From the NCBI RefSeq assembly GCF_963576615.1, contig NC_088711.1:6572001-6636000 (forward strand): a stretch of 64,000 nt of DNA, given 5' to 3'. The stretch comes from Watersipora subatra (Eukaryota; Bryozoa; Gymnolaemata; Cheilostomatida; Watersiporidae). The translations under genes were made by a program, and so were the position numbers. Position 1 is the first letter of the stretch; the number at the start of each line of letters is the position of its first letter. Below the pieces are notes generated by a model. It searched no databases, had not been told where the DNA came from, and was given only the letters and a program-made list of their open reading frames with translations. Positions 1 through 64,000 of the stretch are shown piece by piece.

Positions 1-1189
1 AACTCGGTCGTGACAGTTGCATTCTATGCCCTATGAAATGGTTGTTTGACTTGCGTGTGCCTCCACACTACACGCTAGTCAAACATAAATGTAGCGGACA
101 TAGCTGCCGCCACACTTTTTCGAGAAGAGGCAATAGAGAGCTGCTAGAGCATATCTATACCTATACCTGGTATGTTAGGCTTACAGGGCTTTTGTTTTTA
201 GAATGAGGTCAAAAATATTAAGTTATATTAGGTAGATAGATATTGTCTTGATCAATGCTGCAGCTCAAAGCATGGTGGAATGGTGATTAGATAAAGAAAG
301 TCAAGATGAGTGTAACAATGAAAATTTTAACATAGATGCAGGATTGCTAGCTATACTTTGCATTCGAAAGCTTCGATTGGTAGTTTTATGGGAGAGACAC
401 CAAGCTAAGCGCAGTTATTACAGTTATGCTGTATATGAATTCCACTTATCCAATGACAGTTTTTAAAGAGCAAAAGTTGGAGGGTGTATTATCTGAAAAC
501 AAAATCCTTACAATGCATATTTGGGTGGTTCCATCTATTAAGATGAAAGCTTAAAGCAGGATTGAAATGGCTTCTCACCAGACAACAATGGCTAGAGATA
601 CAAGTGTATTCTAACAACCGTTCTGACAGTTTTTAGTAGCGCTAAAAAAGCTCAGTCACCCCTCTACAGCCCTCAACAAAAAGTTTCGCACACAATAACC
701 CTCAAAGGTGAAAACCGTTTATTTGTTGTTATTTTGTGACATTACAAAAAGGCAAATATGAACCGCCGCTTCTATATTTATTCTCTTTTGTAAAATCGCA
801 GGTCGCTTGTTACAAAGTTTGGTCAAAAAGAAACCCACCCATGCATTCACTCCTTCATTTTTCGTGATGTCAGTTTATCGTTGTTGGCCATCTTTATAAA
901 TAACTTTTATCGTTTAAACACGAAGCTTTTGCAATGAATTTTTGAAAATGATGCTTTTGTTTGCATTTTTTTATTATAGTATCAAAACAACACCAAAAAA
1001 TACTATTAAATGAAAGAATAATGATCGTTTTCCACAAATATGACGGCTTTTTCGTGAATGAGCGCATGTGCAAACGTCTTGATGACGTAAAAAACGATGG
1101 ATGCTCTATTTGGTCAATACTACTCTTTCAGCCGTGCTGAATAAGCAAAGCAGCATCTTCACTCTGAGTAACCGAGTAATAATTTATTT

Positions 1190-1304
1190 GAACTGCACAA
1201 AATACTTCTCATGATATGAAGCTTGAATGGTAACTGTTATGTTACACAAGATTTTCTGTGCAAAGACTTTTTTATTACACGAGCAACGCCGGACATTCAC
1301 CTAG
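1190..1304 (+). mobile_element. Helitron-like 3' terminus, copy A
   Basis: The segment ends with a poly-T/ATTAC run, a short GC-rich hairpin core (CGAGCAACGCCGG) and CTAG followed by T. CTRR preceded by a hairpin and followed by a host T is the known signature of Helitron 3' ends. Four related ends occur elsewhere in the window (25962, 27721, 45358, 53790). The body upstream shares the phrase CTCATGATATGAAG with copy B. No Rep/helicase coding is visible, so this would be a non-autonomous copy. Confidence 0.55.
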
Positions 1305-2456
1305 TATATTTACATGCATAATCTAACATGTATATATAAATACCAAACTTATGCTTAGGTTCCTTGACAAACAAATATTTGATTCTATGCGTATGTATTA
1401 TCCATAATACAACGATCAAAGTTTCTCAAAACCCAAATGAATTGGAAGAAGCTAATAGCAAAAATTTAAAAAATACATAAATTAAATAGATTAAATCAGT
1501 TTCAACTTCACCTAGAGTAAGTTGAAAAAGCTTATGCAGCGTTTCTATCTAATTAGCCTTGACATATTACAGAGTACATCAATTATATCTAAATATTTTA
1601 GGTACAGAGTGTAAAAAGAGACAACATCAGAAGTTCCTCAACACATTGCAGCTTTGTAAATCTGTAGGTGTGTACACATGAATGTATAAAACCCCCTTTT
1701 ATATAGTTTGATGCTAGAATAAAATCAAAGAGTGCATAATACATTCCACTTGGTTAATTTTAAAATAATGAATGCCAAGAAAACCAACAAGAGTAGTAGT
1801 AGTGATGAATAAAGGAAGAAAAAAATGTTTTCTAATGTTAAAGTAAAAGATTAATAAAAAGGGGAGCAAAATCTTCAAATATATAAAGTCACTTGATAGT
1901 TACCGCAAGAAGTAAGTGATACGAAAGAGAAGTCAGATATAAGTAAAACTAGAAAGGCTGGAGGTAATATTTTAAGATGAAATAAAAACAACTTATTTAA
2001 ATTAATCATATCGGTAATACAGTTTAATCTTTACTCATAAACATTGATTTATAACCACCTCAACATAATTTTTTTAACATGTCACTCATATTTCACTGAT
2101 AATTCCAATAGTTATGAGCTCAATTTTATATTTTCACAAAAGGCAAGGATAACTAAGAATAGCCTTGAATGAATAGCTTTATTGCTCAATACACAACCTA
2201 GCCAGGCCATCGCAAATGCTGAGTGTTTATAAGGTATTGTGGAGAAAAGACGAGCATACACGATCAGCCTCTATAGTCAACTATATCCCTCTATAGCTAC
2301 CTATAATAGACCGCTATAGCCAACTAAACCCCTTGCCAAGCCTTGCTACCCCAAAGCATCAACTTGCAGAGCCATCTTTATAAACATGTAATATATTACA
2401 CATTTACACGTGCATAAAATAACACAAGGGGAACATTACTCTGCTAACATATACCA

Positions 2457-2640
2457 CCAAACCTCTAATTGACTGCCACCTCTATTTGAATGCATCTATA
2501 AGAAAAAAGTTGAGAAATAGAGCGCCACCCTCTATTTGAACGCCACCTCCATTTGACTCCCACTATGAGAGAAGAGTTGAAAAAGATCGCAACCCTCTAT
2601 TGAACACCACCACCATTTGACCGCCACTCTAACAATCTTT
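2457..2640. repeat. Dispersed/tandem repeat rich in CTCTATTTGAACGCCAC
   Basis: Two to three imperfect units of about 75 bp carry the phrases CACCTCTATTTGA, GAGTTGAAAAAATAGAGCGCCACC and CCACCTCCATTTGAC. A related copy lies at 5236-5370, where it ends next to an exon of the ANKRD40-like gene and carries a terminal phrase (TTCAATTAGAGGTTTTACAG) that is the inverse of the phrase near 2463 (AACCTCTAATTGA). It looks like a small inverted-repeat (MITE-type) family. Confidence 0.5.
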
Positions 2641-2870
2641 AATCTTTATGCACACATAATTTCAAGTGATCAGTAAAGGTGTGCTAAAGTAGTTTCCACA
2701 AAATCATACTAATAATGAATCACCAATAACAACAATTCTCTCTTCGTCCCACTCCAAAGCTTTTCGTTTTTTCCCGTTAAAACTTTAAAAGCAACACCAT
2801 AGAAATAATTATTAACTGTTTCAGGCTAATAGTTGTTCCTTGTTTAACGCGGTTTTGATACTTCAAAGTA

Positions 2871-4405
2871 CCCTAGGACACTTAAGTATTCGCGGCATCT
2901 AACTTTCGCGTTTTCGCGGAGTCATCATCACGCGAAAAATTCATGCGCGAAACTAAACTATCATAACGAACTAGCGAAAATTCGAAATTAAATAGCTATG
3001 TTCTACACAGGCCTGTATTCACTGGTTGCAAGTTGGGGGCTAATGTTAGACGACTAGTTATGAACATCTGGGGTGTGGAGAAGGAGGGGGGGGGGTGCTG
3101 TAAGCTCCCAACAGGTTTCTCTTATGTAAGGCCTCAGCCGGGCCTCTCACGTGAAGTTTTAAAAAATTTTATTGGCAAGTATCAACATTTTTCTATTTTT
3201 TGAGATTTGCTTTGTTTTAGCTGATGTGACTGACAAAACGTTTTAAAATTAAAACAGGCAAAACTTGTATGCAGTTAAAAAGCTCAGAAAGAAGACATCT
3301 TTTTTTTTAAGCGTTTTAACAAAGATCATTTTTGCCGATTTTATTTCAAGTTCATTAAGTAGGATATGGGCAAGCAGATGTTTGCTAAAACTTGATATTT
3401 TGCAAACCTTTATAAAAGTCGTTAACAAGAATATTTTGCCGCTGATGAAGATAATAATGACGCCTAAGAACTACTAAAAGTTGATGTTTGTATCTATGGC
3501 TTCGAATAAAGTGATATTCTACAGCGATAAAAACCTTTCTATAGCCGTTGGACTATGAAATTCCTAAAAAGTTGGGGCGTCTTAGCCGGCCAGCTGTCCA
3601 AGGGAATACGGCCCTGTAGTTCATTGATATCCACAACAAAATCGTGATATTAGAAATGCAGATAATTTTGTGTGTGATTGAGCTCATTGGGAAATTTCTA
3701 GTAAATTCGTTAATACACCGAATGAGCAGCATGGCAAATCAAATTAAGATAACAATTTTTTTTGGAAAAGCCAAGACAAACGAAGAAGATGATGATATCA
3801 GTTTAGTCACCGAATTTGTAACTGATGAGGATGAAAGTCTGGTAGGTGAAGTCATACAATTAAATAATACTTATTGTAGTGATGAATTTTACTGCCAACC
3901 AAAAACTATAACAACCCTCACCAGGTCCAACCATGTTATACAGTTCTGGTTGTGATGTTGGTTGTTATCTATTTTCTTTTTTATGAGACATGTACTGTAT
4001 TTGATTTTTTTTAAATTTGAAATATTGTGAACTCAAAACGTGCCATGGCCATCGCTTGCTATAAATACTTGAGATCTAATATTGGTACTATATCGGTCAC
4101 GACGGAAAGGACTGAGACGTCATTGATAGTCCAAGAAACAAATGGCAGCAAGCGATCACGTTGAATTATCGATTTCTGCCATACATTTATACCTGCGGGT
4201 TACAAATACAAACTAGTCGCAAATATAAAAACTTTTTTTACTAGAGGACCGGACCTGAGGAATCTAATTTGTTTGTTCCACTGTATTTATTTTCACATCA
4301 CTATATTTTCGCACTCATCAGAGCTGCGAAAATAAGTTGCAGCGAAATTTTACTCTGTGTGCTACTCACGAAACTAAATACTAGCGAAATATAAGTGTCC
4401 TAGGG
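2871..4405. mobile_element. DNA transposon-like element, TIR CCCTAGGACACTTA, TA flanks
   Basis: A perfect 14-bp inverted repeat (CCCTAGGACACTTA) opens at 2871 and closes at 4405, and both sides are flanked by TA. Inside the ends the sequence is rich in TTCGCG/GCGAAA words on both sides, so the subterminal regions are also related in inverted orientation. The internal open frame at 3644-3955 (103 codons) is not recognisable as a transposase. A second element with different ends (3009-3616) lies inside it. TA duplication suggests a Tc1/mariner-type or similar mechanism, but the family is not identified. Confidence 0.55.
3009..3616. mobile_element. Nested repeat with ends CAGG..GTATTC, related to the copy at 63772
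   Basis: The left end (CAGGCCTGTATTCACTGG) and the reverse complement of the right end (CAGGGCCGTATTCCCTTGG) are similar, so this looks like an inverted-repeat element inserted in the 2871-4405 element. Its first 230 bp (3011-3240) recur in the same orientation at 63772-64000 at the other edge of the window, with clear but imperfect identity. No coding region is recognised. Confidence 0.5.
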
Positions 4406-5396
4406 TATATATAAAAAACAGTTTACAGTTTTAGGCCAAAAGCTACGTTTAGCGAGCAAAACTGTTGCTCTACTAAAACAGGTAAAAGTTTTGCTTTACC
4501 AAAAAGATTTTTAGACGCTATTTCGTCTAGTTCAGCGTTGCACGAGAAGAGTTGAGGCCAAAAAACATTGTAGAAGATATTGGATAACCAGAAGATGTTG
4601 GTTCCATCGAAAGCTACATTTAGAACGCAGCTATCCGAGCACACAATGCAAATATATTTGTTTTAAAAACGTTTAGTTTTGTTTCTCCATGTAATATAAG
4701 TATCGTTCGTTTATGTCACCTGTTCATGAACATATCTTTGTGGCATTTGATAGATTATCATTGTATAACTTATAAATTTGCAGAATTATGGTATATTATT
4801 TGATAGCATCATTGCAGTAATCTGATCTTACAATTGATCGACATTCGTAACTCATCTTCTATTGCACCTAAAAAGCTAGTTTTGACTGCAAACTGTAGCA
4901 AACATATAAATGAGTGCAATGAGCTTTTATGCAACATCGGTTAATATAGATATAAAATAAAAATATGTCTTCAAAGTTAGAATAAAATAAAAATTGAAAG
5001 CTGCAACAAATTGCAAAGCAGGACACAGGTTATAATATCATTGCAGGTTAATTGCATGCAATAGATATCAACTAGTAGAGATATTTCTAGGTTTCTCAAT
5101 GCATATTTATTAAGAGATCTTTAACAAGTTGGAGGTAAGTTAGCAGATTTATTGCATTCAAAAGGTTTAATATCGCTCCACCGTAAAAAGAGGGCAAAGA
5201 ATAGGTGACATCCAAATACAAATTTATTTTCCCAAAATTCTGAAGAGCGATTTGAAAAATAGACCGCCAGCCTCTATTTGCACGCCGCCTCCAATTGACC
5301 ATCACTATAGAGAAAGGGTTGAAAATAGAGCGCCATGGTGTTCAATTAGAGGTTTTACAGTAATTGATCTACCTTGCTAACATATAATTGACGTAC
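4406..5396. other. Non-coding, ANKRD40-like gene 3' side
   Basis: No exon could be supported. The open frame on the minus strand at 4423-4644 contains an internally repeated phrase (LNVAF) and no recognisable domain. A dispersed repeat occupies 5236-5370. The next exon of the ANKRD40-like gene should lie at or below this stretch and begin by completing a phase-1 codon. Confidence 0.45.
5236..5370. repeat. Dispersed repeat related to 2457-2640
   Basis: It shares CTCTATTTG, GAGTTGAAAATAGAGCGCCA-type and CACCTCCATTTGACC-type phrases with 2457-2640. It ends only about 27 bp from the donor site of ANKRD40-like exon 3 (5397). Confidence 0.5.
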
Positions 5397-8300
5397 CTGC
5401 TGAAGCAGTAAAAGTCAATGGAGTGGTAGCTGATGGATGCAACTTGGAATTCTCAGATGATCTCTGTTTAGAGCAATATGAAGGTAGAATCGGATTCTGA
5501 ATATAAGATGGAACAAACTTAGACTCTTTGCTAGCATCAACGCCTGCATTGTCTACAGCTAAAAAGGAAAAGCAAAAACAACCCTGAGTAGACAACTCTA
5601 AATGATGAATGAGTTCTTTTTGTGAGAAGGATAGACAACTTATTCAATAGCGCTGACCTAGCCTAGTCAGCAGATTGAAAACAATGAAAAAAATGAATGA
5701 ATCCTGAGAAAAACAATACTGTAGTCTTGCCTCAGAATGTATGAATACAGACCAAGATAGCCCAAGTTCATGTACAACAGACGTTAGTGCAGGTTTGTTC
5801 TTGAGACCTTCACACTGAACTGTTCGTGAATATACATGTACAGTTAGTTTGATAAACCTGTCTAACACCCTTCGAAATCTTATAATATTCCTGTTCATGA
5901 ATGTTACAAAACAAGGTGTCCTAGGTTTTTACAACGAGATTCAGATTTAGTGTGTTATAAATGTAGAAGAGTCGACCTTGGCCAATGTTATTTATATGGA
6001 ACAGAAATATATCTGAACAAATTTCAGCAAAGCATTTTACAATTAAGACTTGCTGGTTTATTTTAATTTACGCAATTTTACGCATGATTTCTGGCACATT
6101 GTAAATATTCATATCATATGCATATGAATGTTTTAACTGATTAAAACTCATTTACAAGGTTAAACATACGTACTTGTACTCTTGAGCGCAAGTTAGATTT
6201 GAAACAAAACAAAAATCTCATCACAGCAGTTCAATATTTAAATTTTTTTTAAATAAAATGAGAGAGAAATGAGCACATGTACATGTAGTTTAGTCATATG
6301 AACAGGTATAGCACCCATAACATATTACTAACACACTCATATGAACAGGCACAGCACCCATAACATATTACTAACACACTCATATGACCATTACTCCACT
6401 ATTGGTGTAGAATTCATTTGTAACTTTGAATTTTACTCTATGTTATTTATATTTAGTTGTAGACATTTTAAACATAAACGTACAACTACTTATACTTATA
6501 ATAACTAGAAATTCCCCTGTCATACAGCCCACGACCAAAGTGATAATGGAAAAAAGAAAGGGTACTGCTGGTTGTTGAAAAAGTAGTTACAAAAGGTCAG
6601 AATTCGCCAAAAGTAGAATTCTTTAGTTAGATGTTGTCCATCCATGTTGTAGGCTTCGCCTACAACATGGACGGGACGTGGACGGCCACTGCGACGACGT
6701 GGTGTTCTGGGAGGTTGTATGTCCATGGTAGTTGTCAAGTTGTTTTGAAATTAAATTCAAAAGGTCAAATATGCAAAACAAAAGGTTGTATAAAAATCAG
6801 ACCTAATCTATTACTATCTCAAACCTATGTTTTACAACAATAAAATAAATATTAATTCAAGCTGTAGGCCTAACCTACGGTACGTAATTTAACTAACAAC
6901 AGCAATAATGAAATATGTTTATTATATCTCTGAAATGCAATATTAAAAGTCAATTGGCAAGCTGCCGTGTAATATACACAGTTTGAAAGTTGTGTTGGAA
7001 AGTTGAAAGTTGGTTGTGTTGAATGTAGAATGGTTTTGACAGCGATATGTAACAGAAAGCAAGCATTAGCATTAACGCGTTTAGAAGTTTTCTGCAAACT
7101 GGAGTAAAATAAAGAAATATTCTTGTCACAAAGGGGCATTGTAGTTCGGCCCTAGCTTGTAGATAAGATGTAAAGAAATCTGGCTAATGTTCTAGAGAAT
7201 TAAATGAAACCTTCGATAATTGGACAAAAAACATAGGCTGATAAACTGTGTACTACATTTTCGTACATGTAAATCGGTCTACGCCTCAAACAGTCAACAT
7301 TAATTAAAGAAACCTTCGGCAATTGGACAATGCAATCATTATACATTTCGATGTTGTAAATTCTTATGATTATTCTTATAATTAAATATTATAATAATAT
7401 TTTTATAAAATCAAATAATTAATTCGAATAATAAAATCGGCAAAAAAGAAACGATCACTTTTCAGTACTATTAAGTTAATTACAGAAACCTTCGGCAATT
7501 GAACAATTCCATAGACTGGTGAAATGTGCACATTTTTCTCGTAAAATTTGGACGACTTAATGGTTATATTATATTATCTGTCGCACGGCCTTATTGGCGT
7601 TTCGTTGGCCGGTGTTAATTTTGATTAAAAAAGGCTTCTCAAGCTTCTATTTCAATTTTAGGCCGAATTAATCTGTCTATTTATGTATCATCCGATCAGA
7701 TGGGTTAGTTTTAGGATATTGTGGTAACCTTTCAAAGACTTGGTAACATATTTAAATAGGTTCATATGTGTTTTGTATCATTATTATACTTGAATGACTC
7801 TGCATAAAAATGGATAAATTTGTCGAAGAGATTTCGGTACAAGGTTTGTCACGGCCGTTAACGGATAACTTTTCGGGAGTTGTGTACACATGTGCATTTA
7901 CCATAAATCTCCCAAACAGTCGCTTTGCTCGTGTTTGGTCGTGGGAAAACCTATTTTAATGAATCTTACTTTGTTAAGTTAGTTTTTACATTTAGATTTC
8001 AAGCAGTTTTATACTTTCTCATATTACATTTTTTAGCATTCGTTTTAACACTGTATGTAATTACAGATTGTTATCATTAATTCTTAATTTTCAACAAATT
8101 ATAAAACAATTATTTATATAAAGTATATTATTATTATATACATATATAATATAAAACAATTATTTGTATAAAGATACTCGCAACAACATCTGATGGTTTC
8201 GACAAGGGAATCAAATATTAGAATGGACTAACTTCATATGTCAAGGTCTGACTGCATAGAGTGAAAATAGAAAATTTTTGCAATATTTAAGCGAATTCAA

Positions 8301-11300
8301 TAAAAAACTAAGGGAGTTTCCAGATCTTATATGCATACCTAAAAATAATCTTTAAAAAATGTCATTAAAACCATTTGGATATTGTGTCATTTATGGATTT
8401 GAAAAGTTATTCATTCACAAATATTTCAATAGCCGAGCGAGCAACTGTCATGGTGAGTTGTTGCTTGAATATCAGCTGACAGGAAATCCCGGATCAGCGT
8501 CGATTTACTACAGCTGCCACAACTACCAGCATTTCAGTTTCAAACATAACCGAAATGCATTTCCCTTGTAAAAATCTGAATGTAAAATCAGATTTTCTTT
8601 CTTCTCGTGCCAGGTTGTCAATTTTATTGTACGCAGCTGCAGTTTACCCGCAACCGTTCATAGCAATAAGAACACTCATGTAATGAATTGCTAATATCGT
8701 AATCGCAGTAAGCTTGGAGATCTACTAGCTCCAAATTATATCCACACGACGGTACCAAGTACACCAGCATCTACACAATGTAAAATTCAATCTGAAAGCG
8801 CCTTAAAGTCTTTCTCTATAGTGCAACATATTCAATAGAATTATAAAAACATCCCAATTTTTTAAAGTTATGGCTATAAATGAACTATAGCCATGTTGGC
8901 AGCACTATACTACTGCGCAAATGGCAACCCTGAGGCAGCGACTTCATATATCATGCTATAGCTACAAAGCTACTATTATCACTTACACAAACAGCCCAAT
9001 GCTCTTGCAATGTCAGAATCGGTGGTGAGTTCTGCTGCTGTTTTGCCATCATTTGTCACAAGATCTTTATCAGCTCCAGCAGTAAGAAGTGCACTAACTA
9101 CAGCCGCGTGGTTTCTCTTCGCTGCCCAGTGTAGAGCAGTCCTAAAATACGTATAAGCTCTTTACTTTAGACTCTCAACTGGCCAAACTTGTATGTAAGC
9201 GCTGCCAGAGCAATATAGTTGTATTTCATAAGGAATCTGAGAAGACACTTGAAAATAGAATGAGAAAATATTGTACAAAGGTTTGTTTTGTGACAAACTA
9301 CCAAGTTTTTGAGATAGAGGGTGGTATCATCTCTTGTTTTATTCGTAATTCTATAGAAGACGATGTCAGACTAATGTCAGAGAAGACTAGATAACATCTA
9401 ACACCATAGATCAACACCATCTATGGTGCTGATCTATGGTGTGACATCATAGATCTCTCAGTTTCTTCTCAAATGAAATGTAACCAGTTTTTGACTCAAC
9501 AGCTCGCACTATTCTCCTGTCAGAACTAATCGTGATGCACTGCGCAATTGATGGACCATTTCACTATCGTCCAGTCAAAAAGAAAAAGGCTTATCATAAA
9601 ATCTAAGAAAATCTTCAGCGATGTTTACATTAGTACATGCGTAGTGTTCCTGCTTCGTAGTTAAACGCTGAGAGGTTAAACACGCCTCGACAGTAGACAC
9701 TGCTATATTGTAGATGACCAGTTTACACAAACGTTTAGCGTCAGCAGTTGCATTAATTGCTCATAAATTAGCCAATGGGTGATGGGTTGAATTCAGTCTG
9801 GTTTTGCTTCAGTTAAAGTTGTTAGGAGAGTGAAGGTCTTCAATATATCGCTGTGTACAGCTTTCATACATATTAGTTGATCATTAACTCGTGCTCTGGA
9901 GTACTACGAGTCTTAGGAGGAGAAAGATATGCTGTCGGCACATCGATAGATGCTATCATGAGATGCTTATACAAGTCTTAGGAGGATGAAGATATGCTGT
10001 TGGCACATCGATAGATGCTATCATGAAACGCTTACACGAGTCTTAGGAGGAAAATATGCTGTCGGCACATCGATAGATGCTATCATGAAATGCTTACACG
10101 AGTCTTAGGAGGAGGAAGATATGCTGTCGGCACATCGATAGATGCTATCATGAAATGCTTACACAAAATATTGTTTCAAGATTTCAAAAATATTCTTTTA
10201 TAAACAAACCTATAAAATGTTTAATGTTTAATGACGGAATTAATCAATCCCGTCATTCATATTAAATGTAATGAATATTTGAACTACAATATACGCAAGA
10301 GCAACAGTTATTATGAGGAGCTACAACAGTTAATACAAGGAGCTGCAACAGTTAATACAAGGAGCTACAACAATTAATACAAGGAGCTACAACAATTAAT
10401 ACAAGGAGCTACAACAGTTGGTACAAGGAGCTACAACAGTTAATACAAGGAGCTACAACAGTTGGTACAAGGAGCTACAACAGTTAATACAAGGAGCTAC
10501 AACAGTTAATACAAGGAGCTACAACAATTAATACAAGGAGCTACAACAGTTGGTACAAGGAGCTACAACAGTTAATACAAGGAGCTACAACAGTTAATAC
10601 AAGGAGCTACAACAGTTAATACAAGGAGCTACAACAGTTGGTACAAGGAGCTACAACAATTAATACAAGGAGCTACAACAGTTAATACAAGGAGCTACAA
10701 CAGTTGGTACAAGGAGCTACAACAGTTAATACAAGGAGCTACAACAGTTGGTATAAGAAGCTACAACAGTTAATACAAGGAGCTACAACAGTTAATACAA
10801 GGAGCTACAACAGTAAATACAAGGAGCTACAACAGTTAATACAAGGAGCTACAACAGTTAATACAAGGAGATACAATAGTTGGTACAAGGAGCTACAACA
10901 GTTGGTACAAGGAGCTACAACAGTTAATACAAGGAGCTACAACAGTTGGTATAAGAAGCTACAACAGTTAATACAAGGAGCTACAACAGTTAATACAAGG
11001 AGCTACAACAGTTAATACAAGGAGCTACAACAGTTAATACAAGGAGCTACAACAGTTAATACAAGGAGCTACAACAGTAAATACAAGGAGCTACAACAGT
11101 TAATACAAGGAGCTACAACAGTTAATACAAGGAGATACAATAGTTAATACAAGGAGCTACAACAATTAATACAAGGAGCTACAACAGTTGGTACAAGGAG
11201 CTACAACAGTTGGTACAAGGAGCTACAACAGTTAATACAAGGAGCTACAACAGTTAATACAAGGAGCTACAACAGTTAATACAAGGAACTACAACAGTTA

Positions 11301-12116
11301 ATACAAGGAGCTACAACAGTTAATACAAGGAGCTACAACAGTAAATACAAGGAGCTACAACAGTTAATACAAGGAGCTACAACAGTTAATACAAGGAGCT
11401 ACAACAGTTAATACAAGGAGCTACAACAGTTAATACAAGGAGCTACAACAGTTAATACAAGAAGCTACAACAATTAATACAAGGAGCTACAACAGTTAAT
11501 ACAAGGAGCTACAACAATTAATACAAGGAGCTACAATAGTCAATACAAGGAGATACAACAGTAACTGTTAATATAAGGAGCTACAACAGGAGCACAAATA
11601 AAGTCAACTGAATTTACTGGAGTCATGATCGATACTTTGAAACTTAAAGTCCTGATTGGTCGTCAAACTGAGTTTAGGAGACACTTTCATTTTGTTCACT
11701 AAACATCGACGTCACAACTGCTGCTCTTAGCACTAACGCAGAGTTTCGCTGTTCAGACTGACATTATATAATGCTCGCGTTCCCAACAGCGCTAGCGTCT
11801 CGAATTTTTAGTGTTTTTCAAACATAGGTAAACAAAGCTTTAGAATGACAGTTTCCACCAAGGCATCAAGGTTAAACACTTTACGCAGAGCAATTATTCA
11901 GAAACTAGTCTGAAACATGAACATTTCTGGATTCACTCAAAATCACTCAGTGTCTCTGATGGGAATTTTGAATGGCTGATTTGAAATGTAAACATACCAG
12001 CCATTTACTTTGTGCTGCCCATTGACTGAGCTGCTGCTAACTGACAGCAACTCTTCTACTTTGTTTGAGTCTCCACACGCAGCAGCCTCGCGCAGATCCT
12101 CTTGTGCAGCATCCAT
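5397..12116 (-). CDS. ANKRD40-like ankyrin-repeat protein, 5' three exons (partial)
   Basis: Three minus-strand exons join in phase: 12116-11998 (ATG at 12116, ends phase 2), 9141-8987 (phase 2 to 1) and 5558-5397 (phase 1 to 1), with donors GTATGT, GTAAGT and GTACGT. The first part reads MDAAQEDLREAAACGD, then VNGW joined to TALHWAAKRNHAAVVSALL and AGADKD, which is one or two ankyrin repeats (about residues 6-80). Exon 3 has KFVPSYIQNPILPSY, which resembles the FVPNY segment after the ankyrin region of vertebrate ANKRD40 as I remember it. The role of this family is poorly known; ankyrin repeats bind protein partners. The C-terminal part of the family was not found, so the gene is incomplete in this reading. 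Intron 1 (9142-11997) holds a 64-bp and a 22-bp tandem array. Confidence 0.75.
6298..6385. repeat. Two-copy tandem repeat, about 45 bp
   Basis: The phrase CATATGAACAGG..AGCACCCATAACATATTACTAACACACT occurs twice in a row with one or two changes, and a third CATATGACC start follows. Confidence 0.7.
6642..6670. repeat. Perfect 13-bp inverted repeat (hairpin)
   Basis: CCATGTTGTAGGC, loop TTC, GCCTACAACATGG. It sits in intron 2 of the ANKRD40-like gene; no neighbouring feature explains it. Confidence 0.7.
7200..7510. repeat. Three short direct repeats of GAAACCTTCGGCAATTGGAC
   Basis: Close variants lie at about 7207, 7310 and 7486, spaced 103 and 176 bp. They may be the remnants of a subterminal-repeat element; the function is unknown. 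Confidence 0.45.
9401..9442. repeat. 13-bp inverted repeat with internal partial repeat
   Basis: ACACCATAGATCA (9401-9413) is the exact inverse of TGATCTATGGTGT (9430-9442), and the intervening bases contain a further CACCAT/ATGGTG pair. It lies in intron 1 of the ANKRD40-like gene. Confidence 0.6.
9907..10165. repeat. Minisatellite, 62-65 bp unit, four copies
   Basis: Each unit begins CGAGTCTTAGGAGG (or CAAGTC..), continues with ATATGCTGTCGGCACATCG and ends ATGCTATCATGAAATGCTTA. Starts are at 9907, 9972, 10037 and 10099. It is intronic in the ANKRD40-like gene. Confidence 0.85.
10307..11595. repeat. Minisatellite, 22-bp unit, about 58 copies
   Basis: The unit is GAGCTACAACAGTTAATACAAG with a TTGGTACAAG variant. 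Because 22 is not a multiple of three and the unit has no stop in one register set, a 103-codon open frame arises at 10704-11015 with a 22-residue period; this is not a gene. The array lies in intron 1 of the ANKRD40-like gene. Confidence 0.95.
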
Positions 12117-13400
12117 AGAAAAGTATGACTGCAATAAGTCTATCAGATTAAATATGGAGCTCTTAAAAAACACTACAGCTATAACATGATGAAAGTGTCA
12201 CTAGTTTTTTTCTATTTGTCGCTTTTTACAGTACACTTTATACTGATTGAATATATCACACAATTTGTATGCATAAAAATCAGAATGATTGAAAAAGACT
12301 ATGAATAATACTGTCACCTGCTAGCATAAAATGTAGAATATAAGATTGTAATTAGTATACAGTCACATCTATTCTTCAATATCGAGTTGAGAGATATAAC
12401 TTTATCTCATCTATATTTTATTTATATTATAAATTAATAATAAATTATAATAAGTGAAACTCGCTTTAAATCCTACGGGAAAAAATTATATTCCGCTGTT
12501 CAACCAGCTAGCTATTGGAAAAGTTTTATTATCATATATTTATTTATATTATAAACTGTATATGATTCAAGCAGGATTCACTCTCTTGTAAAAAATATAC
12601 TCTAGTAACAAACCAACATTAAAACTAAAGAGTGAGAGAACTGATGCAACAAGACGACTAAAGTAAATATTGTATTAATAAGTGAAACTCGCTTCAAGTC
12701 CTATGGAAAAAAATTATATTGCGATGTTCAACCAGCTAGCTATTGGTAAAGTTGTTGGCTCAATGAGTACATTTTATACTGAACAGAGTTGAAAAATTTA
12801 TACTGAACAGAATGAAAAATCTTTATCTAGCCTATCCAGTATACAGGAACCATCTGTAGATGTTTATGGATAAAATCTTAAAAACATAAGTCAAGAGTGG
12901 CAGAACTACATGTAGCAGTAAAACAGACTCAGCGTTTGAAATCTCTCATTTCTACCTTGCGAGCAAAAGATTTGACAAGCTGCGTGTGTCTATAGTTCTA
13001 TATGGAAGTAAACTTAGTAATAAATACACTTGCAACCAATTTATGTTCGCATCTGAGAAATGTTTCAAAACTGTGCAATTACAAATATCATGTAGTTATT
13101 CATACAAAGAATGTTTCAGGTATACTTATGTGACATAAAAATCTTTAAGCTTTAAAAAAGCTTCAAGCACGGAGTCTGAAAAGAGACTACGTTATGTATA
13201 AAAAATCTGAGCAGAATTGTTCATGAACATGCAGACATGATGTGATGCCTGTGCAAGACAGCACGGGTTTAAATAGGTATCGTATTAATATTATGCAAAG
13301 TGGGATGGGAAACGAAAACTGAGGTACAAAAATTGAAAAAAGGATCATCTCGTCGATAAGATATGCAGTTTAATGTGGCAACTCAAAGCCATTTTATAAA
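12117..13400. other. Upstream of ANKRD40-like gene; no gene seen
   Basis: The region contains a direct repeat pair (12453-12525 and 12676-12750) and otherwise AT-rich sequence. The promoter and 5' UTR of the ANKRD40-like gene should lie just above 12116, but no convincing TATA box or other core element could be picked out. Confidence 0.5.
12453..12750. repeat. Direct repeat pair, about 72 bp, 223 bp apart
   Basis: Both copies read AAGTGAAACTCGCTTCAA, then AAAAAATTATATT, then GTTCAACCAGCTAGCTATTGG with a few substitutions. Copies are at about 12453-12525 and 12676-12750. Confidence 0.7.
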
Positions 13401-13404
13401 CATT

Positions 13405-14960
13405 TGAAAAGAATGAAGCAACCCCACCACTCATTAGTCTTACGGTAAATAACAACCACATTACTCAAGGCCCTAAACAATGTGCTGAGTTGCTCAACAA
13501 CTTCTTTCGAGATTTTGTAGAGATCAGCAAATACGTACCATACCACAAATCAATCATTCTCCTAAAGAGATAGATTGACATTGGAATAGGTCCGACAACG
13601 GAATAGTAAAACTGATGTCACTGGGAAACGGCAAGTCTCCAGGGACAGAGGGCCTCAAAAAATCAGATCTTATGATAGACACACCTAGTACCGTTGTGTG
13701 CTTAAGCTATGTGTTCCGTGCCTCACTGGCTCATGGGCGCCTTCCGAAACAATAGAAATCAACAAATGTCACACCCATCAATAAGGGTGGAGACATAACC
13801 TGTACATCTAACTACAGGCCTATATCACTAACCTCCAAACCATGCAAAGCATTAGAACATATATATAGCGCTTCATTGCCTCAACGAAAAACTTGATAGT
13901 ATTCTACACAATGGACAACAAGGTTTTAGGAAAGGCCTGTCATGAAAAACACAACTTGGCACAACATTTCATAATCTCGCAAAGACTGTAGAAACACACA
14001 AAACTACTTATGCACTGATATTAGACTTCAAAAAGGCTTTCGACAAAGTCCCACATGCTCTTATATTGGAAAATCTCAGACAGATACCTGATTTAAATCC
14101 CGTTCTGACAAATTGGAAACAAAACTTCTTGACCGAGCAAACACAGAGTATTGTACAGAAGGGTGCCTTGCCATGTCCTTCAGATCAAGCCCTAAGCCCC
14201 AGTTACAATAAAAGCTTAGCTCGTCGCATGTCCCATGAGTGGAAAACAAAAAAATATCTAGGTGTCATTTTGCAACAAGATTTAAACTTCGACTAACACA
14301 TTGCCTTAAAAACTGAGAAAGCTAGTAAATTCTTGGGGGCAATCAAATATACGCTTGGTGGTGCACCCAAAAACAACTGGTTGCTCGCATACAGCAGCCT
14401 ATGTAGACCCATCTCAGAGTATGCAGATAGCAACAAAGCTATGATAAACTCAATCGAAGGTGTACAGAGGAGAGCTGCTAGGTTGGTGAGCAATCTGAAA
14501 GGTTGTGACAGTATCACTGAAGCCTGTAAACAGTTAGGTCTTCTGACCCTAGCCCAGCGAAAACAAAGCCATAGGGTAGCTTTACTCACTAAACTCCTCC
14601 AAAATGAGGACCCACACAGTGTTCTCTCATCCAGTTATGATGACATGATCAAAAACAATTCTAAAACGGCAATAGTCATATACGCAGCTAACTGTGGGAA
14701 GTTCACTTCAATATATGCAAGTTCATCTACTTCCCAACAGCTTTTTACCAAAAACTATGTGTGACATGAGAGCACTACCAGACACTGCATAACCCCTGGA
14801 TAGCTATGCACTGTAACAATGTGATAACGCTGTAGCACACTGTTTTCCCCAGAGGCACTCCAATGTACCTAGTGATTCAGAGTGTTCTATTGTCTCCGAA
14901 GTATATATTTATGTACATATATACACAATAAATGCAGTATTTAAAGTCTCTTGTATAAAA
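13405..14960 (+). pseudogene. Jockey/CR1-type non-LTR retrotransposon remnant (reverse transcriptase)
   Basis: Translated pieces in several frames read as a degraded LINE ORF2. One is a linker (QGPKQCAELLNNFFRDF), another is NGKSPGTEGL followed by NYRPISLTSKPCKALEH (reverse transcriptase motifs), and another is KKYLGVILQQDLNFD. The longest intact frame is 14333-14764 (SIEGVQRRAARLV, then QLGLLTLAQRK), the typical post-RT region. The catalytic F/YxDD block is not visible: sequence jumps from the region around 14150 to KYLGV, so the palm is probably deleted. Stops and frameshifts interrupt the rest. The element is inactive. Confidence 0.75.
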
Positions 14961-15063
14961 GTGTTCAATATTAAAATAGAGCAATGTAAAATTAAATAAG
15001 ATGAAAGCTCAAGTCAAATTTAAAACAATTGTATTATGACTTGAACTTTCACTTTTTTAATTT

Positions 15064-15122
15064 ATATACATATATATATACATATATACACACATATATA
15101 CATGTATATACATATATATGAT
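15064..15122. repeat. TA/CA microsatellite
   Basis: Alternating ATATACATATATACA words over about 60 bp. Confidence 0.8.
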
Positions 15123-15209
15123 AGCTTTGTTCTGTTGTTTTACTAAATTAGTGTTGTATAATATTTCACTATAATCTGAACAGAGCTGTTCACCTATTAT
15201 GCCGATTAT

Positions 15210-15235
15210 CGGCTTTCAGCTGTTCACAGCTGAAA
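15210..15235. repeat. 11-bp hairpin
   Basis: GCTTTCAGCTG, loop TTCA, CAGCTGAAAGC. Confidence 0.6.
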
Positions 15236-17917
15236 GCTCACATCAGAAATGTACACAAGAAACTGCAATAAAGAATCATAAAAATTACAATAAACGCTCA
15301 TCACTGCCAATTCAAACAATGAAATTATGAATCGACCAGTCCACCTTATCAAGACTAGGGCTCAGTGCCTGGGCCAACCTACCTCAGTGCAAACAAACAG
15401 CAGGCGATATCACAGTATTTTTTATCAAAAACTACCAGAGAGCTCCAGAATAAAACCAGCTCAAAGAAACCAGCAAAACAAAAACCAGTCACACAGAGCA
15501 GCAGTGTGCGACAATTCCAAACAAGATAGGCTGAGCTAGCCTGTTTTAGTCTGAATAAAAATGCTAATTATGAATCTAGCTTATGGAAACCCGACCTAAA
15601 ATTGTTTACACTGGCGTTTATCTGAGGCACGTCTTTTTCTTATGTCCCTAGGTGGTTCAACGGGAATAAATCTACGAGATAATTATAAGGTAACCACATG
15701 GTAGTAACTCGCTAAAGATACCAGTATAGCTGACACCTTCCCACATTAAACATTTGGATACACCGATGTTCTGATACATGACTAGGTTAATACCTGTAGA
15801 TCTTTTATTTCAGAATAAAATAAGCTCGCTGTCAAAAATTTCACATATAAATTCTAATTGAAGATATTGGGAATATATTGCAATTTTAGAAAAAAATTCC
15901 GATAACGCAGAAGATATAATTACGGCAGGGACCAGTAGAGGAGAAAATGCTTTGCTAATTTAGGGCTTTTAAGCCCTAGCTCAACGGCGATGTTTGGGGG
16001 CGCAGAATGTAAGATGTGTGAAAGTGAGGAATTACTACTACAAACTAGCCTTCATATAGCTCAGATCGTAAATTAGCGGTTGTTCGTAGCGTGGGACGAT
16101 ACTCAGCCCAGCGGCTACTTGTCAATAGTCTGAGCTAATGCAATGATGTGATTTTTAAAAACCCAAGCTGTTTCATTAGGCCACAGACAATAGTAGTAAC
16201 CTTAGAAAGTTTACCAACGTTAGGGTAAGCAATGCACAATTAAAATCGTGGCGATTAAGTTTTTTAATAACTTTTTGCATATTTGTGCTATTAAACTGGC
16301 TGTAGCCATTTGAAGTTTTTACGGTTACAAAATACATGTACTTAGTATAACACAGTTCTGCAGCACGACTTACCTCTTCGTTAAATTCAAACCAACAGTT
16401 TAAAAAAAGTCTTTACAACTGTACATGTTTGAAATTTTTATGATTTATAATTGCACTCAAACAGTGAAAACAAACACTATCGTTTTTTGTGTGAGAGAGA
16501 ACAAAAGGAACAGAATACAAAATCAGTTCAGGTGGCTTTGCAACAAAGATTGCATCAAAAAAAAATTTCTTTATATCAAGGGACATCACAAAATTATTGT
16601 TTTTAAAATGACATTGAGTTAAATGATTAGAATGGCATAGATGCTTGTTTATTTATTTTTTGATTGCTTTATTGTATTCTTCATTTATTTTTGGGTAGTT
16701 TTCTTTATAATTTTATAGTGTTATACACCCATTTATCATTATATCAGTATTGAGATAATGCACTGTTACTTGCTTTTGAAACTATTGAAAGAAATTGGCA
16801 AAGGTTAGTTAGTATAGTAGTAGACGAAATCTTGAAATGTAAATCGATGCTTCCGTTACATTCACCACCAGTGTGCTTGAAAAATAACTACATTGACTTG
16901 CAAACTGCTAATTAGTTTTGATGTGAAAACAGAGATGGTCGAATAACGAGCTGCTAGAGCAATATTATGGAGTGAACACTGCAAAGGGAATGTTAAGTTT
17001 TGTTGAATTTTTCTTTCACCAAACTGTAAAAATCAGCACAATTGCCATGGCAGGATTGCCAATATGTACTCAGTATAACAGTCTAAATAGCAATCAAAAG
17101 TCTATTGAGCCACATTCATGTGCTTGAAGGTTTTCATAGTATTTGTGAAATCCGGTAATGAGGAGATTCTTCAAAACGTACATGCCATTGAATTGTGACA
17201 GGGTAGGAATATGCCACTAGTCAGCCTGTTTCATGATTTGTGCTATTTACAGCACGCTTGTTGTATGACATTCTAATAGTTTCTATAGTAAAATTAGTAA
17301 AATCTGTTTAGATCCGTTGCTATAGAACTATTAAATATTTATATTTTATTTAAACTTTGAAGCAGTTTACGATAATGTATTGTTGGCCAGAATTAATTCA
17401 AGCTAAATGTGTAGAGTTATGTTAATCTTACAGTATGTTAACAACAATGTTAATATACATTACATATATACAAGTGTTTAAAATTGTAGGTTTTGTGACA
17501 ACTCGTATTAATCACGCAACGGAAACACTTTCAAGAACTGAATGTATTGAAGATGTTCCATACAAACACTTTCACTGTACAGCCATTTGCTCAGTCAAAG
17601 CTAAAGACTGACAGAAATATGGATGCATTAGACTTGCTTAAAACTTCTAATTTAAACAGGTACATTGTAGAAACAACCAGTAGACACTTGTGTTTACATG
17701 TTTATATGACCTTTTAAACAAGAAGGACTTGCTTGGCACAACTAAAATGTAGTTGTGTCAAAAACTTAATAATTGGAGAAGTTTAAAAATATTTAAGTGA
17801 TATGACTATTTCTACATCCATACTTGTAAGAGCCTATGAGAAGCACCAAATAACTGAAAAGCAGTAGCAGTGTTCTTAGTTTCTTAAGATGCTAAGCTGG
17901 TGTAGAAATACGTAAGT

Positions 17918-18132
17918 TACTAGCTATGTAGGTTATTAGATATGTAGGTTACTAAACACGTAAGTTACTAAATACATAGGTTATTAGATACATAGGTTAC
18001 TAGATATGTAGGTTACTAGACACGTAAGTCACTAGATACATAGGATATTAGATACCGTAGGTTACTAAGTATGTAGGTTACTAGACACGTAAGTTACTAG
18101 ATACATAGGATATTAGATACGTAGGTTACTAG
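17918..18132. repeat. Minisatellite, 16-bp unit, about 13 copies
   Basis: The unit is TAGGTTACTAGATATG with TAAGTTACTAGACACG variants. It lies just upstream of the first recognised exon of the CCDC15-like gene. Confidence 0.8.
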
Positions 18133-18371
18133 CTATAATCATTATTTTGCTATGAGAGTTATCAACTACTGCACATGATCTATTTATGAGATTTTCTAAA
18201 TAAATTGTTGTAGTAGAATTTTTATGGCATGTGCCACTGTTTGTTTGGTACTTCTACATAACATATGGATTGTGTTTATTCTAACTATTTACAAAAGCTG
18301 GCTTTTTTTACAGAATTGCTTGCTATTTTTGCTTCCATATATCTAGCCGTCGCTGTTGTTCTCCCTGTAAG

Positions 18372-21300
18372 AATGGTGAAGTAGTCAGGGTACGCCCTGT
18401 CCTTTGCTCTAAGCAGCTTTCAGAAGCAGACACTACAACGCAAAGGCAACTGCAAGATGGGTTTGGTGTGGGCAGCTACCACCGCACGCCTGCTGGAGGT
18501 GCTTGGGTGGAACATAATTCTCAAGGAGACTGTGAGCAGGTTAGTGACTTTAATAGATTTATAATTTTTCTCTTTATTATCCTCCTATTATAGTTGCCTT
18601 CTCTTGCAGCTGTATGTTCTTGTCTACCTGTTCACTAGTGTCACTTGAGTTGGAGTAAGACTGTCATTGATAACCTACATTACTCATGTTTCTAAATATA
18701 TGCTCATGCAGACATCAATGTGTCTGCTAGCAGTCGCCTATAGACTTATATATATAATCTCATATAGACTTAGATAGACTCATCAGACTTATATATAAAT
18801 TCTCATATATAGAAAATACAAGTGGCCAACATTAAGAGACACATATATAGTACACGATATCCTTCTCCTAATTTCACTAATTAGGGCAAGCGCAAACTTA
18901 CCTGACTAACTCATTTGATTAAGGTGAACTCTGCTGTTCATCTCTCTGCTTAGACATGGTGAAAAGCTAACAGAAGTACACGTATATCAATTGACTGAGT
19001 GGGTGGCTAGCTGAGGTTTGAGGTACTAAATGAAGTCTGAAGTATTAGCTGAGGTATGAGGTACTAGCTGAGGTATGAGGTACTAGCTGAGGTGTGAGGT
19101 ACTAGCTGAGGTGTGAATTACTTGCTGAGGTATGAGAGGTACTAGCTGAGGTGTGAATTACTAGCTGAGGTGTGGGGTACTAGCTGAGGTCTGAGGTACT
19201 AGCTGAGGTATGAGGTACTAGCTGAGGTGTGAATTACTAGCTGAGGTGTGGGGTACTAGCTGAGGTGTGAGGTACTAGCTGAGGTGTGAGGTACTAGCTG
19301 AGGTATGAGGTACTAGCTGAGGTATGAGGTACTAGCTGAGGTGTGAATTACTAGTTGAGGTGTGGGGTACTAGCTGAGGTGTGAGGTACTAGCTGAGGTG
19401 TGAGGTACTAGCTGAGGTCTGAAGTACTAGCTGAGGTCTGAAGTATTAGCTGAGGTCTGAAGTACTAGCTGAGGTCTGAAGTACTAGCTGAGGTCTGAAG
19501 TACTAGCTGAGGTCTGAAGTACTAGCTGAGGTATGAAGTACTAGCTGAGGTGTGAAGTACTAGCTGAGGTGTGAGGAGGTACATAAGAACAGCCTGTTTG
19601 AGTAGATCTAGTGAGAGTAGTGAGTGTGGTAAATATCTTCATAGACAAACTAGTGCTGATATTAATTTTTTTGTTTTATTGATTCTTCTAGGTTTCCCAA
19701 TGTTTATTTCATTGTTGGTTGCAGTTGGCTTTTTTCATCATGTATAAGCGATAATACAGGTGGAAAACTGGGAGAGAGCTAGGCGGTACAATGAGGAGGT
19801 GGAGAGCTGCTCTGAAGAGAAGGCCTTTCGGCTGAAGGCATTTCAGAAGGAGGTGAAAATGCGAGTGCGGAATATAGAGAAAGAGAAGCAGAGCCTCTTG
19901 GTGGCCAGGAGTCAGAAAGATGTATGGGTTTACAGGATAGAGTGTCTTGTGAAACTAATTGAAATATGGTCTGATGAGACATAATTAATGTCTGTAGCTT
20001 GCGTTATCTTCAGTGAAAACAAGCAGTACAGCATTTTTATTCAGCCTATTTTATATTGAAGTAAATGGCAAGCTTTATTGGGCAGCCCCTTAAACCACCT
20101 GGAGTTGTGTGCTCATTAAATAAGATGGGTTGAATTATTGGTCACTTGCTATTGTTTACAAATCCATGCAATGTTTCTAGACTTCTTATTGGTTTGAAAG
20201 AGCACTTTCTTAAACCATAGGTTGAACTTGAGCTTATAAATTAACTTAGCTTCTGAAACTCAAAGGCTATTCAAGTCCCAATATGCTTTAAGATCGTTGT
20301 TTGGCTGAGGAGAGGAAGAAGCCACCAGATAATGTTTCTGGTGGTGTATGCAAGTGACATCAACAACAAAATATCAACGACTAAAATGGATGAAGATGAT
20401 TATTTCTATCTGATGCCAAGCTTGAGGCTGCAGCATCCATTGATTTATTTCTCAACAGCATCGCTGATTTGTCTATTAAATATGTCATATACGGTATGCC
20501 ATGACAACCACCAGCTATTAACAGCTATTGGAGAATGAAGTGCTCTAGTACTACAGCCATGTATGTTGAATATGACGGTTTGCAGCTCGAACTGGAAAGG
20601 AATGTGGCTCGAACGACAGCATACTTAGCCCAGGCCTCTATACCATATGCAAGCGAAGTGACTGTGCGCGGCAGGACTGATAGGATCATCAAAGACTCCA
20701 CATTCCAAGCAGTGGCAGGTATGGTATAGGCCCTTTTAACTGTTCAATTAGAGCTCAGAACTACACTTGTGGTTAACTGGCATAGGCTGAAGGTGTGTGC
20801 TTGGGTGACTACAGGACTGGCAGACGTGGATTTATTTTGAGATTGGGGATAAACATGAATTTATTGGAGAAAGTGATTACATAGATAGAGCCGAAAGATT
20901 ATCAAAATGTTATCATTAAACAATTCCTCATTTCATTTTCTTGCGTCTCAGTTTTCCCTGATATTTCTCAATGATCCGTTGAGATGCCTTCTTTATCTCT
21001 TCTCTTCCCAAAGTACTCTGGGATATTTTAGAAGCATCTTCTTCAAACACATCTGCAATATATCACTATGCTACTACAGACTTGTATGGCACATCTTTCT
21101 CTCTATTAATATTCTCACCTCTCTCTTCCCTCGCCTCTTTTTTCCCTTCACCTCTCTTTTCCACTCACTTCTCTTTTCCCTTCACCTCTCTTTTTCCTTC
21201 GCCTTTCTTTTCCCTTCACCTCTCTTTTCCCTTCACCTTTTTTTTCCCTTTACCCCTCTTTGCCCTTCACCCCTCTTTGCCCTTCACCCCTCTTTGCCCT

Positions 21301-24300
21301 TCACCCCTCTTTTCCCTTCACCCCTCTTTTCCCTTCACCCCTCCCTTCCACTCACTTCTCTCTTCCACTCACCTCTCTCTCTTCCACTCACCTCTCTCTT
21401 CCACTCACCTCTCTCTTCCACTCACCTCTCTCTTCCACTCACCTCTCTCTTCCACTCACCTCTCTTTTCTACTCACCTCTCTCTTCTACTCACCTCTCTC
21501 TTCTACTCACCTCTCTCTTCCACTCACCTCTCTCTTCTACTCACCTCTCTCTTCCACTCACCTCTCTCTTCCACTCACTTCTCTCTTCCACTCACCTTTC
21601 TCTTCTACTCACCTCTTTCTTCCACTCACCTCTCTTCCACTCACCTCTCTCTTCTACTCACCTCTCTCTTCCACTCACTTCTCTATTCCACTCACCTCTC
21701 TTTTCCACTCACCTCTCTCTTCGACTCACCTCTCTCTTCCACTCACCTCTCTCTTCTACTCACCTCTCTCTTCTACTCACCTCTCTCTTCCACTCACCTC
21801 TCCCTTCCACTCACTTCTCTCTTCCACTCACCTTTCTCTTCTACTCACCTCTTTCTTCCACTCACCTCTCTTCCACTCACCTCTCTCTTCTACTCACCTC
21901 TCTCTTCCACTCACTTCTCTATTCCACTCACCTTTCTTTTCCACTCACCTCTCTCTTCGACTCACCTCTCTTTTCCACTCACCTCTCCCTTCCGCTCATC
22001 TCTCTCTTCCACTCACTTCTCTCTTCCACTCACTTCTCTCTTCCACTCACTTCTCTCTTCCACTCACTTCTCTCTTCCACTCACCTCTCTTTTCTACTCA
22101 CCTCTCTCTTCCACTCACTTCTCTTTTTGACTCACCCCTCTCTTCCACCCCTCCTTTCACCTCTTCTTCTTTCACCACCCCTCCTTTCACCACTGCTCTC
22201 ACCATGCGCTAGTGGTTTTCTCTCTATCTATTCTACTTTCTGTTTGCTTTAGGTCCAGTTCTTGATATCCCTCTCTCATGATCATTTCTTTCTCTTTTCC
22301 CATCAACCCCTTCCAACCCTCTCTCATAGCCTTTTCTCCACTATCTCTCTCATGACCATTTCTTTCTCTCTTCTCATCAACCTTTTCCAACCCTATCTCA
22401 TAGCCTTTTCTCCACTATCTCTCTCATGACCATTTCTTTCTCTTTTCCCATCAACCTCTTCCAACCCTCTCTCATAGCCTTTTCTCCACTATCTCTCTCA
22501 TGATCCTTTATTTTTCTTTTCCCATCAACCTCTTCCAACCTTCTCTCATCGCCTTTTCTCCACTATCTTTTTCATGATCCTTTCTCTCTTCCCATCAACC
22601 CTTTCCAACCCTCTCTCACAGCCTTTTCTCCACTATCTCTCTCATGACCATTTCTTTCTCTCTTCCCATCAACCCCTTCCAACCCTCTCTCATAGCCTTT
22701 TCTCCACTATCTCTCTCATGATCCTTTCTTTCTCTCTTCCCATCAACCCCTTCCAACTCTCTCTCATAGCCTTTGCTCCACTATCTCTCTCATGACCATT
22801 TTTTTCTCTCTTCCCATCAACCCCTTCCAACCCTCTCTCATAGCCTTTTCTCCACTATCCCTCTCATGACCATTTCTTTCTCTCTTCCCATCAACCCCTT
22901 CCAACCCTCTCTCACAGCCGTCTCCCTCGCCCTCATTCACTGCCTTGTTGCTACTTCCTTTCTACTCTCTCTCTCTTTACACATTTTCCTTTCACTAGCC
23001 ATAGATTATTTATCTTTTTCTAGGAAGTACAAAACTTTTTACTGACCGGCTCCTTCCTCTTCATCCCATTTCACATCAACTCTTGTGTTGGCCCTTGGAA
23101 GTGTATCTTCCATGAAGTCCAGGAACTATATGTCAGACATGCAAAGCATATGAATTATTATGTTTTGGAAGTTTACACAAGCCGCATGGCTATGTGCTCT
23201 TCATTCCTCATCTCTCACTTTTGTACATTTAATCGCAGTAAACTGTCTTTAAATATTTTATAAGGCAAGACTTCTGAACATTCAAGGTTGTTGTGTCACT
23301 TAATGAACACCATAAATCATTGTAAGAATTGTCAAATATGTACACTGAATGAATTACAATTTTGAATTTATTCAATATTTGTCATCAAATCTGTAAGCTC
23401 TGGTTGTAAATTTTAGACAAGAGAGCTCTCATATTATATTGTTAATTGGTCAAGTGATATTGGGGTTAAACAGAAGGGTGCACTAGTTCAACCTAGACAT
23501 GACAACCAAGTTACTTGCCAATTTCAAAACATAAAAGCGGTTGAACAAATAGTTTCTTATACGTTTTTTCACGTCTGCGAGTGCAGTACATAAATTTCTC
23601 CTAGGACTTGAATGGTTTCAAATCAAATAATATATAGTGGGGCAATATGTAGTGGGGCAATATGTAGTGGGACAATATGTAGTGGGGCATTATGTAGTGG
23701 GCAATATGTAGTGGGGCAATATGTAGTTGGACAATATGTAGTGGGGCAATATGTAGTGGCACAATATGCAATGGGGCAATATGTAGTTGGACAATATGTA
23801 GTGGGGCAATATGTAGTGGCACAATATGCAGTGGGGCAATATGTAGTTGGACAATATGTAGTGGGACAATATGTAGTGGGGCAATATGTAGTGGGCAATA
23901 TGTAGTTGGACAATATGCAGTGGGGCAATATGTGGTGGGGCAATTTTTTTGGCTCTTTGATGCTTCTAAGTGTATCATAACACTGCCAGTTACATTTACC
24001 ACACTATCAGACTACTGAGATGCCAACCCATCTCACCGGGCGACAACAAATTTTCAAGATATCTTTTTGCAATGCATCATTTGCCACTGTTTAAATATTT
24101 AATATACTTGCGATTTGGGAACGTTTCTAACACTCAGATTGTAAAAGTTTCCTTTGGCATTTTCAAAAAGCGTAGAATGCTTGTGACGCGTTATTAGTTT
24201 GTGGTTACCTCTGGACTCTCCAAAAACTCTATCACTTTCCCATGCGGCTCTATCTCCAGGCTCACTTCTTCAAGTTTCTCCATAATAATCGTGATGTCAT

Positions 24301-27300
24301 CAGCGAGTCGTCCAACCATATGCTGTCTTGCAGTCTGCAAAAAAGGCTAGATAGCGAATTGTTACTTTTTAGAATATCGGAATATCGGAATATCGTGCTA
24401 TGAATATGCTTTAAAATTAGCCAAAGCTCAGTTAATCACTCGGTCATGTGGTGCATTAAGACCGACACCATACAGTTAATATGATCACGTACCGGGTCTA
24501 TCTTGTATTTCTGCAGTATCATGAAGAAATTGTTGGAGCCCATGTTTACATCATTCAGCAATTTCTCTTTCTGTTCTATGTCTGTTTTACATTCTTTCAA
24601 TTTCAGTTTTAACTCTTCCACCGCACTGCTTTCTTCCTCCATTCTTCTTACTCCCCTAAGAAAGTTTAGAGCACACATTATAGTCATTTTCTCATGTTAT
24701 TGAAAGAACAAAACTCCTTGCACAACAAGTACGTCTTTAATATACAAGCACTGTGTCGTCATTTTCACGTTCATTACAGTGTGATCGTCTCTCGTAAATT
24801 AATACAATAAAGATTAGCATGAGTAGTCTAGCCTTCAAGTCTCAACAAATTTGAATTTCAGCAATAATCACGATCGTTCTGGAAGGTTCTTCAAGCTATT
24901 TTCTGCAGATATTATTTGTTACTAGAAATAAGGCGATCAGGAGGAAACATTTGACCATACTCAGATATTTTCTTTTCTCCGTAATATTTAAGATGCTGAT
25001 ACTCTCTCTGAACGCCTTTACGTTCAATTTCAAGAACCGCTTTTTGACCTTCAAGGCTCTCTATCTGGAGCCGCAGTGCTCTCTGTATCTCATGCTGTTG
25101 CCTTATAGCAGGCAAGATCTCCTGAAATCATACTAAGTATTATATATGTGTAAGTATATATATGGCCTTGCGTATGCTGCTTAAATCTAGTTAGGTAGTG
25201 TATTTACTAGTTGTGTAACTCACCTCCTTGCTGGCAACCTTGCAGGCATTTTTTAAGAAGGAGACTGTGCTTTCATAATCGACTCTCTTCTTTCTTTGCT
25301 TTTCATACTTCTGCTGAGTAGCATGCGCGTCCTCTATCAGAACCAATAGTCATACGAGTAGTGTACAAGTAGAAAGTACCAATAGTCATACGAGTAGTGT
25401 ACAAGTAGAAAGTACCAATAGTCATACGAGTAGTGTACAAGTAGAAAGTACCAATAGTCATACGAGTAGTGTACAAGTAGAAAGTACCAATAGTCATACG
25501 AGTAGTGTACAAGTAGAAAGTACCAATAGTCATACGAGTAGTGTACAAGTAGAAAGTACCAATAGTCATACGAGTAGTGTACAAGAAGAAAGTACCAATA
25601 GCCGTACGAGTAGTGTACAAGTAGAAAGTACCATTAGTCATACGAGTAGTGTACAAGTAGAAAGTACCAATAGCCATATGAGTAGTGTACAAGTAGAAAG
25701 TACCAATAGTCATATGAGTAGTGTACAAGTAGAAAGTACCAATAGCCATACGAGTAGTGTACGAGTAGAAAGTACCAATAGTCATATGAGTAGTGTACAA
25801 GTAGAAAGTACCAATAGTCATACGAGTAGTGTACAAGTAGAAGTAGTTCATGCAATTGGAGGTCATCACTTATAATGCTTTTCATATTTAATTGTTCAGT
25901 ACCCTTTTACATAATCCAGGACCTAGCTTGGCAAAACAGAACATGTGATGTTTTATGAGGACTAGATGAATGCCCAGCGTTACCCGGGTAATAAAAGTCT
26001 TTGCACAGAACACTTATTTTCATTTAACATATACCAACATTTATCATTCTAACTTTCCAACTTCAAATCATGAAAAAAGTGTTTTGTGCAGTTAAAATAA
26101 ATTGAGAGAAAAAATAAAACAACTGTATAGGTTTTTAAGCTTTGTCAAACGACTGCAACTTTTAAACTTCATATCAAGAAGAAAATATTTTGTGCAAGTC
26201 AAATAAATTAAGAAACAAAATAAAACAAATATAAAAGTGTTTAAATGTGAATGTAAAATAATTAGCAAGTAATAGCTAAATTAAGTCTGTTTTGCTACGA
26301 TTACAATAAAAGCTGATTTATTAATGATACAATTAATACGAACTGAGAAAATAAAATAAAAATTCTGAATATGTTGAATTAATAATAACAATTCGTGCAT
26401 AGAAGTGTGTGTGTATGAAAAAAGGTTACTGTTCCAGCAAAAGTTATTCATCAAAACTTTGAATACGACGATACTTGTACCTTTCAACACTGGTACAGAT
26501 GTAAAAAAGGGATATCAGGCTTTCTTTGTCTGATCGAACGGAGAGAGAATGTAGAGGCTATTTCTACTCGAGATAATACAATTGTCCGAGTGAAAAGAAT
26601 TGACCTTGACCGCCATTTAGCAATTGAACCTTACGAAAAACCGGAAATAGAAGTTCACGAAAATGCGAAAAAGCAGTGTGTTTCATAGCGTTAATAGAAT
26701 TCATTAAGTTTTAATACGTCATTTAGCGCGTGCTATCGAGAAAAGAGTATATAAATTATAAAGTAAGAGCGATGAATTGTAAGACCTTTTGTCGTCTCGT
26801 GGTTAGGGAATTGGATTACAATCCTTCAGTCGTGATCATCGTGAGCGCAAATCCAGCAAATCGCGAAATTTCAAGTCCAACATTTTAATAGCTATATACA
26901 TGTAGCTATAGACAAACATTGAAAAATATATATATAAATAATAAAAAATTCGCTTTATGACCATACCAGCTTCTTTGTTAATAATTTGTTGCATGGGATT
27001 GTGAGCTCCTGTTCGGCCTCCCTTTGGCTTATCTGTGCCCTTCACCTCTTTATGGGACTTGTCGACTTTTTTTCTTGTATTTCCAAGCATCTTGTCTCTG
27101 TTCTTCTTGCTCTCAAAATATTCCTCATGGAACCTTTTGGTTCCCTGCAACCAAGTTGTCCAGCTTGAATTGACAAATACTGTACACCACACACTGACTG
27201 AGGATTGCTATTTCAATGTCATTTTGTGGTTATACATTCCAAGCTCCTATATCGATGTGCAAGTAGAGACTGTTGGAAAATTTTTGTCTATCTTTCAGCT

Positions 27301-30300
27301 CTTAAAAATGCTGTATCATCATTACATCTGAGAGCAGTTATTGGTAATGCAAAGCGTCTAGCAAGCATTATATAGTCTACATGCATGTATGGTTGTACGT
27401 ACATATGTATATATATATATAAATATATATATACACGTGACTGGACTCATGATGTACCTGAATTGATCTTTCAACCATGTTTTGTGACTTGTGGTTGACT
27501 GCAACAGCATCACTAAACTCCTTCTGGTGGTCCACAAGCTCGACTTCTGTATAAATCAGACTAAACAGTATCATGATTGAGTCACCGGGCAAAAATTCAT
27601 ACGCCTAATACGTGTACATTCCTAATACGTGTACATTCTTTCAGGCTCAGTTCTACTATGTTGAGTCTGCAAAACTGAGCCTTGAGAAGTCAAGTCCATT
27701 AAATACCAAACTATATTTTACTAGATGAATGCCCGCCATTACACAAGTAATAAGAAAGTTTTTGCACAAAAAATTTGTTTTAAATTGGCTGAACATCTTT
27801 ATTTAATAAATTTGAGTAACTTAAGCTAGTCTAAATCTTTAATATAAAGAGCCGTGTCCGTCCCTTTGAAGCCTGCGTTAAGAAAAATTGCGTCATGATC
27901 TCTCACGCAATCATGATTTTCAAGCGTCCTAGATGAAGCGTGATATTTTAACCAATCAGCATTAAAGATTGGCAGTTGTAACAACTATGATGTGCACAAC
28001 TATTCTACATTATCGTCTGTTCATTACACTCTGCAGATGCGCGTAGGGTAATGAACAGTACGCCTGTTTGCAGAACTGGAAGTTCCGAGTTCAATTCCAG
28101 TTCAAAGCATATTGCTCGCTCCTATAACTTAATCCCTATAACTGGACACACAAACAACATACAGACAAGCACCGAGATTTATGTATAGATTATTGTAAAA
28201 TCTTTTGAGTATGATATTTATATTAACTTTTTTTTCAACATAGATAGGCATGGTCAACCATGCAGTTCAATTTCAAGTTTTGCAGCAGCAACAAGGTTTT
28301 TAAGTAAAATTCACCAAAACAAAGGCTCATAGATTATCCTCTTAGGAGTGTTTACCTTTTATAGCTAACAAAGCTTCTAGTGGTTTCTGGATTAATCTAC
28401 TTATTAGACAGACACCTCATAGCAAACAATTTTAATTTATCGCTTCGATAATTTCAAAATATTGTGGACATCCTTTGTTTACCAGACCTAACTGATCAAG
28501 TTTCCAAGGATAACTCTGTGTGTCCTCTTTGAGCTGAGCCAAGATCTTCTGGTACTGCTCATTGATTATCTTAGCACTGCTCAGCTTCATCTTTAGCTTC
28601 TCTAACCTTAAAGACAGCGTCACTCTTTCACCTTTTTGTTTTAGTTATAATTTCAGATATAACCTGATATCTTAGTCTTAACTTGAGATATAACCTGATA
28701 TCTTAGTCTTAACTTGAGATATAACCTGATATCTTAGTCTTAACTTGAGATATAACTTGATGTTTATGTCAACATAACTTGGGATACAATTGATGTTTTT
28801 CTTTTAACGTGTGATGTGACTTGATGTCTTAGTTATCATAAATTGGGCTATAACTTGATGTCTATGTCTTAACTTGCTATATAACTTGATATTTTTGTAG
28901 TCTTGAGATATAACTTAATTTTTTAGTATACTTTAATCTTAATTTAAGGTGTAACTTGATGTCTTAGTTGCTATAATTTGATATATGCCATTTTGTCTCA
29001 ATCTTAACCTGGGCTATTGTTTGCTGTATTAGTTTTAACATGAAATGTAACCCACTGTTTAACACTACCCACTGATATAACACGATTTCTTAGTCTTAAC
29101 ATGAGATGTAACTTTATATTTTAGTGTCTCAACTTTAAATGTGGAAGTATTACACATTAGTCAACTCGTTACAAACATTTACTCGCTAGCGCTTTGCCTA
29201 GTTGCTAAAATTATTATCGCTAGGTTTGTATATAGAACAATTCTTAATAGCACTTTTCTTGATAGCATTTTTCACTCTTAGATGCATATATGCTATTCGT
29301 AAAATTTTTAATAGAACGAGTAAAATATTTATTTGAACGTATTTTAACCTACAAAGTTATATTTAGTTCAGCATATCACTACTCATCTCAATGAAGAGTG
29401 AGATCACTAAATTCATATGTAACTGACTAAATTCATCTCCATACCTCTGCCTGGTTTCACCTATTAAGGTGTAATTTTTTATGGATTACCTATTCTCCAA
29501 TACTCTGATCTGTTGCGCTTGCGGTGAACTAATATCATCAAATGTATTTCGTTGTGTTTTATCCAATAGCTCCAACTCTTCTGTCAGTTTCTGAACTTGT
29601 CTCAATTTATCTTCCTTCTCACTTACCTACAAGATTACGTTCTGTACAGTACCAACATTCTCTTTGCAGCACCAAGGTATTTAACTATAGTTAGCGTTGA
29701 AATTTTTGTTTCTATGTAAATAATTATCTCCTATACTACTTTATGGATCACACACACATTGTGAAGTCATTCTAAAACTTTAACTCGCTGTAATAATGAA
29801 ACCTCATTTTTTATTTCTTAGTTCTTTAGACACAGACATGTAGTTCATTATACAACCGATAAGTATATACAACTTATAAGTATAAGTTTGGCTTTACCTT
29901 CAGATTATACTTCTTTATCGCTTCGCAGACTTTGTTGTCTTGTATTTGAATGGCTTCAGCCATCGACTTCCTGCAGACAAACAGCTTTTCCACTGGCCTC
30001 TTCTTTTCATAGGCATATGCTATGTTATGCGAGTCAGATGTGGTTACATGGGTGCTCAGGCGCAGCTTGTTCTTTCGTCTCTCCAACAGCAAAGTAGAGA
30101 AATTCACTCTCTTCTCTTGCTCACTTTTATCAAAAGTTGCTTTGTGCTCATATTCTGTCCAAAAACAAAAAATTCGCATACATCATCTGTAGTCCGAGTT
30201 TTTCTTTTTTGTTAAATTGAATCAACTCAAATGCCAAAATTCTTTAATTTAAAAGCAAAAAAGTGGCTTGAGAGGTTGGAGCATAATTGGTAACCTTCGC

Positions 30301-33300
30301 AAAGCAAAATGAGGCTGTCATCAGCATCATTTTGATTAGTCACATTAGATTACTAAATTTTAATGTCAATTTAATGGGTTCTTGATAGAGCAGTAATTTG
30401 TTGAATTGATGAACAAATTAAATAGCGTGCAACATAATTGCCACTGAAACCAAGCCTAAAACTCGACCATCTTTCATCTCCATTTTAAAAAATATTTCTA
30501 GTAATTTAATCAAACCACGCATTTTCTGTTTGACTGTTTATGCCGGGCTGTAATTGGCTAAGTCATCTTTTCAAGCGTTCAGGGAGATGCTTGTCAGTCA
30601 ATAATTACAGTAATAATGCCATGCGAGAGACACTACTAAAAATCAAAAGATTATTTCAGAACAATCATACCTGCCAATTGGATTTTAGATTTTAGTTCAT
30701 CAAGCATTAATTCGTTGGAGATTCGATCAGGTGCCAATTGGTCAGCACGACCTTTTAAAGGTCGTGGCATTTTGAAGAAAAGCTAAAAGATAAAACTTTG
30801 CACAAATCTTGAAATTCTATCAAGTTGATGACTTTATAAACAACATTGCGCTATGATGCATGTTTGGTATGCTGACAGAGCGTCATGGCGTTGTGCTACG
30901 CTTTTAGAATGGTTGTTGATTCCCTACATGAGATAAATTTTTGTTAGGCGCTGTATGAAGAGAGTACTGAACATGGAAACATGGCTATTGAAATAGTCAC
31001 CGAGTTTCAGAAACTGAAGCATGTTTCCAGTATGATACAATATATGCTTCTCTGTGGTTACCTTCAATAATCTTTTCAAGTTGTATAGTATTTTTATTAA
31101 AACTAAAAGTTGATTATCAATTGATCGAGGGTGTTTTTAGATGCTGAGAATAAAAATCCATCCACTGACGCTCTGGCAAAGATGGCTAAATCAAATACTA
31201 TAGTTGAGCAAGAGAGGTCACTGAAAAGAAAAGCGAGGCTCAATCTTGGTTCAAAGCAGCTGACAAACTTAGTTGGAAAAGAACTTCCTGGAGGGTGCTG
31301 GAGAGAGACACCCTTGGTGGAGGTCTTCTAGTTTCTTCTGATCATTTCTTCTCTATTCTGCGTGTGATTATGTTTGGCAAATTTTAACTTTTTCATATAC
31401 CAGACAACGACATAGAATGAATTAATTGTAGTTTCATGGATATGATGACGAGAAACCTGATAACAGCGATCAACAAAACTTACAAGGTTTGAAATAGTGC
31501 TTAAGATGTTCCTCCCTCTTGCTGTATGTATTCTGCTTGTACATGTAACATGAGAAGTGAGACGGTGTGCTTCATACTTTATAACAAGCGAGTTGAAACT
31601 TCTGGTTGTTGTATTAAAGGTCTGCAAAAGTTCTATGTTATTCTGCAGTGCCAGCCTACACTGGTGTGCCAGGTGCTTCCAATATACTCGCAGAAGAACT
31701 TTCACAAAAACAAACTGAAAGGAAGGGTTAGTTTTTCCTTTTTGTTTCTTGACTTTCTATCCCATCTCATGCGCATAGTAAACTGTGATTGTACATACCT
31801 GTGTACATGCACACCAACCTGTGTGTAAATGCATTCATACGCATCCATGTTATATGTCCATCTGCTATACATGGCATCACTTCACACGAAGGACATATGC
31901 GTACATTAAAATCTATGTGCTGTCTTAAAATCTTAAAAGGCTTAGAATCGTAAGTCCTGATTCTGAATATTCGGGTCTGCTGACTATGTCATATCTGTAC
32001 AGAATTACAAAGTTTGGGGCTGACCAACCATTCCTTTTTGATCTGTCATCTGTCTTTTTTTAAGAGTTATTCGTCCCACATAATATTAATGGCTAAAGTG
32101 TTTATTTGTGTAGCAAACTGCCATATTTATAAAAGTAAAACTTTAGTTGCATTCTACTAGGCAATGTATAATAATACATAGACTACAATAATAATACATG
32201 TACATATAATGAAAATCTTCTAGTGAATATCTAGTCTAGATATGCGTTTCTTTGAAACAGAGAAGGTGCCCAAGAAGAATGCCCTGCAACGTTCACTAGC
32301 TTACACTATCTCAGGACAAGAAGAGGAGGAAATACGTAAGCAGGAAGTTAAGCAACGGTCTCTGCTGCGCCGTCTCTACATGGACATCGAGAGAGAACAG
32401 GTGAAAGAATACAGAAAGATGAAGGAACACATGGATAGAATAGCTCAGTGAGTTGGTATGATTGAAGGTTGTGCCAGTAAGTTTTATTGTGGACATAACA
32501 GATGTTCATACTCTATGTAAAGATTTCTGTGTGGGTTTTATGTCCATTTTCTGCCTAAATGCCTTATGGAGGTAAGACTCTTTTTACAGCTGATGTATCT
32601 TTTTACAGCTTTTATATGCTTGTGTGTCATCAGAAATTAATCAACTCAAAAAGCAAGATTTTGTAGCACTAGTTATAGAAATGTGTGTCGCCTGTCATCT
32701 TCAGTTTTAGCCTTTAATCTTCAAATACCTAACACACAATAAATTGGTTATACATGTTATTTTTGAAATGGTATAAAGTATGTGTTTGTTGGCCTGTCAA
32801 TATTGTAAAGATTTTTTAAATGAATTTTACAAACACGAACCTTTTTTTGTGCTTTATTGAATGAGATTTCATGCTTAGATGCTAAACTAGACGTTAAATG
32901 GCGAAACAAAGTAAAAAGTTTGCCATGAATATTTCCTTGTTTCAACATTTTCATCCTGTTCAAAATGAAAAAATTAGAACCACTGATGAAATATCAAATA
33001 CTTACAAATGAGTGAGAAAATTGTTTATAAGCTAGCGTAGTCTATTAGCTATGTAAACTCCATTGTCAAATTGGTTTTATTTTCTAGAATAAAACAAGCG
33101 AAAGAGGAGGAAAGAAAAAGGCAGGAACTGGAAGCTAGTCGTGCGTCTCTCCCAACTTTCCCAGGAGGATGTGTTGCAGATGCTAATGCTAGGAAAGCCG
33201 TAGAATTGGAACGAATTCAAAAGCAGCAGACAGAAACCAACAGGTATGCTGAAACTAGAAAAATATAAACGACTTGCTGTTGTTTCACAGCATTCTTAAA

Positions 33301-35710
33301 TGTTCAAAGAATCAACATGTACTTAATGGTTTCATGACTGTTCAAAGTGTAGTGAAGGCCCTTCACTGAATGGAATCTTGCATACCTTCAGCCAAGGTGT
33401 ACAGCCATTGATCCATACGATGTAATTATAAGTTTATCTTATAAGTGGAATCGTTTCAGCATCATCATTATGGCATTTTTTTGTTTATGTCTTTACCAAT
33501 GTTTGTCCTCATGACTACAATAAAATAGCACAATCCTCCTCGCAATGTTTTTTCTACATGCAGCTTCTGTGCGGAAGCACCAATCTATGATTATAATCGG
33601 GGCATGCTGGTAATCTTTGCTTCAGATACATAAAGGCATTGCGATCTTTGCTAAAAGAAAAAATAGAGCGACTCGGCATCGAGATGCCTCCATTGTGTTC
33701 ATGCGGCAATGACATTTGGGATGCTCACCCTGATGTTTGTGCCAACAACTGTCAGTTCTACAAGAATCCAAAGGGTGAGTTTTGCACATCTTAACATCAC
33801 TAACAATTTTTATGGTTACATATTTTTTGTTTGGTTGTGAGGCAAACTTTACTAATAAAACAATGACTTATTTACCAAATAGTGTGTGAACCAGAACATG
33901 CGTGTGTCCTAGACACTTCGATGAATGGCACGTTTCGTTGTAAGCATTTTCAGAACAGAGCTGTAAGCAGCAATTCATTTACACACCACTCATCATATGG
34001 GACTCGATAGATTTAATGTCTAAAATTACTTTGTCAACTATTTTAATTTGTCGCTATTTTAATCTCCATATGGGGCTCATTGTTACAACCTAAATAATTG
34101 ATAGAACCTAAGTCTTAAAATGTCTCATTAACACATTTTCAAATAATCGTTGGAAAATCTAATAATAAGCACTTATTCTAAAACCACAACGAACAAAACA
34201 AATTGTAAAATAAGAAACTAGTGTAAATTTTGGCTATGGCAGATAGCACATTTCCTCAGATAGAGAAAAATATCGTCTAGCACAGGGGTCAGCAACCCGC
34301 GGCTCCGGAGCCTCTTTCATCCCTTCACTGCGTCTCTCTGACTTTAGATTTTTTTCTCTTTTTTTCTTTACCATATATATGCTGATAATTCATAAAAATA
34401 TAGAAGTTTTATCACTAGATTTTGTAATATAACTTAAAAAATTGTAATTATGGTGATAAATCAAACATTGTCGCTTGTTGCGCGTCATCAGCAACCCGCA
34501 GCTCCGGAGCCTCTTTCATCCCCTCACTGCGACTCTCTGACTTTAGATTTTTTTTCTCTTTTTCTTTACCATATATATTCTGATAATTCATAAAAATAGA
34601 AGTTTTATCACTAGATTTTGTAATACAATTTAACAAATTGTATTATGGTGATAAATCAAACATTGTCGCTTGTTACGCGTCATTATTTATGCACCAATAA
34701 AACTGCCAAAATTACACCAGCCGGCACGACACTTCTTGATTTTTTTACCCCAGGTAGGCAAACTATGGCAAATACTAAGGAAAGAAAAGTGACAGAGGAA
34801 AGTAGAACATTTAATATTACATGGGCTGATTCATTTGTTTTCACTGCTGATGAGACCAGTTCACCAGTTTGCTTAATATGTAATGAGAAATTTGTATACA
34901 TAGTCAAATGTCGCAAGACACTTTCAGAATAAACATGCAGTCTTTGCTCAAAAATATCCAGAGGGAGATGAGAGAAAAAGGCTATTTCGGAACTGATGCC
35001 CAAGACTAATTTGAGTGCATTCGAATGGCATTTGCTGCAGCTAGAATTTAAATTTGGCGTTATGTAAGGAAGGAATGAATTAAACATGAAGTTGCAATTT
35101 TTATTGAAAGTAACTTTATTAAACAACGTAGTATTTTCACGTTACGATCAAGTTATTATTAGCTATTTTATTGTTTTTTGCAAGTGTAATTTTTTTCTCA
35201 GCAGTTAAATCATTATACATGCCACACCTTTTCGTTTTATGTTGTAAACATGGCATAAAAGCTAAACAAAAACGTTACATGTAGTATTGATATATTTTTT
35301 AATTTAAAATAGCAAAGGGCTATTTTGTGTTTGTTTCAAAGTTTGTGGCTCCCACTGCGTTCTTTCCTGCGAAAAACAGGTCCAAATGGCTCTTTGAGTA
35401 AAGGTTGCAGGCCCCTGGTCTAACACTAAGACACAATGTACAGCTGTCCAGTACTGTATATTAATTAGTAAACACCAGTCACAATCATGCAGGTAAATGA
35501 GGTAAATCATTGAGGTAAATCTCAACATTTCCCCTTTCTAATCCTACGTTGTCAATTCTTAATTTCCTTTGTAGCGTGCTACTATGATAACTTAAGTATA
35601 CCATGTTTGTGAAACACTTCAATGGATTCTACATAATAGGGATATCTTTCGTTTTAGGATATGAAAGAGCTGTCCAGTCACTTCTTGCTTCCTGCGATGT
35701 TCTTGACTGA
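18372..35710 (+). CDS. CCDC15-like coiled-coil protein (10 exons seen)
   Basis: Plus-strand exons join in frame: 18372-18539, 19760-19921, 20586-20718, 31141-31322, 31432-31486, 31649-31726, 32240-32447, 33088-33243, 33626-33774 and 35658-35710 (TGA at 35708). Together they give about 447 residues. N-terminal motifs are GGAWVEHNSQG and LKAFQKEVKMRV, typical of CCDC15 as I recall it. The middle is charged coiled coil (LLRRLYMDIEREQVKEYRKM). The C-terminus is the strongest signal, with PPLCSCGNDIWDAHPDVCA, then NNCQFYKNPKG, then YERAVQSLLASCDVLD; it is Cys-rich and highly characteristic. CCDC15 is associated with centrioles and cilia in vertebrates. Intron 3 (20719-31140, 10.4 kb) contains a whole antisense gene. 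The true start codon is upstream and not found; the acceptor at 18371 is tentative. Confidence 0.75.
19008..19578. repeat. Minisatellite, 19-bp unit, about 30 copies
   Basis: The unit is GAGGTATGAGGTACTAGCT with GTGTGAATTACT and TCTGAAGTACT variants. It lies in intron 1 of the CCDC15-like gene (18540-19759), about 180 bp before exon 2. Confidence 0.95.
21100..22195. repeat. Pyrimidine-rich minisatellite, 17-bp unit, about 60 copies
   Basis: The unit is ACCTCTCTCTTCCACTC. Three overlapping open frames of 330-407 codons here have a 17-residue period (LFHSPLSSTHLSLPLTS) and are repeat artefacts. The plus strand is almost free of G and has few A, so the CCDC15-like pre-mRNA would carry a C/U-rich tract over 1 kb long in intron 3. 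Confidence 0.95.
22255..22925. repeat. Minisatellite, 74-bp unit, about 9 copies
   Basis: The phrase CATAGCCTTTTCTCCACTAT recurs at 74-bp steps (for example 22325, 22399, 22473), with CATGACCATTTCTTTCTCTC and CATCAACCCCTTCCAACCCT. It is directly next to the 17-bp array and shares its pyrimidine bias. Confidence 0.95.
23636..23945. repeat. Minisatellite, 15-bp unit, about 20 copies
   Basis: The unit is GGGGCAATATGTAGT, with GGACAATATG and GGCACAATATGCA variants. Since 15 is a multiple of three it gives QYVVG-type frames on the plus strand and ILPHY-type frames on the minus; neither is a gene. It is about 250 bp beyond the stop codon of the ODAD-like gene, in the position of its 3' flank. Confidence 0.9.
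24194..30770 (-). CDS. Outer-dynein-arm-docking-type coiled-coil protein (ODAD3/CCDC183 class)
   Basis: Ten minus-strand exons join in frame: 30770-30671, 30154-29898, 29626-29490, 28606-28488, 27546-27458, 27144-26967, 25333-25224, 25121-24961, 24655-24493 and 24334-24194. They total 1455 nt, 484 residues, from MPRPLKGRADQLAPD to FLESPEVTTN. The protein is nearly all coiled coil. Segments such as VLENRLEKLKMKLSSAK, NEQYQKILAQLKEDTQSYP and AYEKKRPVEKLFVCRKS resemble, from memory, the outer dynein arm docking complex proteins. Those anchor dynein arms on ciliary doublet microtubules. The exact orthologue (ODAD3, CCDC183 or CCDC63) is not decided. If the weak donor at 24960 is not used, exon 8 reads on to a stop at 24912, giving a shorter end. 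The gene is entirely inside intron 3 of the CCDC15-like gene, on the opposite strand. Confidence 0.7.
25338..25846. repeat. Minisatellite, 36-bp unit, 14 copies, abutting an exon
   Basis: The unit is AGTACCAATAGTCATACGAG followed by TAGTGTACAAGTAGAA. Because 36 is a multiple of three, open frames of up to 188 codons with a 12-residue period (TRMTIGTFYLYT) run through it on the minus strand and through neighbouring exon sequence. The last repeat runs to within about 5 bp of the acceptor of ODAD-like exon 7 (25333), so the repeat supplies the intron's 3' end. Confidence 0.95.
25962..26240 (-). mobile_element. Helitron-like 3' terminus, copy D (reverse)
   Basis: Read on the minus strand it ends with TATTACCCGGGTAACGCTGG, GCATTCAT and CTAG, then T. 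The body contains CATGA..GAAG-type phrases seen in copies A and B. It is in intron 6 of the ODAD-like gene. Confidence 0.6.
26791..26853 (+). repeat. tRNA-like segment (SINE head)
   Basis: GTCGTCTCGTGGTTAGGGAA resembles the 5' half of a tRNA with an A-box-like TCGTGGTTAGGG, and GAGCGCAAATCC resembles a degraded B box. There is no clean acceptor stem, so it is read as a SINE head or tRNA pseudogene rather than a tRNA gene. It lies next to ODAD-like exon 6. Confidence 0.4.
27721..27800 (-). mobile_element. Helitron-like 3' terminus, copy E (reverse)
   Basis: On the minus strand it ends ATTACTTGTGTAATGGCGGG, CATTCAT, CTAG then T, a more decayed version of the same terminus. It is in intron 4 of the ODAD-like gene. 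Confidence 0.45.
28034..28105 (+). repeat. tRNA-like segment (SINE head)
   Basis: GAGTTCAATTCC at 28087-28098 is a good B-box match, preceded by CGCCTGTTTGCAGAACTGGA like an anticodon arm. The A-box side is poor, and there is no tRNA fold end to end. It probably derives from a tRNA-headed SINE. Confidence 0.4.
28648..29125. repeat. Degenerating tandem repeat, 31-bp unit
   Basis: The unit CTTAACTTGAGATATAACCT GATATCTTAGT is nearly perfect for about four copies from 28648 and then diverges into lengthening, mutated copies up to about 29125. It lies in intron 3 of the ODAD-like gene, immediately next to exon 4. Confidence 0.85.
34283..35417 (+). mobile_element. hAT-family DNA transposon, 1135 bp, with 8-bp target duplication
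   Basis: The ends are CAGGGGTCAGCAACC at 34283 and, inverted, CAGGGGCCTGCAACC at 35417. The flanking 8-mers GTCTAGCA (34275-34282) and GTCTAACA (35418-35425) differ by one base, the expected hAT target duplication. The left 199 bp is duplicated in tandem (34291 and 34490). The interior carries the N-terminal part of a transposase. It lies in the last intron of the CCDC15-like gene (33775-35657). Confidence 0.85.
34765..35005 (+). pseudogene. hAT transposase N-terminal fragment (frameshifted)
   Basis: An ATG at 34765 opens a frame with MANTKERKVTEESRTFN, then ITWADSFVF and PVCLICNEKF, a zinc-finger-like N-terminus typical of the hAT/Charlie transposases that gave rise to GTF2IRD2-like genes. 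The frame stops at 34930. A +1 shift resumes with HFQNKHAVFAQKYPEGDERK up to a TGA near 35000. The catalytic and dimerisation regions are absent, so it is dead. Confidence 0.75.
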
Positions 35711-36463
35711 AAGGTGACATGACTAAATATTTGTCTTATTCTAGTAGCTAATACATGATACATTTAACAGTGGTAAGCAGATTTATTATATTATTATTTG
35801 TGATGAGAAATATATCAGACGGATTGTATAAAATTTGTCAACCTAAGCTAGAGTCACCAAACACAATGAAGGAGATAACCAGAAGCACAAAATGTGAGCA
35901 TATCAAGTATTGCAACAAATCTTCGTTTTGATAAAGGAATGGAAAAATATATGCTAAACATAACGTGAATGAATGAATCATCGCACATGGGCACTTATCA
36001 ACATTCAAATTGTCTGAAACACAACAAGCAATAAGACATTACTTACATACTGTCTACTTCTGGTCACCATATTTGCATAGTAGTCTGATTCACACCGCTG
36101 ACAGAACTCCTGAGATATTAACATTTGTTAATAACATGGCATTGCCATGTTACTAAGCTACCAGTGCTGTCCAGCCTAACAATTATTTTTAATCTCACCG
36201 CTGTTAAGCACCATTGTTCATCCCATCTTAGCTATTCACCAACATTGCACACACTCCAACAACACAAATATTGCTAGCTGTTGCCATGTTCCCATTCAGG
36301 GTACCTTATCCTAAATGTCACTGCATGTCGTTAAAAGCTATTAATAAAAAGGATTATTAACAAACACACAATGGCATTATATACATTTTTGTATTACTTG
36401 CCTACATAGGTTAGTTATGTAATACTTCAAACATTAAATTACATTATTAGGTAATACAGAGGG
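35711..36463. other. Tail-to-tail spacer between CCDC15-like and G3BP genes
   Basis: About 750 bp between the CCDC15-like TGA (35708-35710) and the G3BP TAG (36464-36466) must hold both 3' UTRs. No clear AATAAA was picked out for either. Confidence 0.6.
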
Positions 36464-39400
36464 CTAACGACGAGAACCCTGATTATTTTTGTTCAAATTG
36501 TTATAGCGTCCCTGGTCTGATCGACCCTCATCATCCCGAGGCCCACCAAATCCTCTGCCCCTTGTATGTCGTTGGCCATCACGCCTCCCACCATGTCGAG
36601 AGTTGCTGTGGGGTCTATTCTCACTCCTTGGTTTTTTCTCTTCGATATTCAAACGATGGTTCTTGTATTCCAGTGACTGCAATATTTCAGTGTGTTACTA
36701 TTACTAGTTATAACCTGTCCATTTGTTAACCTTTTCACAATGCATGTATATACAGCCAAATTTTAATATATGAAGTTGAGAGCTAGCCACACACATTAGT
36801 AAAATGCATCGTCGATACTGTAGTGTAGTGATATAATGTAGTTATACACACCAACACTACTAAATGTGCTGTGTTGACCGATGAGAATTGGTCTTGGCCG
36901 TTTGATTACCATGAATGGAATGTCAAGCATTTTTATTACCTAATATGGATCATAAGCAATTTGATAGCAATGTTTGAGCAGCTAATTGCATTTTTAAATT
37001 TTTGCTAAAAATACGAAGAAAACCGCCAAGCATAACAATATTTCAAGATCATTACACGGATACAAGCTGTACACGTTATTACAGGCTGTTTGCATGAAGA
37101 CCAGTTGTCATATCGTTTAATAGCAAAATTATAAATGAAATCTGCTTTTGCTGAAAATTAATACAGTGCACCCTCGAGATACGATGTTGATCCGTCTCAA
37201 GGCTGGCATCGTATGGCGAAAAACCGTAATCGTAAAAACTGTAATCTCAATTCCATTTTACAGTGCACCCCCGAGATACGATTACCCTGATATACTATTT
37301 TTTCACCTTACGAAGTCGAACATCGTGAGATCTTCACCTCGATATACAAATTTTATTTCACCATACGATTTTGAGAAAAGTTTCGCTCGAGTTGAAATTT
37401 GGCAGTCGGTGTGCTCATAACCCACGTCGAAATAAAAAAAGACACCGAAATATAAATGCTGAAAACATTTTCAGAACGTTTAGAAGAGACACGATGATCG
37501 ATTCGTTTGTAGCGTTATAATATATTTTACTATAAACCTTTAAGCCAGCATACGTATATAACTACAAGTATCTACATTTAATTCGTTAGCTATGAAATCT
37601 GAGACCAATACAAACGTTACAAAACGAAGGAAAAATGATTTCTATGTCAACAAAGTTGGATGTCGTAAATAAGAAGAAGGGACCCGTATTATCAACATTG
37701 TCAAGGAATATGATCGCAACCAATCAGCATTTGCAATTATTATTAAAACAAGAACTCCATTAAAGCAAGCACAAGGAGCTTACGACTGAAGATTTGAAGG
37801 ACTTAGAAGGCCATGCATGCGATCAGTATTCAAAAGGAAAAACCATTTAGTAAGGGCGAGGAAGCAGAAGATACAGAAAATCCCACACTGGCAGAAATAT
37901 TTCAAGTGTTTAATTCACCGATGTGGACTGGTACATTAAAACAATGCATGTATAATATATATTATTAATCTCTTGTGTGGCATGTTTTTCATATTTTATT
38001 CATTTTATTTGTTTCCTTCGGATTTTATGTTTTCTTTTCTTGTTTAACCATGTCTTTGCAGGTGGGCTTGTTATCTCCTACGTGAATACACTTCATCGTA
38101 TGTATGTAACTCATATAACTAGCTACTCAAGATAGTTGACACATTCACATTACTTTCTGAAACTTGTTAAAGCCTTGTCCTCTAGGGTATAAATACGTAA
38201 AAACTTCGTACGTACGGTTACATTGATTCTTGTGCACAAGAAATTTCATACAAGAAAACTACTGTAGGACTTCTCTGGATCCTTCTACAAGCGTTAGCTA
38301 GCTAGCAGTTTTCTGCATTGCACCAGCATTTTTTTTTCTTTTAAACCAGAAGAAAAATTGGACAGGACTAGACAACTTTCTTTAGCCTGCTAAAAATTCC
38401 ATTTCATTACGTATTAAATTAATCTTCAAGTGTACAGCAACATAATTAGCATTGATACGTTTTTGTCTCCTCTCTGCTTTATTCGCTACATGTACCAGCT
38501 TAAGTCACGTTACTCCAAAGGTATGTACGTCCTGTATAATAGTAAATAAAATTTCATTTTTCTTTTCGGTAACCATTAATGGTCAGGTGTGTGAGAGGCC
38601 GCTTTCGATAACTGCATCGCTCGGCCTCACTTATTGAATTCTAGTAGAAAAATGTTTCAACCAGACACGCTAAATTTTAAAATGAAAGTGAAGACGGAAA
38701 CTTATGAAGGATAAAATTTTGTGATAAAAAGTTGAAATTCATTAAAATTGTTCAAAATACATAATGAAACTTAGTTTTAAGGGTGAGTTTGGCAAGCTAA
38801 ACTTATTTGAAGTGAATTCAAAGTTTATGTTATGAGTACCTTTTGAAGGTAAGAACTTTTTACCGTACGATCTGCATTCGGTACACAGATTACAATTTTA
38901 CAGTATTGCAGATTATAATCACTAGGTGCACAAAATACAATGCAGCTACTGTATGTAACTTTAGTTACTAAAGTTAACATACTATTTTGTTACTAATTTT
39001 CAATATGCACAGCATTTTTATAAAATTTTGAACGATTTTTACCTTTTCTTTCATTGTATAATTACAAAGGTTTCTATACCCGGACATACGATTTTTTCGC
39101 CATACGATGGCAGCCTTGGAAAAGATCAACATCGTATCTCGAGGGTGCACTGTATATTCATTGGATCAACTAATTCAGTCTTTGCTGATAAGACAAACAT
39201 GATGTTCATTTCGACCTGACGCATCGAAAACTCTACTGACACATCGCCAACATGTTAGCTACAAAAGCAACCTGTTCCATCAGGGTGTGTACAGCCAGGG
39301 ATTTAATCTGTTCCGATATTTGCTTCGTAGGTTAAAACTGTCATACATTAGACAGTTTTGATTAGTTTTAAATATTGTTATAAGAATACATAATATTTCA

Positions 39401-42400
39401 TCTAAACTACATCTAGAGCCCAAATTACAATGATGAACACTTTAAAATAATTGCACATAGTATGACAAGAAAGCATTATATAACACAATGTAAAGAAATA
39501 TGGAGATATGGATGAAATCAAGAGTGTGCTTGTTACTGCTGCATATATATTGAGTACACATCCTGACATAAAATAAATACTTAGATACATACTTTGTGCG
39601 TAAGCACTTTCTGGGCAACCGTTTCGCTCTCGAACACCACAAATCCAAAGTGCAGCTTGTTAGACGAGGTTCTGTTTATTCTCACTTCCGACACTGGGCC
39701 ATAAGCTAAAATAAAAGTGCAAAACATTTGTGGGAAGTTCTAAACTAGAGGCTATAAAAAAAGAATACAAGTTTTCGGAAAGAAAAATAAGCAAACTGAC
39801 AACATAAATAATGCAAAGCCAAATGAGCAGGAACACTGAAGGTTGGCCGCATAGGACCAGAAGCAAAGCTTTCAATGTGCCCCTATCTCTAATTTAAGTG
39901 GAGTAACTGAATGTAACAAATGTCACATGAGTCAAGATCAAACGCAGAAAACTAACACCATTCTATCTTTGGGTCTTATAGCCACTCGATTATATTTGTG
40001 TCCTGAATCGCAATTGGGCCGTCGTTTATGAAAAAGTGAATATTGCATTCGCTATTAATAAGTTTCCCAATAACTCGTAAACTAAGCTTGCACTCGAACC
40101 AAGCCAAATAGCATTAATACGGTTGCAAAATTTCGTGCTTCGATAAATTCAGCTTCTTATAAACGAACATGAGATTCCAACATTGGAAGCTCAGGTTCGA
40201 TTGTCGAGTGGACAACCCTCAAACACATTGTAAGCAACATCTGCGGACGATGACATGCATCAATTAATGTTCACCAACCTTTGAAAAAGTCACGCAGTTC
40301 AAACTCGCTGATCCCGTTAGGCAAGTTACCTACGAAGACCTGTTGGGAATCGGGATATTTATACCTATCCCCCCGGCGTTCATCTCCAGAAGGACCAGGC
40401 TCTTCACCGCGTGCTGGTTTATTGGCAGGAAGAGAGTCCGTAAAAGCCCTCTGATCCCCCAATGGTGCACTACCAGATCTACAAGCATAAAAATTCCATA
40501 ACAAAGGACAAAAATATTATAAAGAGACAGCCCACGTTCTACCCACAAGAGGTGGCTACACACCAACAAAATGCATTGTTCCCTTTGATTGGCCTACACA
40601 GTTAGAGAGAAGACTGACGAGTATGATGGGCTGAATGAGTTGATTCCTAACAAAGATAATCTTGATATATATTTCATTTCTATCCAATGCATACTTATAT
40701 GTATTTCACTCAAGATTCATTTTCAAGCAATGGCAGCAGAGATTCACACAAACAATTATTTAAAAAGATATTCACACCTTTGGAAGATATGCGAAGGACA
40801 CTAGCGTAAATTATAACTCTCCATGAAACCTTCCAGATAACTCCTTGGCTGATTAGATCTATTTAAAATCTAAGTTTCGCTCTACTTCGATTCATTACAC
40901 AGACAATAATCATTTTTGGACTTGGCTAATTTTTACCGTCAACATGTAGCAGCTTTTTTATGAGCAAAATATGCAGTGGCGTGAGTAGCGGCACTAAATC
41001 TATCTACCTCACAGATTGTTGATGATTCTTGGTAGACAATAAACAGGCAAAACTTCAACATTGATAGAAAATGCACAGGGATATCATGACCTTCCCAAAC
41101 TAAAAGCGCTAACTTTCTATTGTATTTGTTAACTCAATGTTTGATAGGGTTGTTGTCTATACAGCAAATATACATACAGCAGGCGCTCTTACAACATAAA
41201 TAATCTGTTCCAGGAACTTTTAAGTCAGGGAATTTATGTTAAAAAGTAAAATACATGTAAATTTCCTAATCCGTTCCAAGATCTTCCCAAACTCACCCCT
41301 TTGGCCACACACAAAAAGGAAAAACTAGACTTCTTTTCTCCTGTTTCTGATCAATTTCACTGGTTTTATAGACTGATTGCAGTAATTTTACAAAAATTTG
41401 ATGGGGAGCGCACATCTTCAACGTTCATCTACAACAACTCGCTTATTTTTTCTAAACAGCACAGTTTATTCTGCAAAGTAAAACTAATAACAAATATTTT
41501 ATACATCTACGATAAAAACATTTTGCCTATAAAAAAACGGAATACTACCTGTTCGTCGTCTATCTGTATTTAGGGAGCATGGTTAGAATAAAAGATAGCT
41601 TTTGATAATACCTCAACTCGTGACATTCAAATTGATAGACCGGCACTGTAACACCTACACCAATCGATCGCCTAAGTATTTATTAACAATTTCGCAGTTA
41701 CCCTATTCTCTGTTTTGTCAACACATCTGATGATTAATCACCACAAACTAGAACATCATGGAAGTTGTACTATATATAATAGATATAACGCTATATGCAC
41801 ATCGGTTTTTTTACACGAGTGCGGCAAGCTCGATTACCATTTATCTCAAATTTGATAGAACATTTTTTACATAGTACGAAGTACTATGATAAATAAAATT
41901 CACATAAATTCTTTACGTTATCGAAATTTACATTCAGGAGGTATACGTAATAGGAGCGTCTACTGTACTACACGTAGGCTTTGCATTTGTGTGGTGTGTG
42001 TAAACAGGTGTTGGCTAGTTACCAACACATTTATACTTGCTAGATTTGGTCTTATTTGTTGTCCAGGACTATACAATTTGCAGCCTCAAACAAGCCCGAA
42101 TAGGTATTAGAAATCCAAAAATAAAAACGGTTATTATGTGACCTTACACTTGGTTTCAGAGAATATTGAGTATACCAGTATACATGGAGACTAGTACACG
42201 GGTATATGTAACTCTTTGTCAACAACAAGGAGCAGTGGTTAAAACAAGGAGCTCATGCAAACAAGAAATAGAGCTGTGGTAATTTACGGAATCGATATGA
42301 ATAGCTGGTCGCTTGTTTTCTGAACAAAGCATTCAAGAGCTACAGTGGTTTAACCCTGACAAAGACTCATTGATGCTTGGATAACAAAGCATCTTGATCA

Positions 42401-45400
42401 TAGTTAAACACAGCGTATTACATAACCTCGCAACTGGTCTTGGTAATTATCAACCATAGACACTGACAAGCAATATATTCACATATGCACCGAGCTGTTC
42501 TCCAATCATTATCATATACTTGGAAACAATACTGAAAACTTCAAAACAATTTTCGTTACCATGTCAATTAGATTTCCACAGTTGTAACTCCGAACAGAAT
42601 TTAAAAGCGGTGATTATCCAAAAGCTTTTGCAAAGTAAAATTGTTAGATCGAGTGTTGATGTAAAAGACAGTTTTGTAGAGCAGAATTGAGGCTTTTTTT
42701 CAGAAATCTGACAGAGTTCTAAAACCAAACATTTATGGTGCGGAGCATATGTGCGAGAAAGTTGGACAAACTCGACTAAAATGTGGAAATGCATAACATT
42801 TCCACATTACGTGTTTGTGCACGTAAATGCATAGCATTTACGTGCACAAACACATAATGGCAAAGGGGGATTTGTTAATAGACACTGTGAGAGTGAAACC
42901 AGAACTGAAGAATACCTGTTACTTCGCATAGGGTTAACCCTGTGGGTGGTAGGGGCTGGCTTGTCAATCAATCCTCCAGAAGTTTCTACAGCTGGTGGGA
43001 AAACAGCCGGAGGATTTGTGATGGGAGGATTTGTGGTGGGTGGTGCTGCACCACCACTCACATGCGCGATGGTAGCCCACGAGCGTGGTTTAGACATTTC
43101 ACCAGATACGCCAGCATCTTCTACGTAACAATAGACAGAATTTCACTTTACACAGCCAACTATACGCACGCACGCACACACGACTCATGTCTCACACGAT
43201 GGTGCTTAAGGTTAACATGGAAATGTATAGCTTTATTATTCTTTATATGTAAGTGTTATAGTATTCTTTCAAGTATGCTGCTATTCAAACTATTTTGAGA
43301 AACCAAAATAATTTGAGACATTATTTTCAACTTTATCTAAACTGCCAAGGTTTAACTAATTGGCACATAGTGAAAAAATAGATTATGCGCCACAATGATT
43401 ATGAAAAGTGAGTCTAATACCAACTAAATAATGCGGTTTTTGAAAAGAAAAACAAAGTCAGCCATCATCGCCAAAGTTTGCGATAACAACATAAAAAAAC
43501 AGTAAATTAAGGAAGTTATAAGCATAAAAACTGTTTTCATAATTTACTTGAAAAATATAAAAGCAGTGTTGAATGGCAAAATAATGCGTAGTAAAAAACC
43601 CATTGTTTACAAACAATTATTGAGGTTCACGGAAAAAGTTTCATGTAAAATGTATCAGTTTGATATTTTACCTAGCATTACAAACAGTTGCTATGGCAAC
43701 GAGGTTTATTTCTCCTTTCAGCAATTAAATTACTTTGAGTGTAAAGTTGAATCAAAGTTGCCAATTACTTCGTATACAAATTGTTCAAAGTACAATGTGA
43801 GCTTTGAGCAAATGTTTAATCATAAACCAAAGTAATTTGCAATATCCTAAGTGACTAAGTGAAAGCAGAGAGGCTGCAGAAAACTGAAAAGAAAATGTCA
43901 AAAACTAATATAATAAAAGTACATAAGTCAAGGTAGTTTAAAGTTGACCCAAAGGAATTTGTGCAACATGCTTATCGTCAATCTACTTTCAAGCATACAT
44001 ACTTCTGGGATACACTTTCGTTTGTGTAACAGTACCAACAAGATTGTGTTGTTATAAACTATAACTTCATTACCTTGGGTTTTGTGAATATAATTGAGTG
44101 TTTTTGCATCTATCTATATATACATATATACATGTATATATATTTCTCAAAGTACGTCTGTCTGTCATACCGACAATAGCACACGCTGATTATTTTACCG
44201 ATGCAACCAGGCGTTGTGATGCCTCTGTTAAGAAATATTTTTTACGGTTCAATTACTATTTCTGGGGTCAAGGCCGATTTTTCTCACACGGACAACTATA
44301 TTGAAATATTTTTGGGACCTGAGTATATGCAACAACACGATGCTTCGTCGTCTTTTTGTCATTAGGGCAAATTTGTTCGGGCCAAAAAATCAACATTAAT
44401 TTATCTCGAACTTGTGAAATTCAGCAATTAGTGTACCGATTATATACGTTATTAAAAGATACGTCACTGAACTCGCCATGGCGAGTTATCCGTATCCGTT
44501 ATATCCGGTATCCGTTATAATAAACACGTTCACTAACGTAAATAATAAAATTTCTGTTAAAATTTGAAGTTTAATAAAATACATACTAAAACTTCCTTCG
44601 ATTATGTGTTTAGTAAATTAAATTCATTCAAGTTAGATTCAGCGTTTAGGTTGCACGTCTGTCTCGAAGATAAGAACTCTCCACGTAGTACATCGTAATG
44701 TTATATCTTGCAGATCATAACCACAAAATGCACCAAAGTCATTGTAGGTACCTATAGTTACCAAGGTTAACATAGTATTTTGGTACTATTTTTAATTGTG
44801 TTGATTTTTACCAGGAGGTGATTGCATTAGATATTAACTATGTGTCTCTATACCTCTAAGTATTTTTTGTATGCCTATACTGAAATGAACTGAACTCATA
44901 TAAATTTATACCAAATAATTTTGATTGTAATCGTAGCGAAATACTATATTTATTCATTACTCTCTAATTATTTCACATTTACATTTAAACATCTTTACAT
45001 TTTTATTTTTCCTTCTAATTTATTTTAACGAAACACTTATTTCAAGTTATGAAATTCTAAATTCACAGTTGTTTGAAAACCTTTAGTTGTTTTATTTATT
45101 TTCAATTTAGTTGTCCTGCACAAAACCTATTCCTCATGATATGAAGTTTGAAAGTTAGTTGTTTGACAAAGTTGGAAAACATTTACAATTGCTTTTATTT
45201 TCTCTCTTAATTTATTTCAACTACACAAAACATTTCTCTCATGATATGTATATTAGTTTGAAAGTTAGAATGGCAAATGTTGTTATATGTTAAATACAAA
45301 TCAATTTTATGTCAGAAGGCTTTTTTATTACCCGAGCAACACCGGGTAGCGCAGCTAGTAGTTTATATAATGAATTTGTTTGAATACCAGTACTAGTTAT

Positions 45401-48400
45401 CTGCAGAGTTTATTGAAGAGCTCTTAAAGTTTGTACTGTGGAACAAATAAAAAAATTAGTTTATCCAGACAAGAATAATTACTCCAAAAGAGCGATTTTA
45501 ACATGCAAAGCAAATTTGGAAACAAGTTAATTTCATAAGTAAAAGTTTGATTGCTGCTCATTTCGTATTCTTTTGCATGATTAAACCTGTGAACAAAACT
45601 TCAGTTATAATTTATTTAAATTGGCTAAAAGACATACAACTCTACTACTAGACCATAAGACATACAACTATACTACTAGACCATAAGATATACAACTCTA
45701 CTACTAGACCATAAGACATACAACTCTACTACTAGACCATAAGACATACAACTCTACTACTAGACCATAAGATATACAACTCTACTACTAGACCATAAGA
45801 CATACAACTCTACTACTAGACCATAAGATATACAACTCTACTACAAGACCATAAGATATACAACTCTACTACTAGACCATAAGACATACAACTCTACTAC
45901 TAGACCATAAGATATACAACTCTACTACTAGACCATAAGACATACAACTCTACTACTAGACCATAAGATATACAACTCTACTACTAGACCATAAGATATA
46001 CAACTCTACTACTAGACCATAAGACATACAACTCTACTACTAGACCATAAGACATACAACTCTACTACCACACCATACTAGACTCAAAATATACAGTTAT
46101 AAAGAAATACTGCTGAAATGATCCTCGAAATGTTTACAACTGATATAATTTAGATTTGTTAACCATCTTTATGCAGCTTTAACGAAAGTACAATTAAGTA
46201 ACGCATTACTTAAATTAGTTTTGGAATAAGAAAAATTTAATTTGCTGGAATGCGCAGCAAAACAAAAAATTCAATGGGGCAAGTTGAATTACAAGTTCTT
46301 TGTGCATACTTGAAATTGATGGGAAGATTTGGCAGCTCTGGTTTTTCAAATTTGTAAGCAATAGCCAATGTCCTAAAAATAAATACAACCATGCAACAAG
46401 CTTTTTCACTTGGTACGGACATACCCACTGTTTGCTGGTGAATTTGTTGTTGCGCTTGTGGCTGAGTCTGGTGGTGGGAAGGAGGATGAACTTCAACCCG
46501 TCCCATGGAAACCTCGGGACTTGACTCAGTTGTAGCAGACGTGACAGCAGGTTCTGGGGTAGCCACGCGTTGCGCAGGCTCCTCAGGTTGAACAGCAGGA
46601 GGGGTCGGGCTTATAGAAACCTGAGCATGTCCATTGTGAACAACTGGCTCAGCAACACCAACAGGCGTCTGGTGGCTGGTTTGCTCATGAGGCGCATGTA
46701 ACTCTCGGTCCGCCATCATCTGCTGATGATAAAGATGCACTTGTTCTGGGTGATTTTCAACATGGCTCGGCTGTGCAACCGCTTCTAAAAACAACAAACA
46801 GAAGTAAAGTGTAGCTCATAAGAAAAAAACGAATGTTTTCCAGCAAATTTCAGCAATAAAAAACAATTGGCTTTGGTTGTGTAACATGGCAAATATAAAT
46901 CAGTACGGTTAACGGTTTGGCTGCTGCTGTAGCTTGAATGCACTGATTGGACTTGCATATGATGCATTGGAATGCTCGTTAAAAACCAATCTGTATTTAA
47001 CAAAAACTTACTAATACATATGATTTTCATAAATCAATTATAATTATGCAACATAGATCCATTTTAGAATGACTTAAACTGCAGTTCATGCTCAAGAATT
47101 TTAACATTCATAAAACAATCTAATTTACTAATCATGTTTGTATAACCTTTTACTAGCTTTAGTAATCATCAATAAAATGTTCCTTTTCGTCATGCGCCAA
47201 ATGAAAAAAATCACAAGACAGAAATCAGGAATTATATTGAATGAGTTGTACGGGTGTGCTAAAAATCGGTAATCTAACAGTACTGCAGAGGAGTCGACTT
47301 AATCAATTGAAGGTTGTAGTAAAAAGTTCAAAAACTAGAGCTTGCGGTTACTGCAAACTGCTCACTGTCCATGATGCCTAATGGTCACAATGTTCCAACT
47401 ATGCTAGAAGATATTTATCGTTCTAGAATAAGCAATTAGCTCGTACTTTCAAAATCGCATACAAATATTTCCAAATTTATCACATGGCTAACCTACCAGG
47501 CAAAGGTGACTGTCTGCCAGGCTCGGCATTGTCAGCACGTTCTTCCTCAGCCAATGGTTCCTCTTCATCTAGGTCAGCAAAGACTTCATCTTGATATCTG
47601 AAGATGTCATTGTGTACATAGTACTTGTTGGGTGTCTGCGGAGCTAACACAAATGTCTGCATGAATCTTCTAAGTGGTGCCTGGTTGTTGGACAGCTCTC
47701 CAGTCACCTGAAACAACATAAATGGAGCATCGGGGATAGTGAGGAATTAGTCAGTCTTTCTCAATTCTATCTGTTATTGAAAGTAACTTAAAAATTATAA
47801 AACTATAAGTTAAAAACTATAAGTTTCAAAAGCTCACATGATACTACTCAAGTAAAAATTCCTTTGATGTGACATGGGAATTAGCAAACAGAAACTGTTA
47901 GTCACCCTAGCATCCATACGTGACATGCTGGCAACTAAAAATTTGTCATGAGATACCACCTCAAAATGTTCAGTAAAACATTGATTTGTTGTAACAGATA
48001 CACTCCATCATTAATTATCCTCACCTGAACCACGACTCCAGTCCCAATGGTAGATTGACTGTCCACATATCTAATCTTTGCATGGCAATCCTTGAAGTCA
48101 AGTGACATGATCTTTTTGTGGATATCCTAAAGGTGATGCAAGTAGATATTAATATTAGCTAAAATTAAACCATTTAATCTTACACAGGAATGAAATTGTT
48201 ATAAGCTGCGAATTTCCGCTAGGTGTGTTTTTCAATTTCCTTCTGTGAAAATAAAATCAAAATATGTACATATGAGCAGTTAATATATCATCAAAATTGT
48301 ACTAACGGTTTGGCCAATGACAGGCTTCTGTTCTTCTTCATCAGGCTTGGCTTCACCACCATGTATGAAACTAGAATTGTTGCTGTAAAACCTGAAATCA

Positions 48401-48643
48401 GCGAATATGCAATAAATTAGTTGAAATAAATTCAAGTTAATATAGTAATAAACACCAAACTAAATTGAGACGTAGATAACATTTTAACAATATGATTTGA
48501 CAGCAATGCGTGCCGAGAAAATCATTACGTATAAAAGCATTTTACCTATGTAAAAATTGGGGCGCTTCGTTGAGTAATGTGTAGTATTGTCGCACAAATT
48601 CTCGGCCAACACACTGCGGACTTGGTGTGACATCCATGACCAT
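36464..48643 (-). CDS. G3BP: G3BP (rasputin) stress-granule RNA-binding protein
   Basis: Nine minus-strand coding exons join in phase: 48643-48546, 48391-48307, 48126-48025, 47707-47497, 46784-46425, 43120-42916, 40478-40279, 39705-39593 and 36676-36464 (TAG). They give 528 residues. Residues 1-135 are the NTF2-like domain ([30 protein letters not shown] with Phe34 where the FxFG-binding Phe sits, and [14 protein letters not shown]). An acidic EEEPLAEEE stretch and a Pro/Gln/His-rich linker follow. Then comes SWATIAH, and an RRM at about 400-475 with RNP2 VFVGNL and RNP1 HFGFVVFE. The Arg/Gly-rich tail includes [17 protein letters not shown]3BP nucleates stress granules and binds USP10/Caprin-type partners through NTF2L. 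Length is between vertebrate G3BP1/2 and fly Rin. An acceptor at 48658 shows that a 5' UTR exon lies upstream. Confidence 0.95.
37164..39152 (+). mobile_element. Pogo/Tigger-like transposon, about 60-bp TIRs, TA flanks
   Basis: The left end opens CAGTGCACCCTCGAGATACG at 37164 and the inverted right end at 39152 is the same, with similarity continuing about 60 bp (ATCGTATGGCGAAAAA on both sides). TA flanks both ends. A second, related end (CAGTGCACCCCCGAGATACG) at 37262 suggests a nested insertion. Broken coding between 37620 and 37930 includes [26 protein letters not shown] and [20 protein letters not shown], which resemble the DNA-binding N-terminus and C-terminal tail of Tigger transposases. 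The DDE core is missing. It is inactive. Confidence 0.75.
37620..37935 (+). pseudogene. Decayed pogo/Tigger transposase fragments
   Basis: Short pieces in shifting frames match the CENP-B-like helix-turn-helix start and the tail, with the catalytic region deleted between them. Stops and frameshifts rule out a functional protein. Confidence 0.55.
40479..42915. other. Intron of G3BP with paired hairpins
   Basis: No exon is visible between the SWA exon and the RRM exon. Two adjacent inverted repeats lie at 42781-42853. The open frames in it have no recognisable domain. Confidence 0.6.
42781..42853. repeat. Two adjacent perfect hairpins
   Basis: ATGTGGAAATG (42781-42791), a CATAA loop, CATTTCCACAT (to 42807), followed by GTGTTTGTGCACGTAAATGC (42811-42830), loop ATA and its exact 20-bp inverse (42834-42853). 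Each hairpin has a 3-5 base loop and the two share an ATGCATA-type centre. They lie 60 bp downstream of the G3BP SWA exon donor in transcription order. Confidence 0.85.
45110..45358 (+). mobile_element. Helitron-like 3' terminus, copy B
   Basis: The segment ends TTTTATTACCCGAGCAACAC, CGGGTAGCGCAG, CTAG, then T. CCCG and CGGG can pair as the terminal hairpin. The body repeats the CTCATGATATG phrase twice and is AT-rich. No protein coding is visible. Confidence 0.65.
45628..46080. repeat. Minisatellite, 28-bp unit, about 16 copies
   Basis: The unit is AAGACATACAACTCTACTAC TAGACCAT with an AAGATATACA variant alternating irregularly. It lies in a G3BP intron about 350 bp from exon 5. Confidence 0.95.
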
Positions 48644-48657
48644 GACGAAATTATTCG

Positions 48658-49804
48658 CTGAAAAATATCAAATAAACAATTATTACAACAATTATAATAA
48701 AATGGCAATTTTTATGCTTTGAACAATACTTCCTTCTTATTTTATATGCTTGTCAAAAATGAACTATATTACGTGAAACAACTCAATTAGATATTTTGTT
48801 GTTTAAAAATTGTGCATTTGGCAAGCAGCCATTAGGCTCGTTTAAATTATATCTTTTATCAAACGAATCGTTATTTACCAACGCAGTTGATAAATGCGAT
48901 TTTGGTCCAACAAAAGCATATTCTCAAATATAATAAAGCTAAATTCACAGGCTTTAATTTTGGTTTTCATAATAACAAAGATCATTTATTTCTATGTTCT
49001 TAATAGCCGTCGTTTTGAGTTCCTGGCTAACTATCCTACTAAAGCAGTAAAAAATTAATGAGAAAATGTTGCCAAGCTCGTGGAGAAGTTTCACTCCATG
49101 CGACGCTTTGAATTGTGGGAGATGATTTATCGCCCTCGCTTTGTGACTCGTTCGTTAGCTAAATAATCCCTTGAATATATCGTATCGTTTGGCTATTTCT
49201 TCGAATTATATAACGCTTTGTTAGTCAGATGATAATGACTGTTAGCCGCAAATTAAATTAATTTGGTTATAGTTAGCTTGTTTAGTGATTGCAAACCACA
49301 TTAATTTTTTTGTTTGAAAAAAATTATGTTTAAATTGCAAAAGTAAACGGAATAGGAAAGATTAATGTGATATGGAATAGGTTTGCTTAGCAACGCTATG
49401 GCGGTTGTCTATACAAGCTAGCAAGAAAGAAGAGTAGTGTAATTGGTATATTAGACCACAGAAACAGAAATTTGATTAAGGTAATTGTTTATAAAAAAAT
49501 AGTTGCTTATTCCATTGTACAAATTTAAACGCTTTTTTACCACTACCCGTATTCAGGCAAAAAATAATCTCTTTGCCTTAGTACATAATAAAGTTGGGCA
49601 AAAATTATAATGTTATTGTAGCAGTGTAGTAAAGGAACTTGCTAGTTTTCGCTTTTAGAGAAGTTGGCAAACTGAATTTTGAAGCTTTATGGGTTATTTT
49701 ATAAAAATTTTATAATAGTCTTTTCTGGAGTGTGCGCCTCTACAAACCACGTATTCGTTGTAGGTTGGTAATATTTACTAAAACGAGACACATCGAGTGA
49801 CAAT
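48658..49804. promoter_or_regulatory. Head-to-head intergenic region, G3BP and small gene
   Basis: About 1.15 kb separates the G3BP coding start (48643, minus) from the small gene's ATG (49805, plus). It must hold the G3BP 5' UTR exon and both promoters, so a shared bidirectional promoter is possible. No TATA box or other core element was convincing, and the more GC-rich patch at 49070-49150 is the likeliest start region; this is inference. Confidence 0.45.
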
Positions 49805-51652
49805 ATGGGCACAAACTACCATAATGAAGTATTGAGAAAAGCTCGAGTGCTAGAAAGACAAAGGAATGCAAGAGAATTTTTTCAGGTACGCTTTTTATAA
49901 AATTATTGAAAATGCCAAAACTGTTTCAGCTAACTATGGGATGTTTGTTTGACGGTTTGTTCAACCAATGATATACAGCCCCCCAGTGGGGGCTGTATAT
50001 CATTGGTTCAAGTTTCCACTAATTATTCTTTTAAAAAATATTTGTTACAAATTAATAAAATTACAATTTAAGCAGTATAGTTGTGTTATACTTTTAAGAA
50101 TTTAGCTTTATCATTATTATAACAAAGGAATTATTGAATTTTTTTCACCACCTTTGGTATGTATTGCATAAAAAACTATAGTATTCTCCAGGATATTTTA
50201 AATTGTTTCTCAAGCTTATTTGATCAGATTGTATTAGTTTTTTTTTTAAGTATAAAAATTAAAATACCAAATGCATTTACAAAGCACTTGTTGTAGTCAC
50301 AAAAACAACAAGGTAGTGATGCTTCATCGCTCATGAAGGTTATGGATTTTCTGGTATTAGTGTAGGTATAATTATTATAGTGTGTAGCCCAAGTAGTAAA
50401 AAAATTTTCAAAAGGAAGTTTAATCAACATAATTTAAAACTGCAGTAAAAGTTTTCATCGAACAACTTAAACCGGACATGTTTGCTCAAATGTAATTTTA
50501 TGAGTTTCAAGTTAGTTTATCTTAAGTGATACAGTATCTCAATTTTATAATCCTAGTAAAGCTAAAAGTGCTAACGAGCGACATAATTATAACATTACAT
50601 AGAATAACACCCTAAACAATTTCATGTGAATTAAAATAATTGGAAGCTTTAATAATAATTCTTATGTATATATATCATTATATATATATTTATATATCAT
50701 TATATATATCATTATATATATATATGTCATTATATATAATTATCATTATATATATCATTATATATATAATTACCATTATATATATCTGACTGGCACACTG
50801 ACTGGCATATGTATATGACTGGCACATGAAACCTCTTCATGGTGCTTACCACCGACAAATATCTAAGGTTGGCGATTTTCACCAGACATATATATGGCTG
50901 AACAAAGGAAACCTAACGGCCAATACAGAGTCGCTAATCATGGCAGCTCAGGAGCAAGTGCTCCCAACAAGGCAACTCCAAACAAAAATCTATCACACTG
51001 GAGACGATCCTAGATGCAGACTGCGCAAAGATGCACCTGAGACCATCCAACACATCATCAGTGGATGCAAGCAGCTAGCAGGACAGGAAACGCATACACT
51101 GAGCGGCATAATCATGTCGCAGGTGTTGTGTATAGAAGTCTATGTGATGAGTATGGCCTTAATAAATCACAACACTGGTGGGAAGCTCTTGGTAAGGTCA
51201 ATGAAAATGACCGCGCTAAAATCCTCTGGGACTTCTACATCCGGACTGACAAGCATGTCCTAGCAAACCAACCAGATATAGTGGTGGTGGACAAAGAGAA
51301 CAAGAGGGCTACTATAATAGATATAGCAGTACCCAATGACTACAATATAGCCAGCAAAGAAAAAGAAAAGGTAGAGAAATATCTCCCTCTTGGAGAAGCG
51401 ATTGAAAAATGCTAGGATGTAAGAACAACTATAATTCCAGTAATCATTGGGGCACTGGGCGCAATAACACCGGCGCTTAAAATGTGGCTTGCCCAGATAC
51501 CTGCAGCAATCAACTCAGGTGAGTTGCAGAAAAGTGCGCTATTGGGAAAAGCTAAGATCTTGAGGCGAGTGCTCAAACTTCCAAGTCTCTGGTAGGAGAC
51601 CCGAGTTAGAGCAGAAATTACCACCCATATGGGTTAACCGGGATGTGGAAAC

Positions 51653-51689
<37 letters not shown>

Positions 51690-54600
51690 TAAAGTTTTTG
51701 TAAATGATTATGAGAACCAATCAGATACTCCTGCTAGCTGGAAAGCTGTGGATCCTAACTGAAAAATATGGAGCAAAGTTATATATCTTAGAAATAAATA
51801 CTGTTCTTTTGTAAATTTTGTGCTGTTTTTGTAGCTGCTGAATAAAAAGTCATATCATTTACAACATGTGCGTATCATAGATTTGTCTTCCCTTGTATAA
51901 AGAGGAAGATATAAAAGTTCCTGTATAAAAGTCTACACACTTATACACACTTTGAAGGTTATCATTTTTACGCTATATAATAAACTAGCACTAAGCCTGG
52001 CAATGCCCAAGATTTCTTTTATTTTCAATCAGCTAAGTAAAACTATTCATCAAATTATTTATACACATATGGTATATAGTTTGAGGAATAGTTTTATTAT
52101 GAAAGCAAGACAACTCCACGTATTGGATAGATAGCGGTGCTGGTGGATGTTTAAGAGGCTGTTCTAAAGAGCCCGAAGGTATTTTTAGACCAACTATTTT
52201 TAGAGACCTGGCGGACAGCCCGGAGTATGTGTATAAGGTCTAGAAGAAAGCGGCTAAAAATTATAAAAAAGTTTAGCATTCGCACAGACTAAGAGCCACA
52301 CACAGGCAATGACAACGTGGGCTTTATTACTTTAGAACATTAATTGATTTTTAGATTGTAACTGTTTTAAAAAAACAAGGTGGGTTTTGGTTGTGTTTTT
52401 GGCATTGTTTATTGATGGTGTAAGCATTTCTGGTGCATGTTCACAAACTCATCAGATAGACACGTAAGAAAAGCTATATTTACGAATAGTTGAAGATGCA
52501 AGTATGTAGAACAACACGGGTGATTAATTCATTAGCACTTTCAGTAATTCCTGTGAACAATTTTGCCGACTAAGACAATAGAGTTTTGAATCTATGACAA
52601 CTCTATCGATTAATCAACTCATTTCTGATTTTAGCTAAAGATGGCAATTTCTGTGCTGCTAACAACTGTCGTTGCTCTTACTTCAGTAAAGTAAAAACTT
52701 TTAGAGCAAAACATTTTAATCTAAGGGTGAGAAGTATTGCAAGCTATAACAGCTTTCTGGCATTTAACAACAACATAATTATTATAGATCTTTTTACTTC
52801 TGTATGTTATAACTAAATTTTTTAAATCAAACTTGTGTATGAAACAAATGAGTAAAAGATATAGCAAACTGTTAAACCTGCAAGTGGTGTGTACAATGTA
52901 TGTCATTTGTGGTTGGTTTAAAATAGAAGGTTAACAACATTACGTAGGACGCTATTTCAACCCTTTATACAGCAGGAATTTTTAAGTATTACATGTCGTT
53001 CATCATGTGAGAATGGACAGATGCTTGTCAGCTTTGTCAATTTTGATACAAACCACAACTGCTATCACTTTTTCCGATTGGTTTTAACACTACTTTTTTA
53101 CAGTATAAGTACTATTACGGCTCATGTGTGTAGGCCTGGATCTGTACATTGTGTATTTGCATTTAAATTACATTGAAGTATCTCAGTTAAGCTTTCATAT
53201 CCTTTACCTGAGTTGTAACAGGTATTCTCAGCAGTTCTGCTGCTAAGCTATCCACATAAACAACTCTTTGCAAACTTGTCCATTGTTCATCTTTGCATTT
53301 AGCATTCATTAAGGTGGATCGCATTACGGCCATATATGTGATGGAACTCTTGATTGTAATTCCTTCAAATAACTTCCAAGAACCGTTTCGTCAGCAACTT
53401 TCTGTAAATCGCTGATGAAGTTTTCCCCTCATTTTCTGCTGCTAGTGGATTCTGCTCAATCTGTATTTCAGGCTAGTTGATAAATATGAAACAGGCTAAC
53501 AATGACTAGTTGCTTTTGATCAATTAGATACCGGTAGTTTTGTTCTCTTGGTGACAAATGACTTGAGCTGAACTGACTGAAGAAAACAAGATGGCTTAAC
53601 CTTGCTGTTGTTTTTTTAAATGAAGTGCCATAACACATGGTTGTGTGATGTTTCCTAAAACTCCTTTACCAGATTTATTATTCCTTGCTGAAAAGCTCAT
53701 TTGGAAAATATATCTACTGTCAACTGTTGACTTGCCAGTATTTGTATAAAGACTTTTTTATTACCCGGGCAACGCCAGGCATTCAATTAGTACATAAATG
53801 AAAGCACGGCTCATTCAACAATTAAGGCTATTACGCCGAATGAATTGATGAAATAAAATGACTGGCAATATATGAATAATAATATCACTTATAAGCAGGG
53901 TATTTGGGTAGCTATCAGTGATAATGGCAGAATTAAACACAATTGTTGTAGGAGAGCCCAGAAGAGAGAGCTAAATTGGAACGGATGATGAACGACATAA
54001 AACAGAGACATGCTTTTGAAAGCAGCAACCATGCTTCCGATAGCGGGTAAGTCAGCAAGTGAAGATTAACCTTATAGTTTCATGTTCCATCATAGCATCT
54101 TGCTGCTAATCTGTTTAAATATTTACCATCTGTTGTTAAAGATTATTTTTCTTAAAATTTATTCAAATGAGAATTTGCTTACTTTATAGCTATCAAAATT
54201 CTCTGTAAAATATTTTTAACGTAAATAAAACATTTTTTTAATTTTATATAGTTTTTAGATTTTTTTTCATTTAAATGTAAATATACTTATAATAGAATAG
54301 GGCATGCCAGTAGGTAGATGTGACTAACATCCTTAGTAATTTGATAGTCAGCTTATGGAATAACCAACAGGTGTACAATTGAATCAATTGTAAACTGTTG
54401 ATGTACGCATTGCAAACAAAACAAAAATGTAGCTTTTAGCCTCGGGTTTGACACACTGAATCTTGGTTCTTAATTATTAAGTCGCCACAACTAAGTGAAT
54501 AGTTCACTGAAAAAAATCTTAGCAGTAATTATGCTAAAGATATCTTATTGTTTACCCAAACTGTATCATGGCTATAAGGAGCATACACCCACATTGCAAT

Positions 54601-54867
54601 GTCTACAGTAAATTTGGAGTTGTTATACCAGCTGAGCAGCTATGGATAACCCCCAATATGGTATGTAATGCTTCGATGCATGTTTCATCTTTCAGCAATA
54701 TGTGTGTAACAGCGGCTGATGCTGTTGGAGTAGACAGGAATCGTCAGACGTATGACCACAGCAGAAATGGACCCATCAGAGATGATTCCAACAGATCGAT
54801 GAGACGGGAGGCGACATCAATGTTTGGAAACAAGCCGAAATACATGACCAATGTATGGAAGGGTTAG
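49805..54867 (+). CDS. Small 115-residue protein of unknown function (3 exons)
   Basis: Three exons join in frame: 49805-49885 (ATG, phase 0 end), 53952-54046 (phase 2 end, donor GTAAGT) and 54696-54867 (TAG at 54865). The protein begins MGTNYHNEVLRKARVLERQR, continues EERAKLERMMNDIKQRHAFE and ends with a basic, Arg/Asn-rich tail (NRQTYDHSRNGPIRDD and MFGNKPKYMTNVWKG). It looks like a short charged helix followed by a disordered tail, without a signal peptide or membrane segment. I do not recognise the family. An AATAAA lies at 54954-54959, about 87 bp after the stop, followed by a GT-rich stretch, which supports a real 3' end. The 4.1-kb intron 1 holds a retrotransposon fragment, and further exons could be hidden there. 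Confidence 0.6.
49962..50008. repeat. 21-bp perfect hairpin
   Basis: AACCAATGATATACAGCCCCC is followed by a CAGT loop and its exact inverse GGGGGCTGTATATCATTGGTT. It lies about 75 bp into intron 1 of the small gene. Confidence 0.85.
50660..50790. repeat. TATATATCAT microsatellite
   Basis: Long run of ATATATCATTATATATA words with interruptions. It abuts the retrotransposon fragment that follows. Confidence 0.8.
50826..51640 (+). pseudogene. Non-LTR retrotransposon 3' fragment with restriction-like endonuclease
   Basis: Two overlapping frames, linked by a frameshift near 51080, give one protein. The first has DFHQTYIWLNKGNL, then KIYHTGDDPRCRLRKDAPET and IQHIISGCKQLAG; the second has YTERHNHVAGVVYRSLCDEY, ILWDFYIRTDKHVLANQPDI and VVVDKENKRATIIDIAVPND. 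The last carries PD...D.K-type residues like the restriction-like endonuclease at the end of R2-class elements. The frame continues past the 51415 stop with VIIGALGAITPALKMWLAQI and LGKAKILRRVLKLPSLW. The fragment is truncated at 5' and frameshifted. It is followed by a TA repeat (51655-51685), as at many LINE 3' ends. Confidence 0.8.
51655..51685. repeat. TA microsatellite
   Basis: A run of ATATATAT that follows the retrotransposon fragment. Confidence 0.85.
51700..53951. other. Intron 1 of the small gene, second half; no exon assigned
   Basis: No domain-bearing frame was found. A Helitron-like end lies at 53790. Confidence 0.55.
53740..53790 (+). mobile_element. Helitron-like 3' terminus, copy C
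   Basis: It ends AAGACTTTTTTATTACCCGG, GCAACGCCAGGC, ATTCAATTAG, then T. The CTRR terminus is mutated to TTAG. It lies in intron 1 of the small gene, 162 bp before exon 2. Confidence 0.5.
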
Positions 54868-54953
54868 ATATGTGAGAGTAGAAACAGTCTGGAAATTTTG
54901 TGCAGCCGCTCATCGTTTTTCTTTATCATCTGTTATAATAATAATGCTTGTGC

Positions 54954-54959
54954 AATAAA
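54954..54959 (+). terminator. Polyadenylation signal AATAAA
   Basis: Canonical AATAAA 87 bp after the stop of the small gene, with a GT-rich region (GTGAGTTGTTATTTTTGTC) about 50 bp further on. Confidence 0.6.
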
Positions 54960-55810
54960 GTAAGCCAACTCGGTAATGTGTAGGGAGCAAGGAGAACCTG
55001 ACTTGTGAGTTGTTATTTTTGTCACACCCTTCCAACTCGGGGAAAGAGATGATTAATTCTTCGTGATGCCCCTACCAACACACGCTGACAAGGAATGCAG
55101 CCAAATAATTAGACTAAGGAAAGTAGCCATTAGTCTATGGTAGTTGACCAGTGAATATTATCTTGTTAGCGTTGGAGTAAATTTCCTCGAAGTATTTTTT
55201 CTGATGCAAAATTAGGGAGAGCAGTAAATGATAGCGGAAGAAATCGGAAATGTTGTGACATGTGAGCCAACCTTTTGCAACATTGAAACGAAAAACAACA
55301 GATCACTAACAAAAACTAAATAGCGTTACTAAATGTCATGAAGTGATTGATTGAACCACATGCAGATTGGCTCGTCTTAGACAAGACCCCCTTACAAGCA
55401 ATAACAAACTCATCATAGGTTCTGCAGCACATAAATCAAGTTTAAGATGATCATAAAAAGGAGTTTAAAGTGGGTTTGTAAGCTTACACTCGCAGTGGTG
55501 AGTTCAGGTAAATATTTGAACAACAGTTCATTTCAAGGAGACAGATTTTGCAATTCTGCCACAAGCTCATTTTGTGCGGGTGTATCGCGAAAGACAATAT
55601 TTTGGAAGTTCAGATACAAGAAAGGAAGATTGTGCAGCATAATATGCATCTTATGTACAGCTAGTTAGCTGTGATCCTCAAACAATTCTACTGAAAAGCA
55701 GGATAAAGCGAGCTTACAAGCTATCATCGATATAGGATACGGTAACGCCATGGCGCTACGCCAAGAAGTAAATCAACCGCCAAAGAGCATTTGTAACGCA
55801 CCATTTTATT

Positions 55811-55868
55811 TATAGCTCAGTGGGCTGTAGGATAACGCCTACGTCTCAGTGAACGTCAATCTTGACCT
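55811..55868 (+). repeat. tRNA-like segment (SINE head)
   Basis: TATAGCTCAGTGGG is a strong A-box, followed by an anticodon-like arm (ACGCCTACGTCTCAG) and a degraded B box (GAACGTCAATC). It does not form a full tRNA. Confidence 0.4.
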
Positions 55869-56752
55869 AGAAAGGATAATGGCTGGAATGCGCTTTTATA
55901 GTGTGTCAGAGACTAGAGGGGGCATCATTCAAAGACAAATAGGTGCTAGATGAAGGGTGCCAATGCCAGCTGAGATTTCCATAGCCAACCATTGATATCG
56001 GAAATAACATCTATGCTAATCTTTGAACGAAAACTTTGGCACTACTAGTCAGTAGGACTTTCAGTTTAAACGAATGACTGTAAATTGTGAAGCTATGATA
56101 ATCAAAGAGATCATTTGCATCATATCATCATTGTATCTTTTAAGAACCGTAACAAAAAGCTATAACATTTTACATAAAAACTTCATTATAATGTAAGAAA
56201 ATAATGACACCATTAATAATAGAGATTTGATTTTCCTATATAAAAATAGCAGTTCCAAAATAAGATGGATATTCAAAAATAACTCCATATCTATTACAAT
56301 ATGTACAGTAGAATATACTTTCTCTAGTGTCAAACACGAAAAAATATAGATCATGTACATGGCTCAGTGTAGTCTATTGCACAATGACTGAAGAACTAGC
56401 CTGAGCAAAGATTAAAAAGCAGGCTAGGACCAAAAGCTTCTTTGAAATGGTTTTAAAGCATGATAAATAAGTTACAAAAATCTGTACAAATATTTATGAG
56501 CTCCTATCCACACTAGAGCAACAATATCTCTCAAACGAACCCACTTAGTCATAAGTGGAAAAATATATTCTTCATAAAAATACAGCACAAATAATACTGG
56601 TAAATGATCAATGCCTTTCATGTATATACATGGCTCTGTCAATTGGGAGAAATAATCACAACAACTGATTAATACTATTAGTGTGATAGTCAATAGTAGA
56701 ACACAACAATCGAATACTGATAATGGGACTATAAACACAGAGTCTAATACAC

Positions 56753-58921
56753 CTATTCATTTAACGCACATTTTTGTAAATTTAGTTCATCGCTTAGGCT
56801 AGCCTGTTTAGGTAGATAGTCAGTCCTTAGAATATGAGGGTCACTATTCATAGTCTCTTGTGAGGGTAAGGGAGATTCTACAGTTCTTGGGCTATCAACA
56901 TTTCCGCCTGAATCTCTATCTATTCCACCCACATCGATTTCGTCACTGCATTCCATAAGCCTGCCCTCTGAACTATTCCGATACTCTAGTTTAGTTTTAT
57001 AATCTGAGAAAGGTAGGCTTGGTTCTTTTTCACTAACAAGTCCAGTTCTGTTCGAGTCTTGGTCAAGGCTCGCGTCTTGTCTAACTAAATTAGGTCGTCT
57101 GTTTTTGGCACTCGACAATGGTCGGTCAGAATTTGCGAGCTGCATGACTGGTACATTGAAGACAGCAGGAGACGATGTCTTGGGTGGAGATGCAATAAGG
57201 TCACTATCAAAACTAGTTCCGTGAGGATGTGACTCACTTTCCGTACTGTCAGCACTAGCGAGAAAGGACCATGCATCCCCTCGAGGCCGACTAAAATCTG
57301 AACTGTCAAACGAATTAGAAGCTGACCAATTAGATCGATTTGCTTGGGTCCTTACGAGGTCACCAGGATCAAGCAAGTGTCGCTGCGGCCACCGCAAGTC
57401 AGCAGTATCAAAAGAGCTGTCGAAACTATTTCCTGATAAGCTTCCACCTCGACTTGGCGTAGAATCTGTGCTCTCCATGCTTGAGCCGGAAACACTGTCT
57501 TTTGGATAGAGCATGCCCAGTTTGCGACGTTTCTTATCTGTGACCTTACTAGTATGGATACGCATATGCCTTGTTATCATATCCCGTCTACAGGCGGCAT
57601 AAGGACACTTAGGACACTGATACGGTTTCTCACCAGTGTGTGTTCGCTTGTGAGTGTTGAGATGGTCACTCCTACTAAACACCTGGCCGCACTCCTTGCA
57701 TTCATATGGTTTGAGCCCTGTGTGAAGCCTCATATGTCGTGTCAGCATATCAGATCTCGAAAATGAACGATTGCACACTTTGCAAACATGGACCCGATTG
57801 TTATTATCCGTTTTCACCTCAGTAGGTAAATGCTTTGCGATGTGCTTGGCCATATTGTCAAACCCTGGAAAAGTCTGCTTACATATGAAGCATTGATTAG
57901 CAGCAGTATTATTTATACGACTCTGCATCTGATGCCATTGGAGAAAAGCAGACATATTGAAATTAGTTGATGACATTCCCTGTAAGGGTAACATTGATCC
58001 ACTTTCGAGAAGGTTTTCATAAACGCTAGCAGCTATAGTCGGGTTCACTGATCCAGGGTTGAGAGTGGAGGGTGGGTACGGATTAAACGGCGATACTCTA
58101 TCCATATCTAGACTGCCATCGGTTGAGCTAGATGATGTACCCCTGTTGTATACCATGCTAATTGGTGGTAAACTCATCAAATTCTTGTTAGAGAGAGGGG
58201 CTCCTGGTGCGCCATTGGCCTGATCAGGAGAATCTGTCGCGGATAGAACGTCGCTTTCCGCTGGGCAACTAGATGGCGTGGACTGTCGCGAAGGCTGCGA
58301 GTGTTGTATCCTGTCTAACTGAAAGTCGCTGCGGCTCAACCGCTGCATTGTCAACAAGTGTTCGGTGTTGAAATGAGAGAGATCTGCAAGATTTTCCTCA
58401 GATTCGGCTCTCTGCCTCCGATGCATTTTTCTAGCTCGCTCCTCAAACTTGTTATGATAGTCCCTGCCAGAGGCTGGCTTATAAAAAGATGTACTCAAGT
58501 CGAGGGGTTGTTGCGCGTCACAAGGGTCATATTCTAATCCTCCATCTAAACTCTTTGAACGATTCTCTTCTGGTTGTAGCATATCACAATCTGTATCAGA
58601 CCTATAGTAACCGTCGTCCTCACTGTGTCCCTGCTGTAGAAATCTAGCTGTCAAGTTCTTTTTATAGTTTCCTGGTTGGTTACGAAGATTCACCATGGTG
58701 TGTTGATTAGGACTCATACTAGGTGAAAGAGCGCTGTAGTTGCCTCCTGCAGTATTAGTAGTAATAGTCATTGCGCTCTGAGGTAAGCTAGTCGAATCAT
58801 TGAACTCACACGGAGGTTCTATCTTTATACTAGGTACTCGAGTGGGCCGTTTCACCTCACTGCCTCCGCCTTCGTCATCACCCATTGGGGAAACCCTCTC
58901 TGCGTCAGACTCAGCCAACAT
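56753..58921 (-). CDS. C2H2 zinc-finger transcription factor (four fingers)
   Basis: A 722-codon open frame from ATG 58921 to the stop at 56753. Four C2H2 fingers run from Cys344 to His456. The first is atypical (CFICKQTFPGFDNMAKHIAKH); fingers 2 and 3 (FSRSDMLTRHMRLH, FSRSDHLNTHKRTH) have EGR/WT1-like FSRSD tips and TGxKPY linkers; the fourth (CPKCPYAACRRDMITRHMRIH) ends in a basic KKRRK that may be a nuclear signal. Outside the fingers the protein is Ser-rich and disordered. PLDLS at 139-143 is the CtBP co-repressor motif, and IKIE at 32-35 is a sumoylation consensus. It is probably a nuclear DNA-binding repressor. I cannot name the orthologue. A possible acceptor (AATAG) just before the ATG suggests upstream exons. 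EGR/WT1-like is an analogy from the finger tips only. Confidence 0.85.
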   Translation of the reverse strand: MLAESDAERVSPMGDDEGGGSEVKRPTRVPSIKIEPPCEFNDSTSLPQSAMTITTNTAGGNYSALSPSMSPNQHTMVNLRNQPGNYKKNLTARFLQQGHSEDDGYYRSDTDCDMLQPEENRSKSLDGGLEYDPCDAQQPLDLSTSFYKPASGRDYHNKFEERARKMHRRQRAESEENLADLSHFNTEHLLTMQRLSRSDFQLDRIQHSQPSRQSTPSSCPAESDVLSATDSPDQANGAPGAPLSNKNLMSLPPISMVYNRGTSSSSTDGSLDMDRVSPFNPYPPSTLNPGSVNPTIAASVYENLLESGSMLPLQGMSSTNFNMSAFLQWHQMQSRINNTAANQCFICKQTFPGFDNMAKHIAKHLPTEVKTDNNNRVHVCKVCNRSFSRSDMLTRHMRLHTGLKPYECKECGQVFSRSDHLNTHKRTHTGEKPYQCPKCPYAACRRDMITRHMRIHTSKVTDKKRRKLGMLYPKDSVSGSSMESTDSTPSRGGSLSGNSFDSSFDTADLRWPQRHLLDPGDLVRTQANRSNWSASNSFDSSDFSRPRGDAWSFLASADSTESESHPHGTSFDSDLIASPPKTSSPAVFNVPVMQLANSDRPLSSAKNRRPNLVRQDASLDQDSNRTGLVSEKEPSLPFSDYKTKLEYRNSSEGRLMECSDEIDVGGIDRDSGGNVDSPRTVESPLPSQETMNSDPHILRTDYLPKQASLSDELNLQKCALNE

Positions 58922-61845
58922 TCTATTAATAGATGAATAGGCGTATTAGATTAGCTATTTACAGTGTTTACGTGGCAAGCGGCAGCCCTACGGGTATTGC
59001 AACAAAGGGCAAGAAATAGGAGAGAGTTCCGGCTACATTAATTCTACAATGTCTACTCAATTCCATACAAACAATAATAAACTCATATCTACATGTACTT
59101 CCCACAGCATATGCAGCCCTGTTAACATGTGCTCTATGTTTAGATATTGAGAATCGCTGTAAGACATACAACTGAACCTGGCGCACGATGTCTAGCTTTC
59201 AGAAATACGGTTCCATATACATTTCTAGCTTTAGATGAAGTTTACAAACTGCTAGCACTTTTTTGAAGAACTAGTGAGCAGCTATAAGAATTCCTCAAAT
59301 TTGTCATGACATGACAGGAGTTAATCTATTCTGATAGTTGCTTCGTATATCAAGGCTGGTGTATGTGGCAGCCAAGGTGCTTATAACAATACAATGTATT
59401 TCGTTTAATGCCAACCACAGCCTACAGACCTTAGCGATAGATACTTCAGACAGTTACTATTAGCATTAAGCGAAATGAAAGTATATGTACACATATTACT
59501 AATGGCAAAAAAAATGAAAAGCTAAATGTATAAAAAGTGACTAGTGTGTAAAAAAACTAAATAAAGGATTAATCATCCGACCACGTTTGTTTTTACTGTC
59601 ACAGCCGAATTAATGTATAGCTTTGGGGACACAGAAGATGGACAGTGCATAGAGGCCATGATAGAAAAATGGAGCTAGTCTAATTATGACTGACTATATC
59701 GGGGAAAACGATTGTGTCTAGCGTACCAATCCCGTCAGGGCCTGCGTGAATTCACTTTTTCATAGACCTTTTTAAAAATCTTTTAATCATAAATAAATTT
59801 TTGTTATAGCAACTATAACCTTGAGTAAATATAGTGCGGCCTGTACTACTATTGTAAGGCTAATATTTATCCTAAGCACACCTGTGCAGACAGTGAGCCT
59901 TAATAATAGTTTTTCTTCCGTTCCATGAAATGTATTAAAGATGACTACACATAGAAGTTCTTGTTAGCTAAAAGAATTCGTTTAAACGGTGATGGCGACT
60001 GATTAATCAGCGATAAAGAATGTTAAGGTTGAAAGATACCGATGAAGAAACTGAAAAACCAGAAGAAGTTGAAACGAGTCAAAGTAAAAGGTTCAGTCAG
60101 ACCGCGACCGGTAGCTGAGGTGAAGAAGCTAACTATGCTGAACAATTTTTTAAAATGTTTTTATTTTAGTTTTGGCATTTACTACAAATGTGTGTCACTT
60201 GGTTTTTAAAATCTATTTGTAACAGTTGATTGAATAATATAACGTAACATGCAAATTTGCAGACATGAAGTATATACTTCAGTAACCCAATGCAGTAATC
60301 TAAACTGGGCTTGCGAGGAATCGAGGCTTATAACTCATCTTTTATTACACATAAAAGCCAGTTTGTGCTGCAAACTGTAGCAAACATATGAATTAGTGCA
60401 ATACGTTTGTATACAACATTATTAAATATATTTATAGAAGCCAACAAATGCATTCCAATTTAGAATGTTAAGAAAAATTCATAGCTCCAACAAGTTGCAG
60501 ATCAGATTATAAGATCTTCATATATTAACAGCAAGCAAATCATATCAGCCTGTAGAGAATTTCTCAGCTTTCCAACTTTTGTATTTAGGGATCTATGACA
60601 ATTTAGAAGTAAATTATAGCAGCTTGCATGCAGCCATGGCCAAGGTCTAAATTAATGTGACATTCTATGGGTTGCTATATAAGCTAGCTGAATGGTATAA
60701 AAACTGATGACATCATATATATCGGTTGCCGAGTAGATTTTTTTTATCAAACCAACTGGGATGTGTTGGCAGTGGTCTAAGGCTTTCTGCCTATTCATCA
60801 TGAAGATAAAGGCATGTGGGTAGGTTTGATGTCACTGATGAAGGACCGGAATTTAAAATATTTCGCATAAATCTCCTTAATAGCAGGTTGGAAACCACCC
60901 TAACTAGACATTCATACAAGAAGTGGGCGTCGTAAAACTGCTTAGCAGAGGCTTGAGCCAGAAAGCCATTCAGATATTGTACGCACCAGTTGAAACTATT
61001 GGGCAATAGTGAGGATAGGCCTACTCGAATTCCAACGAAAATCAAGCAAGCAATGAGAAAACCACCCAACCAAATAACTCGTAGTCATTGACCACGATAC
61101 ACCAGAAGATCAACAAAAATATATCCATGGACTGATATTGTGCCAGCAAAGATCAATAACAGGTCAAAATAATTTATATGCTGGTCTAAAGACCAGCCCT
61201 GCTCATGAAAAGTTGGTTCTGAAATACTAACCCAATGTTTCTACAAAGTGACCAAATCGTTGCAAAACATTTAATATGGCAATTAGAAGTTTCAGTTATA
61301 TAAAATGTTTTATACAGCATAAAACTAAGAAATGAGAGAGCAAGATGAATCTGTATTTATTTCAGTGAATTCAGCAATTCACGCTAGTGGACTCCATACA
61401 GCTTTAGTGTTGAATTTACGGTTATTAGTCAGGTGTTCATCAACAGCTAGAATATGACAACATGGAACTGGTTCAAATAGGCCTAATGTATCTTGTGAAA
61501 CACTATGAACTAGTCGACACAATTCTACGATTTAGCGATATTATTGAAAAGTTTGTCATGAATAGTAGCTATATGTTTATGATGATAAAACATTAATACT
61601 CATAAACTAGGAGTTAGCCTCTCAACACTATTCACAGCAAAAAGGCGACACAAACAGTAAATCCGATTATCTTATGAAGTGAAACAGACCAACTACTACA
61701 TTTTATAATTTTATTCTGCTGTAACACTGATTGTTGATGAAATCGATCAAAATCCAATCATGAACAGTGTCTACTTGGTACCAATGGTGATTGGGGAGAG
61801 GTTACACCGTCAGCTAGCCCTCCTACTAGCCCTCCTAGCTAGTGT

Positions 61846-61882
61846 GACACACACACACACGCACGCACGCACGCACACAAAC
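61846..61882. repeat. CA/GCAC microsatellite
   Basis: ACACACACACACGCACGCACGC-type run over about 37 bp. Confidence 0.9.
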
Positions 61883-63771
61883 ACATGGCCTGGTGACACA
61901 CAGGTAGCTTGGTGACCAATTGTTTTTGATAGTTTCTTGCAACGCTAGCGGTAAATGAGAAAGAATGACACTGGAAAATTAACAAGTTAAACTCTAAAGC
62001 ATATCATAGAAATACCGTTTAGTTGATGCCTGCAAGTGACGATGAAAGCAAATAGTTCAGTAAAATATTAATAAAATTTTTTATAAAAACCGTTAATGAA
62101 ACAAAAGACAAGTCTTCAGATTTCATCGAAAGCTTCAAAATTAAAAGCAGGTATGAGGGTGTGAGAACAAGAGTTTAACTTCCTTTATAGCTTAGAAGGT
62201 CTCAGCAACAAGGCTTACCCAAAACATTGCTTACTTATTTTGCCTAACAATTGACACTCTTTTTTCAAAAGAAGGGGATAACGCCGATAGCAAAAAGGTT
62301 GTGCCAACCAACAAAAGAGATTTGATACGCTAGGAGACGACTGGTGGTTAAATCATAATTGGCTGACTCAGGCTTCAGCAATTTTGGGAAAATAAAAAAA
62401 TTTGGGAAATGCTTCATCTGACACTATGAAAATATATCTCGGTTAAGTGTTGTGCCTGTGTTAATGTCCTAGCAGGTTGCTTATGTTGTGTATAGCGTAA
62501 CTACCTAATTGCTATGACCTTATAAGGGTAACACCAAGACTTAAACAGCTTTATACAATGATAATTTCTTGCATTTATGCCAAAACCAATTATGGATTTT
62601 TCTCACACCGCTGCCACAGATTCTAATCAGATTGAGAATGTCACACTTCATGCGTACAGCGAAAACTGAAATATTCATATTTTAACGACACTAAAAGGGG
62701 AGATTTCACGTGTGAAGCTTTAGTAAATATGTAGTTTCATAAAATTCGATAAAACTAAAATACATATAATATGAAACTGCTGATTTTTGAGGCATTGTAA
62801 TAGCGACACAATCCTGTTCGCAATGATAGACAACAGTACAAAACATTTACATAAGAAAACAATCCACCGATAATTATACTAGTAACAAGAATGGTGTTGG
62901 TGTTGAATGTCAGAGCATCTTAAATAAAGTCAAACCTTACCTTAATTAAAAGCAGCCCGACGTACCAGTTTTTAAGAGCCATGAAATGAGCCAAATTTTG
63001 TTTGTCATGAAACCAAAAATGTGAGATGAGAAACATTGTTTTGGTGACCGATGAACAAGACACGAATGTACGTTACCCGTTTGTTTTGCATTGAGTGCTC
63101 TATTTTCATCTACTAAAATAGCGAATTAAGGTAAAAGTTTTTTATGCCAGCACGAGCATGAAGAAGGTAGCAAGTACCAAAGATAGTGATGAGAAGAATG
63201 AAGGAATAAACATATAACAAAAATAATTGAAAAACTTCAGAGTGGCTTTAAGAGTCATAAATACTGTGAGACAATTTGAACCGAAAATGGGTTTGTGTTC
63301 AAAAGGCCTCTTAGTGAAATCGATGAAAATGTAATTAAAAATGCAAAACAAAAAACTGATTAAATTAAAAGCGTTAAGTTCAAGTTAAAAGTTAAATATG
63401 CAAGTATTTATTATGTAACAACATACTTATTTCTATAACTTACAGTAATAACAGGATTATTTTTCAAGTCTGGAACCAACTAATCCAATAAGAGTTATTT
63501 TAAATAGGATTAATTTGATCGGCATACAAGATGATTGATATATGAGCTTGATTACACCACAGGATGAAGCGAGTTCGCATCTTGAAATTAGACTAAAATT
63601 TTCCCCCAAGAAATTACCTTTGATTAGCATCAAATTACCTATCGAAAGAAATATTTTGTAGAATACGCAGACTTTGCCATCAACATAAGTACATTCTTTA
63701 ACTACTGCTGAATATACGATGTAACATTTGGGCAAGCATTGAACTCTACAACCAGAATTATCTCCAGCCAT

Positions 63772-64000
63772 GCCTGTATTCCCTGGTTACAAATTGGGGT
63801 GGCTAATGTTAGGCGACTAGTTATGAGCATCTAGGGGTTTGGAGGGGCGGTATCAGCCCCCTCAACAGGTTTCTTTCATGTAGAGCCTCAACCGGGCATC
63901 TCACGTAAAGTTTGAAAAGATTTTATCGGAAAGTATAAACATTTTTTCTATTATTTGAGATTTGTTTGTTTTAGGTGATGTGACTACCAGGACGTTTTCA
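63772..64000 (+). repeat. Second copy of the dispersed repeat at 3011-3240
   Basis: Begins GCCTGTATTCCCTGGTTACA, with shared phrases AGGCGACTAGTTATGAGCAT, CTCAACAGGTTTC, and CTCAACCGGGCATCTCACGT. The copy runs off the end of the window in the same orientation as that at 3011. The shared end GTATTC suggests the same element family as 3009-3616. Confidence 0.8.

Follow-up and report, generated by a model that had tools for sequence, protein, structure and literature searches.

A docking-protein-like gene predicted antisense within an intron of a CCDC15-like gene in the bryozoan Watersipora subatra

Introduction

Does a stretch of the Watersipora subatra genome carry one complete, many-exon gene antisense within a single intron of another, and would such a placement mean anything for the way the two genes are expressed? 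The original prediction answered yes to the first part, with a minus-strand gene of the ODAD type lying in one intron of a plus-strand CCDC15-like gene. It also suggested that the nesting may couple the expression of the two genes or create antisense interference between them. Both gene models were rebuilt here from the raw sequence of the window (the whole 64-kb stretch of DNA that was analysed) and spliced by script. Nested intronic genes are frequent in animals according to a survey of 1058 eukaryote genomes, in which the ctenophore Hormiphora californensis has 2,357 of them (PMC8527503), and in Drosophila 2mit is reported as nested in tim2 (PMC3786989).

Results and discussion

The host gene

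The plus-strand model consists of the following features.

17553..17659, plus strand: candidate first coding exon with its ATG at 17553, preceded by an in-frame stop at 17496
18314..18539, plus strand: exon with the GGAWVE motif, acceptor TTTTTTTACAG, donor GAGCAG/GTTAGT, reading frame open
19760..19921, plus strand: exon, in frame, GT/AG
20586..20718, plus strand: exon at the upstream edge of the host intron, ending in phase 1, donor GCAG/GTATGG
20719..31140, plus strand: host intron of 10,422 bp, set by its flanking exons, holding the nested gene
31141..31322, plus strand: exon entered in phase 1, acceptor GTGTTTTTAG/
31432..31486, plus strand: exon of the spliced model
31649..31726, plus strand: exon of the spliced model
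32240..32447, plus strand: exon with the MDIEREQVKE motif, matching the C part of a human CCDC15 sequence not drawn from a database
33088..33243, plus strand: exon of the spliced model
33626..33774, plus strand: exon of the spliced model with the Cys-rich motif PPLCSCG...CANNCQFYKNP
35658..35710, plus strand: last coding exon of the spliced model, with the stop

Ten exons had been proposed for this gene, and they do read in frame: beginning at 18372, the spliced frame is open over 447 residues up to its stop at 35710, with GT/AG at 9 of 9 junctions, and the codon phases agree at the predicted phase-1 junction between 20718 and 31141. The part that did not hold is the first exon, placed at 18372-18539, which begins without an ATG, has none in frame ahead of 18372 within the exon, and for which 18314 is the better acceptor. 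Further upstream, the segment 17553-17659 has an open frame and a donor (AAACAG/GTACAT) in phase 2, the phase of the acceptor at 18314. Joining the two keeps the frame and yields a model of 11 coding exons and 502 residues. The upstream segment is without homology support, and we put forward the ATG at 17553, together with the acceptor at 18314, as a candidate 5' end of the gene.

The CCDC15-like label was assessed with a human CCDC15 sequence that was not drawn from a database and was split into an N and a C part. The host model matched the C part at 124.5 bits, the reversed C part being absent among the matches listed, while the N part scored 17.8 bits and its reversed copy 4.7. With this sequence as reference, we regard the C part match as convincing and the N part match as suggestive. 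In the same reference sequence, the likeness to human CCDC15 takes in a GAWVE-like motif near the N terminus, in collinear position, and the MDIEREQVKE motif, as well as the Cys-rich C-terminal motif with the coiled coil upstream of it, by which we recognise this family. With its 502 residues (11-exon model), the host protein is shorter than human CCDC15 and is missing the long, repeat-rich middle of the human protein. Pfam returned no family for the host protein at E up to 1, and the two PDB matches obtained, at E 0.22 and 0.72, were both judged to be chance. The CCDC15 label thus goes without database confirmation; the comparison with this reference sequence nevertheless favors the family that had been proposed, and the host is probably CCDC15-like.

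The same exons could also be divided between two plus-strand genes. The 5' gene would then end after 20718 and the 3' gene start near 31141, perhaps from a two-way promoter shared with the nested gene, whose ATG lies at 30770. The host frame read past the 20718 donor meets a TAG at 20727-20729, so that the 5' exons might form a short transcript of their own, the exon at 31141 contains an internal Met that might serve as a start, and the resemblance of the N part to CCDC15 is weak in the reference sequence. However, the 31141 exon hardly resembles a first coding exon, since an in-frame stop lies upstream of it at 31122 with no ATG between them. Moreover, the phases on the two sides of the junction match, for which the chance expectation is 1/3, and both parts are collinear with one human protein, CCDC15 (in the reference sequence). 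We consider a division into two genes unlikely and infer that the 20718-31141 junction is used in splicing, which would make the exons on both sides parts of one CCDC15-like gene.

The nested gene

The minus-strand model lies between these two host exons and consists of the following features.

30671..30770, minus strand: exon 1, ATG at 30770
29898..30154, minus strand: exon 2, in frame, GT/AG
29490..29626, minus strand: exon 3, in frame, GT/AG
28488..28606, minus strand: exon 4, in frame, GT/AG
27458..27546, minus strand: exon 5, in frame, GT/AG
26967..27144, minus strand: exon 6, in frame, GT/AG
25224..25333, minus strand: exon 7, in frame, GT/AG
24961..25121, minus strand: exon 8, in frame, GT/AG
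24493..24655, minus strand: exon 9, in frame, GT/AG
24209..24334, minus strand: exon 10, donor GAG/GTAACC at 24209
23047..23125, minus strand: exon 11, 79 bp, added here, in the right phase on both sides
20928..21052, minus strand: exon 12 with the stop, added here, similar to the ODAD3 C-terminus
20865 and 20836, minus strand: two AATAAA signals past the nested stop, within the host intron

Ten nested exons had been predicted, running from 30770 to 24194. They splice in frame, with GT/AG at their junctions, and this part of the prediction stands; the end does not, because 24194 is merely the end of a stop codon that is reached by reading through the donor at 24209. The complete model has 12 coding exons and encodes 547 residues.

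When pyrimidine and donor filters were applied in a first scan for exon 11, 2 candidates remained. With those filters off, a looser scan for open, in-phase segments of 30-259 bp gave 144 candidates and ranked the same exon first. Compared alone with the C-terminus of human ODAD3, exon 11 ranks 1 of 144 with a score of 39, whereas no other listed candidate exceeds 22; placed in context, it scores 70 against 66 for the second candidate and a median of 48 for the 144. Its margin over the runner-up thus appears large when the exon is taken alone and small in context. Exon 12 ranks first among the 169 open reading frames of at least 30 aa in the intron, scoring 46 against the ODAD3 C-terminus, with 33 for the next.

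Could the gene truly end at 24194, exons 11 and 12 being chance finds? The read-through frame does carry a stop there, isoforms that stop at this point are possible, and the slim in-context lead of exon 11 would fit such an ending. Against it stand the score of exon 11 alone and that of exon 12 among the intron frames, as well as a match to human ODAD3 that improves by more than 4 orders of magnitude when both exons are included. We judge an end at 24194 to be extremely unlikely and retain the 12-exon model. The misplacement of a gene end through splice-donor read-through matters for the annotation of such loci.

Searches of the PDB place the nested protein among docking proteins. The 10-exon version retrieved 5 sequences at E up to 0.1, namely ODAD3 in 7rro (1.4e-10), 9cpc (2.4e-9) and 8j07 (1.4e-8), docking complex 1 of 7moq (1.5e-9), and distal DC1 of 9e78 (0.051). 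With the 12-exon version, the search of 177,635 distinct sequences gave 4 matches at E up to 10, all of them docking proteins: the ODAD3 matches strengthened to 7.2e-13 (8j07), 1.1e-12 (7rro) and 2.1e-11 (9cpc), whereas, with exons 11 and 12 added, docking complex 1 matched slightly less well (1.5e-9 before, 6.8e-9 after) and distal DC1 was lost. Residues 21-543 of the 12-exon protein align with residues 69-591 (of 595) of the 8j07 ODAD3, reaching its C terminus. The tables name the molecule only; we take the 8j07 ODAD3 to be human and the 7moq docking complex 1 to be from Tetrahymena. The reversed 12-exon protein, one letter short, gave no PDB match at E up to 10, and, since this reversed copy matches nothing, the matches cannot be put down to coiled-coil composition alone. 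Pfam contained no family for the 10-exon protein at E up to 1, and a hit of the 12-exon protein to Collectrin (E 2.2) was judged to be chance.

The search thus found the likeness to ODAD3 or DC1 over the length of the protein by which we define the ODA docking protein family, and the ODAD-type label of the original prediction is upheld at the level of the family. The subfamily is a different matter. Human ODAD3 (CCDC151) resembles the nested protein over nearly its whole length, C terminus included, but the score of 51.4 bits is, in our judgment, low for an orthologue, and a human CCDC183 sequence not drawn from a database scores 52.5 bits in an overall alignment that includes the C-terminal motif. 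Reversed and shuffled versions of this CCDC183 sequence were absent among the matches listed, and no chain named ODAD1 occurred among the 4 PDB matches of the 12-exon protein. Since about 51 bits is low for an orthologue and CCDC183 scores the same, we leave the subfamily as ODAD3/CCDC183-like; the nested protein would be a divergent member of this group, both subfamilies scoring alike. Mouse spermatids without CCDC183 are reported to retain their inner and outer dynein arms (PMC10629680).

Arrangement of the two genes

A nested intronic gene has all of its coding exons inside one intron of its host, and this is the arrangement found: the 12 exons, from 30770 to 20928, all lie within 20719-31140, in keeping with the predicted nesting in one intron. 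The coding span is larger than had been proposed and takes up 9,843 of the 10,422 intron bases (94%). At one end, the nested stop falls some 210 bases short of 20718, where the host exon ends. At the other, roughly 370 bases separate the nested ATG from the host exon at 31141, and the nested promoter or 5' UTR may therefore reach into that exon, so that mature transcripts might overlap near 31141 through the nested 5' UTR. No coding exon of one model overlaps a coding exon of the other; the two sets lie apart and the poly(A) signals are intronic, which is not the layout of an antisense pair with overlapping exons.

Open spliced frames, strands, containment of the coding exons and the family-level similarity of the nested protein can be read directly from the DNA. 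The locus is very probably an ordinary nested intronic pair, in which an antisense docking-type gene sits within an intron of a CCDC15-like gene. The two genes would most likely use separate promoters and separate poly(A) sites. The primary transcript of the host would span the nested gene and then drop it with the intron, while the nested gene would be transcribed from the opposite strand and end short of the host exon, the AATAAA at 20865 or 20836 terminating its message within the host intron.

Since nested antisense genes are common in animals, we regard the pair as a well-formed but ordinary case. Like other animal nested intronic genes, it consists of a complete protein-coding gene within one intron, here in antisense orientation. 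It differs from them in that the nested gene is intron rich and nearly fills the host intron, and in that both genes are related to cilia or centrioles by family. Among the literature matches listed, there was no prior description of a CCDC15-like/ODAD-like pair. If transcripts confirm the models, the locus would offer a clean example of antisense nesting of a many-exon, cilium-type gene within a centriole-type gene. It would then be useful for asking if functionally related genes that are nested are also expressed together, and how old the nesting is.

The proposed coupling or antisense interference

The idea that the nesting couples the two genes, by shared cilium-specific control or by antisense interference between their transcripts, draws on what is reported of related proteins and of other nested pairs. 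Human CCDC15 is described as a centriole inner-scaffold protein that localises to the centriole lumen (PMC11564547), mouse CCDC183 and ODAD3 as functioning in flagella or cilia (PMC10629680), and, for some nested human genes, interference of nested transcription with the host gene has been reported at the level of transcription (PMC3192792). The separation of the coding exons and the intronic position of the poly(A) signals speak against antisense interference between the transcripts. For shared RFX control, we scanned with an X-box consensus. Sites with at least 10 of 12 positions, on both strands, number 2 in 30500-31600, 3 in 16500-18600 and 96 in the 64-kb window, so that the 5 near the two starts, in 3.2 kb, compare with about 4.8 expected by length. 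Around both 30770 and 17553, the 3 kb on either side contain no site with at least 11 of 12. In a one-strand scan, the window contains 50 sites at the lower threshold, against 34-54 in ten mononucleotide shuffles, and 8 at the higher one, against 0-6, an excess that is window-wide. G+C and CpG content revealed no island in 30001-32250.

The coupled expression or antisense interference proposed earlier thus found no support, the X-box-like sites being at background level, and we consider it improbable. Although interference between host and nested genes at the level of transcription is possible, we infer that functional coupling is absent from this ordinary nested pair. The cilium link common to both genes is notable, but a single pair cannot show more than coincidence.

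Tandem repeats and a transposon in the introns

The final intron of the nested gene contains the most unusual feature that we observed at the locus.

21114..22148: 17-bp tandem array, 61 copies

This array holds 35 exact copies of AGGTGAGT on the minus strand, out of 36 on the minus strand of the whole window, with 1 on the plus strand. We take AGGTGAGT to be the 5' splice site consensus. On the plus (host) strand, the array is 89% pyrimidine and free of AG. It is tempting to propose that the array aids the processing of both genes in a strand-specific manner: the 35 minus-strand 5' splice sites might recruit U1 and so prevent the use of premature poly(A) sites, and the pyrimidine tract of the plus strand might attract PTB-like proteins that maintain the region as intron. 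We rate this as very improbable, and the repeat unit by itself may account for both properties.

Further tandem arrays occur in the introns of the host and nested genes, at 19007-19576 (period 19), 22271-22919 (period 74), 23629-23944 (period 15) and 25342-25842 (period 36). In the last host intron, 34283-35417 is likely a transposon, with ends CAGGGGTCAGCAACC and GGTTGCAGGCCCCTG and flanks GTCTAGCA and GTCTAACA that are alike at 7 of 8 positions; we presume it to be of the hAT type.

Rest of the window

Downstream of the CCDC15-like gene and tail to tail with it, 36464-47746 on the minus strand is likely one gene, with an NTF2-domain exon at 47480-47746, an RRM-like exon below the cut-off at 40271-40516, and an RGG-like open reading frame at 36464-36694 (minus strand) for which Pfam returned no family. 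This gene is probably G3BP. Upstream of the host, a reverse transcriptase fragment at 13946-14296, presumably LINE-like, matches RVT_1 at E 3.5e-6 (27.3 bits, with a cut-off of 29.6). An open frame at 11943-12197 on the minus strand contains MDAAQEDLREAAACGDSNKVEELL and gave no Pfam family; it resembles an ankyrin-repeat protein. On the plus strand, the open frame at 50802-51263 has a weak match, below the cut-off, to zf-RVT (E 0.0053), the zinc-binding region of reverse transcriptases. Finally, 56753-58945 on the minus strand is an open frame of 730 residues with C2H2 zinc fingers.
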